NCBI GenBank assembly: GCA_938048165.1
Contig: CALIBP010000035.1
Coordinates: 1 to 51,568, forward strand
Reading direction: 5' to 3'
Origin: an uncultured Alphaproteobacteria bacterium
Lineage (GTDB): Bacteria; Pseudomonadota; Alphaproteobacteria; MPNO01; UBA2964
Length of the DNA: 51,568 nucleotides
Shown: positions 1 to 51,568 of the stretch, piece after piece
Position numbering within the stretch: the first letter of the stretch is position 1
Layout: each line of letters opens with the position of its first letter
Translations under genes and position numbers: made by a program
Notes under the pieces: generated by a model
Told to the model about the DNA's origin: nothing
Database searches by the model: none
Seen by the model: the letters and a program-made list of their open reading frames with translations, nothing else

Positions 1-1
1 G

Positions 2-718
2 GATTTGACACAGCAGCAGCAGATCGCTTTCAGTGAACATTACGGCGAAGTTGAGGTTCATCTTGCCAAGGATCATCTGCATCCCGAAACCGACAAGGTT
101 ATTCTGATTTCCAACAAGCAAGTCGATGGCCGTTATATCGGGGCAGTCTCGGCGGGAGATTACTGGCATTCTGACCTGTCCTGCCAGGCGCGGCCCAATC
201 TGGCGTCGTTTCTGCTGGCCAAAGAATTACCAGCAGAGGGCGGCGATACCGGGTTTTGCAACCAGTACAAGGCGCTTGAGACGCTTCCCGATGATTTGCG
301 GCGGAAGATAGAGGGGCGCAACGGCATCCATACGTTTAACCGAATGCGTAATCCACGTGTGAAAGTGCCGGAGATGCATAAAGGTGACGCCCAGATGCGC
401 TATGCCGACCGGGCACCACCGGATGGTATTCACCCGATTATTCGCACTCATCCCGAAACCGGTCGTAAGGCACTATATGTCTCGCATCGCTTTACGGTGG
501 GCATTGAAGATATGCCGGATGAGGAGTCGTGCCCCATCCTCGATGCAATCTTTGAACACCAGCTCAATGAAGACCTGATCTACCGCCACAAATGGCGGCT
601 TGGCGATATGATCATGTGGGATAATCGCTGTACCACACATCATGCCTATGGCGGTATTCCGGCAGGACAAATCCGCCATATGCACCGCACGTCGCTAATT
701 GGTGACGTACCGTTTTAA
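2..718 (+). CDS. TauD/TfdA family dioxygenase (5' end outside window)
   Basis: Fe(II)/2-oxoglutarate-dependent dioxygenase of the TauD/TfdA family, which hydroxylates small organic substrates in the cytosol while turning 2-oxoglutarate into succinate and CO2. The reading frame is open to the window edge and its first visible residues (DLTQQQQIAFSEHYG) match an internal part of the neighbouring paralogues, so roughly the first 45-50 residues are missing. The iron ligands are visible as WHSDLS and the later CTTHHA. The 2-oxoglutarate-binding arginine lies in RHMHRTS near the C-terminus. It ends with GDVPF, like the paralogue ending at 11428. Another paralogue follows on the same strand. The family call is safe; the substrate is unknown. 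Confidence 0.93.
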   Translation, partial: DLTQQQQIAFSEHYGEVEVHLAKDHLHPETDKVILISNKQVDGRYIGAVSAGDYWHSDLSCQARPNLASFLLAKELPAEGGDTGFCNQYKALETLPDDLRRKIEGRNGIHTFNRMRNPRVKVPEMHKGDAQMRYADRAPPDGIHPIIRTHPETGRKALYVSHRFTVGIEDMPDEESCPILDAIFEHQLNEDLIYRHKWRLGDMIMWDNRCTTHHAYGGIPAGQIRHMHRTSLIGDVPF

Positions 719-761
719 CAATGGCGTTGCCGAAATTTGGTCGTCCGTAATGTGTCTGACA

Positions 762-864
762 TGGACCCCGGATCAAGTCCGGGGTGATAATCGCGGTGCT
801 GGTAGGAATTTATAGTGCGTTGACGCCTCACCTTTCGTCACCCCGGACTTGCTCCGGGGTCCAG
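762..864. repeat. Palindromic repeat pair 1 (REP-like)
   Basis: Two palindromes face each other between two dioxygenase genes. The first has stem ACCCCGGA/TCCGGGGT around a TCAAG loop (765-785); the second has the same stem around CTTGC (840-860). With their flanks (TGGACC...GTGA and GTCACC...CCAG) they are inverted copies of one element separated by about 50 bases. The same element type recurs at 1794, 25287, 25720 and 26984. It may act as a transcript 3'-end or bidirectional terminator; no U-tract is present. Confidence 0.8.
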
Positions 865-914
865 AAACGTCTCTGGAGTGTCGGTATTATTGCCGTTAAA
901 GTTTCGGACGGAAT

Positions 915-1778
915 ATGAGAAAACAACAAATGCACATAACCCGTCTGTCTGATGCTCTTGGTGCTGAAGTTACTGGTGTCGATGTTAGTGACATTGATGA
1001 TGCCGAGTTTGCCGAAATTCATGCGGCCTTTCTCGACTATCAGCTATTGGTGTTTCGCGATCAGACGCTGGACCCGGAACCGCATATAGAATTTAGCGAG
1101 CGCTTTGGTCCCATTGAAACGCGCCCCGACCGGCCCTTTACCTTGCCGGGCTATCCAGAGGTCAGCGTGTTGTCTAACCGTATCGTTGATGGTGAACCGG
1201 TTGGGGTGATCAGTGCCGGAGACTTCTGGCACACCGACCTGTCCTTTGGCGAGATACCGTGTCGTGCGACATTTCTGCATGCGCTGGAAGTCGCGGAGGA
1301 GGGCGGCGATACCGAATGGTCCAACATCTATACCGCCTATGACACGCTGTCAGATGACATGAAGGAGCGGATCGCTGACCTGCGCTGCATTCATGTTTTT
1401 GACCGGCGGCGCAACCGGCGGGCCCAGGTTGATAAGCAGTTCGCTGACAAGGCCGACGAGGTCTATGGGGTTCCCGTTCAAGACGCAGTGCACCCGATGG
1501 TGCGGCATCATCCCGAAACCGGGCGTAAGTCGCTCTATATTTCACCGCGCTTTGTCGTTGGGATTGAGGGCATGGATGATGATGAGGCACAGCCATTGCT
1601 TGACGAATTATTCGCGCACCAAATCCGGCCTGAATTCCGCTATCGCCATAGATGGCGTCAGGGCGATTTACTGATGTGGGACAATCCCTGCCTGATTCAT
1701 ATCGGGCGCGGGAACATCAAACCGCCGGGTATTCGCCATATGCACCGCACCATGGTGTTGGGGGATCGACCGCATTAA
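915..1778 (+). CDS. TauD/TfdA family dioxygenase
   Basis: Full-length (287 aa) Fe(II)/2-oxoglutarate dioxygenase. The jelly-roll iron site is intact: H106-x-D108 in WHTDLS and the distal His262 in CLIHIG, with Arg278 of RHMHRT as the probable 2-oxoglutarate anchor. The start at 915 follows GGACGG at 906-911 closely; an ATG at 930 (MHITRLSDALG), which matches the paralogue starts better, is equally plausible. It is flanked on both sides by palindromic repeat pairs, so it may be transcribed alone. By eye it resembles the products at 2-718, 10577-11428 and 11441-12292. The substrate cannot be read from the sequence. Confidence 0.93.
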   Translation: MRKQQMHITRLSDALGAEVTGVDVSDIDDAEFAEIHAAFLDYQLLVFRDQTLDPEPHIEFSERFGPIETRPDRPFTLPGYPEVSVLSNRIVDGEPVGVISAGDFWHTDLSFGEIPCRATFLHALEVAEEGGDTEWSNIYTAYDTLSDDMKERIADLRCIHVFDRRRNRRAQVDKQFADKADEVYGVPVQDAVHPMVRHHPETGRKSLYISPRFVVGIEGMDDDEAQPLLDELFAHQIRPEFRYRHRWRQGDLLMWDNPCLIHIGRGNIKPPGIRHMHRTMVLGDRPH

Positions 1779-1793
1779 ACGCAGAAATTCTCC

Positions 1794-1871
1794 CTGGATA
1801 CCCGGATCAAGTCCGGCAATGACAGGTTCTTCTTTTTGTTCGTCATACCCGGACTTGATCCGGGTATCCAG
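1794..1871. repeat. Palindromic repeat pair 2 (REP-like), possible terminator
   Basis: An inverted pair: CTGGATACCCGGATCAAGTC onward (1794-1823) and its near-perfect reverse complement at 1842-1871. The spacer is 18 bases and includes TTCTTCTTTTTG. The two halves can fold on themselves or together into one long hairpin, so this could end transcription of the dioxygenase gene before the nitrile hydratase operon. Confidence 0.8.
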
Positions 1872-1973
1872 AGCGGTAGGGAACGAAATGGTGCCTTACA
1901 TGTCGGACCACTTGAACCTCCCCACCTGACTGTGCGAGCATCAATCTGACTCGGCAGCACAGGGAAATTTGAC

Positions 1974-2651
1974 ATGGCTAATAATGAAGATCGCGGACAC
2001 GAGCATTCGCATGACCATTCCCACGGTCATTCTCACGAACATGGCGAGATGTCCGAACTCTCGAATACGCAGCTGCGGGTTCGGTCTCTTGAGACTGTGC
2101 TGGCCGAGAAGGGCTATGTCGATTCCGCGGCGCTCGATGCCATCGTCGAAGCCTACGAGACCCGCATTGGGCCGCAGAACGGTGCGCGGGTTGTCGCCCG
2201 GGCTTGGGCAGATCCAGAATTTCGTGCGGCACTCCTCGAAGATGCGTCGACGGCAGTCAATACAATGGGCAATGTCAGTCCGGTTGGCAGCCATCTGATT
2301 GCAGTAGAGAACACCGCTGAACGGCATAACATGGTCGTTTGCACCTTGTGCTCCTGCTATCCGTGGGAAGTGCTGGGGCTGCCGCCGACCTGGTATAAAT
2401 CCGCCCCCTATCGCTCGCGGGCCGTGCTGGAGCCGCGCGCGGTATTATCTGAATTTGGTGTTTCTCTGCCGGAGGAGACTGAAGTTCGGGTGTGGGATTC
2501 AACGGCCGAGACACGCTATATCGTTATTCCGGAGCGACCCGAAGGAACCGAAGGCTGGAGTGAGGAGCAACTCGCGGCACTGGTCACGCGTAACTCGATG
2601 ATCGGCACGGGTCTGGCGCAACGCCCCGATGAGATCGCGGGGGATAGCTGA
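1974..2651 (+). CDS. nthA: Nitrile hydratase alpha subunit, cobalt type
   Basis: Alpha subunit of nitrile hydratase, which hydrates nitriles to amides in the cytosol. The metal-binding claw VCTLCSC is at residues 122-128 (Cys123, Cys126, Cys128). Thr in the third position is typical of the Co(III) rather than the Fe(III) enzymes. The claw is followed by the family signature around WYKSAPYRSR. Length (225 aa) is normal. The N-terminus holds eight alternating histidines (residues 9-23), a tail known in some proteobacterial homologues and perhaps used in cobalt handling. The stop overlaps the beta-subunit start by one base (TGATG), suggesting coupled translation. No amidase gene is present in the window. 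Confidence 0.96.
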   Translation: MANNEDRGHEHSHDHSHGHSHEHGEMSELSNTQLRVRSLETVLAEKGYVDSAALDAIVEAYETRIGPQNGARVVARAWADPEFRAALLEDASTAVNTMGNVSPVGSHLIAVENTAERHNMVVCTLCSCYPWEVLGLPPTWYKSAPYRSRAVLEPRAVLSEFGVSLPEETEVRVWDSTAETRYIVIPERPEGTEGWSEEQLAALVTRNSMIGTGLAQRPDEIAGDS

Positions 2652-3307
2652 TGTCCAACTCGATTCACGATATGGGCGGCATGCACGGGTTTGGTCCGGT
2701 GGAAGAGGAACCCAATGAGCCGGTCTTTCACACCAAATGGGAAAGCCGTGTTTACGCCATGAACCGCGCAATGGGGCCGCTGCGTCTGTGGACCATAGAT
2801 GAGGGGCGTGCCGCACAGGAAGCCCTGCACCCGGCAGTTTATGCCAATGCCAGCTATTACCAGCGCTGGCTTCTCGGGCTGGAGGCGCGCGCTTTGCAGC
2901 ATGGGCTGGTCACCAAGAATGAGCTCGCCGCCGGCAAGGCGCTTGAAGAAAATGATCGGCCCAACCGAATTTTCAAGGCAGAGGACGCTGCCAATCTTAC
3001 GCGCGCCAGTTTTGATCGTGAACCGCAGGGCGAACCTGTTTTCAAAGCCGGTGACAATGTGCGAACGCTTAATATCAACCCGCCGGGCCACACGCGCCTG
3101 CCACGCTACGCCCGCGATAAAATCGGCGAAGTCGAAGCGGTGCGTGGCTGTCATGTTTTTCCGGACTCCGTCGCGAACGGTAAAGGTGATGACCCGCAAT
3201 GGCTTTATACGGTCGTGTTTGATGGTCAAACGCTGTGGGGAGCTGACGCCGAGCCGGGTCTGAAGATCTCTATCGAGGCGTTTGAGCCCTATATCGAAGC
3301 GATATGA
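2651..3307 (+). CDS. nthB: Nitrile hydratase beta subunit
   Basis: Beta subunit (218 aa) that pairs with the alpha subunit to form the nitrile hydratase active site. It begins with the family-typical MSNSIHDMGGMHGFGP and has the helical N-terminal half with YYQRWLLGLEARAL. The SH3-like C-terminal domain contains the RLPRYARDKIGEV and WLYTVVFDGQTLWG segments. The start overlaps the alpha stop by one base and the end overlaps the accessory gene by four (ATGA), a standard coupled operon. Nothing looks truncated. Confidence 0.96.
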   Translation: MSNSIHDMGGMHGFGPVEEEPNEPVFHTKWESRVYAMNRAMGPLRLWTIDEGRAAQEALHPAVYANASYYQRWLLGLEARALQHGLVTKNELAAGKALEENDRPNRIFKAEDAANLTRASFDREPQGEPVFKAGDNVRTLNINPPGHTRLPRYARDKIGEVEAVRGCHVFPDSVANGKGDDPQWLYTVVFDGQTLWGADAEPGLKISIEAFEPYIEAI

Positions 3308-3687
3308 ACGAGCCCGATGCTGCGGCAGAGGCGCTTGATGCGCTGCCGGAAATTCCTCGAGATGATGACGGCCCTGTCTTTCGCGAGCCATGGGAGGCAC
3401 AGGCCTTTGCCATGACACTGCGGCTCTATCAGCAAGGCCTGTTCACCTGGCCAGAATGGGCAGAGACACTAACGGCAGAAATCAAGCGGGCGCAGGATGC
3501 CAGTGATCCCGATCATGGTGATACCTATTACCATCACTGGCTCAATGCGCTGGAGCGCTTGGTTGCAGAGAAGGGTGTCGCGGATGAGAGGGCACTCAAT
3601 CGATATCAATCTGCCTGGCGTCATGCTGCAGAGCGCACCCCCCACGGTGAACCCATTGAACTCGAGAAACGCGACTTCGCCGATTGA
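3304..3687 (+). CDS. Nitrile hydratase accessory protein (P14K-like activator)
   Basis: A 127-aa protein resembling the N-terminal half of the beta subunit (PVFREPWEAQAFAMTLRLYQ, YYHHWLNALERLV). This is the hallmark of the small activator that, in cobalt-type nitrile hydratases, delivers metal-loaded alpha subunit to the beta subunit by self-subunit swapping. It overlaps the beta gene by four bases. The alpha-beta-activator order is the usual one for cobalt-type enzymes and supports the cobalt assignment. Confidence 0.9.
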   Translation: MNEPDAAAEALDALPEIPRDDDGPVFREPWEAQAFAMTLRLYQQGLFTWPEWAETLTAEIKRAQDASDPDHGDTYYHHWLNALERLVAEKGVADERALNRYQSAWRHAAERTPHGEPIELEKRDFAD

Positions 3688-3760
3688 AGCGTCCGTAGTA
3701 GCGGCCAGCGCGTCATCGTTCTAAACTGATCATGAAAATGAATTTATAGGGAGAGATATC

Positions 3761-4345
3761 ATGACCGCGGATAGCGACATGCTCGATGCGATATTTCGCG
3801 AGGGCCGCACCTATGATGCGTTTCTCGATAAGCCCGTGCCAGAATCCTTGCTGCAGGAGGCTTATGACCTGGCAAAAATGGCGCCGACCAGCGCCAACTG
3901 CCAGCCGATGCGGATTTTGTTTCTGACATCGCGTGAAGCCAAGGAACAGCTTGCGCCAATGCTGTCTTCGACCAATAGGGACAAGACGGTGGCCGCTCCA
4001 GCGGTGGCGATTATCGCGCATGACCTGGCTTTTTACGACAATTTGCCAAAGCTCTATCGTATTCCCGGGGCCGAGAAATGGTTCATGGGTCAGGATGGGC
4101 TGATCGAGGAAACCGCGTTCCGCAACGGAGCCCTGCAGGGGGCGTATTTCATGTTGGCGGCGCGCGCCCTTGGACTCGGTGTCGGGCCGATGTCTGGTTT
4201 TGACAACGCGGCGGTCGACGAGGCGTTCCTTGCCGATACGAGCTGGCGGTCGAATTTTATCTGTAATCTCGGTTTTGGTGACGACAGCAAGGTCCCGGCG
4301 CGGGATGGTCGGCTCGATTTTGCTGAAGCCTGCAAGGTGGTCTGA
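3761..4345 (+). CDS. rutE: RutE-like malonic semialdehyde reductase / nitroreductase-family protein
   Basis: A 194-aa flavin-dependent nitroreductase-family protein that follows the Escherichia coli RutE pattern closely: a PTSANCQP segment near residues 42-49, EETAFRN, the helix with AARALGLGVGPMSGFD, and a C-terminal LDFAEAC. RutE takes part in uracil breakdown, reducing a toxic 3-carbon aldehyde. A GGGAGAG ribosome-binding site precedes the ATG. The next gene is a RutA-like monooxygenase five bases downstream, so the two are probably one unit. The other Rut proteins (RutB, C, D, F, G) are not present, so the role may be general nitrogen-compound catabolism rather than the full Rut pathway. 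Confidence 0.85.
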   Translation: MTADSDMLDAIFREGRTYDAFLDKPVPESLLQEAYDLAKMAPTSANCQPMRILFLTSREAKEQLAPMLSSTNRDKTVAAPAVAIIAHDLAFYDNLPKLYRIPGAEKWFMGQDGLIEETAFRNGALQGAYFMLAARALGLGVGPMSGFDNAAVDEAFLADTSWRSNFICNLGFGDDSKVPARDGRLDFAEACKVV

Positions 4346-4350
4346 GTTCG

Positions 4351-5472
4351 ATGGATGGTGCTCTAACGCCGGAAAAGGCGGTCCGCAGTTTTGATCAGCA
4401 CAAGCTCAAGCTCGGGTTGTTCGGGCTCAACTGTTCTGGCGGTCTTTCCGCAACATTGGTACCGGAACGCTGGGAGGGAACCTGGCAGGAAAATCTGGCG
4501 ATTGCGCAGATGGCCGATGAGGCGGGGCTCGATTTTCTGCTGCCGCTGGGCCGCTGGAAAGGTTATGGCGGCGAGACTGATCATAATGGTGGCAGTCTGG
4601 AAACACTGACCTGGGCGTCCGGTATTCTCGCGGCAACCAAAAAAATTATGGCGTTTGGCACGGTGCATGTGCCGCTATTCAATCCGATTGTTGCGGCAAA
4701 GCAGATGGTGACCGCCGACCAGATTGGTGGTGGACGCTTTGGGTTGAATATCGTCTGTGGCTGGAACCTCAACGAGTTTAATATGGCCGGGGTCGAGCTT
4801 AATGCCCATGAAGCGCGTTATGAACAGGGGCAGGAATGGGTCGATATTGTCACCAGGGCCTGGATGTCTGATGAGCCGTTTGATTATGACGGCACGCATT
4901 ATTCAGTCAAAGGCGCGTTGATGAAGCCGAAACCGGTTTCCGGTGATCGGCCGCTGGTGGTGAGCGCGGGCAATTCTGATCGCGGACGCGAATTTGCGGC
5001 GCGCAATTCCGACATGATGTTCACCGGCATCCGTGTTGATGTGGATGAGATCAGCGACGATATCGCGCCGTTAAAGGCACAGGCGAAATCCTATGGCCGT
5101 GAAATCGGCATCTTCACCAACTGCTATGTGGTGTGTCGTCCGACCCGGAAAGAAGCCGAGGATTATCACGATTATTATGCGCTGGAGATGGCAGATCACG
5201 GCGCGGTCGATAATCTGATTGCCGGGCGTAGTGCACGAGGCCGGTTCGATGAACTGCCGGAAGCTATGCTGCGTAATTTGAAACAGCGCGCAGGGGGTGG
5301 TAACGGCGCTTATCCAATTGTTGGTGACGCCGATGATGTAGCGTCGTTGCTGATTAAACTGAACGCTGCCGGTATCGACGCCTTTGCCATGGGCATGGCG
5401 AACTATCTCGAGCATTTCCCGTTTTTCCGCGACGAGGTCTTGCCGCGCCTGGAAGAGGCTGGCGTTCGTTAG
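4351..5472 (+). CDS. RutA-like LLM-class flavin-dependent monooxygenase
   Basis: A 373-aa TIM-barrel flavoprotein of the bacterial luciferase-like (LLM) class. Visible family segments include the early NLAIAQMADEAGLDFLLPL, GGRFGLNIVCGWN, the phosphate-binding LVVSAGNSDRGREFAARNSD, and the C-terminal FRDEVLPRLEEAG. The GRWKGYGG and VCGWNLNEF motifs resemble RutA and sulfone-type monooxygenases. Such enzymes use reduced FMN supplied by a partner reductase, and the upstream RutE-like protein might be linked to that. The order rutE-rutA differs from the classical rut operon, so pyrimidine as the substrate is unproven. It is convergent with the aas gene, three bases apart. Confidence 0.85.
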   Translation: MDGALTPEKAVRSFDQHKLKLGLFGLNCSGGLSATLVPERWEGTWQENLAIAQMADEAGLDFLLPLGRWKGYGGETDHNGGSLETLTWASGILAATKKIMAFGTVHVPLFNPIVAAKQMVTADQIGGGRFGLNIVCGWNLNEFNMAGVELNAHEARYEQGQEWVDIVTRAWMSDEPFDYDGTHYSVKGALMKPKPVSGDRPLVVSAGNSDRGREFAARNSDMMFTGIRVDVDEISDDIAPLKAQAKSYGREIGIFTNCYVVCRPTRKEAEDYHDYYALEMADHGAVDNLIAGRSARGRFDELPEAMLRNLKQRAGGGNGAYPIVGDADDVASLLIKLNAAGIDAFAMGMANYLEHFPFFRDEVLPRLEEAGVR

Positions 5473-5475
5473 CGT

Positions 5476-8400
5476 TTATACGTCAATCATTTCCTGTATA
5501 GCCGGATAATCCAGCTTGCCGGTGCCGAGTAATGGCAGTTCATCGACGATTTGGACGGTGCGCGGGATCATGATCTCGGCAACACCTTCTGTCTTGGCAT
5601 AATCGAGCATTTGCGCGCGGTCGGCGCCTTTCATATCGGTGAGCAAAATGATCTGCTCGCCTTTCTTGTCATCGGGAATGCTGACAGCGGCATGCATCTG
5701 GCCAGGCCAGATCGCGCTGGCATAGCCTTCCACAGCTGTGAGGGAGACCATCTCGCCGGCAATCTTGGCAAAGCGTTTCGCGCGGCCGAGGATGGAGACA
5801 TAGCCATTGCGATCAATGTTGACGATATCGCCAGTGTCATAGGTCTTGTCTTCCGGCGGTTCCAGAACACCCGGATTGTCGGCTTTGAGATAGCCGAGCA
5901 TGATGTTGGGGCCGGAGACCAACAGCTTGCCGCCTTGTTCAATGCCCGGCACTGGCTCGATGCTGTGGGTGATATTGGGGAGCAGGCGGCCAACCGTTCC
6001 TGCCTTGTAATGCATGGGTGTATTGACCGCGAGAACCGGTGCGGTTTCAGTCGCGCCATAACCTTCCATAATCCGCAGCCCGAATTTGTCAGCCCATTGC
6101 GCTCTTGTGTCATCACGGACTTTCTCAGCGCCGGCAAAGACATAGCGCAGGCTGTAAAAGTCATAAGGATGCGCCGCCTTGCCGTAACCGCCGAGGAACG
6201 TGTCGGTCCCAAACAGGATGGTTGCATCGGTGTCATATACGAGTGCCGGCACGATGCGGTAGTGCAGCGGTGAGGGGTAGAGAAAGGTCTTCAACCCGGA
6301 CAGGATTGGCAGCAGCGTGCCACCCGTGAGACCGAAAGAGTGGAACATTGGCAAGGCATTAAACACGATATCTCGGGGGTTGAAATCAACCTTGGTGGCG
6401 AGCTGATAGCGATTAGCCATTAGGTTCTCATGGCTGAGGACGACGCCTTTTGGTGTGCCCTCCGAACCGCTGGTGAAAAGAATGGCGGCGGGGTCCGTTG
6501 CTAACACTTTGCTGGCTCTAACGCGCAGGCTGGGGAATTGCTTCTGGATCAGCCCGGTGATTTTATCGCTGAACGAAATCTCCTCTCGGACATCTTCGAG
6601 ATAGACCAGCTCTGCCTTTTGAGAGAGTGCTGCGGCCACATCGTCGAGTTCCGCCAGTTTGATGAATTTACGAGATGTCAGAACGGTTTTGACCTGTGCG
6701 GTCTCCAGTGCCGACAGCATGTTCTTGATGCCGGTTGAGAAGTTGAGCATCGCCGGGGTACGACCATACGCCTGCAGGGCGAAGAAGGTCACCGCACCAC
6801 CAAGAGAGTTCGGCAATAGAACACCCACCGGCTTGTCTTTGGTTGTGTCTTTTGCAATGCGCCGCCCGAGGACGAGCGAAGAGAGCAGCAGCCGGTTATA
6901 GGAAAGGGGATTGCGGTCGGTGTCTTCGACGATCAGATGTTTGCCGCCTTGGATTTTGCGTGCTTCCACCAGCCCTTCGAACAGGCTGCGTCGATAGTCA
7001 CAAGTCTCAAATATCAGATCGCTCATCACGTCATACAGGCGTTCCCCAGTGATCTGTCGGCGTTCGCGGCCACTGAGGTCTTCCGGCAGTTCAAATTTGC
7101 GCGGAGCCAGCAGGGTGACGGTGATTTTGGGAAACAGCCGCAGTCGGATCTTGCCACGCAGTCGCGAGAAGGGTGTGAACTGAGCACCGTCGATCCTGAC
7201 CGGCACCAGCATCGCATCCGCCTTGTCGGCGACCATGCCCGGACCTTCATAGATCTTCATCAACGCGCCAGTGACCGTAATGCGGCCTTCCGGGAAAATC
7301 ACACAATGGCGATCTTCTTTGACGGCCTTGATCAACGCTTTCATCGACATTGAATTGGTAGGGTCGACGGAAAACGCATCGACCAGCGCCAGAAACGGTT
7401 TTACCCACCATTGTTGGGAGATGTGAGTGTTAACGGCAAATATTGGTTTAACTGGCAGGAAGGCCGCGAGTAGCAGTGGGTCGAGCAGGGAGACATGGTT
7501 GACGACGATTACCGCGTGCTTTCCGGCCTGGCTGTAATGTTCGAGGCCCTTGACCTCGACGCGGTAAATGATCTTCAAAATAGTCGCGAGGATCAACTTG
7601 ATGAGCTGATAGGGCAGGAGCCGTGTAATGTAGAGCGCGACGAACCCGTTGGCGATGGCTAGTGCGAAGAATACCTGCGGGATTGTCCAGTCGGCAGCGA
7701 GCATCAGTGTCGCGATAATTGCGCCGACGACCATAAACAGGGCGTTCAGGATATTGTTGGCCGCGATGGTTCGCGACCGTGTTGCCGGGTCGCTGTCATT
7801 TTGGAGGATGGCATAGAGCGGCACAGTATAAAGCCCGCCGCAGACGGCGATGGCCGTCAGGTCGAACAGGATACGCCAGTTAGCCGGGCTCTCCATAAAA
7901 TCAGCCGCAGTGATCAATCCACTTGTCGGTGCGTGGAGACCGCGTGATGCAAAATACAGATCGAGGGTAAAGACCGTTAAAGCGAGTGCACTCAAGGGAA
8001 CATATTTGGCGGAAACCTCGCCTTTGAGTAGCCGGGCACACCAGTAAGATCCGATCCCAATTCCGAGCGAAAATGTCACCATGAAAAGGGTGACGACGCT
8101 GGCATCACCGCCGAGTAGGATTTTGGAGAAGTTTGGAAATTGTGACAGGAAGGTCGCACCAACCAGCCAAAACCACGAAATACCCATGATCGAGAGAAAA
8201 ACCGAGCGGGTTTCCCGAGCGCGGGCGACCATGCGCCAGGTTTCCTGAAAGATATTCGCGTTTATTTTCAGTTCAGGATCGGCAGCAGCGGCGACCGGGA
8301 TCGAACGGCTTGCCAACCAGCCCAGTAAAGCGACTGCGAGCAGGGTTGCTGACACAATGGTGATACCCTGGTTCGCAACAATCAACAGGCCACCAGCAAT

Positions 8401-8886
8401 GGTTCCGATAAGGATGGCAAGGAAGGTCCCGCCTTCGATCAGCGCATTGCCGCCGATCAACTCGTTTTCCGCCAAATGGCTCGGCAGAATACCGTATTTC
8501 AGCGGCCCAAAAAACGCGGACTGGGTGCCCATCATGAATAGAACAACGATCAGGAAGTAGGTGTTCGACAGGTAAAACCCGGCGACGGCAATTCCCATTA
8601 TAAGAATTTCGGCGATTTTGATGCGCCGGATTGCGGTTGACTTCTCAAACTTGTCGGCCATCTGACCGGCGGTGGCGGAGAACAGAAAGAACGGCAGAAT
8701 GAAAATTCCCGCCGCCATAGTGACGAGGATTTGTGGGCTAATATCAGACGATTGCAACAACCCGAATGTGATCATGACAATAAGCGCCTGCTTCATCAGA
8801 TTGTCATTCATCGCCCCCAGAAACTGGGTAATAAACAGCGGCAGGAACCGTCTGCTCTTGAGCAGGTTCGAGGAGGATTCGGTCAT
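5476..8886 (-). CDS. aas: Trifunctional MFS transporter / acyltransferase / acyl-ACP synthetase (Aas)
   Basis: A 1136-aa inner-membrane fusion. Residues about 1-430 form an LplT-like MFS lysophospholipid flippase with many hydrophobic helices. Residues about 440-630 are a PlsC-type 1-acyltransferase with the HX4D motif at His464-Asp469 and FPEGR at 531-535. From about 650 to the end is an AMP-forming acyl-ACP/CoA synthetase with the phosphate loop FTSGSEGTPKG near 804-814 and a GYGATE motif. Together these parts import lysophospholipid and reacylate it. The length matches known trifunctional Aas proteins. It starts six bases after the methyltransferase gene, apparently the last gene of a three-gene operon. 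Confidence 0.95.
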   Translation of the reverse strand: MTESSSNLLKSRRFLPLFITQFLGAMNDNLMKQALIVMITFGLLQSSDISPQILVTMAAGIFILPFFLFSATAGQMADKFEKSTAIRRIKIAEILIMGIAVAGFYLSNTYFLIVVLFMMGTQSAFFGPLKYGILPSHLAENELIGGNALIEGGTFLAILIGTIAGGLLIVANQGITIVSATLLAVALLGWLASRSIPVAAAADPELKINANIFQETWRMVARARETRSVFLSIMGISWFWLVGATFLSQFPNFSKILLGGDASVVTLFMVTFSLGIGIGSYWCARLLKGEVSAKYVPLSALALTVFTLDLYFASRGLHAPTSGLITAADFMESPANWRILFDLTAIAVCGGLYTVPLYAILQNDSDPATRSRTIAANNILNALFMVVGAIIATLMLAADWTIPQVFFALAIANGFVALYITRLLPYQLIKLILATILKIIYRVEVKGLEHYSQAGKHAVIVVNHVSLLDPLLLAAFLPVKPIFAVNTHISQQWWVKPFLALVDAFSVDPTNSMSMKALIKAVKEDRHCVIFPEGRITVTGALMKIYEGPGMVADKADAMLVPVRIDGAQFTPFSRLRGKIRLRLFPKITVTLLAPRKFELPEDLSGRERRQITGERLYDVMSDLIFETCDYRRSLFEGLVEARKIQGGKHLIVEDTDRNPLSYNRLLLSSLVLGRRIAKDTTKDKPVGVLLPNSLGGAVTFFALQAYGRTPAMLNFSTGIKNMLSALETAQVKTVLTSRKFIKLAELDDVAAALSQKAELVYLEDVREEISFSDKITGLIQKQFPSLRVRASKVLATDPAAILFTSGSEGTPKGVVLSHENLMANRYQLATKVDFNPRDIVFNALPMFHSFGLTGGTLLPILSGLKTFLYPSPLHYRIVPALVYDTDATILFGTDTFLGGYGKAAHPYDFYSLRYVFAGAEKVRDDTRAQWADKFGLRIMEGYGATETAPVLAVNTPMHYKAGTVGRLLPNITHSIEPVPGIEQGGKLLVSGPNIMLGYLKADNPGVLEPPEDKTYDTGDIVNIDRNGYVSILGRAKRFAKIAGEMVSLTAVEGYASAIWPGQMHAAVSIPDDKKGEQIILLTDMKGADRAQMLDYAKTEGVAEIMIPRTVQIVDELPLLGTGKLDYPAIQEMIDV

Positions 8887-8892
8887 CTTACG

Positions 8893-9534
8893 CTAATCTG
8901 CCTTCGTGACAGCAGTGACGACATATAACGGGTCGGTCTCGCCGGGGTTCGGCGAGATGTTTTCGAATTGAGGAGCTTCGAAGCCACCGGATTCATTGAA
9001 GTAATACCCAACCAGCTTGGCGTGCCCTATGTCATCCATCTGGTGCCATAACGCGATGGCTTTGGTGGGAAAACATCTGTTGGAGAAGGAGACGATACAG
9101 CGACTACCGGGTCGCAGGACGCGAGCAATTTCACCAAAGACATGAACCGGGTGAATCAGATACTGCACCGAAACCGTGATCATACAGCCATCGAACGAGT
9201 TGTCGGCGATCGGCAGGGTTGGGTTGTTGCTGAGATTATGGACCAGCCGTTCGGTCAGCTGTTTATTGTCATCAAGCTCAACCTGGTTCATGCCGACTCC
9301 GGTGACACTCTTATACTCAACATCCCAGGGCAGGTGGGACACACAGCTCGACATCAGGTCAAGGATGTCGCCGCCAGCTGGCAGATGTTCGCGGAAATAG
9401 TCGTTTAGCGCGGCACAGGCAGGATCATCAATATGGGTAACGAGACGTGGCTGCTCATAAAAAATACCGTCATCACTCTCATCGGCCCGCAGAAAGTGCT
9501 CGGGCTGAAGTTGATCACTACTGTCTTCCGTCAT
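8893..9534 (-). CDS. Class I SAM-dependent methyltransferase-like protein
   Basis: A 213-aa protein with a Methyltransferase_11-type fold: LPIADNSFDGC (motif II/post-I area) and the helix-turn VFGEIARVLRPGSRCIVSFSN are clear. Motif I is degenerate, reading ILDLMSSCVSHLP (from about residue 57) rather than the glycine-rich DxGxG, so SAM binding may be weakened or different. The ATG at 9534 is chosen because it lies four bases after the upstream dioxygenase stop; the longer frame would overlap that gene. The substrate is unknown; genes on either side suggest a lipid or small-acid role. Confidence 0.8.
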   Translation of the reverse strand: MTEDSSDQLQPEHFLRADESDDGIFYEQPRLVTHIDDPACAALNDYFREHLPAGGDILDLMSSCVSHLPWDVEYKSVTGVGMNQVELDDNKQLTERLVHNLSNNPTLPIADNSFDGCMITVSVQYLIHPVHVFGEIARVLRPGSRCIVSFSNRCFPTKAIALWHQMDDIGHAKLVGYYFNESGGFEAPQFENISPNPGETDPLYVVTAVTKAD

Positions 9535-9538
9535 GACG

Positions 9539-10420
9539 TTATTGCGCCGCAGCGACGTGAAACGGTGGTTCGCCAGCGAGGACCGGGTGTTCATCCTCAA
9601 GTGTAATCCGGCGTAGCATCCGGCGTTCATCGCGCGGGAAGTCTGTCCGGGCATGAACAGAACAGCGATTGTCCCACATCATGATATCGCCGGGCCGCCA
9701 TTTATGTTCATAGACGAATTCTGGTTTGCTCTGATGTTCAAACAGAAAATCGAGTAGCTCACGGCTTTCTTCCGGACTGACATCGAGGATTTCCTCGGTC
9801 ATCAGCTCGCTGACAAAGAGCGCTGAACGCCCGGTTTCAGGATGTTTACGAAACACCGGATGGGCAAAATGCGGATGAACGCTTTTGTCATAGCTGTCAG
9901 CGGTTTTGTGCTGATTGCCGTAATCATAGATATGCAGCGCTTTTTTGGTGCCGATGCGGTGCTTGATGTCCTCCGGCAGGGTTTCAGCGGCTTTGTAGCT
10001 GTTGGAAAACAGCGTGTTGCCGCCATGTTCCGGAATATCAATGGCGTATAGAAGTGTCGCTTTAAGCGGGTTTTCATAATACGGCGTATCCGAATGGAAC
10101 ATCATTTCGCCATCAGGCAGGGTACCGATAGGCTTGCCGTTTTCCCGGACATTGGTGATCAACATCAGCGCGTTGCTGGCTTTTTGCTCATGTTCTGTCG
10201 CTGTTGATTGATGGCGAACGGCGATCTTGCCGAAATTGGCGGCATAGGCCTGCTGTTGATCCAAAGTCAGGTCCTGATCCCGAACCAGGACGATAATGTG
10301 GTCATACCAGGCCTGTTCAATGGCTTTCACGACATCGGGGGTGAGAGGTTCCCGTAGGTCTACACCGAGGATCTCCGCACCGATGGCATCGCAGATTGGC
10401 CTAATTTCAAAATCAGTCAT
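9539..10420 (-). CDS. TauD/TfdA family dioxygenase
   Basis: A 293-aa Fe(II)/2-oxoglutarate dioxygenase. Iron ligands are His109-x-Asp111 (FHSDTPY) and His256 (SVHART); Arg271 in RMLRRIT is the likely 2-oxoglutarate anchor. It belongs to a different subgroup from most paralogues here: FHSD and HARTDF replace WHSD and the HLAC-type distal motif. Its closest relative in the window by eye is the product of 17331-18173. It is first in a minus-strand operon with the methyltransferase (4-base gap) and aas (6-base gap), and divergent from the dioxygenase gene at 10577. Confidence 0.93.
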   Translation of the reverse strand: MTDFEIRPICDAIGAEILGVDLREPLTPDVVKAIEQAWYDHIIVLVRDQDLTLDQQQAYAANFGKIAVRHQSTATEHEQKASNALMLITNVRENGKPIGTLPDGEMMFHSDTPYYENPLKATLLYAIDIPEHGGNTLFSNSYKAAETLPEDIKHRIGTKKALHIYDYGNQHKTADSYDKSVHPHFAHPVFRKHPETGRSALFVSELMTEEILDVSPEESRELLDFLFEHQSKPEFVYEHKWRPGDIMMWDNRCSVHARTDFPRDERRMLRRITLEDEHPVLAGEPPFHVAAAQ

Positions 10421-10452
10421 GCCCGCACCTGTATTCTGTAATTTTTATGATT

Positions 10453-10548
10453 GAACGCCATTGACGTTCGGAACTCAAGCTATCTGTGGTCCAATTGACG
10501 CCCCTTCGGACGGGGCGTAGAGTCTTGCAAAGTGCTAAAAAAAAGCAC
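10453..10548. promoter_or_regulatory. Divergent intergenic region with three small inverted repeats
   Basis: The 156 bases between two divergent dioxygenase genes hold three hairpin-capable repeats: GAACG/CGTTC (10453-10469), ACGCCCC/GGGGCGT (10498-10518) and GTGCT/AGCAC around a run of seven A (10532-10548). Both promoters must lie here. I could not assign a convincing -35/-10 pair, so the regulatory role is inferred from position. Confidence 0.4.
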
Positions 10549-10563
10549 AATCCAGGGCTTTGC

Positions 10564-10571
10564 GAAGGAGG
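10564..10571 (+). promoter_or_regulatory. Ribosome-binding site fixing the start at 10577
   Basis: GAAGGAGG lies five bases before the ATG at 10577. This near-perfect Shine-Dalgarno sequence excludes the longer frame beginning at 10532. Confidence 0.85.
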
Positions 10572-10576
10572 CGGTG

Positions 10577-11428
10577 ATGGAGGTAACGCGTCTATCCGAT
10601 GCGCTCGGGGCACATGTGTCCGGTGTCGATCTCGGCGATGTCGATGGTGATACCATAGACAAGATTCGAGACGCTTTTCACGAACATCAGATATTGCTGT
10701 TTCGGGATCAGGATATCTCGATAGAACAGCATATCGCGTTCAGCAGGAATTTCGGCCCGTTGGAAGTGCATATTTCCAGGGATAGTCTGCACGATGACCA
10801 CGAAGAGATCCTGCTGGTCTCCAACAAGAAAGAAAACGGCAAATATGTCGGTGTCGAGAATGCCGGGGATTCGTGGCATTCAGACTTGTCCTATATGCCG
10901 GAACCCAGCCTCGGCTCGCTACTATACGCGCTGGAAGTCTCGGAAATTGGTGGTGATACCGAATGGCTCAATATGTATGACGCCTATGACACGCTGCCTG
11001 AAGAAACCAAACAGCGGATTGAAGGCCTTAAAGCCCGGCACAGCTTTAATCGCTATAAGAACAGCCGTATTGGCGTGCCGACACAGCGTCAGGAGGGGGG
11101 TAAGGAGCGCTATGAGAAGCTCAGCCCGCCAGATGTGTTTCATCCGGTTGCGCGGACACACCCGGAGACTGGCCGCAAGGCGCTTTATGTCTCGCCACGC
11201 TTTACCCTAGGAATCCTCGACGGATCAGAGGATGAAGCGCAGGACCTGCTTGATGAGCTGATTGAACACGCGACGCAGCGGAAATTCGTCTATCACCATG
11301 AATGGAAGGTCGGCGACCTGATCATGTGGGACAATCGTTGTACGCTGCATTTGGCTTGCCGGGGGATACCTGAAGATCAGGTGCGTCATATGCATCGCAC
11401 GACCATATCTGGCGATGTACCGTTTTAA
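10577..11428 (+). CDS. TauD/TfdA family dioxygenase
   Basis: A 283-aa Fe(II)/2-oxoglutarate dioxygenase with the iron site His101-x-Asp103 (WHSDLSY) and His258 (CTLHLAC), plus Arg274 in RHMHRTT. The start is fixed by the strong GAAGGAGG site. The product begins MEVTRLSDALGAHVSG, in register with the next gene's MQINPLSDVLGAEVIG, and the two are clear tandem paralogues separated by 12 bases. It probably opens the plus-strand run that continues into glyoxalase and the UbiD genes. Confidence 0.94.
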   Translation: MEVTRLSDALGAHVSGVDLGDVDGDTIDKIRDAFHEHQILLFRDQDISIEQHIAFSRNFGPLEVHISRDSLHDDHEEILLVSNKKENGKYVGVENAGDSWHSDLSYMPEPSLGSLLYALEVSEIGGDTEWLNMYDAYDTLPEETKQRIEGLKARHSFNRYKNSRIGVPTQRQEGGKERYEKLSPPDVFHPVARTHPETGRKALYVSPRFTLGILDGSEDEAQDLLDELIEHATQRKFVYHHEWKVGDLIMWDNRCTLHLACRGIPEDQVRHMHRTTISGDVPF

Positions 11429-11440
11429 TGGGGTTTGACC

Positions 11441-12292
11441 ATGCAGATTAATCCGCTTTCTGATGTTCTGGGCGCCGAGGTCATCGGTATTGATGTCGGC
11501 AACCTTGATGAGGTGACCTTCGATAAGGTTCATGAGGCATTTCTGGAACATCATGTGCTGGTATTCCGGGATCAGAACCTGCCACCGGAAAGACAGGTGG
11601 CTTTCGCCCAGCGGTTCGGTGAACTGGATGTCCATATCCAAAAGGACAATAAGCACTCAGGACATGAGGCTATTCAAGTTCTCTCAAACAAGAAGGTGAA
11701 CGGTGAATATATCGGCTCACCATCGGCGGGTGATGCCTGGCATTCGGATCTGTCCTACACCGATATTCCGACGCTCTGTACCATGCTTTATGCCATGGAA
11801 ATTCCGGAAGTTGGTGGTGATACCGAATGGTCCAACATGTACCGCGCCTATGACACGTTGTCGGAGGAGATGAAACAGCGGCTCGACGGGCTGCATGCTC
11901 GACATACCTTTAACCGTTTTCGTAACCCACGGGTAGAAGTCCCAGAAATATATAAAGGAATAGGAAAAGAGCGATACGCAGATATTGCGCCGCCGGACGC
12001 AGTTCACCCGCTTGTCAGGACGCATCCCGAAACTGGTCGCAAGGCTCTCTATCTATCCGAACGCTTTACGATCGGGATTGAAGAATTAGAGGAGGAGGAA
12101 GGTCAGGCACTGATGGATGAATTGATTGCGCATCAGAAACAGCGCGACTTCATCTATCGTCATAAATGGAGCCTCCATGACCTGACAATCTGGGATAATC
12201 GCTGCCTGATCCATCTTGCCTGTGGTGGTGTGCCCGAAGGACAAATTCGACACATGCATCGCGTCATCGTTCGTGGTGACAAACCTTACTGA
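11441..12292 (+). CDS. TauD/TfdA family dioxygenase
   Basis: A 283-aa paralogue of the preceding gene, with His101-x-Asp103 (WHSDLSY), His258 (CLIHLAC) and Arg274 (RHMHRV). The ATG at 11441 is preferred over a TTG six bases upstream because it aligns with the paralogue start; the ribosome-binding site (TGGGG) is weak, consistent with coupling to the gene 12 bases upstream. The residues after the distal His (CGGVPEG versus CRGIPED) and the C-terminus (GDKPY) differ slightly between the two, so substrate preference may have diverged. Confidence 0.94.
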   Translation: MQINPLSDVLGAEVIGIDVGNLDEVTFDKVHEAFLEHHVLVFRDQNLPPERQVAFAQRFGELDVHIQKDNKHSGHEAIQVLSNKKVNGEYIGSPSAGDAWHSDLSYTDIPTLCTMLYAMEIPEVGGDTEWSNMYRAYDTLSEEMKQRLDGLHARHTFNRFRNPRVEVPEIYKGIGKERYADIAPPDAVHPLVRTHPETGRKALYLSERFTIGIEELEEEEGQALMDELIAHQKQRDFIYRHKWSLHDLTIWDNRCLIHLACGGVPEGQIRHMHRVIVRGDKPY

Positions 12293-12317
12293 CCCATAAC
12301 TCCAGGAGAGATCGAGA

Positions 12318-12743
12318 ATGGCTGATGAGAGACTTCCATCCACAAAACCCCGTATCCGACACACGATGCTGCGGGTAAAAGACCTCGACCGGTCGGTAAA
12401 ATTCTATTCCGAGGTCATGGGCATGCAGGAATTCCGCCGTAATGAGAATGAAGGTGGTAAATACACTGTCGTCTTCATGGGGTTTGGCGATGAGAATACC
12501 GATCCGGCGATTGAATTGACTTATAACTGGGGTCAGGATGATGGCTATGAGGTGGGAACAGGCTTTGGCCACGTCGCCATTGGCTATCCGGATATCTATG
12601 AAATCTGCGCAAAGGTTGAGGCGTTTGGCATGGAAGTGCCGCGGCCGCCTGGTCCGCTGAAACATTCAGGTCCGAACGGACCGGTTATCGCCTTTATCCG
12701 TGATCCAGACGGCTATTCCATCGAACTTGGCCAGCGCGCCTGA
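12318..12743 (+). CDS. gloA: Lactoylglutathione lyase (glyoxalase I)
   Basis: A 141-aa glyoxalase I, which turns the methylglyoxal-glutathione hemithioacetal into S-lactoylglutathione. All four metal ligands of the GloA family are in place: His15 (HTMLRV), Glu66 (IELTYNWG), His85 (GHVAIG) and Glu136 (YSIELG). The sequence lines up with Escherichia coli GloA along its whole length (a single VOC module pair, no fusion). AGGAGAG precedes the ATG. Lying between dioxygenases and decarboxylases, it may detoxify 2-oxoaldehydes made by this catabolic cluster, though housekeeping use is equally possible. Confidence 0.94.
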   Translation: MADERLPSTKPRIRHTMLRVKDLDRSVKFYSEVMGMQEFRRNENEGGKYTVVFMGFGDENTDPAIELTYNWGQDDGYEVGTGFGHVAIGYPDIYEICAKVEAFGMEVPRPPGPLKHSGPNGPVIAFIRDPDGYSIELGQRA

Positions 12744-12755
12744 ACCCCAATTTCC

Positions 12756-12759
12756 GGAG
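12756..12759 (+). promoter_or_regulatory. Ribosome-binding site fixing the start at 12766
   Basis: GGAG sits six bases before the ATG at 12766. It supports this start over one at 12700, which would overlap the glyoxalase gene by 44 bases. Confidence 0.7.
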
Positions 12760-12765
12760 TCTGAA

Positions 12766-14250
12766 ATGGCCGAAACAGCGCCGAGGAAAGCAATCCATGT
12801 AAGTAATGAACATAGATTTGCCTATCAGGATCTGCGTGACTGGCTTGTAGAGGCTGAAAGACTCGGTGAGCTTGAGGTGATCACCGGCGCGAGTTGGGAA
12901 GAGGATATCGGCATGGCGGCGACCGTTGCCAAATACCGCGATGGCTCGCCTGCCTTGTTGTTTGATGAGGTTCCCGGCTGTGCCAAGGGTTTCCGGGTGT
13001 TGTGTAACTTTTTTGGTGGTAAACGTAAGAATCTGACGCTGGGCTTTCCCGAGCATCTTAACAAGGTCGAACTCTCCGAAGCCTGGGCCGGTGTCTATTC
13101 CCATGAACAGCGGGCACTGATTCCGCCGGTTTATGTCGATGATGGGCCAGTGTTCGAGAACATTATGACCGGCGATGATATAGATGTGCTCGCCTTCCCA
13201 TCCCCCATGTGGCACGAGGACGATGGTGGCCGCTATATCGGAACTGGCACCTATAATGTCACGCAAGACCCCGATACCGGCTGGTATAACCTAGGTTGCT
13301 ACCGGGTCATGGTGATCGACGACAAGACGGTTGCCTATAACTCGGCCCCTGGAAAACATGGCCGCATTCATCATGAAAAACACATCGCAAAAGGCGAGAA
13401 GATGCCCGTCGTCATGGTGGTTGGTGGTGAACCGCTGGCCTTCCTGCTCGGTGGCTATGAAGTGCCGTCCGGAGTCAGCGAGTTCGACGTGATGGGTGGC
13501 CTGCGGGGTAAACCCATCGAGCTGGTTCGTGGTAAGGAAACCGGGCTGCCGTTTCCGGCGGATGCCGAGATCGTCATCGAGGGCTGGGTCGATCCAAATG
13601 AGGTTGTTCCTGAAGGACCATTTGGTGATTGGTGCGGCAGCTATACTGAACCGGGGCGTGTAAGGCCAAAATGCGACGTTGCGGCAATCTATTACCGCAA
13701 TGACCCGATTATACTGGGCTTTCCCCCACAGCATTTGCCGGATGAGTTCTCGCGGTTTCGGGCGATTACCCGGTCGGCACTGATGAAACGCAATATCGAA
13801 GCTGCCGGTGTGCCGGATATTCATCAGGTTTGGTGCCATGAGGTGGGCGGCTCGCGGATGTTGACCGGGGTGTCGATCAAGGCGCGCTATCCTGGCCATG
13901 CGACCCAGGCGGGCCATATTGCGAGCCAGTGTCATGCCGGTGCCTATGCCGGTAAGTGGGTCATTGTCACCGATGAAGATATCGATGTGACTGATCTGGA
14001 AGAGCTGATCTGGGCGGCGCTTATGTGCTGCGATCCAGCCACAGAGATGGATATCATCAAGAATGCCTGGACCTCCAACGCGGACCCAAGGCTGCATCCC
14101 GAGGAGAAAGCGAAGGGAAATGTCACGAATTCCCGCCTGATCATTGATGCCACCAAGCCGTACCACTGGGCGGATCGCTTCCCGAAATCAACCAAGCCCA
14201 AACCTGAAGTGTTGGAGGCGGCCCGTAAAAAATTTGGGCATCTCGCGTAA
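12766..14250 (+). CDS. UbiD-family prenylated-FMN (de)carboxylase
   Basis: A 494-aa UbiD-family enzyme, normal for the family. These enzymes use prenylated FMN made by UbiX to remove or add CO2 on aromatic, heteroaromatic or unsaturated acids. Visible signatures are FGGKRKNLTLGFP (84-96), GGRYIGTGTYN (154-164), the acidic AEIVIEG segment (about 267-273) and EGPFGDW at 283-289. It stands nine bases before a near-copy, with dioxygenases upstream and SDRs downstream, which argues for an aromatic-acid pathway rather than ubiquinone synthesis. UbiX is not in the window. The substrate is unknown. Confidence 0.93.
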   Translation: MAETAPRKAIHVSNEHRFAYQDLRDWLVEAERLGELEVITGASWEEDIGMAATVAKYRDGSPALLFDEVPGCAKGFRVLCNFFGGKRKNLTLGFPEHLNKVELSEAWAGVYSHEQRALIPPVYVDDGPVFENIMTGDDIDVLAFPSPMWHEDDGGRYIGTGTYNVTQDPDTGWYNLGCYRVMVIDDKTVAYNSAPGKHGRIHHEKHIAKGEKMPVVMVVGGEPLAFLLGGYEVPSGVSEFDVMGGLRGKPIELVRGKETGLPFPADAEIVIEGWVDPNEVVPEGPFGDWCGSYTEPGRVRPKCDVAAIYYRNDPIILGFPPQHLPDEFSRFRAITRSALMKRNIEAAGVPDIHQVWCHEVGGSRMLTGVSIKARYPGHATQAGHIASQCHAGAYAGKWVIVTDEDIDVTDLEELIWAALMCCDPATEMDIIKNAWTSNADPRLHPEEKAKGNVTNSRLIIDATKPYHWADRFPKSTKPKPEVLEAARKKFGHLA

Positions 14251-14259
14251 GGAAATAAT

Positions 14260-15753
14260 ATGGCTGAAACCCAGGCTCCTGCTGCCAATGACCGCGATCA
14301 TAATCTGCGCCATGCCCTGGTCTATCAGGATTTGCGTGACTGGATTGCCGAGGCTGACCGGCTTGGCGAGTTACGGGATGTAAAAGGGGCGAGTTGGGAA
14401 CAGGATATCGGTCTCGCCTGTACGGTCGTGAAATATGACGAAGACGCGCCGGTCCTGTTGTTTGACGACATCCCGGGTGTGAAGCCGGGTTTTCGCGTAT
14501 TGGCAAATTTCTTTGGTGGCAAGCGTAAGAATATGACACTGGGATTTCCGACCAATCTATCGAAAGTCGAGCTGTCGGATGCCTGGGCAGAGGTTTATTC
14601 GCATGATCAGCAATCGTTGATCCCGCCGGTGTTCGTGGAAGACGGTCCGGTTTTTGAGAACATCCAGATGGGTAATGATGTCGATATCGATCAGTTTCCA
14701 TCACCGATTTGGCATGAAGGCGATGGCGGGCGATATATCGGGACGGGGAGCTACAACGTCACAACCGATCCGGACACTGGCTGGCTCAACCTCGGATGCT
14801 ACCGGATCATGGCGAAGGATTCAAAGACGGTTGCATTTAACACGGGGCTCGGCAAACACGGCCGCATCCATTTTGAGAAAAACGCCGCGAAGGGCGAAAA
14901 AACACCGGTCGTGATGGTCATTGGCGGTGATCCGATGACCTTTATCATGGGCGGTTATGAAGTACCGTCGGGTGTCAGCGAGTATGACGTTGTTGGCGGC
15001 CTGCGGGGCAAACCCATTGAATTGGTGCGCGGCAAGATTACAGGCCTGCCATTTCCAGCCAATGCTGAAATCGTCCTCGAAGGTTATGTTGATCCGGAAG
15101 TGGAAGTCCCGGAGGGGCCATTTGGCGATTGGTGTGGCAGCTACACGGAGAGCGGCCGGCGGCGTCCGAAATGTGATATCGTCGCGGTCTATCATCGTGA
15201 TGATCCTATTATCCTCGGCTTTCCGCCGCAAAGCCTGCCAGATGAATATTCCCGGTTTCGTTCAATAACGAGGTCTGCTCTGTTACGACATGCGGTGAAT
15301 GCGGCCGGTGTGCCTGACGTCAAAGCGGTCTGGTGTCATGAGGTTGGCGGCTCGCACATGCTGACCGGTATCTCTATTACGCAGAGATATCCCGGCCATT
15401 CGACGCAGGCGGCGCAGATCGCGGCACAATGCCAGTCCGGTGCCTACGCCGGGAAATGGGTGATCGTGACGGATGATGATGTCGATGTTGCAGATCTTGA
15501 GGAGCTTATCTGGGCCGCTCTGATGAGGTGCGATCCGGTGAATGATATCGATTTTATCAAATATGGCTGGACGTCGTTTGCCGATCCCAGGGTCGATCCG
15601 GAAGAGCGAGCCAAAGGGAATATCACCAATTCGCGGATGATCATCGATGCCTGCCGTCCGTTTCACTGGAAGGACGATTTCAACAAATCAACCAAACCGT
15701 CAGAGGAGTTGCTGACGATGGCACGGGAGAAATACGGGTATTTGCTCGACTGA
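14260..15753 (+). CDS. UbiD-family prenylated-FMN (de)carboxylase (tandem paralogue)
   Basis: A 497-aa enzyme very similar along its whole length to the preceding one: VYQDLRDW, FGGKRKNMTLGFP, GGRYIGTGSYN, AEIVLEG and EGPFGDWCGSY (about 285-295). An AAGGAAA ribosome-binding site precedes the ATG. The pair looks like a recent tandem duplication. The two copies may form a hetero-oligomer or serve related substrates; nothing in the active-site stretch looks broken in either. Its stop is followed by 32 bases and an SDR gene on the same strand. Confidence 0.93.
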   Translation: MAETQAPAANDRDHNLRHALVYQDLRDWIAEADRLGELRDVKGASWEQDIGLACTVVKYDEDAPVLLFDDIPGVKPGFRVLANFFGGKRKNMTLGFPTNLSKVELSDAWAEVYSHDQQSLIPPVFVEDGPVFENIQMGNDVDIDQFPSPIWHEGDGGRYIGTGSYNVTTDPDTGWLNLGCYRIMAKDSKTVAFNTGLGKHGRIHFEKNAAKGEKTPVVMVIGGDPMTFIMGGYEVPSGVSEYDVVGGLRGKPIELVRGKITGLPFPANAEIVLEGYVDPEVEVPEGPFGDWCGSYTESGRRRPKCDIVAVYHRDDPIILGFPPQSLPDEYSRFRSITRSALLRHAVNAAGVPDVKAVWCHEVGGSHMLTGISITQRYPGHSTQAAQIAAQCQSGAYAGKWVIVTDDDVDVADLEELIWAALMRCDPVNDIDFIKYGWTSFADPRVDPEERAKGNITNSRMIIDACRPFHWKDDFNKSTKPSEELLTMAREKYGYLLD

Positions 15754-15785
15754 TACCGATGGTCGGACAAGGGAAGAGGGAGAAC

Positions 15786-16550
15786 ATGATGGGACAGCTA
15801 GAGGGCAAAGTCGCCGTGGTGACGGGCGGCGCACTGGGGATCGGCGCCGCTTATTGCAAACGCCTTGCGGAAGAGGGCGCCAAGGTTGTTATTGCCGATC
15901 TTGAAGATGCCAGCAGCGTTGTTGGCGTGATTGAACAGGCCGGCGGTGAAGCGATCTTTGTGGAGACGGATGTCGCCAACGAAGCCGCCAACATGAATAT
16001 GGCCGCCAAGGCGGTGGAAGCCTTTGGTCGGCTCGACATTCTGGTCGCCAATGCCGGGCTCTATACGCATCTGCGACGGGGACCGTCATTGGAGGAAACC
16101 GTCGATGAATGGGATGCGGTTTATAACGTCAATATCAAGGGCGTTTGGCTCGGCGCCAAAGCCTGTATCCCAGAAATGAAGAAGAACGGTTACGGCAAGA
16201 TTATCAATATCGCCTCGACGGCGGCTTTTCAGGGCACGCCGGGGATTACACGTTATGCGGCCTCGAAGGCTGCTGTGGTCGGCATCACGCGCTCAATGGC
16301 GCGCGAATATGGTGATGACGGTATTCGTATTAATGCCATCGCACCGGGGCCGATTGAGACAGAAACCGGTAAGCAATATGAAACCGAAGAAAGTATCAAA
16401 CGTCGCTTGGCGAGCGGCAAAAAGCGCGCATTGGGTCGCAATGGTATGCCTGCCGACGTTCTTGGGTTATGTGTGTTTCTATCGTCGCCAAAGAGCGATT
16501 TTATGAGTGGTCAAACGGTCGTCGTCGATGGCGGCGGCACGATGTGGTGA
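15786..16550 (+). CDS. SDR-family oxidoreductase
   Basis: A 254-aa classical short-chain dehydrogenase/reductase using NAD(P). The cofactor motif TGGALGIG is at residues 13-20 and NAG at 89-91. The catalytic residues Ser144, Tyr157 and Lys161 are in IASTAAF and YAASK. An acidic Asp38 after strand beta2 (VVIADLE) favours NAD over NADP. GGGAG at 15778-15782 supports the ATG at 15786 or the adjacent ATG at 15789 over the upstream one at 15759. It is followed 15 bases later by a paralogue. Its likely role is alcohol/ketone interconversion on an intermediate of the cluster. Confidence 0.92.
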   Translation: MMGQLEGKVAVVTGGALGIGAAYCKRLAEEGAKVVIADLEDASSVVGVIEQAGGEAIFVETDVANEAANMNMAAKAVEAFGRLDILVANAGLYTHLRRGPSLEETVDEWDAVYNVNIKGVWLGAKACIPEMKKNGYGKIINIASTAAFQGTPGITRYAASKAAVVGITRSMAREYGDDGIRINAIAPGPIETETGKQYETEESIKRRLASGKKRALGRNGMPADVLGLCVFLSSPKSDFMSGQTVVVDGGGTMW

Positions 16551-16565
16551 GAAAGGGTTAGATTG

Positions 16566-17327
16566 ATGGCGAGACTGGACGGACGTGTAGCGATTGTAAC
16601 AGGTGGCGCGCGGAGTATTGGCGCAGCCTTTGCCAAGGGCCTGGCGGCAGAAGGCGCCAGGGTGGTGATCGCTGATCTCGACTCGGCAGAGGAAACGCTT
16701 GGCATTATCAAGCAGGCTGGCGGCGAGGCGATGGCTGTCAAAACCGATGTCACCAACGAAACCAGTTGCGAGGAAATGGTCGCCAAAGCCGTTGAGGCCT
16801 ATGGCAAGCTGGATATTCTTGTTGCCAATGCCGGGCTGTGGGTCCATCTCGAACGCCAGGAAGCCACCGAAATCGATGTCGATACCTGGGAAAAGGTGAT
16901 GTCGGTTAATGTGAAGGGTGTGTGGCTGTCGGCCAAGGCGGCGATCCCGGCAATGCTGAAAAACGAATACGGCAAGATCATCACCGTGGCCTCGACGAGG
17001 GCGATGAAGGGCGGCGCTGGCATGCTGCATTATGACACCAGCAAGGGTGCTGTTATCGGCATGACTCGCTCACTGGCCCGGGAATACGGCCCGTCAGGTA
17101 TTTGCGCCAATGTCATTGCGCCGGGTGCGACTGATACCGAAATCAGTCAGGCTCTTGCAACGGACACCCAGAAAGAACGCCGCGTCGCAAGCGCACAGGC
17201 GCGGGCGATTAAGCGTGCGGAAGAACCCGATGATTTGGTCGGCGCCTGTGTACATCTGGCCGCGCCCGAAAGCGATTTCATGTCTGGGCAGACGCTGGTC
17301 GTCGATGGTGGCGCTATCGTCTGGTAA
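16566..17327 (+). CDS. SDR-family oxidoreductase (tandem paralogue)
   Basis: A 253-aa classical SDR with Ser143, Tyr156 and Lys160 (YDTSK) and NAG at 88-90. The glycine-rich motif reads TGGARSIG (12-19), with Ser where the second conserved Gly is usual; the rest of the Rossmann fold looks intact. AAAGGG lies eight bases before the ATG at 16566; a TTG codon directly before it is not needed. It is clearly related to the preceding gene, including LDILVANAGL and the C-terminal MSGQTLVVDGG. It is convergent with the dioxygenase gene at 17331. Confidence 0.92.
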   Translation: MARLDGRVAIVTGGARSIGAAFAKGLAAEGARVVIADLDSAEETLGIIKQAGGEAMAVKTDVTNETSCEEMVAKAVEAYGKLDILVANAGLWVHLERQEATEIDVDTWEKVMSVNVKGVWLSAKAAIPAMLKNEYGKIITVASTRAMKGGAGMLHYDTSKGAVIGMTRSLAREYGPSGICANVIAPGATDTEISQALATDTQKERRVASAQARAIKRAEEPDDLVGACVHLAAPESDFMSGQTLVVDGGAIVW

Positions 17328-17330
17328 CGC

Positions 17331-18173
17331 TCAGGCGACTAATCTATCGCCACTGACCTTGCTGCGGCGCAGGCGGCGGTCGTCGCCCAACTCAAAATGG
17401 GTGCGTGCGTGGGTAACGGCGAGATTGTCCCAGATGATGAAGTCACCAACTGTCCATTGATGTTCATAGACGAATTGCCGCTGTTCGGCGTGATCGAAGA
17501 TCGGGTCCAGGATTGCTGCGCTTTCTTCGATAGATAGCCCTTCGAGCTGACACGTCATCAGCCGGTTGACGAATAGCGCCTCGCGCGCCGTTTGCGGATG
17601 GGTAACGACACAGGGCTGCCAGGCCTTTTCAATGTTTTCCAGATTTTCCAGATTGGGTTTTTCAATCGTCGCATAGTCGTAGACGCTGAGGGCTTTTTTG
17701 CCGTGGATGGTCTGCTTGAGCTTTTCGGGCAAGGTTTCCCATGCCTGATACATATTGCACCACATCGTATTGCCACCGACCTTTGGCACAGCAAGGGCAC
17801 ATAGCATGGTGAATTTATCCGGCTCGTCGGTGTAACAGGTGTCGTGATGAAACCACATCTCGCCATCGGGAATGACACCGGTGGGGTCGCCGTTTGCATC
17901 ACGAATATTGCTGACATAGGCGATGCCAGGTGTTTCTGATGAGCTTGCCGGAATAACGTAATCAGCTGGCATTTGGCGTTTTCGAACTGGCCCCAGAGCG
18001 TGCGTGAAGGCGAGTTGCTGTTTTGCGTTAAACCGTTGGTCCGGAAAAATCACCACCAGATATTCGTGGATAATCGCGCGAATTTCAGCCGCAAGCGCTT
18101 CATCGGGCGTTTCGCAGAAATCGAGCCCGGTAATGCGGGCCCCGAGCGGGGCGTCGAGTGGTGTTACTTTCAT
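17331..18173 (-). CDS. TauD/TfdA family dioxygenase
   Basis: A 280-aa Fe(II)/2-oxoglutarate dioxygenase. Iron ligands are His109-x-Asp111 (FHHDTCY) and His255 (VTHARTHF); Arg270 (RRLRRSK) is the likely 2-oxoglutarate anchor. It is of the FHxD/HART subgroup, like the product of 9539-10420. The start at 18173 (MKVTPLDAPLGARITG) matches the family; a longer frame from 18245 lacks support. It is transcribed alone on the minus strand, interrupting an otherwise plus-strand SDR/UbiD run and divergent from the third SDR, which suggests separate insertion or rearrangement. Confidence 0.92.
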   Translation of the reverse strand: MKVTPLDAPLGARITGLDFCETPDEALAAEIRAIIHEYLVVIFPDQRFNAKQQLAFTHALGPVRKRQMPADYVIPASSSETPGIAYVSNIRDANGDPTGVIPDGEMWFHHDTCYTDEPDKFTMLCALAVPKVGGNTMWCNMYQAWETLPEKLKQTIHGKKALSVYDYATIEKPNLENLENIEKAWQPCVVTHPQTAREALFVNRLMTCQLEGLSIEESAAILDPIFDHAEQRQFVYEHQWTVGDFIIWDNLAVTHARTHFELGDDRRLRRSKVSGDRLVA

Positions 18174-18261
18174 AGTCTCATAATAACAGATGATCTGTGG
18201 AAGGGGAGTTGAAACCAAGCCTTTCCCCGTCCACACTGCGGCCAAACAACGACAAAGTCAT

Positions 18262-18265
18262 GGAG
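18262..18265 (+). promoter_or_regulatory. Ribosome-binding site fixing the start at 18272
   Basis: GGAG lies six bases before the ATG at 18272, favouring it over ATGs at 18260 and 18269. Confidence 0.6.
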
Positions 18266-18271
18266 TTAATG

Positions 18272-19030
18272 ATGGGTAGAGTAGAGGGACGCGTCGCCAT
18301 TGTGACAGGTGCCGCTCAAGGTCTGGGTGCAACCTACGCACGGGCTTTGGCTGCCGAAGGCGCCAAGGTTGTGATTGCGGATCGTGATAGCGGTGAGGCC
18401 GTGGTCGAAGAGATCAAAGCTGCCGGTGGTGAAGCGATTGATGTGCCGACGGATGTTTCCCAGGAAGACGCCACTCTCGAAATGGTTGCCAAGACCGTCG
18501 AAGCCTTCGGTAAGCTCGATGTTATGGTCAATAACGCGGCTATCTTTACCGCCGTTGAACGCAAGGGATTCGATGAAATCCCGGTCGAGGAATGGGATTT
18601 GATGCATGCGGTCAATGTAAGAGGTACCTGGTTGTGCTGCCGAGCGGCGGTGGCAGAAATGCGCAAGCAGCAATATGGAAAAATCATCAATATCGCGACC
18701 AGCCGTATTTTCCAGGGCGTACCGTTTTTCCTTCACTATGACTCCACTAAAGGTGCCGTGCTGGCGATAACCCGCTCGCTATGCAAGGAAGTTGGTGACG
18801 ATGGTATTCGGGTCAACTGCATCGCGCCCGGTTCCACGATGAGCGAAAACGTTCGTAAACGGACAAATTGGCAGGGCAGTGGGGCTGCCGTGCAGCTCGC
18901 CAACCGCATGATCAAACGCGAACAGCTCCCGGAAGACCTCGTCGGGGCGGTGCTTTTCCTCGCCTCGGCAGAAAGTGACTTCGTCACCGGCCAGACGATG
19001 CTGATCGATGGCGGCGTTAGTACGCATTAA
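18272..19030 (+). CDS. SDR-family oxidoreductase
   Basis: A 252-aa classical SDR with TGAAQGLG at 12-19 and NNAA at 87-90. The tyrosine-lysine pair is Tyr156/Lys160 (YDSTK). At the usual catalytic serine the segment reads IATSR instead of IASTR, so Thr143 occupies the Ser position with Ser144 next to it. The alignment with the other two SDRs is gap-free here, so this is a true difference. It ends with the family-typical VTGQTMLIDGG. It is separated from the SDR pair by a minus-strand dioxygenase gene and is followed by a hairpin and a UbiD-family gene. Confidence 0.9.
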   Translation: MGRVEGRVAIVTGAAQGLGATYARALAAEGAKVVIADRDSGEAVVEEIKAAGGEAIDVPTDVSQEDATLEMVAKTVEAFGKLDVMVNNAAIFTAVERKGFDEIPVEEWDLMHAVNVRGTWLCCRAAVAEMRKQQYGKIINIATSRIFQGVPFFLHYDSTKGAVLAITRSLCKEVGDDGIRVNCIAPGSTMSENVRKRTNWQGSGAAVQLANRMIKREQLPEDLVGAVLFLASAESDFVTGQTMLIDGGVSTH

Positions 19031-19048
19031 AAATTGGCTGCTCCAGTC

Positions 19049-19106
19049 CACTCACCCCTCCGACCACCCAATGCGAGTATTCTGTGGGTAGTCGGAGGGG
19101 TGAGTG
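19049..19106. other. Long hairpin, possible terminator
   Basis: An inverted repeat with 22-base arms (19049-19070 and 19085-19106) and a single C/A mismatch; the core is CACTCACCCCTCCGAC and the loop 14 bases. No T-run follows, so it is not a textbook intrinsic terminator, but its strength and position just after the SDR stop suggest a transcript end or processing site. Confidence 0.7.
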
Positions 19107-19207
19107 GGCCTTCAGATACTTCTAGTCGGCCTTGGCCTGTAGGCCCGGTTGCGCTATAGCTGCGCCCAACTTTTGATACCTACTGATTTCTGAAAAGGAA
19201 AAGACCT

Positions 19208-20851
19208 GTGGCTGAACGCACCCCCGCACGTAGTTACCCTGATTTACATGATCATTTGAAAGCCCTCGACGAGGCCGGGCTATTGGTAACGGTTGATCGC
19301 GAGATCAATAAGGACACCGAGATGCACCCGCTGGTGCGCTGGCAATTCCGTGGTGGGATTGAAGAAAAGGACCGCAAGGCTTTCCTGTTCACCAATGTTG
19401 TGGATTCCAAAGGCAACAAGTTCGATATGCCGGTGGCTGTCGGCGTGTTGGCGGCGAACCGCGAAATCTACGCCATGGGCATGGGCTGCCCAGTAGAAAA
19501 AGTACAGGATCGCTGGGCTGAAGCCATCGCCAATCCGATCCCGCCAAAGGAGATTTCCAGTGAAGAAGCACCCTGTCACGAGGTCATCATCGAAGGCGAT
19601 GATTTGGATAAGCCTGGCAACGCCCTCGACTACATACCAGTGCCGATCTCAACACCTGGCTGGGATGTTGGTCCCGTTGCGACGCTGACCCAATATGTCA
19701 CAAGAGACCCTGATACCGGTCTCACTAATATGGGTAACTATCGAGCCCAGGTAAAAGGGCCGCGCCGGATGGGAATGAACCCGTCGCTGGAGCTGCGTCC
19801 CGGTATCTATATTCACTGGGAAAAAATGAAGGAACGCGGTGAGAAACTTCCGGCTGCTGTCGTGCTTGGCGCTCCTTCATGTGTAACTTTCACTGCTGCC
19901 CAAAAACTACCTGAAAACCTTGAAGAAATAACCGTTGCCGGTGGGCTGGTGGGCTCGCCAATTAATGTCGTTAAGGCACGCACGGTAGACCTCATGGTGC
20001 CCGCTGAAGCGGAGATCGTTGTTGAGGGTTATATCAATACCGAAATGCTTGAGCCGGAGGCGCCGTTTGGCGAGAGCCACGGCCATGTGAACCTGCAGGA
20101 ATTCAACGCCTATATGGACGTCACCTGCATCACAAGACGGTCAAATCCGATCATGACCTCGATCATCTCGCAGGTCACGCCATCTGAGTCTTCCTGCATC
20201 AAGCAGGTCGCTTACGAGACCATCTTTATGAACCACATGCGTGATGCGCTGGGGATCAAGGGGGTGCAGCGCGTCGCTTTGCATGAACCCCTGACCAACA
20301 TCCGCAAACTGGTTGTAGTGGTCTGTGATCGCGATATGCCGACAACCGAGGTCTGGCGGGCGCTTTATGGTGCAGCAACGCTGCTGCGTGCCGGTGGTAA
20401 GTTCGTGATTGCAGTAAATGACGATATCGATCCGTCGAATGCTGATGCGCTGTTCTGGGCAATGGCCTATCGCTGTAATCCGATCCTCGATATGCAGGTC
20501 CTGCCACATCGCGATCAGGGCCATGGCCCGCGCTCCAAGCGCAATAACGGTGAAGACGGCTCGGTCCTTTATGATGCCACGTTGAAAGAGAATTTCCCGC
20601 CGATTTCCCTGCCAAAACGTGAATTCATGGAAAATGCCGCTGAGATCTGGGATGAGATCGGCCTGCCGACCCTCAAGCCGCAGGAACCCTGGTTTGGCTA
20701 TTCGCTTGGCGAATGGGATGAAGAATTCGATGAGGCCGCCAAAATGGCGACGGACAGTGAATACTGGGCTTATGGCGAACGGATCGCCCAGCGCCGCCGC
20801 TCGGATGTCGAGATGAACACGGAAGTCCGTGACGTTGATGAGACAAAATAG
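19208..20851 (+). CDS. UbiD-family prenylated-FMN (de)carboxylase, long subtype
   Basis: A 547-aa UbiD-family protein, about 50 residues longer than the tandem pair and from a different subgroup. Recognisable parts are GWDVGPVATLTQYVTRDPDTG, the acidic AEIVVEG (about 268-274) and EAPFGESHGH (284-293). Where the pair has EGPFGDW, this one has Ala for Gly and Glu for Asp. Extra C-terminal sequence (from about 490) is acidic. The start is GTG, with AAGG nine bases upstream. It seems to be transcribed alone, following the long hairpin. Substrates of this subgroup cannot be told from sequence; the prenylated-FMN requirement is inferred from the family. Confidence 0.9.
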   Translation: MAERTPARSYPDLHDHLKALDEAGLLVTVDREINKDTEMHPLVRWQFRGGIEEKDRKAFLFTNVVDSKGNKFDMPVAVGVLAANREIYAMGMGCPVEKVQDRWAEAIANPIPPKEISSEEAPCHEVIIEGDDLDKPGNALDYIPVPISTPGWDVGPVATLTQYVTRDPDTGLTNMGNYRAQVKGPRRMGMNPSLELRPGIYIHWEKMKERGEKLPAAVVLGAPSCVTFTAAQKLPENLEEITVAGGLVGSPINVVKARTVDLMVPAEAEIVVEGYINTEMLEPEAPFGESHGHVNLQEFNAYMDVTCITRRSNPIMTSIISQVTPSESSCIKQVAYETIFMNHMRDALGIKGVQRVALHEPLTNIRKLVVVVCDRDMPTTEVWRALYGAATLLRAGGKFVIAVNDDIDPSNADALFWAMAYRCNPILDMQVLPHRDQGHGPRSKRNNGEDGSVLYDATLKENFPPISLPKREFMENAAEIWDEIGLPTLKPQEPWFGYSLGEWDEEFDEAAKMATDSEYWAYGERIAQRRRSDVEMNTEVRDVDETK

Positions 20852-20955
20852 TCTCGACGGCGGGTAGGGCTTTCTTAACTCACGCGGAGTTGAATTCACC
20901 GGATTGGCTGTGCTTCCTACTTAAAGTACAGACCAAACAGTAACGGGCTTGTTCA

Positions 20956-21813
20956 ATGTCTCGACGTATTAGTTTCGGAAAGTTTTCCCGCCGCACAGCG
21001 TTGCTATTGCTGTGTGCTCCTTTGCTGGCAGGGTTTTCATTCGAAGCCCTGTTTGCGCCACGCGCTCATCTGCTCGAAAAATGGGCAGCACATGATGCAA
21101 CGTCCAAGGCGACGATTGATCACAGTGAATGGGATCGACTTCTCAAGCTCTACGTCGTTAAAAAGCCCGATGGCATTAACCGGTTTGCCTATAAGCGGGT
21201 GTCGAAATCTGATCGGGCGCGGTTGGATGGCTATATCCGCGATATCTCAAAGACAGAAATCAGTAAATTTAACCGCGATGAGCAGTTTGCTTTTTGGGTG
21301 AATCTTTATAACGCACGAACCGTGAAGGTAATTCTCGATCACCCCGATGCAGCGTCGATCCGTGATATCGATATTTCCCCCGGTTTCTTTGCGGATGGTC
21401 CGTGGGGCAAGAAGATGATTGTCGTCGAGGATACGACGCTTTCCCTAAACGATATTGAGCACGGCATTCTGCGGCCGATCTATAAAGATCCGTATATCCA
21501 TTATGCGGTGAATTGCGCCTCAATAGGCTGCCCTAATCTGTTGCCGGTTGCGTTCACGGCTAAGAACTACCGGCCTTTGCTGGATAAAGCGGCCCATGCC
21601 TATATCAATCACCCGCGCGGTGTGACGATTGAAGGGGGGCAAATTAAGGTGTCCAGCATCTATGTCTGGTTTGGCGAGGATTTTGGCGGTGAGTCGGGTG
21701 TGCTTAAACACATAAAGAAATATGTTGAGCGCGAACGCGTCCGGGTCATCCTTCATACCCGTTCGTCAATTGCAGGCCACAGCTATGACTGGTCGCTCAA
21801 TGGTGACAGTTAG
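20956..21813 (+). CDS. DUF547-domain exported protein
   Basis: A 285-aa protein with the DUF547 signatures FWVNLYNA (113-120) and NCASIGCPNL (186-195). The N-terminus has a charged stretch with SRR at 11-13 followed by a hydrophobic run (TALLLLCAPLLAG), so it is exported, possibly by the Tat route. The family's function is unknown in bacteria. An unrelated neighbour (a cytochrome c remnant) follows; no operon partner is evident. Confidence 0.88.
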   Translation: MSRRISFGKFSRRTALLLLCAPLLAGFSFEALFAPRAHLLEKWAAHDATSKATIDHSEWDRLLKLYVVKKPDGINRFAYKRVSKSDRARLDGYIRDISKTEISKFNRDEQFAFWVNLYNARTVKVILDHPDAASIRDIDISPGFFADGPWGKKMIVVEDTTLSLNDIEHGILRPIYKDPYIHYAVNCASIGCPNLLPVAFTAKNYRPLLDKAAHAYINHPRGVTIEGGQIKVSSIYVWFGEDFGGESGVLKHIKKYVERERVRVILHTRSSIAGHSYDWSLNGDS

Positions 21814-21923
21814 CTAGATTTGGTCTGGGGCTATTCTCTAAGATCATTTGCAATCCGTATTGTTGATGTTGTGGATGAATTCTGCGGAATCGCTGCTTTA
21901 GCTATACAGATTTCATTTCGTTT

Positions 21924-22232
21924 TTGGGGCCGGTGGGACATTGCATCGAATGTCATACCCCGATGGGTAAGAAAGGCCCCGATCTCGAAAACCGTCTCGG
22001 CGCCGGCGGTTTTGAATTCAGGGGACCTTGGGGAGTAAGCATTTCATCGAATATTACACCTACCGGTCTGAAGCGGTATTCAGATGATGATCTCAAAATG
22101 ATGATTACAACCGGCAAAAGGTCCAACGGAACAAGGATGTTGCCGCCAATGGGGTATCACTATTACGCCAATATCAAATCCAAAGACCTCGATGCGATTA
22201 TTGCTTATCTGCGGAGCTTGCCACCGAAGTAA
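21924..22232 (+). pseudogene. 5'-truncated cytochrome c domain
   Basis: A 102-codon frame encoding a class I cytochrome c domain: heme attachment CIECH is only seven residues from the frame start, followed by RLGAGGFEFRGPWG and LPPMGYHYYANIKS, where the Met is the likely axial ligand. There is no signal peptide and no usable ATG. The in-frame sequence upstream (from about 21879) does not resemble a cytochrome N-terminus. The segment SNITPTGLKRYS also looks a few residues short compared with related cytochromes. Without export the heme could not be attached, so I call it a remnant. Confidence 0.6.
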
Positions 22233-22243
22233 TTTGGCTGTCC

Positions 22244-22945
22244 CTAGTTACGGGTCGTAAATCGGATATCGGCAATCGCAGCGCGTGATTTAGCCCCAGT
22301 GTCGTCTGTATCAGCCGAAATGGCTATATGGCTAGGGGGGCGGGCATTATGGCCAAATAGCCTTCGGTAGTCTGCCTTAAGATCGATCTCTTCCGTCACC
22401 CATTGGGACAGTGGTGTGTTCGTACTGCGTTTGACGACGATCATGCCGCGATCTGACAAATGTGGGTTGGAAAAGCTCGCACCGGCTCGGTGTTTACTAC
22501 CCCACATATAGGTAATGACCCGGCCGCTTGGCGGCAGTCCAATGAAGTTGGCAAGAGCATCGCCAAAAGATGACCAGAATCCCCTCTCTTCTTCTGCTAC
22601 GGGGAACCAGACATGAACGGCAATTGGTCGGTCATCGCCGCCTTTCTTTGAGGCATCTGTCGCAGGTGGTGGCTTCTCGACGCGCCAACGCCAACGCAAC
22701 ACCGGGTAGTCTTCTACGCCCTTTAGCTCGCGGACCAGCATGCCGAAAGCCGCCATACCGTCTGCGACCAGGGCCCCATCGGTAGTTTTCTGAAAACTCG
22801 TCGGCATGACGCCGGGGTTTGTGATGCTCTGCCAGCTCGAGTCATCGGGGCCGTCATAAAGCGGCACACGCACGGTGGCTGACAGGCTGGATGTCATCCC
22901 CAGCGATATCAGCAGGGGTAAAGCTGTTTTGGAAATCTTGTTCAT
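22244..22945 (-). CDS. DUF3047-domain exported protein
   Basis: A 233-aa protein with a clear signal peptide (MNKISKTALPLLISLGMTSS) and the DUF3047 pattern: PVLRWRWRVEK, RPIAVHVWFP, ITYMWGSK, EIDLKADYRRLFG and the terminal ISADTDDTGAKSRAAIADI. The function of the family is unknown; it is usually secreted or periplasmic. Its ATG overlaps the ferritin-like gene stop by four bases (ATGA on the minus strand), which fixes the start at 22945 and links the two genes. It is convergent with the cytochrome remnant. Confidence 0.87.
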   Translation of the reverse strand: MNKISKTALPLLISLGMTSSLSATVRVPLYDGPDDSSWQSITNPGVMPTSFQKTTDGALVADGMAAFGMLVRELKGVEDYPVLRWRWRVEKPPPATDASKKGGDDRPIAVHVWFPVAEEERGFWSSFGDALANFIGLPPSGRVITYMWGSKHRAGASFSNPHLSDRGMIVVKRSTNTPLSQWVTEEIDLKADYRRLFGHNARPPSHIAISADTDDTGAKSRAAIADIRFTTRN

Positions 22946-23706
22946 GCAGGAATGGGGTCGATCAAGCCAAACTGTTGAAGACTTTTTGCCTGCAGAGCCC
23001 AGCGGCGTTCGGAAAATCCTTTGACCGCGCGCCACAGAACAGCGTTGTCGTTGACGAGCGCTTTTATGCAGGCATCCCAAATATCTTTGATTGCTTCCAC
23101 AGTTTCAAGACGCTCCTGCTCCGTCAGCTGGGCGCTACTGCTGCTCCCAACCAGCTGGCCAAACGCGACATGGCGGGCTTCATCCCGGGTTACCCGCCGG
23201 TTAATGGCCTGAAACAATGGACAGCGAATATCGTCCGACAGCTCGTGCTGTAACGTCAGGGCCTCACTCTCAAGAACAACATGCACGGCGAACACCAGCC
23301 CGGCGGGAGGCCCTTGCCAGTTCACCAGCTGTTTGGTGGCCTCTGTAAAGCCGTCCGGAATTCGGGGTGGCATGCCGATGCGTTCAAGATAGGCGTGATA
23401 GACCCTGGCATGGCGCTCTTCGTCTGCGGCTTGATATTCGAGGCACGTTCGTAAATCTGGATCAGGCGAGGTCGCGAGGAGCATTTTACAGGCGGTCGCT
23501 GTCGCCTCCTCTCCGGCCATCAACGCGCCTATTGCTCGACCGATAAAGCGCTGGGTTAGAAAATTGGGCGGCGAGGGGTGAATGCTCCAATCGATATCGT
23601 CTTCAATCTGCCACTGACCATTTTTGGCATTGCTGATAAGCGAAGCGATCTGATTTTCGTGGGTATTATGCGTAAGGGAGGGCGTTGCAGTTTGAGTTTG
23701 CGGCAT
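22942..23706 (-). CDS. Ferritin-like diiron protein
   Basis: A 254-aa helical protein with a ferritin-like four-helix pattern. Likely diiron ligands are in GEEATA (65-70), DEERH (95-99), ESEA (146-149) and DEARH (175-179), giving two ExxH motifs plus two further carboxylates. This is the ribonucleotide-reductase/AurF-like arrangement rather than a storage ferritin, so it could be a small oxygenase or oxidase. It is translationally coupled to the secreted DUF3047 protein; the significance is unclear. The substrate is unknown. Confidence 0.8.
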   Translation of the reverse strand: MPQTQTATPSLTHNTHENQIASLISNAKNGQWQIEDDIDWSIHPSPPNFLTQRFIGRAIGALMAGEEATATACKMLLATSPDPDLRTCLEYQAADEERHARVYHAYLERIGMPPRIPDGFTEATKQLVNWQGPPAGLVFAVHVVLESEALTLQHELSDDIRCPLFQAINRRVTRDEARHVAFGQLVGSSSSAQLTEQERLETVEAIKDIWDACIKALVNDNAVLWRAVKGFSERRWALQAKSLQQFGLIDPIPA

Positions 23707-23807
23707 GGGTTCACGGAGTCCGTACTAATTTACGAACATGTGGTAACGCCTTGAAATTTTTGAAGTAACAGCTGGATGACATGTTCGTTACCTCGCTCGG
23801 ACAGACT

Positions 23808-24110
23808 CTATCCCGCGGGCTGCTTACAGGTCAGGAGCAGGAACATGATCAGCAAAAATGCGCTGCCGGTGACGGCGGTGACGATGCTGAACCGCCAGGC
23901 AATGCGGCAGCCGGCTTCATCAAAATACAAATCGGGTTTCATCAGATAGGACGGTTTGATGAAGTTCTTTTTGCGGAACCACATATTTTTAGGCGGTTCA
24001 GGCGGCACCAGTAAATGATCGTTGAGAATGCGCGAGAAGACGGCCATGGCTGCTGCCCCGGCGAGAAAAATCCACACAATAACACTCGAATGTTCCCAGA
24101 GACCGCACAT
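23808..24110 (-). CDS. Small two-helix membrane protein, unknown
   Basis: A 100-aa protein with two predicted membrane helices, at about residues 8-25 (VIVWIFLAGAAAMAVFS) and 74-93 (FSIVTAVTGSAFLLIMFLLL). A polar, proline-rich middle (VPPEPPKNMWFRKKNF) lies between them. I do not recognise the family. It begins two bases after the stop of the ornithine-cyclodeaminase-family gene upstream on the same strand, which supports it being a real, co-transcribed gene. Confidence 0.6.
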   Translation of the reverse strand: MCGLWEHSSVIVWIFLAGAAAMAVFSRILNDHLLVPPEPPKNMWFRKKNFIKPSYLMKPDLYFDEAGCRIAWRFSIVTAVTGSAFLLIMFLLLTCKQPAG

Positions 24111-24112
24111 GA

Positions 24113-25222
24113 TTAGTCACGAATATCCTGTAATAGCCATTCGGTCGGTATCTCGTTGCCGAGCCCGGCTTCTTTGGCGAGTTCAAACGTCCGCCCGGCA
24201 ACGGCATGGAACTGGTTGCCTTGTAGGTTACCACGTTCCGAATAGGTGATCTGGTCGCTCGAGGTCCGACCGCAACTGGGGTTTTCCATAATGTCGGAGA
24301 AATAGATCACCTTGTCGGGCATGGCAACGCCATGGGCACGGGTGCCAAGCGGTTTCTGGCGCAGGCCATTATCGACATCGGCACGCGCCGCATAGGTTAC
24401 CCATTCATCGGCGAGGTCCATTTCCGGGATGCCTTCGGGGGCGGGGGCGTTGCCAAACCGGAAATAGAAGTCGACCCTGTCCTGGGCTTCCTGGCTGACC
24501 ATGCCTGTGCCGCCACCAACATTGAGAACATGCATGCCGGGTTGCAGGAGATCCGCACGAACGACCGGGACAGAGGCATTGGTACAACCGGCGACGATAT
24601 CAGCGCCTTTGTAGGCATCTTCGGGGTTGTCGCAGGAGACGACCTCGATATCCCATTTAGCGCGCATTTCATCGGCATAGGCTTCGCGATTGGCTTTGGT
24701 CGGGCTGTAGACCTGCAGCTTCTTGATATCGCGGACGCACATAAAGGCTTCCATATGGCTGCGCGCCATACCGCCAGCGCCCAACATACAGACGACTTCT
24801 GAATCGTCGCGGCTCATATACTTCACGCCAATGCCGCCATCGGCGCCAACCCGCTTATGTTGCAAAATGCCGTCATTGATAAAGGCGAGCGGCTCGCCGG
24901 TCTCCGTACTGGTGAGCAGGATCAGGCCACAAAACAGACCGGGTTCGCTGCAATATTTATGGTGGGTTCGATTGCCGTCGACGACAGTCTCGTAGGTGAC
25001 ATCCGACTTCATGCGAATGGCGAAATAGCCCCGGGTTGAACCGCCTTCCATGGTGCCCCATTGATAGACCTTACCGTCAGAGGTCGGTATCTGGATATCG
25101 ATCCGCGGGCGGCAGATAGCTTCTCTTTCCGCCAGATCGGTATAGGCCTGTTCGAGGACGTCGATCGTGTCCTGCATTGTCAGGACCTGATCGACCATGT
25201 CGTTATTGATTACCAGGGTCAT
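24113..25222 (-). CDS. Ornithine cyclodeaminase / mu-crystallin family protein (copy 1)
   Basis: A 369-aa NAD(P)-binding protein of the OCD/mu-crystallin family, which includes ornithine cyclodeaminase, ketimine reductases and some amino-acid dehydrogenases. Seen are the dimerisation half with LTMQDTIDVLEQAY, the RVGADGGIGVKYMSR segment and the Rossmann motif GAGGMARSHMEA. The start at 25222 (MTLVINND) matches copy 2 (MTLFINNE). A longer frame to 25255 runs into the remnant of a GIY-YIG gene and is rejected. Copies 1 and 2 are very alike. The substrate is unproven; neighbouring ThDP enzymes make a 2-oxoacid or imine plausible. Confidence 0.9.
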   Translation of the reverse strand: MTLVINNDMVDQVLTMQDTIDVLEQAYTDLAEREAICRPRIDIQIPTSDGKVYQWGTMEGGSTRGYFAIRMKSDVTYETVVDGNRTHHKYCSEPGLFCGLILLTSTETGEPLAFINDGILQHKRVGADGGIGVKYMSRDDSEVVCMLGAGGMARSHMEAFMCVRDIKKLQVYSPTKANREAYADEMRAKWDIEVVSCDNPEDAYKGADIVAGCTNASVPVVRADLLQPGMHVLNVGGGTGMVSQEAQDRVDFYFRFGNAPAPEGIPEMDLADEWVTYAARADVDNGLRQKPLGTRAHGVAMPDKVIYFSDIMENPSCGRTSSDQITYSERGNLQGNQFHAVAGRTFELAKEAGLGNEIPTEWLLQDIRD

Positions 25223-25281
25223 AGCTTCGCTCTTTGTCTCCCGTTCTTCTTGCACGCCAAAATATAGACATATACAGCCAT
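25219..25281 (-). pseudogene. Truncated GIY-YIG gene (first 14 codons)
   Basis: Reading leftward from the ATG at 25281 gives MAVYVYILACKKNG, which matches the start of the intact GIY-YIG protein (MSAYIYILASKKNG) codon for codon. It then departs from the family (RQRAKL) and stops at a TGA overlapping the OCD copy 1 start. The preceding palindrome pair also matches that upstream of the intact gene. So this is a second copy of the unit whose gene body was lost. Confidence 0.85.
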
Positions 25282-25286
25282 CTCTC

Positions 25287-25414
25287 CTGGATTACCGGGT
25301 CAAGCCCGGTAATGACAAAGAGAGTTGTATTTTTCGGACGTATCTTTGTGGTTGGCCCATCTGGCGTTAAACTTCCTTACTTCTCGTCATTACCGAGCTT
25401 GACCCGGTAATCCA
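25287..25414. repeat. Palindromic repeat pair 3 (unit A)
   Basis: An inverted pair: CTGGATTACCGGGTCAAGCC onward (25287-25316) and its reverse complement at 25386-25414. The roughly 69-base spacer contains ACGTATC and GTTAAACTTCCTTA. Unit A (about 25240-25415) aligns with unit B (about 25673-25848) over its whole length, spacer and flanking GIY-YIG codons included, at about 80 percent identity by eye. Confidence 0.88.
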
Positions 25415-25429
25415 CTTTTTGCCTCTATA

Positions 25430-25714
25430 TTAGGTGATCTCTTCATACAGATCACGCCACTCTGGATTGCTCTTTTCGATCAATTCCAGTTTCCACTGTC
25501 GCGACCAGTGTTTGATATTCTTCTCCCGCTGGATCGCGTCGCGCATCGTTTGGTGTTGTTCGAAATACACTAATCGATCAACGTCGTACTGTTTACTGAA
25601 GCCATCAATTGACTTGTCCTTATGTTGATAAACTCGCCGGATCAAATCACTGGTGACGCCCGTGTATAATGTTCCGTTCTTTTTACTCGCAAGAATATAA
25701 ATGTATGCAGACAT
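25430..25714 (-). CDS. GIY-YIG nuclease-superfamily protein (small, URI type)
   Basis: A 94-aa single-domain GIY-YIG protein. The GIY part is YIY at residues 4-6 and the YIG part YTG at 17-19. Arg26/Arg27 and His31 follow, with Glu64 in QREKNIKHW as the likely metal-binding acid. The length is normal for stand-alone UvrC-like URI proteins. The gene is bracketed by palindrome pairs 3 and 4: pair 4 lies six bases before its ATG and pair 3 about 15 bases after its stop. It sits in a tandem array between two OCD genes and may nick or process these repeats; that is inference. Confidence 0.9.
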   Translation of the reverse strand: MSAYIYILASKKNGTLYTGVTSDLIRRVYQHKDKSIDGFSKQYDVDRLVYFEQHQTMRDAIQREKNIKHWSRQWKLELIEKSNPEWRDLYEEIT

Positions 25715-25719
25715 TCTTC

Positions 25720-25845
25720 CTGGATTACTGGGTCAAGCCCGGTAATAACAAAGAGTGTCGTATTTTTTGACGTATCCTTCTAGTCGATCCATAGGGCGTT
25801 TAACTTCCTTATTTCTCGTCATTACCGGGCTTGACCCGGTAATCC
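25720..25845. repeat. Palindromic repeat pair 4 (unit B)
   Basis: An inverted pair: CTGGATTACTGGGTCAAGCC onward (25720-25749) and the opposite orientation at 25818-25845. It shares its spacer with unit A and lies directly upstream of the intact GIY-YIG gene, which it accompanies as one unit. It begins eight bases after the OCD copy 2 stop. Confidence 0.88.
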
Positions 25846-25853
25846 GCCAACTC

Positions 25854-26966
25854 CTAGTTCCGGATGTCCTGCAGAAACCATTCGGTGGGCACCTCATTGC
25901 CGAGTCCGGCTTCCTTGGCCCGTTCATAGGCGCGACCGGCAACGGCATGAAACTGGTTGCCCTGCAGATTACCACGTTCAGAATAGGTGATCTCCTTACT
26001 CGATGTCCGGCCGCGATTAGTGCCCTGCATGATATCGACGAAGTAGAGCACTTTATCGGGCATCGCGACGCCGTGACCACGGCCGCCCTTTTTCTTCTGG
26101 GTAAAGCCATAATCATGCTCGGGGCGCGCGGCATAGGTGAGATACTCGTCCGCGAGATCAAACTCGGGCAGGCCCTGCGGGGCAGGGGCATTACCGAACC
26201 GGAAATACACATCGATCAAGTCTTGCGCCTCTTTGCCGACCATCCCGCCGCCGCCACCAACATTGATGACGTGTTGTCCGGGTTCAAGGCATTCGGCGCG
26301 AATGACCGGTACTGCAGAGTCCGTGCAGCCTGCAATGATATCGGCGCCCTTATAGACGTCCTCATGATTGTCGCAGACCACGATCTCGATATTGTGCCGC
26401 GCGCGCATTTCTTCGGCATAGGCCTCGCGGTTGGCCTTGGTCGGGCTGAAGACCTGAACCTTTTTGATATTGCGCACGCACATAAAGGCATCGAGATGCG
26501 TCCGTGCCATGCCGCCGGAGCCAATCATGCCGACGACTTCTGAATCCTCGCGGCTCATATATTTGACGCCAATGCCACCATCGGCACCGACCCGCATATG
26601 CTGCAGCACGCCATCGTTTATGAAGGCGAGGGGCGTTCCGGTTTCGACATCGGTGACAAAGATCAGGCCGCAGAACGTGCCGGGTTCAGTGCAGTATTTT
26701 TCCTGGCTGCGAACGCCTTCATATTCGGTCTCGTAGATGATGTCGGATTTCATGCGAATGGCGAAATAGCCACCAACCGAGCCACCCTCCATCGAGCCCC
26801 ATTGATAGGCTTTATTGGGATCACTGGTCGGGATTTGAATATCAACCCGTGGGCGACACACCGCCTCGCCATCAGCAAGGTCACGGTAGGCCTTTTCCAG
26901 CACATCTATGGTGTCCTGCATGGTCAGGACTTCCGAGACAACCTCGTTATTGATGAAGAGCGTCAT
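25854..26966 (-). CDS. Ornithine cyclodeaminase / mu-crystallin family protein (copy 2)
   Basis: A 370-aa paralogue of copy 1 with the same landmarks: LTMQDTIDVLEKAY, RVGADGGIGVKYMSR, the Rossmann motif GSGGMARTHLDA and the shared C-terminal SERGNLQGNQFHAVAGRAYE. The ATG at 26966 follows AAGGAAA; the TTG two codons upstream is unnecessary. It lies 120 bases downstream of the ThDP enzyme on the same strand with palindrome pair 5 between. Copies 1 and 2 flank the GIY-YIG array, so the duplication and the array may share a history. Confidence 0.9.
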   Translation of the reverse strand: MTLFINNEVVSEVLTMQDTIDVLEKAYRDLADGEAVCRPRVDIQIPTSDPNKAYQWGSMEGGSVGGYFAIRMKSDIIYETEYEGVRSQEKYCTEPGTFCGLIFVTDVETGTPLAFINDGVLQHMRVGADGGIGVKYMSREDSEVVGMIGSGGMARTHLDAFMCVRNIKKVQVFSPTKANREAYAEEMRARHNIEIVVCDNHEDVYKGADIIAGCTDSAVPVIRAECLEPGQHVINVGGGGGMVGKEAQDLIDVYFRFGNAPAPQGLPEFDLADEYLTYAARPEHDYGFTQKKKGGRGHGVAMPDKVLYFVDIMQGTNRGRTSSKEITYSERGNLQGNQFHAVAGRAYERAKEAGLGNEVPTEWFLQDIRN

Positions 26967-26983
26967 GTTCAAAATTTCCTTTC

Positions 26984-27058
26984 GTCATTGCCGGGCTTGA
27001 CCGGGTAATCCAGGAATACAGCGCAAATCTGGATCCCCGGATTAAGTCCGGGGATGAC
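26984..27058. repeat. Palindromic repeat pair 5
   Basis: Two palindromes in the opposite relative order to pairs 1-4: GTCATTGCCGGGCTTGACCG onward (26984-27013), then CTGGATCCCCGGATTAAGTC onward (27029-27058). The spacer is 15 bases. It lies between the ThDP enzyme stop and OCD copy 2. The first copy has lost one C in the right arm. Confidence 0.8.
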
Positions 27059-27086
27059 GAGAATGAACTATCGGATTTCATTCTCG

Positions 27087-28949
27087 TCAATTCAACGAGG
27101 TGTGCACATCCACTAACGCGACACCGCCTTTTTCGACGACATCGGCGGCGCGTTGGAAGGCGCCGGCGAGGTCTTTGGGATCGCGCACCGGCTCTTCCGC
27201 CCACGCACCATAACCGCGCGCAACTGTGCAGTAATCCGGTTCCGGTCCAACCATCCGCTGGCCGATCCAGGCGTTTTCTGGAGGTCGGCCACGACGATAA
27301 GCGAGGCTGATCTGATGTTCTTCGTCATTACCGAACGAGGTGTTGTTGTGCAGCACGATCATGATTGGAATTTTGTAATGAACGGCGGTCCAGATCGCGG
27401 CAGGTCCCATGGTGAAATCGCCATCGCCAATGATGGCGACGGTAAATTTGCCTTGATCGCGACCAGCGAGGGCTGAACCGATGATGCCACCGGGACCGTA
27501 ACCGATGCCGCCACCGATGGAGTTCGACATAAACTGTCCGGCACCGTCGAATTCCCAGAGCCCATCATACCAGGCGCGATAGTTGCGCGCGGCGAGCAGC
27601 CAGTCTTTATCCTTCACGGCATTGAACAGTTCTGAGGTCATGCGCGGCAGATAGATCGGCACCTGATCCCATTTGGCTTTCATGGCGTCAGTCTGGCTTT
27701 TACGCAGTTCGTCATGCATTTGCGAGATTTCGGCGCGGCGTTCTTCGGCGCGTTTGAGCCAGGCCGGATTGTCGGCGGCACGGCTTTTGACCTCTGCCAG
27801 GACCTGCTTCAACCCATAGAGACCGTCGGCCTGCAGCTGGATATCGACCGGATGCAATGGGCCACCAAGATGGGTCCAGTGCTGGACAGCGAAGTCATTC
27901 AGCGACAGATCAATGACCGTCATCTTGCCGGCATCGACTTCTTCACCAGCGCCCCGCGCCCCTTCATAGGCACCAATGTTATTGGAGATATCGAGACAAT
28001 CGACACACAGAACCGCATCGGTCTTGGCCAACAGCATCTTCTTGTAGGCTCCTTCAGCTTTTGTACGACCGAAGCTGGCATTGAGGTTCTGCGGATGGTT
28101 TGAAGGCATGCAGATAATGTCATGCCCGTCCTGATAGGCAGCCCCCAGCAATTCAACCAGTTCTTTCATGACTGGCGTGGTCTCGGCGTCATAGCCAACA
28201 CGACCACCAAGGATCAGCGGGAAGTCAGCCTCAATCAACGCATCGACAGCGGCGGAAACGGCTTCCGCCGGCGCGGCAACTGGTGCGGCTGGTTGATAGC
28301 GTTGCTCCGTTACTTTCGGCAGTGAAACGCCGTCGGGAATTTCGGCTTCTTGCACCACGACATCGACAGAAACATATGTTGGAGAGCAGGGGCCACTGGT
28401 GGCGATACGCTGGGCGCGGGCGATTGAATCGAGGCAACCCTGCAGGGTGATCGGTTCATCTGTCCATTTGGTAACGTCCTTGACGATATCGCATTGTGTA
28501 TTGGCCGAGTGAATCCAGTCGGTCTTGCGACGGTGTGCCGGGTCTGCGGGGCCGGAACCTCCGAGAACGACAACCGGCATACGATCAGCCATCGCATTGT
28601 AGAAAGCCATGGTGGCGTGTTGGACTCCGACGAGGTCATGCAGGAAGGCCATGGCTGGACGACCGGTTGCCTTGCAATAGCCATGCGCCATCGCGACCGC
28701 GATTTCTTCATGCGCGACGAGAATGATTTGAGGCTTGTGGTTTTTGGTGTGGTTGACCAGTGAGTCATGGACTCCGCGAAAGGATGAGCCCGGTGTCAGG
28801 AAGATGTAGTCATGTCCGAGCTCGCCGATTAGCTCGGCAATCATATCCGAGCCATATTCGGCCTTGGGCTGGTTGGCGGGCAAATTGATGGGTGTTTCCG
28901 TCGCAAAGTCGGGGGCAGCCGGATAGTTGTTATTGATTTCGTCGCTCAT
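27087..28949 (-). CDS. ThDP-dependent enzyme, acetolactate synthase / decarboxylase-like
   Basis: A 620-aa thiamine-diphosphate enzyme of the POX/ALS/benzoylformate-decarboxylase superfamily. The catalytic glutamate is Glu81 (VAHEEIAVAMAHGY); the diphosphate/metal motif starts with GDGD at about 508 and ends with HNN. The middle FAD/structural domain is present. The start at 28949 (MSDEINNNY) follows GGGAGA. Such enzymes decarboxylate 2-oxoacids or condense them; which reaction applies cannot be told here. It is the only one of the six ThDP genes on the minus strand, leading toward the two OCD genes. Confidence 0.9.
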   Translation of the reverse strand: MSDEINNNYPAAPDFATETPINLPANQPKAEYGSDMIAELIGELGHDYIFLTPGSSFRGVHDSLVNHTKNHKPQIILVAHEEIAVAMAHGYCKATGRPAMAFLHDLVGVQHATMAFYNAMADRMPVVVLGGSGPADPAHRRKTDWIHSANTQCDIVKDVTKWTDEPITLQGCLDSIARAQRIATSGPCSPTYVSVDVVVQEAEIPDGVSLPKVTEQRYQPAAPVAAPAEAVSAAVDALIEADFPLILGGRVGYDAETTPVMKELVELLGAAYQDGHDIICMPSNHPQNLNASFGRTKAEGAYKKMLLAKTDAVLCVDCLDISNNIGAYEGARGAGEEVDAGKMTVIDLSLNDFAVQHWTHLGGPLHPVDIQLQADGLYGLKQVLAEVKSRAADNPAWLKRAEERRAEISQMHDELRKSQTDAMKAKWDQVPIYLPRMTSELFNAVKDKDWLLAARNYRAWYDGLWEFDGAGQFMSNSIGGGIGYGPGGIIGSALAGRDQGKFTVAIIGDGDFTMGPAAIWTAVHYKIPIMIVLHNNTSFGNDEEHQISLAYRRGRPPENAWIGQRMVGPEPDYCTVARGYGAWAEEPVRDPKDLAGAFQRAADVVEKGGVALVDVHTSLN

Positions 28950-29280
28950 GATGTCTCCCTGGATGGGCTTTAGGGTGCCCGGTTTCAAGTTTGCGGCAGC
29001 TTATCTGGCAGATGGGCTTTGGCAAAGGGGCAGGGCGGCAATGTTGGGATAAATTTTGGGTGCACAGCCAAGAATTTTTATATTCATCAAATCAATTTAC
29101 TTCATAATCTTTATCAATTTGATTTATTACTATGCGGGCTTAGGCTGCTGGTTGAAATAACCGCTTAACCGCGCTGAACCTTATTTCTGTGCTGGTCTAG
29201 ACGCCGTGCCCTTTGTCGATAACAATGGGTGAATAATACAAATAACAGGTTCCACAGGGACCTGGCTGGGAGAATGACTG
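28950..29280. promoter_or_regulatory. Divergent intergenic region between two ThDP genes
   Basis: A 331-base gene-free region, AT-rich in its middle (about 29065-29130). It contains the palindrome ATCAATTTGAT at 29113-29123, a candidate operator. Near the plus-strand gene, CAGGTTCC/GGGACCTG (29246-29264) can form an RNA hairpin just before the ribosome-binding site. The two divergent promoters must lie here. I found no convincing -10/-35 pair and no small ORF. Confidence 0.5.
29246..29264 (+). promoter_or_regulatory. Leader hairpin before the ribosome-binding site
   Basis: CAGGTTCC pairs with GGGACCTG (one G-U pair) around an ACA loop. It ends four bases before the GGGAGAA ribosome-binding site (29268-29274). 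It could modulate translation of the ThDP gene at 29281, though the length is also consistent with chance. Confidence 0.3.
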
Positions 29281-31002
29281 ATGCCAACAAAGACGCTCAA
29301 AAACGTAACCGTCGCTGACGCCTATCTGGCAGTCCTGGCAGATCGTGGTGTTGATTATTTGTTCGCCAATGCCGGTACGGATTTTGCACCGCTAATTGAA
29401 GCGCTGGCTAAGGCTCAGGCGCTCGGGACACCACATCCGCATCCGGTGACCTGCCCGCATGAAAACACCGCCCAGCATATGGCGATTGGCTATTACCTCG
29501 CGACCGGACGGCCGCAGCTGACAATGATGCATGTCAATGTCGGGACGGCGAACGCAATGAATGGTTTGTTGAATGCGTCACGGGGCCAGACGCCGATGCT
29601 GTTTACGGCTGGCCGGACACCGACTAACGAAGACAAGCTTAAAGGCCATCGCTCACTCGATATCCACTGGACCCAGGAAATGTTCGATCAGGGCGGCATG
29701 ACTCGCGAGGCCGTTAAATGGGATTATGAACTCCGCAATGGCGAGCAGGTCGAAACTGTTGTTGACCGGGCTTTGAGCGTGATGATGAGTGACCCCAAGG
29801 GACCGGCCTATCTGTCTTTGCCGCGCGAAGTTCTGGCAATTGAAATGGATGAGTTCGAATTTGAGTCACCCGGTCGTATTCAGCCGGCATCACCAAGTCT
29901 GCCGAATGCTGATGCGCTGGATGAAGCGGCCTCGATACTGGCCAAGGCCAAGAACCCCGTCATCATTACCAACTGGGCCGGTCGCAATCCCAATGTAATG
30001 CCGGCGCTGGTTGACCTGGCGGACAAGTACGCCATTCCGGTGGTTGAGTATCGTAACCGGTTTGTCGCGATGCCGCGTCGTCATCCGATGTTTGCCGGTG
30101 GCAATCCTAACCCGTTTGTCGAAGCAGCTGATGCCATCCTGGTGATCGATTCAGCGACACCGTGGCTGCCATCGCAGGTTTCACCGTCGGACGATTGCAA
30201 GGTCATTCATCTGGCACCCGACCCGCATTACAGCTATCTGCCGATTCGCGGTTTCCGGGCCGATATTGCGCTGGCCTGTGATAGCGCACTTGGGCTCGTG
30301 GCCCTCAATGCCGGGATGGATGAACCTTCGAAATCAAATCAGGCAGCCATCGACAGCCGCCGCAAGACGGTTACGGCGCTGCATGAAGAGTTGGAAGAGA
30401 GCTGGGCCAAGAAGCTACAGGACGTAAAGGACCAGACACCAATCCATCCGGCGTGGATATCAGACTGCATCGCCAAGATCAGCGATGCCGATACGATCTT
30501 CGCCAAGGAATCCCAGCTTCAGGTTCAGTATCTCGATACCTCCAAGCCGACCAAGATTCTCAATGCCGGTGCGTCATCCGGGTTGGGTCACGGCATGGGT
30601 GTGGCGCTTGGCGCCAAGCTCGCCAATCGGGACAATCTGGTGATCGGCACCCATGGCGACGGTTCCTATATGTTTAACGTTCCTGTTTCAGCGCATTACG
30701 TTGCCGCAGAGCAGGAATGTCCAATCCTCACCGTCGTGTTCAATAACCAGAAATGGCAGGCCGTGCGCGGGTCGGCGCTGGGTCTGCACCCCGATGGTTA
30801 TGCCGCGAAGGCCAACCGTCCACCGCTTATGTATTTCACGGTTGATCAGCATTATGAAAAGCTGGTGGAGGTTTCCGGCGGCTATGGCGAGCAGGTCACC
30901 GATCCGAAGGATATGCTGCCAGCACTGGAACGCGCTGTGAAAGAGGTTATGGTCAATAAACGGTCGGCGTTGCTGAACGTTATGGCATCCGATCCGACTT
31001 AA
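29281..31002 (+). CDS. ThDP-dependent enzyme, benzoylformate decarboxylase-like
   Basis: A 573-aa ThDP-dependent enzyme. The proton-relay glutamate is Glu61 (CPHENTAQHMAIGY) and the cofactor-binding motif GDGS...NN begins at about 459, with the tail NNQKWQAVR. It is the shortest and most divergent of the six ThDP proteins here; the N-terminal PYR domain segment reads FANAGTDFAPLIEAL instead of NPGASYRGLHDS. Start ATG with GGGAGAA six bases upstream. It opens the long plus-strand run, 30 bases before the hydroxyacid oxidase. The 2-oxoacid substrate is unknown. Confidence 0.9.
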   Translation: MPTKTLKNVTVADAYLAVLADRGVDYLFANAGTDFAPLIEALAKAQALGTPHPHPVTCPHENTAQHMAIGYYLATGRPQLTMMHVNVGTANAMNGLLNASRGQTPMLFTAGRTPTNEDKLKGHRSLDIHWTQEMFDQGGMTREAVKWDYELRNGEQVETVVDRALSVMMSDPKGPAYLSLPREVLAIEMDEFEFESPGRIQPASPSLPNADALDEAASILAKAKNPVIITNWAGRNPNVMPALVDLADKYAIPVVEYRNRFVAMPRRHPMFAGGNPNPFVEAADAILVIDSATPWLPSQVSPSDDCKVIHLAPDPHYSYLPIRGFRADIALACDSALGLVALNAGMDEPSKSNQAAIDSRRKTVTALHEELEESWAKKLQDVKDQTPIHPAWISDCIAKISDADTIFAKESQLQVQYLDTSKPTKILNAGASSGLGHGMGVALGAKLANRDNLVIGTHGDGSYMFNVPVSAHYVAAEQECPILTVVFNNQKWQAVRGSALGLHPDGYAAKANRPPLMYFTVDQHYEKLVEVSGGYGEQVTDPKDMLPALERAVKEVMVNKRSALLNVMASDPT

Positions 31003-31032
31003 GAAACAAGACAAAAAATTATTAATTAGGGG

Positions 31033-32133
31033 ATGACGTCGTTGGACGAGTTTTCGACATTGCAACAAATCGCGGTTCGCGCGCGCAGAAATCTGAACTG
31101 GGATGTTTGGGATTATCTCATGGGCGGATCCGAGACCGAGACCAGCCTGAAACGCAATCGGCAGGGCTTCGATTCGCTGGGGCTGGCACCGCGAATTTTG
31201 CGCAATGTCGCCAATGTTGATCCCTCGACCACATTCCTGGGAAAACAAATCCGTCTGCCAGTGATGCTGGCACCCATCGGCTCTTTGCAACTGGTCACGC
31301 CTGATGGCGGATTAGCGTCGGCGCAAGCAGCAGCAGAAGCAGGAACAATAAGCTTCTTGAGCTCTGTGACCCAGCCGGAGATGGAAGAAGTAGGACCGGC
31401 AACCAATGCCCCCAAGGTTTTTCAGCTCTATGTCAAAGGCGATGATGACTGGATCGACGAGCAGGTTAAACGGGCTATAGACTCCGGCTTTGAGATTTTC
31501 TGTCTGACGGTAGATACGGCGCTCTATAGCCGCCGTGAACGGGATATACTCAAGCGCTGGGAACCAAGCTCCAGACGCGCCGTCGTCGAAGGCGCGGATC
31601 AGGATTATCTCGCGATGTTGAACTGGGATACCGTCAAACGGTTCAAGGACCGCCATGATATTCCGCTTATCCTCAAAGGGATCGGAACTGGCGAGGACGC
31701 AACAATAGCGCTCGAGCATGGCGTCGAGTGCATTTACGTTTCAAATCATGGTGGTCGCCAGCTTGATCACGGGCGCGGGTCGATTGATGTCCTGCCGGAA
31801 GTCGTTGAAGCCGTAAACGGCAAAGCGAGCGTCCTGGTTGATGGCGCGATCATGCGTGGAACTGACGTTATTAAGGCGCTGGCCCTCGGCGCAGACGCGG
31901 TTTGTATTGGCAAATTACAGGGGCTGGGGTTGGCCGCCGGTGGCAAGGACGGGCTGGTTCATACGCTTCGTCTACTGGAAGAAGAAATACGGACCTCGAT
32001 GGCCCTGTTGGGACTACATAATTTTTCAGAATTGGATGCCAGCTTTGTGGAAGAGGTCGAACCTTTGATGCCGGCACACCAGACATCACCTTACACACAC
32101 ATAGAACTAGAAGAGCGGGAGTATGAAAGATGA
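31033..32133 (+). CDS. FMN-dependent alpha-hydroxyacid oxidase/dehydrogenase
   Basis: A 366-aa TIM-barrel flavoprotein of the lactate/glycolate/mandelate oxidase family, which oxidises 2-hydroxyacids to 2-oxoacids. The catalytic His239 and following Arg are in SNHGGRQLDH; the flavin-binding VLVDGAIMRGTD follows. The usual FMN-phosphate region GRP(F/Y) is here GKLQGLGLAAGG. The start at 31033 sits directly after AGGGG; TTG at 31042 has a better-spaced site and is an alternative. It overlaps the next ThDP gene by four bases (ATGA), suggesting that oxidation and decarboxylation of the same carbon chain are coupled. Confidence 0.92.
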   Translation: MTSLDEFSTLQQIAVRARRNLNWDVWDYLMGGSETETSLKRNRQGFDSLGLAPRILRNVANVDPSTTFLGKQIRLPVMLAPIGSLQLVTPDGGLASAQAAAEAGTISFLSSVTQPEMEEVGPATNAPKVFQLYVKGDDDWIDEQVKRAIDSGFEIFCLTVDTALYSRRERDILKRWEPSSRRAVVEGADQDYLAMLNWDTVKRFKDRHDIPLILKGIGTGEDATIALEHGVECIYVSNHGGRQLDHGRGSIDVLPEVVEAVNGKASVLVDGAIMRGTDVIKALALGADAVCIGKLQGLGLAAGGKDGLVHTLRLLEEEIRTSMALLGLHNFSELDASFVEEVEPLMPAHQTSPYTHIELEEREYER

Positions 32134-33929
32134 GCGATATCAAGGCACATGACCGCCCGGTCAATCTCGGTAATCCGCAGATGGGTTGGGCCAGTGATGT
32201 TGCAGCAGAAATGCTGCGGCAGTTGGGAATAAAATATATTTCCCTGAACCCGGGGGCGAGTTATCGCGGGCTTCACGACTCCATCGTCAACTATCTCGGC
32301 AATGATACGCCGCAGATGTTGATCTGCCTGCATGAAGATCATGCCGTACACGTTGCGCAGGGCTATGCAAAAGCAACCGGCGAACCGATGGCTTGTGCGC
32401 TGCATTCCAATGTTGGTCTGATGCATGGTCTGATGGCGACCTTCAATGCCTGGTGTAACCGGGCACCGATGATCATGATGGGGGCAACGGGGCCAATTGA
32501 TGCGCCGCTACGCCGCCCGTGGATTGACTGGATTCATACGGCAAAGGATCAGGGCGCCTTATTGCGGGATTACACAAAGTGGGATGACGAGCCCCGTTCG
32601 CCCGGCGCCATTGTGGAAACAATGTTGCGGGCCAACCAGATGGCGCGTTCAGAACCACCGGGACCGGTTTATGTCTGTCTTGATGCCGGATTGCAGGAAG
32701 CTGCGCTTGATGAGGAAATCAAGATACCCGATGTCAGTCGTTTCCAGCCTTCTCAACCGCCACGGGCGTCGGCTGACAATGTCAAGGAAGTTGCCGACAT
32801 GCTGCTTGGAGCCACTAGCCCAGTCATTATGATTGGCCGCAGCGGACGCTCCCAGGAAGCCTGGGACAACCGGATCAAACTGGCAGAACTTGTGGGCGCT
32901 GGCGTCTTCACCAATCTGCGGAATGCAGCAGTTTTTCCTAGCGACCATCTGCTGCATGTCGGACGACCTGCCGGTCGGATTACCGACGTAATGCGCAGCA
33001 CGGTCACCGAAGCCGATGCTATCCTCAGCCTGAACTGGCTGGACTTTGGCGGGACGCAACGTTTGTTGACCCGCGATGGCGAGCTTAAAGGCAAGATCGT
33101 CCATTGTTCGATGGAAGAATATGTCCATAACGGGTGGGGCGGTGAGCTGTTCGAACTCCCGATGGCTGATATCAAAATTACGGCTGATCACGATGCTTTT
33201 GTGGTGCAGCTGATCGAAGAAATTGAAAGCCGTGGCGGCGAAGCAAAATGGGACGGCAAACGCGTCGGCCCTGAACCAGCCGCTTATGAAAAGATTGCTG
33301 ATCGCGACCCGAACAGCGTCTTGCAGCCTGCGGATATCGTGACGGCTCTGGCTGAGGCGCAGGGTGATCGCAAGATTAGTCTCAACCGGGTGAGTTCCGG
33401 TGGCGTCGGTCCGGCCTATCACTTCACAGCCCCCTTGTCCTATCTCGGACATGATGGCGGCGGCGGACTGGCCTCCGGCCCGGGCACTTCAGTCGGGGCC
33501 GCGCTGGCGGTCATGGATACAGACTGGTTGCCGGTGTCGGTTCTCGGTGATGGCGATTTCATGCAGGGCAACACAGCTCTGTGGACGGCCGCGAAATACG
33601 AAATCCCGATGCTGGTGATTATTTCCAATAACCGCTCGAACTTTAACGATGAGCTTCATCAGGAAACTGTTGCCAAAGATCGTGACCGTCCGGTTGAAAA
33701 TCGCTGGATCGGTATGCGGATTAGTGAGCCGGATATCAATTTAACGGAGCTTGCTGAATCTCTCGGATTTGAGGCTGTTGGCCCGGTGGAGACGGCTGGT
33801 GAGCTTTTGGAAGCGATTGAAAATGGGCTGAAGGCTGTTGAAGCCGGCGGTCAGCATTTCATCAATGTGCATGTAGATACCGGCTATGCCGAACCGCCGC
33901 TGATGCGTGGCGGGAGCAAGGGCGAGTAA
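32130..33929 (+). CDS. ThDP-dependent enzyme (paralogue pair 1, first)
   Basis: A 599-aa ThDP enzyme with Glu69 (CLHEDHAVHVAQGY) and GDGDFMQG at about 473, ending the motif at SNN. The PYR-domain signature LNPGASYRGLHDSIVNY is shared with the following paralogues. Its ATGA overlap with the alpha-hydroxyacid oxidase gene argues that it decarboxylates the oxidase's 2-oxoacid product, as benzoylformate decarboxylase does after mandelate dehydrogenase. The C-terminal residues are INVHVDTGYAEPP. It is closest by eye to the next gene. Confidence 0.9.
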   Translation: MSDIKAHDRPVNLGNPQMGWASDVAAEMLRQLGIKYISLNPGASYRGLHDSIVNYLGNDTPQMLICLHEDHAVHVAQGYAKATGEPMACALHSNVGLMHGLMATFNAWCNRAPMIMMGATGPIDAPLRRPWIDWIHTAKDQGALLRDYTKWDDEPRSPGAIVETMLRANQMARSEPPGPVYVCLDAGLQEAALDEEIKIPDVSRFQPSQPPRASADNVKEVADMLLGATSPVIMIGRSGRSQEAWDNRIKLAELVGAGVFTNLRNAAVFPSDHLLHVGRPAGRITDVMRSTVTEADAILSLNWLDFGGTQRLLTRDGELKGKIVHCSMEEYVHNGWGGELFELPMADIKITADHDAFVVQLIEEIESRGGEAKWDGKRVGPEPAAYEKIADRDPNSVLQPADIVTALAEAQGDRKISLNRVSSGGVGPAYHFTAPLSYLGHDGGGGLASGPGTSVGAALAVMDTDWLPVSVLGDGDFMQGNTALWTAAKYEIPMLVIISNNRSNFNDELHQETVAKDRDRPVENRWIGMRISEPDINLTELAESLGFEAVGPVETAGELLEAIENGLKAVEAGGQHFINVHVDTGYAEPPLMRGGSKGE

Positions 33930-33952
33930 CGGGAAGGTATAGGAGAAAGATA

Positions 33953-35743
33953 ATGGCTGATTTAACCAAATTTGACCGACCCGTTAATGTCGGCAATCCC
34001 AAGATGGGATGGGCCAGCGATGTCGCAGCGGAAATGCTGCGCCGTATGGGTATTAAATATCTGTCGATGAATCCCGGGGCGAGCTATCGCGGGTTTCATG
34101 ACTCAATCGTCAACTATCTCGGCAATGACGATCCGCAGATGATCCTGTGTCTGCATGAGGATCACGCGGTTCATATTGCGCAGGGCTATGCGAAGGCAAC
34201 GGATGAGCCGATGGGCTGTATTCTGCATTCGAATGTCGGGCTGATGCACGGTATGATGGGTATCTTTAACGCCTGGTGTAACCGGGTGCCGATGGTCATC
34301 ATGGGGGCCACCGGCCCCGTCGATGTGATGAAACGTCGTCCGTGGATTGACTGGATTCATACCGCTAAAGATCAGGGTGCCTTGATCCGTAATTTCGTCA
34401 AATATGATGACGAGCCGCGGTCTGCCCAAGCGCTTGCCGAAACCATGGTGCGGGTGAACAAGACCATTCGGACCGCGCCGACGGCGCCGGCCTATGTGTG
34501 TCTGGATGCTGGTCTGCAGGAATCAGAGATCGATCCGGACATGAAACTGCCGGATGTGTCGCGCTTCCTGCCGCCACCACCGACTCCGGCCCCACAGCAA
34601 AGTATCGATGAAGCGGCTGATCTTCTGGCAAATGCCAAGAGACCGGTCATCATGATGGGGCGTCTTAAACGCCACGAGAAAGGCTGGGCCGATCGTATCA
34701 AGCTAGCCGAGCTTCTCGGCGCTGGCGTTGTCACAGACATGAAAACCGGGATCGCTTTTCCAACCGACCATGCGTTGCACCTCGCGCCACCAGCTAACCG
34801 TCCCCGCGATGAAGCTGTCGCGGAGATGAAAGAAGCCGACGTCATTCTCGATCTGAACTGGGTCGATCTGGCCGGGACCTTCAAGCTTGTCTTCGGCAGG
34901 GATGATGTGAATGCCAAGGTCATTCATGTATCGATGGATTCAATTATCCATAATGGTTGGACAACCGATCATATGGGAATGCCCCTTGGTGACGTGACCA
35001 TGCTGGCCGAGCCGGAACCGGTAGTTGAACAGCTTCTGGAAGCGTTAGACAAACGGCTTGGTGGCAAGTCCAAGTGGGATGGTGAGAACAAAGGTCGTTC
35101 GCCTGAGCCTGACACGACCTATGACATGCTGAACCAGGACGATAACATATCAGTTGAAGCGGTTACACTTTGCATGAATGAAGTCCGCAAAGGCCGCAAC
35201 ATCACCTTGACCAATGTCACCATTGGCTGGGCGGCAGATGGGTATCACTTCACCCATCCGCTGGATTATCTCGGTAATGATGGCGGCGGCGGACTGGCGT
35301 CCGGTACTGGCACGGCCATCGGCGGCGGTTTGGCTCTCGCTGATACGGATCGTACGGTTGTTGCCGTGCTTGGCGATGGTGACACCATGCAGGGCGCGTC
35401 GTCGCTTTGGACTGCGGCGCATTACAGCATTCCGGTGTTGTTCGTGATCTCGAATAACCGGTCCAACTTTAATGATGAAATCCATCAGGAAACGGTCGCG
35501 ATCGCACGGAACCGGCCTGTTGAAAATCGCTGGATTGGTCAGCGGATCGACGACCCGTCAGTGTCGATTGAAAAATACGCAGCGTCTTTGGGTGTTGAAT
35601 CCGCTGGGCCGATCGAGAAAATCGCCGATCTTGTGCCGGCCCTGGAGAAAGCGCTCAAGGTGGTTGAATCCGGTAAGCCTTATCTGCTTAACGTCCATGT
35701 TGAGAAGGGCTATGCGGTACCGCCGCCGGCTCGTGAAGCGTAA
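33953..35743 (+). CDS. ThDP-dependent enzyme (paralogue pair 1, second)
   Basis: A 596-aa near-copy of the preceding protein: shared GNPKMGWASDVAAEML, NPGASYRGFHDSIVNY, Glu69 (CLHEDHAVHIAQGY) and GDGDTMQG at about 474. An AGGAGA site precedes the ATG at 33953. The middle domain and residues after the cofactor motif are alike, yet identity is clearly below 100 percent, so it is an old duplication with probable substrate divergence, or the two form a heteromer. Its stop overlaps the start of the YCII gene (TAATG). Confidence 0.9.
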   Translation: MADLTKFDRPVNVGNPKMGWASDVAAEMLRRMGIKYLSMNPGASYRGFHDSIVNYLGNDDPQMILCLHEDHAVHIAQGYAKATDEPMGCILHSNVGLMHGMMGIFNAWCNRVPMVIMGATGPVDVMKRRPWIDWIHTAKDQGALIRNFVKYDDEPRSAQALAETMVRVNKTIRTAPTAPAYVCLDAGLQESEIDPDMKLPDVSRFLPPPPTPAPQQSIDEAADLLANAKRPVIMMGRLKRHEKGWADRIKLAELLGAGVVTDMKTGIAFPTDHALHLAPPANRPRDEAVAEMKEADVILDLNWVDLAGTFKLVFGRDDVNAKVIHVSMDSIIHNGWTTDHMGMPLGDVTMLAEPEPVVEQLLEALDKRLGGKSKWDGENKGRSPEPDTTYDMLNQDDNISVEAVTLCMNEVRKGRNITLTNVTIGWAADGYHFTHPLDYLGNDGGGGLASGTGTAIGGGLALADTDRTVVAVLGDGDTMQGASSLWTAAHYSIPVLFVISNNRSNFNDEIHQETVAIARNRPVENRWIGQRIDDPSVSIEKYAASLGVESAGPIEKIADLVPALEKALKVVESGKPYLLNVHVEKGYAVPPPAREA

Positions 35744-36189
35744 TGTGTCCGGTGGATAGTGGAGATGACCTGGGTAAGCGGGCTTTGGCCCGCGAACAGG
35801 TCTATCTCTGCATTATGACCAATGTTGAGCCGCCTCCCGAGGGCAAGGCACCGCGCGAAACACTGATGCATGATCACAAAACCTATCTTCGTGATCTGGA
35901 ACGCAAAGGGTTGTTGTTCGGGGCAGGGCGGTTGTTCAATGAGGAGGAAAACGAGCATGCCGAGATCGGTCACGGCATGATCGTGATCCGTGCTAAAACC
36001 CGGGCCGAAGCCGAAGCAATTGCCTTTGAAGAACCCTTCACCAAGGCAGGTTATCGCACGATGGTCCTGCATCCGTGGCAACGGAACGAAGGCAGCGTCG
36101 ATATTTCCATTCGCTTGATGGATTCGGTGCTTGAGATCGATAGCCGGACGTATGATTTGGTGCCTCGTGATGGTGCAGTTCGAACCTGA
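35743..36189 (+). CDS. YCII-family protein
   Basis: A 148-aa protein with a YCII-like ferredoxin-fold domain in its middle: KTYLRDLERKGLLFGAGRLF, HGMIVIRAKTRAEAEAIAFEEPF, and AGYRTMVLHPW. YCII proteins are small alpha-beta barrels often linked with enzymatic removal of reactive intermediates, but no catalytic role is established. The ATG overlaps the preceding ThDP gene stop (TAATG), suggesting coupling. An internal start at 35815 (MTNVEPPPEG) would still keep the whole domain and cannot be excluded. Confidence 0.75.
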   Translation: MCPVDSGDDLGKRALAREQVYLCIMTNVEPPPEGKAPRETLMHDHKTYLRDLERKGLLFGAGRLFNEEENEHAEIGHGMIVIRAKTRAEAEAIAFEEPFTKAGYRTMVLHPWQRNEGSVDISIRLMDSVLEIDSRTYDLVPRDGAVRT

Positions 36190-36260
36190 GGTCTGAGCGA
36201 GCAAGTTTTGATTATGCGACCGAATTAAAGCGGGTCGTGTTGTAAAGAAGGTGATTTAAC

Positions 36261-38036
36261 ATGAGTGACGGCGAGCCAATTCGCAAAGCCAATACCCGGT
36301 ATCAGTCCGACATCATTGTCGACATGATCAAACTCTATGATTTTCCGGCGATTCCACTGAATCCGGGTGCCAGCTACCGGGGGCTGCACGATAGCCTGGT
36401 CAATTATGGTGAAAACGATCCGCCGATGATCCTGTGTAATCATGAGAAAATCGCCATTCAAATCGCCCACGGTTACACCAAGGCCACCGGCAAGCCGATG
36501 GCGGCTGCGGTTCATAATGTGGTTGGCCTGTTGCATGCACCACTGGCAGTTTATTACGCCTATATCGATCGCTGCCCGGTCTTCCTGATTGGGGCAACCG
36601 GCCCGATGGATGAGAAACTGCGTCGTCCGTTCATCGACTGGATTCATACCGCCTTTGCGCAAGGGTCGGCGGTGCGCGACTTTACAAAATGGGATTACCA
36701 GCCCGGTAGTGTGCATGGCATTCCGGATTCATTCGCCCGCGCCTATTCGATCATGATGACTGAACCGCAGGGCCCGGTTTACATGGTTTATGACGCCGGC
36801 ATTCAGGAAGCAGAGCTGACAGAGAATATCCAGATTCCGTCAGACGATGCTGTGAAGGTTCCGCCACGTCTCGCTGCTGATCCCAAGCTGATTGACGAGG
36901 CTGCTGAAATGCTGCTGGCCGCTGATTATCCGGTCCTGTTGACCGAATATGCCGCGCGTGCACCGATTGGCTTCGATGACACCGTCAAGCTGGCCGAGAC
37001 TGTCGGCTCAGCGGTCTTTGATATTAACAAGCGGCTGGGCTTCCCAAACCGGCATCCACTCAACGTTTCCATGCATGCCGATGCTTTCAAGGGTGCCGAC
37101 TTGGTAATGGCCCTTGATGTTATTGACTGGACGCGCGGGTCACACAAACCGAACTGGGAAACCCGTGAAGTCGAAGCGGTGACAACACCAGACTGCAAAT
37201 GGATCGATATTGGGTTCGCGGATATTGAAATCAGCAAATGGGCCACCGATTACAACAAGCATCACAACTGGGACATGCGGATTCTGGCCGATACTGCCAA
37301 TGCGATCCCTGCCCTGAACGAGGCCTGTATTGCCCGCATTAAGGATGACGACAAGCTGGCTGCGCGCATCGTCGAGCGGACCAAAGAAGTTGGTGAGAAA
37401 CATACGGCGCAGTGGGGAAAATGGCAGGAACAGGTCAAAGACACCTGGGACCAGATGCCGATGCACGAAGCCCGCATGGCGACGGAAGTCTGGGAAGCCA
37501 TCAAGGATGAAGATTGGGTTCTGACGGCGGGTACGTTGAAAGACTGGGTCCGCAAGGTCTGGAACTTTGACAAGCCTTATCAGCATCCCGGTCGAGATCT
37601 CGGCACCGCGACGCAGTTCGGTATCTCAATGGGTGTTGCTTACGCCTATAAAGACACTGACAAGCTGGTCGTTGATCTGCAGCCTGATGGCGATTTGATG
37701 TTTGACCTCGGTGCCATGTGGGTCGCCGCCAAATATGAAATCCCGATGCTGGTCATCATGTACAATAACCGTGCTTATTATAACGACTGGGCGCATCAGA
37801 TTTCGGTCGCCAACAAACGCGGTACCGATCCGGATCGTGCCTATATCGGTATGGACCTTGAAGGTCCGGAACCGGACTTCGCCCATATTGCCAAGGGAAT
37901 GGATTGGTATGCCGAGGGACCGATCTTTGATCCCAAGGAAATCGGTCCGGCAGTTGCGCGTGGTATCGAGCAGGTCAAAAAAGGCAAGCCTGCTCTGATT
38001 GATGTCATTACCTGGCGGCGCGGCGAGGCGGCCTAG
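36261..38036 (+). CDS. ThDP-dependent enzyme (paralogue pair 2, first)
   Basis: A 591-aa ThDP enzyme with Glu62 (CNHEKIAIQIAHGY) and the PYR signature LNPGASYRGLHDSLVNY. The cofactor motif reads QPDGDLMF at about 474-481: Pro stands where the first Gly of the usual GDGD is found, while the Asp and Gly that contact metal and phosphate are kept, as is the ending YNN. The same change occurs in the paralogue at 39067, so it is a subfamily feature. AAGAAGGTG precedes the ATG. It is followed by a DUF3891 gene. Confidence 0.9.
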   Translation: MSDGEPIRKANTRYQSDIIVDMIKLYDFPAIPLNPGASYRGLHDSLVNYGENDPPMILCNHEKIAIQIAHGYTKATGKPMAAAVHNVVGLLHAPLAVYYAYIDRCPVFLIGATGPMDEKLRRPFIDWIHTAFAQGSAVRDFTKWDYQPGSVHGIPDSFARAYSIMMTEPQGPVYMVYDAGIQEAELTENIQIPSDDAVKVPPRLAADPKLIDEAAEMLLAADYPVLLTEYAARAPIGFDDTVKLAETVGSAVFDINKRLGFPNRHPLNVSMHADAFKGADLVMALDVIDWTRGSHKPNWETREVEAVTTPDCKWIDIGFADIEISKWATDYNKHHNWDMRILADTANAIPALNEACIARIKDDDKLAARIVERTKEVGEKHTAQWGKWQEQVKDTWDQMPMHEARMATEVWEAIKDEDWVLTAGTLKDWVRKVWNFDKPYQHPGRDLGTATQFGISMGVAYAYKDTDKLVVDLQPDGDLMFDLGAMWVAAKYEIPMLVIMYNNRAYYNDWAHQISVANKRGTDPDRAYIGMDLEGPEPDFAHIAKGMDWYAEGPIFDPKEIGPAVARGIEQVKKGKPALIDVITWRRGEAA

Positions 38037-38117
38037 GAATTTTCTGGCCGTTCCAGCGTCGTTGGGACAGAATAATCACGCGTTGAGTGCGTCCCGTTAA
38101 CCGAGGAGGGTTCAGCC

Positions 38118-38960
38118 ATGATGATTCAGAATGCGCCAGACGGTGAACCGCGATTTGTTAGCCTGATGGCCGAGCATAACGAGCTGTGTGAACAGTTTGC
38201 CCGCGCCTTTGGCAATGACCGGTTTGAAAAACCCGACCCGTTTGAGGAAACCATCTATGTTATCGGCCATCATGACCGCGGCTGGGACAAGTTTGATGCC
38301 AGCCCGGTGCTTGATCCGGTCAGCGGTTTTCCCACCGGTGTTGGCGGCGCCAAAGGGCCGGGTGGGGCCGCAACCACCAAACTGTCACCGGACTTTAATC
38401 AAGCACGCCATGATTATTGCGGCCTGTTGGCTTCAATGCATACCTGGGGGCTGTATCACGCGCGCTATGGCTTCTCGGATTTTCGGGTGCGGCCCGGCGG
38501 GTCGACGTCAGTGCCGATCTCACCGGAGATGGCCGACGAAACCAATGAAATCCTTGAAGCGGAGATAGCGCGACAGGAGGCTCTGAAAGCCAAACTTGCG
38601 AGCGATCCTGCAACAGCAAGCTGGGTCGAGGAAGACAGATTGTTCCAAAATTACAAGCTGCTGCAGTTTTGCGACACGCTGGCGCTCTATTTCAACCTGC
38701 GGCACGAAAGTGATCGGGTCGCCGAGGTCTTTACCCACGTCCCGGAGTCCGCAAGCAGTGATACCTCCGTTACCGTAACACCAGAGGGCAACAGTACTTA
38801 TTCATTTGCGCCGTTTCCCTTTGCAGGTGACAGTCTCGAAATTCGATCAAAAGGCCGTTATTTGACGGCGATGCCCGGCGATGCGGCACCAGACGATCTT
38901 GGTGCCCATATTGCAGCGCTGCCTGCAGAAGAGCAGGTTTTTACTTTCGTTACTACCTGA
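38118..38960 (+). CDS. DUF3891-family protein
   Basis: A 280-aa protein matching the DUF3891 pattern: IGHHDRGWDKFDASPVLDP near residues 49-67 and a mostly helical body with a His-Asp-rich N-terminal region. The HHDRGW stretch resembles HD-type metal sites, so a hydrolase role is possible but unproven. The family has no established function. A GAGGAGGG site precedes the ATG. It lies between two ThDP enzymes on the same strand, suggesting a function tied to them. Confidence 0.75.
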   Translation: MMIQNAPDGEPRFVSLMAEHNELCEQFARAFGNDRFEKPDPFEETIYVIGHHDRGWDKFDASPVLDPVSGFPTGVGGAKGPGGAATTKLSPDFNQARHDYCGLLASMHTWGLYHARYGFSDFRVRPGGSTSVPISPEMADETNEILEAEIARQEALKAKLASDPATASWVEEDRLFQNYKLLQFCDTLALYFNLRHESDRVAEVFTHVPESASSDTSVTVTPEGNSTYSFAPFPFAGDSLEIRSKGRYLTAMPGDAAPDDLGAHIAALPAEEQVFTFVTT

Positions 38961-38983
38961 ACAGACCGGCCCGAAAAAATTTA

Positions 38984-39010
38984 GCGCTGGTGGGCTGGTC
39001 CCACCCGCGC
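38984..39010. other. Hairpin upstream of the last ThDP gene
   Basis: GCGC-T-GGTGGG pairs with CCCACC-C-GCGC around a CTGGT loop, with one T/C mismatch. No T-run follows. It lies after the DUF3891 stop and may mark a processing site or attenuator before the ThDP gene at 39067. Confidence 0.4.
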
Positions 39011-39066
39011 CTGGCTGCTAATTTCAGGTGACAATTTTCAACAGCTTAAAAGATAAGGGACGGCTC

Positions 39067-40851
39067 ATGAGCGAGGGCGGCATCAAAAAATCAAACGTCA
39101 AATACCAGTCAGACGTCATAGTCGATCTGATCAAGGATTTTGGCTTCAAACATATCGCGCTTAATCCGGGGGCTAGCTATCGCGGGCTGCATGACAGCTT
39201 GGTCAATTACGGCGAAAACGATCCGCCGATGATGCTCTGCACCCATGAAAAGATCGCGGTGCAGATGGCGCATGGTTATGCCCGCGCCACTGGCGAGCCG
39301 ATGATCGCCATTGTTCATAACCTAGTCGGGCTGCTGCACGCGCCAATGGGCGTCTATTATGCCTATCTCGATCGCGCGCCCGTCTTCATAATTGGTGCCA
39401 CCGGGCCGGTTGCTGAACCGAAACGCCGCCCGTTTATTGACTGGATTCATTCCGCGAACGTTCAGGGACAAATTCTGCGCGACTTCGTCAAATGGGATGC
39501 TCAGCCCAACACGATTGACTATGTGCCGGATGCCTTTGCACGCGCCTATTCCGTTATGATGACGGCGCGCCAGGGACCAATTTATATGTGCTATGACGCC
39601 GGGTTGCAGGAAGCCGAGCTGGATCATGAAATCCACATGCCGCCGAAGTCAGCGGCGCGGGTGCCAGCACAGGCAGCCCCCGATCCGACGGCGCTTGGTG
39701 AGGCGGCAGAGTTGCTGGCCAAGGCCGAACGTCCGGCGATTGTCGCGGACTTCGCCGCGCGACCACCGCATGGCTGGGATCATGTAATCGATATTGCGGA
39801 AACACTGGGTGCCAGCGTGTGGGATGTAAACTCGCGTCTCAACTTCCCCGGCAATCATCCACTCAATCTCTCAATGGATCAGCAGGCCTGCTACGAGGAT
39901 GTGGATTGCGTATTGCTGCTCGACGTTGCCGACTTCGAAAAACATACCCATGTCCGTGATATTTCGACCCGGTCGGTAAAACCATCGGTTAAAGAAGACG
40001 CCAAATGGATTGATATTGGCTGGACCGATACCGAAATCAGCAAATGGTCGATGGATTATTCGCGAACCCTGTTTCCAGATGTCCGGATGACCGCCGATGT
40101 TGTGACGGCAACACCGATGCTCACCGAGCTGATGAAAGGCCATATCGCCAACACGGATGGGCTGGCCGAAAAGATCGCCAAACGGACCGAGCTTATCCAC
40201 GAGAAACATCACAAAATCCGCGCGCAATGGCGCAAGGAAGCTGAAGAAGATTGGGATTCTCAGCCAATGACGGTGGGTCGTCTGGCGCTTGAAACCTGGG
40301 AAGTCATCAAGGATGAAGACTGGGTTCTGACAGCAGGCACGATGCATGATGCCGCACGCCGGCTGTGGGACTTTGACCGTCCGTATTGCCATGGTGGCCG
40401 CGAGCTCGGTACCGGCACCCAGATCGGTACCTCACTCGGGGTCGCATTGGCCAATAAAGGCACCGGTCGTCTCTGCATCAATATGCAGCCAGATGGCGAT
40501 TTGATGTTCGATGCTGGTGCCTTGTGGATGGCGGCCAAGTACGAAATTCCGATGCTTATCGTGATGTACAACAATCGCGCTTACTACAATGACTGGAACC
40601 ATCAGATCGTGATCGCCAATAACCGTGGCACCGATCCGAGCCGCGCCTATATCGGCATGGATTTGCTCGATCCCGATCCAGACTTCGCCGGTCTGGCACG
40701 TTCGCAGGGCTGGTGGGCGGAAGGCCCGATTGAGAATGGTGACGATGTGCAAGGGGCCTTACGTCGGGCCATCGAACAGGTCAAAAAGGGCAAGCCCGCT
40801 CTTGTCGATACTGTCTGCATGCGCGGTAAGGGTAAAGCAGCACTGACGTAA
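39067..40851 (+). CDS. ThDP-dependent enzyme (paralogue pair 2, second)
   Basis: A 594-aa paralogue of the protein at 36261: Glu61 (CTHEKIAVQMAHGY), NPGASYRGLHDSLVNY, and the same QPDGDLMF variant at about 474-481. Both share the RAYYNDW tail after YNN and the GTDP-RAYIGMDL segment. The ATG at 39067 follows AAGGGA and is preferred over GTG at 39028. It ends the ThDP run and is followed by an intrinsic terminator. Its substrate is likely close to that of its partner. Confidence 0.9.
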   Translation: MSEGGIKKSNVKYQSDVIVDLIKDFGFKHIALNPGASYRGLHDSLVNYGENDPPMMLCTHEKIAVQMAHGYARATGEPMIAIVHNLVGLLHAPMGVYYAYLDRAPVFIIGATGPVAEPKRRPFIDWIHSANVQGQILRDFVKWDAQPNTIDYVPDAFARAYSVMMTARQGPIYMCYDAGLQEAELDHEIHMPPKSAARVPAQAAPDPTALGEAAELLAKAERPAIVADFAARPPHGWDHVIDIAETLGASVWDVNSRLNFPGNHPLNLSMDQQACYEDVDCVLLLDVADFEKHTHVRDISTRSVKPSVKEDAKWIDIGWTDTEISKWSMDYSRTLFPDVRMTADVVTATPMLTELMKGHIANTDGLAEKIAKRTELIHEKHHKIRAQWRKEAEEDWDSQPMTVGRLALETWEVIKDEDWVLTAGTMHDAARRLWDFDRPYCHGGRELGTGTQIGTSLGVALANKGTGRLCINMQPDGDLMFDAGALWMAAKYEIPMLIVMYNNRAYYNDWNHQIVIANNRGTDPSRAYIGMDLLDPDPDFAGLARSQGWWAEGPIENGDDVQGALRRAIEQVKKGKPALVDTVCMRGKGKAALT

Positions 40852-40875
40852 GGTCGCGAGTAACGGCTATTTAAG

Positions 40876-40904
40876 AAAGGGCAGGATTTAAACTCTGCCC
40901 TTTT
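40876..40904 (+). terminator. Intrinsic terminator
   Basis: AAAGGGCAG pairs with CTGCCCTTT around a ten-base loop, followed by a short T-run ending the stem (TTTT). It lies just after the last ThDP gene. Confidence 0.85.
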
Positions 40905-41024
40905 CAAATTCACACCTGCTGAAGTCCTGTCATCACGGGTTACCCCCTTTCTTTCCGGGGACGCGGAGAATATTATCTCGCCACCGCCGGTTAACCGGCA
41001 CAGGCATTTGTTTGGAGCAAGAAT

Positions 41025-43361
41025 ATGGTTGAGAAGTTTGGTGTTGGGCAGCCGGTCCCGCGTTTTGAAGACCCGCGTTTATTGACCGGTGGCGGCAAGT
41101 ATATGGACGACAACCAACTGCCAAATGAGACAAAAGCCTATATTCTGCGCTCGCCTTATGCCCATGCAAAAATCAATTCCATGGACATCACGGCTGCCAG
41201 GCAGGCGCCGGGTGTTGTCGAGATTTTGACTGGACAGGATTATGTCGATGATGGTCATGGTGAGCTCAAATGTTCGCCGGTTCAGAAACAGCGCGATGGC
41301 TCGCGGATGTTTGAGCCTGACAATCCGCCGTTGGTGCTCGATGCCGTCAAAATGGTCGGCGATTATGTCGCTATGATTATTGCAGAGACACAGGATCAGG
41401 CAAAAGACGCTGCCGAGCTGATTGAAGTTGATTACGAGCCGCTTCCTGCCGTTTCGCTGCCGTTTCCGGCATCGCGGCCAGATGCGCCTAAAGTCTGGGA
41501 GGAACACGACAGCAATATCTGCTTTGTGCATACAGTCGGTGACAAAGCGGCGACCGATGCGGCCTTTGAGCGCGCGGCGACGATTGTCGGTGGTGAGCTG
41601 CCGGTAAATCGTAGCGCCCATGTCACGATGGAACCGCGTGGGGCGATTGGTGATTACAATCAGGGCTCAGGCATGCTGACGCTCTATACCGGCGTGCATT
41701 ATCCGTGGCAGCTCCGCGAAGAACTCGCGGGGAAGATCTTCAATATGCCGGAAACCAAAGTGCGGGTTGTTGCCGGTGATATGGGCGGCAGCTTTGGTCT
41801 GCGTGGCGGTACCTATCGCGAGCATGTGCTGGTAAGCTGGGCTGCTTTGCGTATTGGCCGCCCGGTGAAATGGGTTTGCGAGCGGTCCGAAGGATTTATG
41901 AGCGATCATCAGGGGCGTGATGTCTACTGGGACGCTGAAATTGCGCTCGATGAAAACGGTAAATTCCTGGCTGTTCGAGCTACGAGCTTTGCCAATGTCG
42001 GGGCCTATCTCGCAAGCAAAGGCACGCTGCCACCGGTTGCCAATCTAGGCACCATGGCGGGGACCTATGATATCCCGGCAATGTATGTTGATGTCTCGGC
42101 GGTCTTTACCAATACCAATCCGATCTGCCCATTCCGGGGCAATGGGCGTCCGGAAGCCTCGTATGTCATTGAGCGTTTGATTGATCTCGCGGCAGACGAA
42201 ACCGGTATTGATCCGGCGGAGCTGCGGCGTATCAACCAGATTCCTCCGGAGTCCATCCCCTATAAAACGGCGCTGACCTTTACCTATGACAGCGGCAATT
42301 TTGGCGACAATCTCGAGAAAACACTGGAGATGGTCGATTATGATGGTTTCCTGGCCCGTCGCGAGCAGTCCAGAGCAAATGGCAAACTGCGCGGGATCGG
42401 ACTTTCCAACAGTATCGAACGTGCGGCGGCCGCCAGTATTGAGCAGGTGGAAATCCGCTTTAATCCCGGCGGCACAGCAACGCTTTATGCCGGCACCAGC
42501 CAGCAGGGGCAGGGGCATGAGACTATCTTCAAACAGATTATGTGCGAGAAGCTGGGCCTCGATCCCTATGAGGTCGGTTTCAATGAGGGCGATACATCGA
42601 TCCTCGCCTTTGGTGGGGGTACCGGCGGCTCCCGGTCGGCGACGCTAGGCGGTAGTGCGGTTCTTGGCTGCTCTGACAAGATTATCGAGAAAGCAACCAA
42701 GCTTGCGGCGCATCTTCTGGAAGCAGCGGATGCTGATATTGAATTCGCCGATGGCACATTCGTCGTAGCCGGTACTGACAAGACCATCAGCCTGACCGAA
42801 GTCGCGCAGGCCAGTTACAAGCCAGGTCGGACGCCGCCTGATATGGAGCCTGGTCTCGGCGCGATCTTTACCTATGAGGCCCCGAAGGAGAATTTCCCCA
42901 ATGGTTGTCACGCCTGTGAGGTCGAGATCGACCCCGAAACCGGTGTGATCGAAATCGTCAGCTATAAGGTCGTTGATGACGTTGGTACGGTGTTGAATCC
43001 GCTGACCCTGAAGGGTCAGATTATGGGCGGTGTTGCTCATGGTATTGGGCAGGCGTTGCTTGAGGAAATTCAGTTTGATGCTGATAGTGGCCAGCTGGTG
43101 ACGGGTTCCTTCATGGATTACACGATGCCGCGAGCCGATAATATGAGCTACATCGATGTGGTGAGTAACCCGTGCCCGACGGCGACCAACCCCCTTGGTT
43201 GCAAAGGGGCAGGCGAGGCCGGCACCGTTGGTGCAGTGCCCTGTGTCATGAACTCGGTCGTTGATGCGCTGTCAGAATATGGCATTCGTCATATTGATAT
43301 GCCGGCGACTCCCGCAAAGATCTGGGCGGCTATTCAGGCAGCGAAGAAAGCGGCGGCGTAA
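41025..43361 (+). CDS. CoxL-like molybdenum hydroxylase large subunit
   Basis: A 778-aa protein of the xanthine oxidase/CO-dehydrogenase large-subunit family, which binds the molybdopterin cofactor. Seen are GGSFGLRGG at about 254-262, the active-site loop PFRGNGRPEA at 369-378 and the catalytic glutamate Glu731 (KGAGEAGTVGAVP). The loop lacks the AYxCSFR motif of true CO dehydrogenase and differs from the form II AYRGAGR, so it is a related hydroxylase of unknown substrate. No FAD-binding or 2Fe-2S subunit gene is in the window. An ATG with GGAGCAAGA upstream starts it. Confidence 0.9.
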   Translation: MVEKFGVGQPVPRFEDPRLLTGGGKYMDDNQLPNETKAYILRSPYAHAKINSMDITAARQAPGVVEILTGQDYVDDGHGELKCSPVQKQRDGSRMFEPDNPPLVLDAVKMVGDYVAMIIAETQDQAKDAAELIEVDYEPLPAVSLPFPASRPDAPKVWEEHDSNICFVHTVGDKAATDAAFERAATIVGGELPVNRSAHVTMEPRGAIGDYNQGSGMLTLYTGVHYPWQLREELAGKIFNMPETKVRVVAGDMGGSFGLRGGTYREHVLVSWAALRIGRPVKWVCERSEGFMSDHQGRDVYWDAEIALDENGKFLAVRATSFANVGAYLASKGTLPPVANLGTMAGTYDIPAMYVDVSAVFTNTNPICPFRGNGRPEASYVIERLIDLAADETGIDPAELRRINQIPPESIPYKTALTFTYDSGNFGDNLEKTLEMVDYDGFLARREQSRANGKLRGIGLSNSIERAAAASIEQVEIRFNPGGTATLYAGTSQQGQGHETIFKQIMCEKLGLDPYEVGFNEGDTSILAFGGGTGGSRSATLGGSAVLGCSDKIIEKATKLAAHLLEAADADIEFADGTFVVAGTDKTISLTEVAQASYKPGRTPPDMEPGLGAIFTYEAPKENFPNGCHACEVEIDPETGVIEIVSYKVVDDVGTVLNPLTLKGQIMGGVAHGIGQALLEEIQFDADSGQLVTGSFMDYTMPRADNMSYIDVVSNPCPTATNPLGCKGAGEAGTVGAVPCVMNSVVDALSEYGIRHIDMPATPAKIWAAIQAAKKAAA

Positions 43362-43370
43362 GCGTCTTCT

Positions 43371-44294
43371 ATGCCGATCGAGAAATCGGTTTCTATCGGC
43401 GAGGGTGACAATAGTCTTTTCGGCACGTTAACCCTTCCGGAAGGGACGAGCCGTTTTGACGCCGTCCTGATCTGGTCAGGGTCTGGGCCAACGGACCGGG
43501 ACGGCAATTTTTCGGGACATAACAATAATTGCCTTGAGATGGTCGCGCATGGCTTGGCGGCCGCCGGCTATGCCTCCATTCGGGCCGACAAGCGCGGCAT
43601 CGGTGAAAGTGCTGCAGCGGTATCGAATGAAATTGATCTTCGCTTTGAAACCTATATCGACGATGCGATGCGTTGGGCCGAGTTTCTCAAACAGGTCCCG
43701 GGTGTTCGCCAGGTTTTGCTGTTGGGACACAGTGAAGGAGCCCTTATCCAGACAATGGTCGCACAACACTTCGGTGCGGCCGGATTGGTGCTTGTCGCTG
43801 GAACCGGCTTTAAAGCTGCCGACATTTTACGGCGGCAACTTGCGGCTCCGTCCTTCACGATCCCTGAAAAGCAACTAACAGAAATTCACACAATCCTGGA
43901 TAGTCTGGATGCCGGGGAAATTGTTGATGTTGTTTCTCCCGATCTGGAAGGCCAGTACCGTCCGAGCGTGCAACCCTATTTGATGTCGTGGTTCAAATAT
44001 GATCCGCAGGCTGAGTTGGCTAAAACTGATCTGCCGGTATTGGTCATACAGGGCACAACAGATTTCCAGGTGCTAATGGAGGATGCGGAACGTTTGGCGG
44101 CGGCCCGTCCTGCTATAGAATTGTTGCAAATCGACGGGATGAACCATGTTCTCAAGGAGGCACCGAAAGAGCGGTCTTCCAACTACGCGACTTACGGCAA
44201 ACCTCTGTTGCCGCTGAGCAGCAAATTAATGCCGGCGATTACGGCTTTCTTTGACAAACATGCTCTTTCCGCCGAGGTAGCGAATGATCGCTAG
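43371..44294 (+). CDS. Alpha/beta hydrolase
   Basis: A 307-aa alpha/beta-hydrolase-fold protein. The catalytic triad is visible as Ser121 in the nucleophile elbow GHSEG, probably Asp231 (LPVLVIQGTTDFQV) and His259 (DGMNHVLK). The oxyanion/early part reads WSGSGPTDRDGN. It starts nine bases after the CoxL-like gene, which suggests co-transcription. Candidate reactions include ester or ring cleavage; the substrate is unknown. It is convergent with the oxidase gene at 44295. Confidence 0.88.
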   Translation: MPIEKSVSIGEGDNSLFGTLTLPEGTSRFDAVLIWSGSGPTDRDGNFSGHNNNCLEMVAHGLAAAGYASIRADKRGIGESAAAVSNEIDLRFETYIDDAMRWAEFLKQVPGVRQVLLLGHSEGALIQTMVAQHFGAAGLVLVAGTGFKAADILRRQLAAPSFTIPEKQLTEIHTILDSLDAGEIVDVVSPDLEGQYRPSVQPYLMSWFKYDPQAELAKTDLPVLVIQGTTDFQVLMEDAERLAAARPAIELLQIDGMNHVLKEAPKERSSNYATYGKPLLPLSSKLMPAITAFFDKHALSAEVANDR

Positions 44295-45368
44295 CTAGCC
44301 AACCTTGCCACCGGGTAAATGCGGAAACGCTGAATGCTCATGCGGCAGGGTTACCGGCATCGCTTCTGTGACGCTTGCGGTGGCAAGTTCATCCAGTGAC
44401 GTTACGCCGATGAGTCCCATTGTCGTGGTGATTTCCCGTTCCAGAAGTTCGAGACAGCGAACAAGACCTTCAGCACCACCGGCGCCGAGCGCATAGGCTT
44501 GCAGCCGACCAATGCCAACGGCTTTTGCACCAAGGATCAGGGCTTTGACGATGTCTGTGCCACGGGTGAATCCGCCATCGATAAGGACCTCCGCTTTGCC
44601 ATCAACTGCTTCTACGATTTCAGGCAGCATTTGGATATTGCCGAGAACATGATCGAGCTGACGTCCGCCATGGTTCGAGATATAGACGCCCTGGACACCG
44701 TGCTCGACAGCGAGGGCGGCATCCTCGGCGGTCATGATGCCTTTCAGGATCAGCGGCGTATCTCCAATTTCACCCTGGATCAGCTTGACGGTTTCCCAGG
44801 TGATCTTCTTTTGCCATTCGCGAGCAGCGACGCGGCGCAAGGCCAGCTGTGCGGGGTTGAGCCGTTCGCGATTGCCATAGAAAGCCGAGTCGACTGTCAG
44901 CGTCACCGACGCGTAGTTGGCTTTGACGACACGGCGCACCAGATCTCTGATCCAGTCATCATCCCCACGCACATAAATCTGAAATGATTTCGGATGCGGA
45001 CTGTTGGCTGCAACTTCTTCGAGGCTCGGCTGGCAGACGGTAGAGAGAAAGTTGACGCTGCCAAATTCTTCTGCGGCATTGTCAACGTCGATACCACCAT
45101 TGGCGGAGAAGCGTTCAATGCCGCCCATCGGCGCGAGAAGCACCGGAATGCGGAGTTTATGTCCGAAGAATTCTGTCTCCGTATTAATCTCGCTGACATC
45201 GCGACAGATGCGCGGACGGAAGGCGAGACAATCGAGGGCCATGCGGTTACGCCGGAGCGAGGTCTCACTCTCGGCAGCGCCACAAATATAATCCCAGTTG
45301 TCCTGATCAAGATTACGCCGGGCCATCATGATCATGTCGTGCGTGGTCTCAAAAATGGCGTCACTCAT
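44295..45368 (-). CDS. FMN-dependent alpha-hydroxyacid oxidase/dehydrogenase
   Basis: A 357-aa TIM-barrel FMN enzyme of the lactate/glycolate/mandelate oxidase family. The catalytic His233 is in SNHGGRQLDH; the flavin region is VLIDGGFTRGTD, and the phosphate-binding segment GRLQAYALGAGG. The N-terminal WDYICGAAESETSLRRNR is typical. It lies 42 bases downstream of a paralogue on the same strand and is likely co-transcribed with it. It is also related to the product of 31033. Its substrate and electron acceptor cannot be told from sequence. Confidence 0.92.
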   Translation of the reverse strand: MSDAIFETTHDMIMMARRNLDQDNWDYICGAAESETSLRRNRMALDCLAFRPRICRDVSEINTETEFFGHKLRIPVLLAPMGGIERFSANGGIDVDNAAEEFGSVNFLSTVCQPSLEEVAANSPHPKSFQIYVRGDDDWIRDLVRRVVKANYASVTLTVDSAFYGNRERLNPAQLALRRVAAREWQKKITWETVKLIQGEIGDTPLILKGIMTAEDAALAVEHGVQGVYISNHGGRQLDHVLGNIQMLPEIVEAVDGKAEVLIDGGFTRGTDIVKALILGAKAVGIGRLQAYALGAGGAEGLVRCLELLEREITTTMGLIGVTSLDELATASVTEAMPVTLPHEHSAFPHLPGGKVG

Positions 45369-45410
45369 TATGTTCTCCGTCTATCGGGTGTGTAAATTGT
45401 CAACGGGCGG

Positions 45411-46481
45411 TCAGGTTAAACGGCCACCGGGAATATGGGGGAAGGCACTCATTTCATGAGCCGGGTTCACCGGTCGGGCTTTTGCCAGATAAGAGGGATC
45501 GAGTTGATCCAGCGATGTCACGCCGAGTAATCCCATGGTAATCCTGATCTCGTCTTCGAGAATGGTCAGGCAATCCATCAGTGCGGATAGTCCGCCGGCG
45601 CACAAAGCAAATGCCTGCAGCTTACCAATTCCGACGGCCTGAGCCCCAAGGGCAATGGCTTTGAGGACATCAGTGCCACGCATAAAACCGCCATCGACAA
45701 AGACTTCGGCGCGGCCGTTTACGGCCGCGACAATGTCGGGCAGGACTTGAATGGTTGCCCGGTCGTGATCGAGCTGGCGGCCACCATGGTTCGATACGTA
45801 AATTACGGACGCACCGTGTTGAACACCAATTTCGGCGTCCTCGGGACGGCTGACCCCTTTGAGAATCATGGGGCCGCCCCAGATCTGACGGATTTCATCC
45901 CAGGTATCCCAGTTAAGGGCGGCCAGAAATTCCCGACCGGCGGAATTGGTGCGCGTGGGTGGCGTCCAGCCGGCCATCATCTGACGCTCACGATTGGAAT
46001 AGACCGCCGCATCAACGGTGACGGCGAGGGCGTCATAATTGTTTTGTTTTACGCGACCGAGTAATTCTTCGAGCCAGTCTCGTCCACCGCGGACATAAAT
46101 CTGATAGACCTTGGGGTGTAGGCTGTTCATTGCGATCTCTTCCAGCGAAGGTCTGGAATGACCGCTCAGCATGTTAAGAATGCCAAACTCTTCTGCCGCA
46201 TCATCGACAGCCTGCGCGGCCGCCGGCGTGACGAGTTGAAGCGATGCCATGGGGGCAAGAAATACCGGTATACGAGACTTATGGCCCATCACTGTGGTGG
46301 AGTAGTCGATCTCGGAAACATCGCGGAGAACGCGAGGTTTGAGGGCAATTGAATCGAGACCGAACCGATTGCGGCGCATGGCGGTTTCACTTTCACTGCC
46401 GCCGGCAAGATAATCCCAGACCGGGCCACGGGCGTTGCGCCGAGCTCTCCTGATAATCTCGTGGTTCGTTCTGAATTCCAT
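45411..46481 (-). CDS. FMN-dependent alpha-hydroxyacid oxidase/dehydrogenase (tandem paralogue)
   Basis: A 356-aa paralogue of the neighbouring oxidase. Catalytic His232 is in SNHGGRQLDH, with VFVDGGFMRGTD and GKLQAFALCAGG following. The N-terminus has WDYLAGGSESETAMRRNR, and the C-termini of the two (SAFPH-PGG) are nearly the same. It is first in a two-gene minus-strand unit, divergent from the dioxygenase at 46648. Whether they act as homomers or together is unknown. Confidence 0.92.
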   Translation of the reverse strand: MEFRTNHEIIRRARRNARGPVWDYLAGGSESETAMRRNRFGLDSIALKPRVLRDVSEIDYSTTVMGHKSRIPVFLAPMASLQLVTPAAAQAVDDAAEEFGILNMLSGHSRPSLEEIAMNSLHPKVYQIYVRGGRDWLEELLGRVKQNNYDALAVTVDAAVYSNRERQMMAGWTPPTRTNSAGREFLAALNWDTWDEIRQIWGGPMILKGVSRPEDAEIGVQHGASVIYVSNHGGRQLDHDRATIQVLPDIVAAVNGRAEVFVDGGFMRGTDVLKAIALGAQAVGIGKLQAFALCAGGLSALMDCLTILEDEIRITMGLLGVTSLDQLDPSYLAKARPVNPAHEMSAFPHIPGGRLT

Positions 46482-46647
46482 CTCTCGGTATGATCCCTGT
46501 ATCTACGCTATTTGGGCGCGTCCGACCGGACGGCGGCGAAGGGCAAACTTTAGTGTCTGCATTGATCCTTGTCGAGATGAAGGGGGGTATCAAATTTTTG
46601 TTTAAATCGGTTTCCCAACAAAGAAATTAAGGCGTAAAATCCCACAC

Positions 46648-47742
46648 ATGTCTGAGATAGAAACAAAAGATCGTTCAACGCAGCGTTCACCAGCGGTTCC
46701 GATGGAGCCGGTGATTGACCCGGCGGCCTGGACTGCGTCTGACCTCGCGTCAGATCAGGGCTGGATTCACGAACTCTCAGAGTCGGATGTGGCGGAGCTT
46801 GATGCGTTGGTCACGTCACTCTCGGCGCGGATTACAGATGTCCTTGAAATAATGGATTCTGATGTCGTTCTGCCATCCCTGGGCCCACGGCTGGAGCGGG
46901 TCGCGAATGATGTGCTCCACGGCAGAGGGCTTGCCCTGATTAGGGGGGTGCCAGTTGAGCGTTATTCCAGGCTGGAATCCGCTATTGCATTCTGGTGTAT
47001 CGGCGGTTTTATCGGCGATCCTGTATCACAGAACGCCAAAGGACATCTGTTGGGGCATGTTCAGGATCTCGGCGGGACAACGTTGGCCAATCCCAATAAT
47101 CGGGGGTATCAGACCCAGGAAGGGCTGCCATATCACTGCGATTCCTGTGACGTTGTCGTGTTGTTGTGCCTCCATCCGTCTAAATCGGGTGGCGAGAGTA
47201 CAGTCGTCAGCTCGCTGAACATTTATAACGAGATGCTCAAGCGAAATCCCGACGCAACGAAAGCTTTGACGGAAGCGATTTATCGCGATCGTCGAAATGA
47301 AATTCCTGAAGACAAGGACCCGTGGTTTCAGCTACCGGTCTTTAACTTCCATGACGATCTCATGACAGTGAGCTGGCAGGGTGGCTATATCCGTTCTGCC
47401 ACCCGGTTTGACGAACTCCCGCCGCACTCTCAGGAATTGAAGGATGGCCTGGATTTGTTCAATCATCTGGCCAATGAGCTGGCTTATTCGATGGATTTTA
47501 AGCCCGGTGACATTCAGATTTTACATAACCATGTGACCGTGCATTCGCGGACGGCCTTTGAAGAATACCCGGAGCCGGAACGCAAACGACATCTATTGCG
47601 GCTGTGGCTGGCAACGCCAAACGGGCGTCCGCTATCGCCAGCCTACGCAAATCGATATGGAAACCTGAAACCCGGCGCCAGACCGGCAGGAGGAATAATT
47701 GTTCCTGGGACTTTATTTAAAGCCCCATTAGAGGCAGAATAA
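46648..47742 (+). CDS. TauD/TfdA family dioxygenase (large)
   Basis: A 364-aa Fe(II)/2-oxoglutarate dioxygenase, about 80 residues longer than the others here. Iron ligands are His163-x-Asp165 (YHCDSCD) and His299 (VHSRTAF); Arg318 (HLLRLWL) anchors 2-oxoglutarate. The subgroup resembles large TauD-like proteins with an added N-terminal segment (PVIDPAAWTASDLA) seen in gamma-butyrobetaine-like relatives. No strong ribosome-binding site precedes the ATG (AAGG is 15 bases upstream), so the start is uncertain; a start at 46702 would fit too. It precedes the amidohydrolase run. Confidence 0.88.
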   Translation: MSEIETKDRSTQRSPAVPMEPVIDPAAWTASDLASDQGWIHELSESDVAELDALVTSLSARITDVLEIMDSDVVLPSLGPRLERVANDVLHGRGLALIRGVPVERYSRLESAIAFWCIGGFIGDPVSQNAKGHLLGHVQDLGGTTLANPNNRGYQTQEGLPYHCDSCDVVVLLCLHPSKSGGESTVVSSLNIYNEMLKRNPDATKALTEAIYRDRRNEIPEDKDPWFQLPVFNFHDDLMTVSWQGGYIRSATRFDELPPHSQELKDGLDLFNHLANELAYSMDFKPGDIQILHNHVTVHSRTAFEEYPEPERKRHLLRLWLATPNGRPLSPAYANRYGNLKPGARPAGGIIVPGTLFKAPLEAE

Positions 47743-47812
47743 ATTTTTACTATTAGGTAGATCGTTTCTGAGACGCTGGAAACGCAGGCAAATGCGAGGT
47801 TAGGAGAAGACA

Positions 47813-49021
47813 ATGGAACTACCCACAAGCGATCGCTATCACTCCATGAGCGTTGATAGCTTCGATACCGAGAAGCTGTTGACTAATGCCGCCCGTCAGC
47901 GAGACGCCCGCAAGTTAAACGAATTCCCGATCTTTGATGCTGATGCGCATCACTATGAAGGCGAATCAATTTCAGAGATCATTGAGTTTATTGATGATGA
48001 TATTCTGAACCATCTTGCTCGCGCCAATCCCGCAATTATTTCATCGGGCCGCGGCGGTTATCAGCCAATGGGTGGCCGGATCACTCGCTATCCTCTGCGC
48101 AAGATCGAAGAAACACCGGCAGACGGAACCCATCGCGATGTGCATCTGTCGCGTCGCTGGATGGACGCGATGGGCATCGACTATATTGGTTTGTTCCCCA
48201 CAGGTATGCTGGGGATCGGTTTGATTCCGCAGGTCGAAGTTGAAGTCCAGTATGCCCGTGCTTATATGCGCTGGCTGACAGAAAAGATTTTGCCTCAGGA
48301 TCCTCGGGTTAAGGGCTATGTGTTCTTACCATTCAATAGCCCGGAAGCTGCTTACGAAATTGCAACTGAATTTGGCGACAAGGAAGGCATCGTTGGCTTC
48401 CTGATCACCAGCCCTCGCTATAAGCCGGTCCACGACAATGCCTATATGAAGACTTACAGCTATATAGAAGAAACCGGTAAGCCGCTGATCTTCCATTCTG
48501 GCCTTAACTGGAATGATCCGTTGATGTCCGTGACCAACCGTTTTATCGCGGCGCATGCTCTCGGCTTCACGCTCTATAACGTGATCCATATGTGTAACTG
48601 GATTTGTAATGCGCTTAACGAACGTTTCCCGAAGATCCCGGTTGTCTGGACAGAGTCCGGTCTTGCCTGGGTGCCGTGGCTCGGGCAACGGCTTGATAAT
48701 GACTACAAGATGCGGTCGTCGGAAATTCCTGGTCTAAAAAAACTGCCCAGCGAATATATGGGCGACATGTTCTACACCAGTCAGCCTATGGAAATGCCCA
48801 ACGATCTCTCGTTCCTGGAAAGCACCTTCAAGATGATTAATGCAGAAACGCAGTTGCTTTATTCATCTGACTATCCGCATTGGGATGCTGATATGCCGAG
48901 CACGATCTACGATCTGCCATTCCTTGATGAGAAGGCAAAGCGGAACATTCTGGGCGGCAATGCAATCAGGATCTTTAACTTGGATGTGTCGGACCGCTAT
49001 CCGAACTACAAGGCTGCGTAA
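47813..49021 (+). CDS. Amidohydrolase-2 family protein (ACMSD-like)
   Basis: A 402-aa TIM-barrel metal-dependent protein of the amidohydrolase_2 (ACMSD/gamma-resorcylate decarboxylase-like) family, whose members decarboxylate or hydrolyse aromatic or related acids. The metal-site start is DADAHHYE (42-49); further His is at FHSGLNW and the Asp/His in SDYPHWD (352-358). GGAGAA precedes the ATG. A paralogue lies at 49864, with a Rieske protein and a small gene between, and an intrinsic-type hairpin follows this gene. The substrate is unknown. Confidence 0.88.
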   Translation: MELPTSDRYHSMSVDSFDTEKLLTNAARQRDARKLNEFPIFDADAHHYEGESISEIIEFIDDDILNHLARANPAIISSGRGGYQPMGGRITRYPLRKIEETPADGTHRDVHLSRRWMDAMGIDYIGLFPTGMLGIGLIPQVEVEVQYARAYMRWLTEKILPQDPRVKGYVFLPFNSPEAAYEIATEFGDKEGIVGFLITSPRYKPVHDNAYMKTYSYIEETGKPLIFHSGLNWNDPLMSVTNRFIAAHALGFTLYNVIHMCNWICNALNERFPKIPVVWTESGLAWVPWLGQRLDNDYKMRSSEIPGLKKLPSEYMGDMFYTSQPMEMPNDLSFLESTFKMINAETQLLYSSDYPHWDADMPSTIYDLPFLDEKAKRNILGGNAIRIFNLDVSDRYPNYKAA

Positions 49022-49044
49022 GCATCAATCGATTTCTTCTCCTG

Positions 49045-49075
49045 CGAAGGCCGGGTGATTGCCCGGCCTTCGTTT
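49045..49075 (+). terminator. Hairpin terminator (weak T-run)
   Basis: CGAAGGCCGGG pairs perfectly with CCCGGCCTTCG around a six-base loop, followed by TTT. It lies 24 bases after the amidohydrolase stop and may end or attenuate that transcript before the Rieske gene. Confidence 0.75.
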
Positions 49076-49147
49076 CGAAGACAAGGTCAATTGGCTTTCG
49101 GGCTGAGGAAATAAGTAAAGAGATATCAAGTTAAGAAAGGGAGCGTA

Positions 49148-49519
49148 ATGGCTAAGGAAATTCTCGTTGGAAAGGCCTCCGACTTCAAAGAAGGGGATAA
49201 GAAAATAGTCCCTAACGGCAAAAACAGCGAAATCGGCGTCTATCTTGTGCATGGGAACTGGTATGCCTATGCCAATCTGTGCCCGCATCAGGGTGGACCG
49301 GCTTGTGAAGGTCTGTTGATGGCCAAGGTTGAAGAGGTTATTGCCGAAGACAAAACCTATCAAGGCATGCGCTTTAATCACGACGAAATGCATATCGTTT
49401 GCCCATGGCATGGCTGGGAGTTCGATATTGCTGACGGCCAGGCTGTTGCCGACCGTAAATGGAGCCTTCGCAAGTTTGAGGTCGAGGTTCGCGGAGAAGA
49501 TGTCTATGTCATCGCCTGA
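49148..49519 (+). CDS. Rieske [2Fe-2S] ferredoxin-like protein
   Basis: A 123-aa single-domain Rieske protein. The cluster ligands are Cys45 and His47 (CPHQGG) and Cys85 and His88 (CPWHGW). The spacing between the two motifs (37 residues) is longer than the usual spacing of about 16-20 in ferredoxin-type Rieske proteins, because of an inserted, charged segment (MAKVEEVIAEDKTYQGM). It would carry electrons to an oxygenase, but no ring-hydroxylating alpha subunit lies in the window. AGAAAGGGAG precedes the ATG. It overlaps the next small gene by 14 bases. Confidence 0.88.
   Translation: MAKEILVGKASDFKEGDKKIVPNGKNSEIGVYLVHGNWYAYANLCPHQGGPACEGLLMAKVEEVIAEDKTYQGMRFNHDEMHIVCPWHGWEFDIADGQAVADRKWSLRKFEVEVRGEDVYVIA
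49493..49497 (+). promoter_or_regulatory. Ribosome-binding site fixing the start at 49506
   Basis: GGAGA lies eight bases before the ATG at 49506, inside the 3' end of the Rieske gene. It is too close to the ATG at 49500. Confidence 0.6.
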
Positions 49520-49847
49520 ACCAGATCCCAGAGCGGCGGATCTTCCCGAGGGCGGTGAGGTCATCGCCCATATTCCGGATGAAGAGGCCGCCCTGCGCGC
49601 CTTTGCCAAGGCCGTTAGCGAAGTCCCAGAAGGCGAAGCTATTCCGGAGGCCGTAATTCAGCAGGGATTTACAGCACTGACCCGTCTTTATGCCGTCAAA
49701 TTCCAGTTGGGCGAACGCTGGGAGCCCTTTGCGGATAACAGCATGGTGCCTGCAACAGCGGCTATGATTATGTGTACATCGATGATGAGAGCGGTGAATG
49801 TCGAGGTGTTTGAGCTCGGCATGTGGCAATCTTGGTCGGGTGCCTAA
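49506..49847 (+). CDS. Small protein of unknown function
   Basis: A 113-aa protein I do not recognise. It is acidic in its N-terminal third (PDEEAALRAFAKAVSEVPEGE) and mixed hydrophobic later (VPATAAMIMCTSMMRAVNVEVFELGMW), with no signal peptide. It overlaps the Rieske gene by 14 bases and precedes the second amidohydrolase by 16 bases. Coupled translation with both neighbours suggests a structural or accessory subunit of an enzyme made by this cassette. Confidence 0.65.
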   Translation: MSSPEPDPRAADLPEGGEVIAHIPDEEAALRAFAKAVSEVPEGEAIPEAVIQQGFTALTRLYAVKFQLGERWEPFADNSMVPATAAMIMCTSMMRAVNVEVFELGMWQSWSGA

Positions 49848-49863
49848 GCCCTAGAGGAGTACA

Positions 49864-51090
49864 ATGGATTTACCGACGAGTGATATTCACAAGCAAGCCG
49901 TAAAATCTCTAGATACGACTAGTTTGCTAACCAACGCGGCCCGGCAACGGGATGCGCGCAACTATGCGTCATTCCCCATCGTTGATGTCGATTGCCATCA
50001 TTATGAGAATGAGTCGATCTCAGAGATCGTTAAGTACATCGACGATCCCGTCATGAAGCAGATGGGAATGTTGTATACCGGTGGGGGAACGGGTGGTCAG
50101 ACACCATTTAACCCCGGACTTGTTGGCTATCAGGATGTTGCTGGGCGCGTCACGCGCTATCCATTGCGTAAGACCGAGACGACGCCAGGAGATGACAAAC
50201 ATCGCGATGTTCACCTGTCGCTGCGCTGGATGGATGCGATGGGCGTTGATTATGTCTGCTTGTTCCCAACCCCGATGCTGAGCCTTGGCCTTCATCCGCA
50301 GCCAGAAGTCGAGGCAGGTTTGGCGAAAGCCTATAATCGGTGGCTCTTGGAAAATATTACGTCCAAAGAAGAACGCATCAAGACGATGATGTACGTACCG
50401 TTCAGTGACCCTGAAGCGGCCTATGAAACGGTTAAGGAATTTGGTGATCATCCCGATGTCATCGGCTTTATGATCGTGTCGGTGCGGTATCACGCGGTAC
50501 ACAGCAACGCTTACATGAAGACCTATGCGTTGATGGAAGAGCTCGGCAAACCGCTTGGGTTCCATAGTAACTATAACTGGAATGACCGGTTGGTCGGTAA
50601 CAGCAACCGCTTCCTGGTGACGCATGCGCTGGGCTTTACCGTTTATAACGCAGTGCACCTGTGTAACTGGGTCGTCAACGCGATGCCGGAGCGGTTTCCC
50701 AAGCTAAAAACCGTCTGGATTGAATCAGGCCTTGCCTGGATTCCGTGGGTCATGCAGCGGCTGGACAATGATTACAAGATGCGCTGGTCCGAAGCGCCGT
50801 CTCTGAAGGGTCTGCCGAGCGATTATATGCGCGAGATGTATTACACCAGTCAGCCGATGGAAATGCCGGACAATATGGATGTCCTGAAAACGACGTTCGA
50901 CATGATCAATGCCGATGATCAGCTGCTGTGGGCATCGGACTATCCGCATTGGGATATGGATGTGCCGAGTGTCATTTATGACCTGCCATTCCTGGATGAG
51001 CGGCAGAAACAAAAGATCCTCGGCGGTAATGCCATTGATCTGTTTAATCTCGATGTCAGCAAGCGTTTCCCGAACTACAAACCAGCCTGA
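49864..51090 (+). CDS. Amidohydrolase-2 family protein (tandem paralogue)
   Basis: A 408-aa paralogue of the amidohydrolase at 47813, with DVDCHHYE at 41-48, GFHSNYNW, and SDYPHWD at 358-364. Key positions and the C-terminal LFNLDVSKRFPNYKPA are alike, so both keep a potential metal site. GAGGAG sits close before the ATG. It lies 12 bases upstream of an MmgE/PrpD gene on the same strand. The pair may act on the same or related compounds, or form a heteromer. Confidence 0.88.
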   Translation: MDLPTSDIHKQAVKSLDTTSLLTNAARQRDARNYASFPIVDVDCHHYENESISEIVKYIDDPVMKQMGMLYTGGGTGGQTPFNPGLVGYQDVAGRVTRYPLRKTETTPGDDKHRDVHLSLRWMDAMGVDYVCLFPTPMLSLGLHPQPEVEAGLAKAYNRWLLENITSKEERIKTMMYVPFSDPEAAYETVKEFGDHPDVIGFMIVSVRYHAVHSNAYMKTYALMEELGKPLGFHSNYNWNDRLVGNSNRFLVTHALGFTVYNAVHLCNWVVNAMPERFPKLKTVWIESGLAWIPWVMQRLDNDYKMRWSEAPSLKGLPSDYMREMYYTSQPMEMPDNMDVLKTTFDMINADDQLLWASDYPHWDMDVPSVIYDLPFLDERQKQKILGGNAIDLFNLDVSKRFPNYKPA

Positions 51091-51102
51091 CGACGAATTG
51101 CG

Positions 51103-51568
51103 ATGACCATAACCGAAGGCCTGATCGAGTTAATTCGCGAAAAGCCGGTTTCGGACGCTGATCTGCATCAAACGGCGCTATTCACGCTGGATGCCGTCGC
51201 CAATATGATCGCCGGTCGCAACTCTGAGCCAGGACGCAAACTTCTGGAGTGGGGATTAAGTCGCCGAGGAGACGCTGCACGGCGCGCCCTTGTCATGGGC
51301 GGACTCACCCATATTCTGGAAGTCGATGATATTCACCGGGCATCCGTGGTGCACACGGGCTGTGTGACGGTGCCAGTTGCCTTGTCATTGGCTGCAGATC
51401 AGGAAATCCCCGGCGATAAGTTTCTCAAGAGTGTGCTTTACGGATTTGAAGCGAGTTGCCGGGTTGGTATGGCTGTCGGCCCCGCGCATTACAAGATATG
51501 GCACAATACTGCGACTTGCGGTCCCTATGGCAGTGCGATGACCGCGGCGACGATCTTCGATTTAACCC
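51103..51568 (+). CDS. MmgE/PrpD family protein (3' end outside window)
   Basis: The first 155 codons of a protein whose visible part fits the MmgE/PrpD family (2-methylcitrate dehydratase and relatives, which dehydrate hydroxylated tricarboxylic or similar acids). Recognisable parts are ALFTLDAVANMIAGR, a DDIHR site (LTHILEVDDIHRASVVHTG), VPVALSLA, LYGFEASCRVGMAVG and the WHNTATCGPYGSAMTAA stretch. The frame is open to the window end. It is 12 bases after the second amidohydrolase, hinting at one operon. Confidence 0.88.
   Translation, partial: MTITEGLIELIREKPVSDADLHQTALFTLDAVANMIAGRNSEPGRKLLEWGLSRRGDAARRALVMGGLTHILEVDDIHRASVVHTGCVTVPVALSLAADQEIPGDKFLKSVLYGFEASCRVGMAVGPAHYKIWHNTATCGPYGSAMTAATIFDLT

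Follow-up and report, generated by a model that had tools for sequence, protein, structure and literature searches.

A conserved run of six ThDP enzyme genes, five from an unnamed subfamily, and its putative carboxyl-removing pathway in an uncultured alphaproteobacterium

Six genes of ThDP-dependent enzymes, T1–T6, lie between positions 27087 and 40851 of the window, by which we mean the whole stretch of 51,568 nucleotides analysed, from an uncultured alphaproteobacterium. Do they form a metabolic unit, and if so, what would it do? Five of the six belong to one subfamily that curated models leave unnamed, and the run therefore looks like a conserved carboxyl-removing pathway. On balance, we favor the reading that the cluster is conserved and catabolic: T1, T3–T6 and T2 would decarboxylate several related 2-oxoacids non-oxidatively to aldehydes, within a route that includes FMN, molybdenum and UbiD enzymes.

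Gene content of the run

The six genes, out of about 19 ThDP genes in the draft genome, were all found as intact, full-length open reading frames (Table 1), as the first-pass annotation of this DNA had claimed. Both TPP_enzyme_N and TPP_enzyme_C scored above the Pfam cut-off in every one of the six proteins, each of which also carries the catalytic Glu (E47 in BFDC) and a GDG/PDG...NN cofactor motif. Two TPP domains per chain, the catalytic Glu and the DG...N motif place them in the decarboxylase (POX/ALS/BFDC) superfamily. The FMN (alpha-hydroxyacid) oxidase, YCII and DUF3891 neighbors were likewise where that annotation had put them, and its two sibling pairs were recovered as T3/T4 (56% identity) and T5/T6 (57%).

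T1 lies on the minus strand and is transcribed divergently from T2–T6. From 29281 to 44294, all genes from T2 to the alpha/beta-hydrolase gene lie on the plus strand, with intergenic gaps of −4 to 173 bp (FMN1 and T3 overlap by 4 bp); this co-directional, tightly spaced block therefore reaches past 40851. T1 probably starts at the ATG near 28949 and not at the TTG at 28988, since its orthologues measure 620 aa, and for T6 the ATG at 39067 is more likely than the GTG at 39028.

Table 1. Genes of the run and its surroundings, with positions in the window
Feature	Position	Strand	Basis
SDR3, short-chain dehydrogenase	18197..19030	+	
UbiD3, UbiD-family (prenyl-FMN) decarboxylase	19208..20851	+	PF01977, above Pfam cut-off
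Two ornithine cyclodeaminase/mu-crystallin family genes	24113..25255 and 25854..26972	-	PF02423
T1, ThDP enzyme, clade B of unnamed subfamily	27087..28988	-	Pfam TPP_enzyme_N/C, trees, orthologue length
T2, ThDP enzyme, PRK08327 / NF006203 family	29281..31002	+	658 bits, own clade
FMN1, FMN-dependent 2-hydroxyacid oxidase/dehydrogenase homologue	31033..32133	+	PF01070, E 7e-105
T3, ThDP enzyme, clade C	32130..33929	+	Pfam, trees, residues
T4, ThDP enzyme, clade C	33953..35743	+	Pfam, identity, trees, residues
YCII-domain protein	35743..36189	+	PF03795
T5, ThDP enzyme, clade A	36261..38036	+	Pfam, trees, residues
DUF3891 protein	38118..38960	+	PF13030
T6, ThDP enzyme, clade A	39067..40851	+	Pfam, identity, trees, residues, model
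CoxL/xanthine-dehydrogenase-type molybdenum hydroxylase large subunit	41025..43361	+	PF01315, PF02738, PF20256
Alpha/beta-hydrolase	43371..44294	+	PF12146/PF12697
FMN2, second FMN 2-hydroxyacid oxidase homologue	44295..45368	-	PF01070
FMN3, third FMN 2-hydroxyacid oxidase homologue	45411..46481	-	PF01070

The unnamed ThDP subfamily

In phylogenetic trees, T1 and T3–T6 formed a single well-supported clade with T2 outside it. Three clades were distinguished within this subfamily: A (T5, T6), B (T1) and C (T3, T4). None of the five passed any curated NCBIfam cut-off. T2 scored 658 bits against the PRK08327 (NF006203) model of thiamine pyrophosphate-requiring proteins, whose cut-off is 456 bits; judged by its sequence, it is a standard member of that separate, widespread family, so the run is not six of one kind. 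The other five scored 224–246 bits against the same model, far under the cut-off, and are non-members. Among the sampled groups the PRK08327 clade was the nearest to them, yet they carry residues missing from T2. Invariant residues outside the cofactor site are common to T1 and T3–T6, and the subfamily signature is R/H/D/W and ND-HQ. At least 580 stretches of the subfamily were confirmed, from Pseudomonadota, Actinomycetota, Binatota and Chloroflexota; the literature searched yielded no biochemically characterized member.

Against the BFDC model PRK07092 the T proteins scored 105–162 bits (cut-off 493). Of the BFDC active-site triad, Ser26, His70 and His281, all six keep His70 and lack His281, and the Ser26 position holds Ala in T3–T6, Thr in T2 and Ser in T1. 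The positions of Glu47 and His70 were conserved in all 77 subfamily sequences, and the His at the latter is absent from the ALS and OXC of the same genome. The absence of His281 and the replacement of Ser26 in T3–T6 are points against reading these proteins as decarboxylases. So is the fold of T6: its predicted model (pLDDT 89.8) was equally near to carboligases, lyases and decarboxylases in a fold search, which thus does not separate these activities. The idea that each sibling pair joins a catalytic to a regulatory subunit was rejected, as both partners keep the catalytic residues.

Partner enzymes and the proposed pathway

In 18 of 24 genomes of the order, no more than 20 bp separate an FMN 2-hydroxyacid oxidase gene from a T3/T4-type gene; the six genomes where the T3/T4 gene has no adjacent FMN1 are a further point against the decarboxylase reading. 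An FMN oxidase also neighbors a clade B gene in one genome (G015) and a clade A gene in another (G019). FMN1–3 have the FMN_dh domain and the catalytic His-Arg (SNHGGR) of FMN-dependent 2-hydroxyacid oxidases/dehydrogenases, and the solved structures nearest to FMN1 are lactate oxidase, glycolate oxidase and 4-hydroxymandelate oxidase. UbiD genes occurred within 20 kb of a T3/T4-type gene in 20 of the 24 genomes. UbiD3, which scored 203 bits against NCBIfam TIGR00148 (cut-off 245), is linked to the T3/T4-FMN1 pair throughout the order, and SDR3 is linked to UbiD3 in its other families. An aerobic CO dehydrogenase (CoxL) would be recognized by the form I loop AYRCSFR and the curated cut-off of 991 bits; the CoxL-like protein has the loop PFRGNGR and scored 536 bits, neither of which fits this assignment, and it is a candidate aldehyde oxidase. 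No small or FAD subunit genes were found adjoining its gene, and this lack of partner subunits also counts against the decarboxylase reading.

2-Oxoacid decarboxylation is supported by the linkage to FMN oxidases, the retention of His70 and Glu47, and the aldehyde-oxidizing neighbors. We infer the following order of steps. FMN1–3 would oxidize 2-hydroxyacids to 2-oxoacids, which the ThDP enzymes would split into CO2 and an aldehyde. The aldehyde would then be converted to an acid by the molybdenum hydroxylase, whose place would be taken in other hosts by an aldehyde dehydrogenase, and from this acid UbiD-type enzymes would take off another carboxyl group, leaving a decarboxylated product. The substrates are probably polar, carboxyl-bearing acids, most likely aromatic, such as 2-carboxybenzoylformate-like compounds. 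That the system handles several substrates is plausible: three old clades have been kept intact, as have two old duplications. Thus the first-pass proposal of multi-substrate 2-oxoacid decarboxylation is supported as to the linkage of the genes and the type of reaction, and plausible as to the function as a whole.

The chief alternative is that the subfamily comprises ThDP C–C lyases or carboligases, the FMN oxidases serving a separate branch. The absence of His281 would agree with this, as would the nearest predicted folds of T6, which include glyoxylate carboligase, benzaldehyde lyase, 2-hydroxyacyl-CoA lyase and cyclohexane-1,2-dione hydrolase. The adjacency of FMN 2-hydroxyacid oxidases and the retained His70 position speak against it, however, and a Pfam search found no CoA ligase or CoA transferase genes in the run at 27087–46481. 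We regard this alternative as unlikely.

The decarboxylase reading has a parallel in the mandelate pathway, which comprises the FMN mandelate dehydrogenase MdlB, the ThDP benzoylformate decarboxylase MdlC and the benzaldehyde dehydrogenase MdlD. FMN-dependent hydroxyacid oxidation, ThDP decarboxylation and aldehyde oxidation follow each other there, as they would in the cluster, and the Glu47 and His70 positions are shared. The T proteins differ from BFDC in forming a clade apart, in their own signature, in occurring as five paralogues and in their linkage to UbiD and molybdenum hydroxylase genes. SAR202, a group of uncultured bacteria from the sea, carry numerous paralogous oxidative enzymes, which have been proposed to act on resistant carboxyl-rich or aromatic matter (PMC6946804). 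The hosts of the six-enzyme run are likewise uncultured, mostly marine and rich in paralogues, but the SAR202 families are enolase-superfamily racemases, flavin monooxygenases and Rieske dioxygenases, and no mention of thiamine enzymes was found in the text of that study (PMC6946804). Marine uncultured orders of Alphaproteobacteria have been tied to aromatic humic matter (PMC9789639).

A widespread ThDP subfamily outside all curated cut-offs can thereby be recognized by a signature, is divided into three clades and has a proposed reaction that can be tested. The cluster offers a concrete hypothesis of how poorly known marine bacteria might strip carboxyl groups off resistant organic acids, and bears on the question of which organisms consume carboxyl-rich dissolved organic matter. 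A bolder version, to which we give a low probability, holds that T1 and T3–T6 are a new functional class, ThDP decarboxylases of polycarboxylated (aromatic) 2-oxoacids, forming with the UbiD and molybdenum enzymes a carboxyl-stripping route for such matter.

Conservation of the run and related loci

The run recurs over about 13–14 kb in all eight genus genomes having any match; elsewhere in the family it is present but split or rearranged. The ornithine cyclodeaminase/mu-crystallin genes are conserved next to T1 across the family, which also keeps FMN2 alongside the cluster. The partners of T3/T4 and T5/T6 are each retained as an orthologous group of their own, and by their divergence both duplications are old. 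If the pairs were obligate hetero-oligomers rather than independent enzymes for different substrates, the cluster would have fewer activities than genes. Each pair does stay together across the family, and the T5-T6 tandem is kept even in Candidatus Binatia and Deltaproteobacteria contigs; against this, all catalytic and signature residues are intact in both partners, and single-copy clade A and clade C homologues are common elsewhere. We consider obligate pairing quite improbable.

Synteny and phylogeny reject a chance gathering of the six genes: five of them share a clade, and the synteny of the run extends across the family, the opposite of the unrelated clades and independent neighbors that the first-pass annotation had named as signs of chance. 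Although T2 comes from a different family, the YCII gene holds its position in some relatives only and DUF3891 is absent between T5 and T6 in some, chance or gene-dosage amplification is hardly credible in view of the conserved order across genera and the long-diverged pairs, which weigh more than a rough estimate of about 4e-7 for six ThDP genes falling within 14 kb by random placement (22 PF02776 matches, about 19 distinct genes, a 2.9 Mb genome).

Clade C ThDP genes recur, together with aldehyde dehydrogenase or 2-hydroxyacid oxidase genes, next to the phthalate 4,5-dioxygenase clusters on plasmids of roseobacters and their relatives. Among 14 plasmid regions, partly near-copies of one another, aldehyde dehydrogenase occurred in 10, 2-hydroxyacid oxidase in five and a phthalate-type Rieske/VanB/Gfo-Idh set in six. 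The window has UbiD, TauD-type and molybdenum enzymes instead, and no Rieske dioxygenase set was found among its scanned genes. Literature searches yielded no relevant work on phthalonate (2-carboxybenzoylformate) decarboxylases or on the presence of ThDP genes within phthalate clusters. A role in isatinate decarboxylation or auxin catabolism remains an unproven lead: the papers searched did not connect it with a ThDP enzyme, and the surroundings of the plasmid homologues showed no isatin-hydrolase annotation. Outside the family, 75 loci were scanned, almost all of them clade A; an FMN oxidase was present in only three, which counts against universality of the FMN pairing; tripartite tricarboxylate transporter genes were the commonest neighbors. 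Among the plasmid relatives, one of clade B is flanked by two aldehyde dehydrogenases and one 2-hydroxyacid oxidase, and a Neorhizobium homologue is adjoined by UbiD, UbiX and two molybdo-hydroxylases.

The ThDP run and its conservation

All six ThDP enzyme genes (T1-T6) reported by the first-pass annotation were confirmed as complete in a source genome whose assembly is fragmented (307 contigs, 2.9 Mb, 68% completeness). A series on a single strand (29281-44294) comprises T2, FMN1 (an FMN 2-hydroxyacid oxidase homologue), T3, T4, a YCII gene, T5, a DUF3891 gene, T6, a CoxL/xanthine-dehydrogenase-like large subunit, and an alpha/beta-hydrolase, with a 4-bp overlap between FMN1 and T3. Upstream of the run lie UbiD and SDR genes, three of each, and several genes for TauD-type dioxygenases. 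The TauD/TfdA genes, seven in the window, are a second paralogue-rich family adjoining the run. Up to seven strong UbiD3 matches per genome were found in the order.

Features of the window
Feature	Position	Strand	Description
T1	27087-28988	minus	complete ThDP enzyme gene
T2	29281-31002	plus	complete ThDP enzyme gene
T3	32130-33929	plus	complete ThDP enzyme gene
T4	33953-35743	plus	complete ThDP enzyme gene
T5	36261-38036	plus	complete ThDP enzyme gene
T6	39067-40851	plus	complete ThDP enzyme gene
FMN2, FMN3	44295-46481	opposite to the preceding series	further FMN oxidase homologues
TauD/TfdA	5-18245; 46648-47742		dioxygenase genes, starts 5, 915, 9539, 10532, 11435, 17331, 46648
UbiD	12700-20851		three grouped genes
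Fusion protein	5476-8886		1136 aa; MFS transporter, acyltransferase and AMP-binding ligase
Nitrile hydratase	1974-3307		alpha and beta subunit genes

There are 22 TPP_enzyme_N matches (~19 distinct genes) in the source genome, and by a rough estimate random placement would bring six into 14 kb with P ~4e-7. Its five subfamily matches at E<=1e-60 all fall inside the single run. The run is present in seven of the eight other genomes of the genus, with spans of 12.8-13.9 kb (source genome included), while the eighth (1.4 Mb, 71% complete) yielded no subfamily match. Beyond the genus but within the family, these genes are spread over one to three contigs, and in some genomes T5/T6 are inverted or T1 is located elsewhere. 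A chance gathering of enzymes from unrelated clades, with independent neighbours elsewhere, had been named as the alternative; this is not what was found, since the run is kept across genus and family genomes. In genome G004, the T5 orthologue is in two pieces (L120, 7100-8879) with in-frame stops in one match, possibly an assembly error. In G011, of the same family, only a short piece of FMN1 seems to remain between T2 and T3 (L122, 14544-14855), although T3 and T4 are intact.

An uncharacterised ThDP subfamily

An uncharacterised ThDP subfamily is the centre of the run. In both trees (one of 70 rows and a careful one of 50), T1 and T3-T6 formed a single clade, and a long branch divided it from the PRK08327 clade of T2 (support 100/100). 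Subclade A holds T5 and T6 (100/99), B includes T1 (92/99), and C holds T3 and T4 (100/100). T3 and T4 are old duplicates, each kept as its own orthologous group within the family; outside the family, members of the order have a single T3/T4-type copy. Contigs L042-L045, from Candidatus Binatia and Deltaproteobacteria, also carry tandem T5/T6 orthologues (~71-74% identity). T2 passed the PRK08327 model cut-off, and T1 and T3-T6 scored below the cut-off of every NCBIfam model. The exact sister group is uncertain because of long branches among the ThDP outgroups. The nearest named relatives among the matches listed were MAGs labelled Rhodospirillaceae and UBA2964.

Across 77 aligned subfamily sequences (clade A 48, B 10, C 19; T6 numbering), R39, H42, E61, H84, R120, R121, W126, H128, E182, D289, D476 and N503 were invariant, position 125 was D or E, and the motif N508-D509-x-x-H512-Q513 was >95% conserved. 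Beyond the cofactor site, most of these residues were missing from T2, benzoylformate decarboxylase (BFDC, MdlC) and the ALS and OXC enzymes of the source genome. Because many invariant residues are charged, the alignment suggests a polyanionic substrate. E61 and H84 occupy the positions of BFDC Glu47 and His70, H128 lies opposite Leu110, Ser26 is replaced by Ala in T3-T6, and His281 is absent from T1-T6. Since checked members lack His281, the mdlC (benzoylformate decarboxylase) label of a clade C protein at L149 (7986-9746) is probably over-specific. The fold of the high-confidence predicted T6 model (pLDDT 89.8) matched those of glyoxylate carboligase, benzaldehyde lyase, 2-hydroxyacyl-CoA lyase and BFDC about equally closely (16-21% identity).

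Gene neighbours and a proposed route

Among 24 genomes of the order, an FMN oxidase gene lies <=20 bp from a clade C gene in 18, and UbiD lies <=20 kb from one in 20. An FMN oxidase gene also adjoins one gene of clade B (in G015) and one of clade A (in G019). Outside the family, the basic module is UbiD genes, SDR and FMN1 together with a single gene of the T3/T4 type (L132, L134, L136); T2 is present once. In 14 annotated plasmid regions, where homologues are mostly clade C, the ThDP gene has nearby aldehyde dehydrogenases (10/14) or 2-hydroxyacid oxidases (5/14). Phthalate-type Rieske/VanB/Gfo-Idh sets occur in six, some being near-copies of one another; the Marinibacterium set carries explicit Pht3/OphA1/Pht4/Pht5 annotations. 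Aromatic-acid clusters on the plasmids repeatedly have a nadC-annotated gene (quinolinate phosphoribosyltransferase) close to the ThDP gene (L139, L143, L148, L153); as quinolinate is a phthalate-like dicarboxylate, this annotation may hide a pathway role. In Neorhizobium petrolearium, a distant host, the genes around the homologue encode UbiD, UbiX, two molybdo-hydroxylase large subunits and an alpha/beta-hydrolase, a set much like that of the window. A Salipiger abyssi clade B relative accompanies two aldehyde dehydrogenases and a 2-hydroxyacid oxidase. At clade A loci outside the order, tripartite tricarboxylate transporter genes are the commonest neighbour and FMN oxidases are rarely near.

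In the proposed route, FMN1-3 would oxidize a 2-hydroxyacid to a 2-oxoacid, which the T enzymes would convert to an aldehyde and CO2; the CoxL-like enzyme would turn the aldehyde into a carboxylate, and UbiD would decarboxylate the latter. The PFRGNGR loop of the CoxL-like enzyme speaks against a classical CO dehydrogenase. The mandelate pathway follows similar logic, but T1 and T3-T6 fell outside BFDC in membership tests. The 2-oxoacid decarboxylation system first suggested for the run is supported in part. The run is conserved and the reaction type is moderately supported; the substrates are guesses guided by the phthalate-type contexts. Aromatic humic compounds are reportedly degraded by marine uncultured alphaproteobacterial orders, UBA2966 included (PMC9789639); the window's order may be one of these. 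The multiple ThDP copies most likely accommodate a number of side chains.
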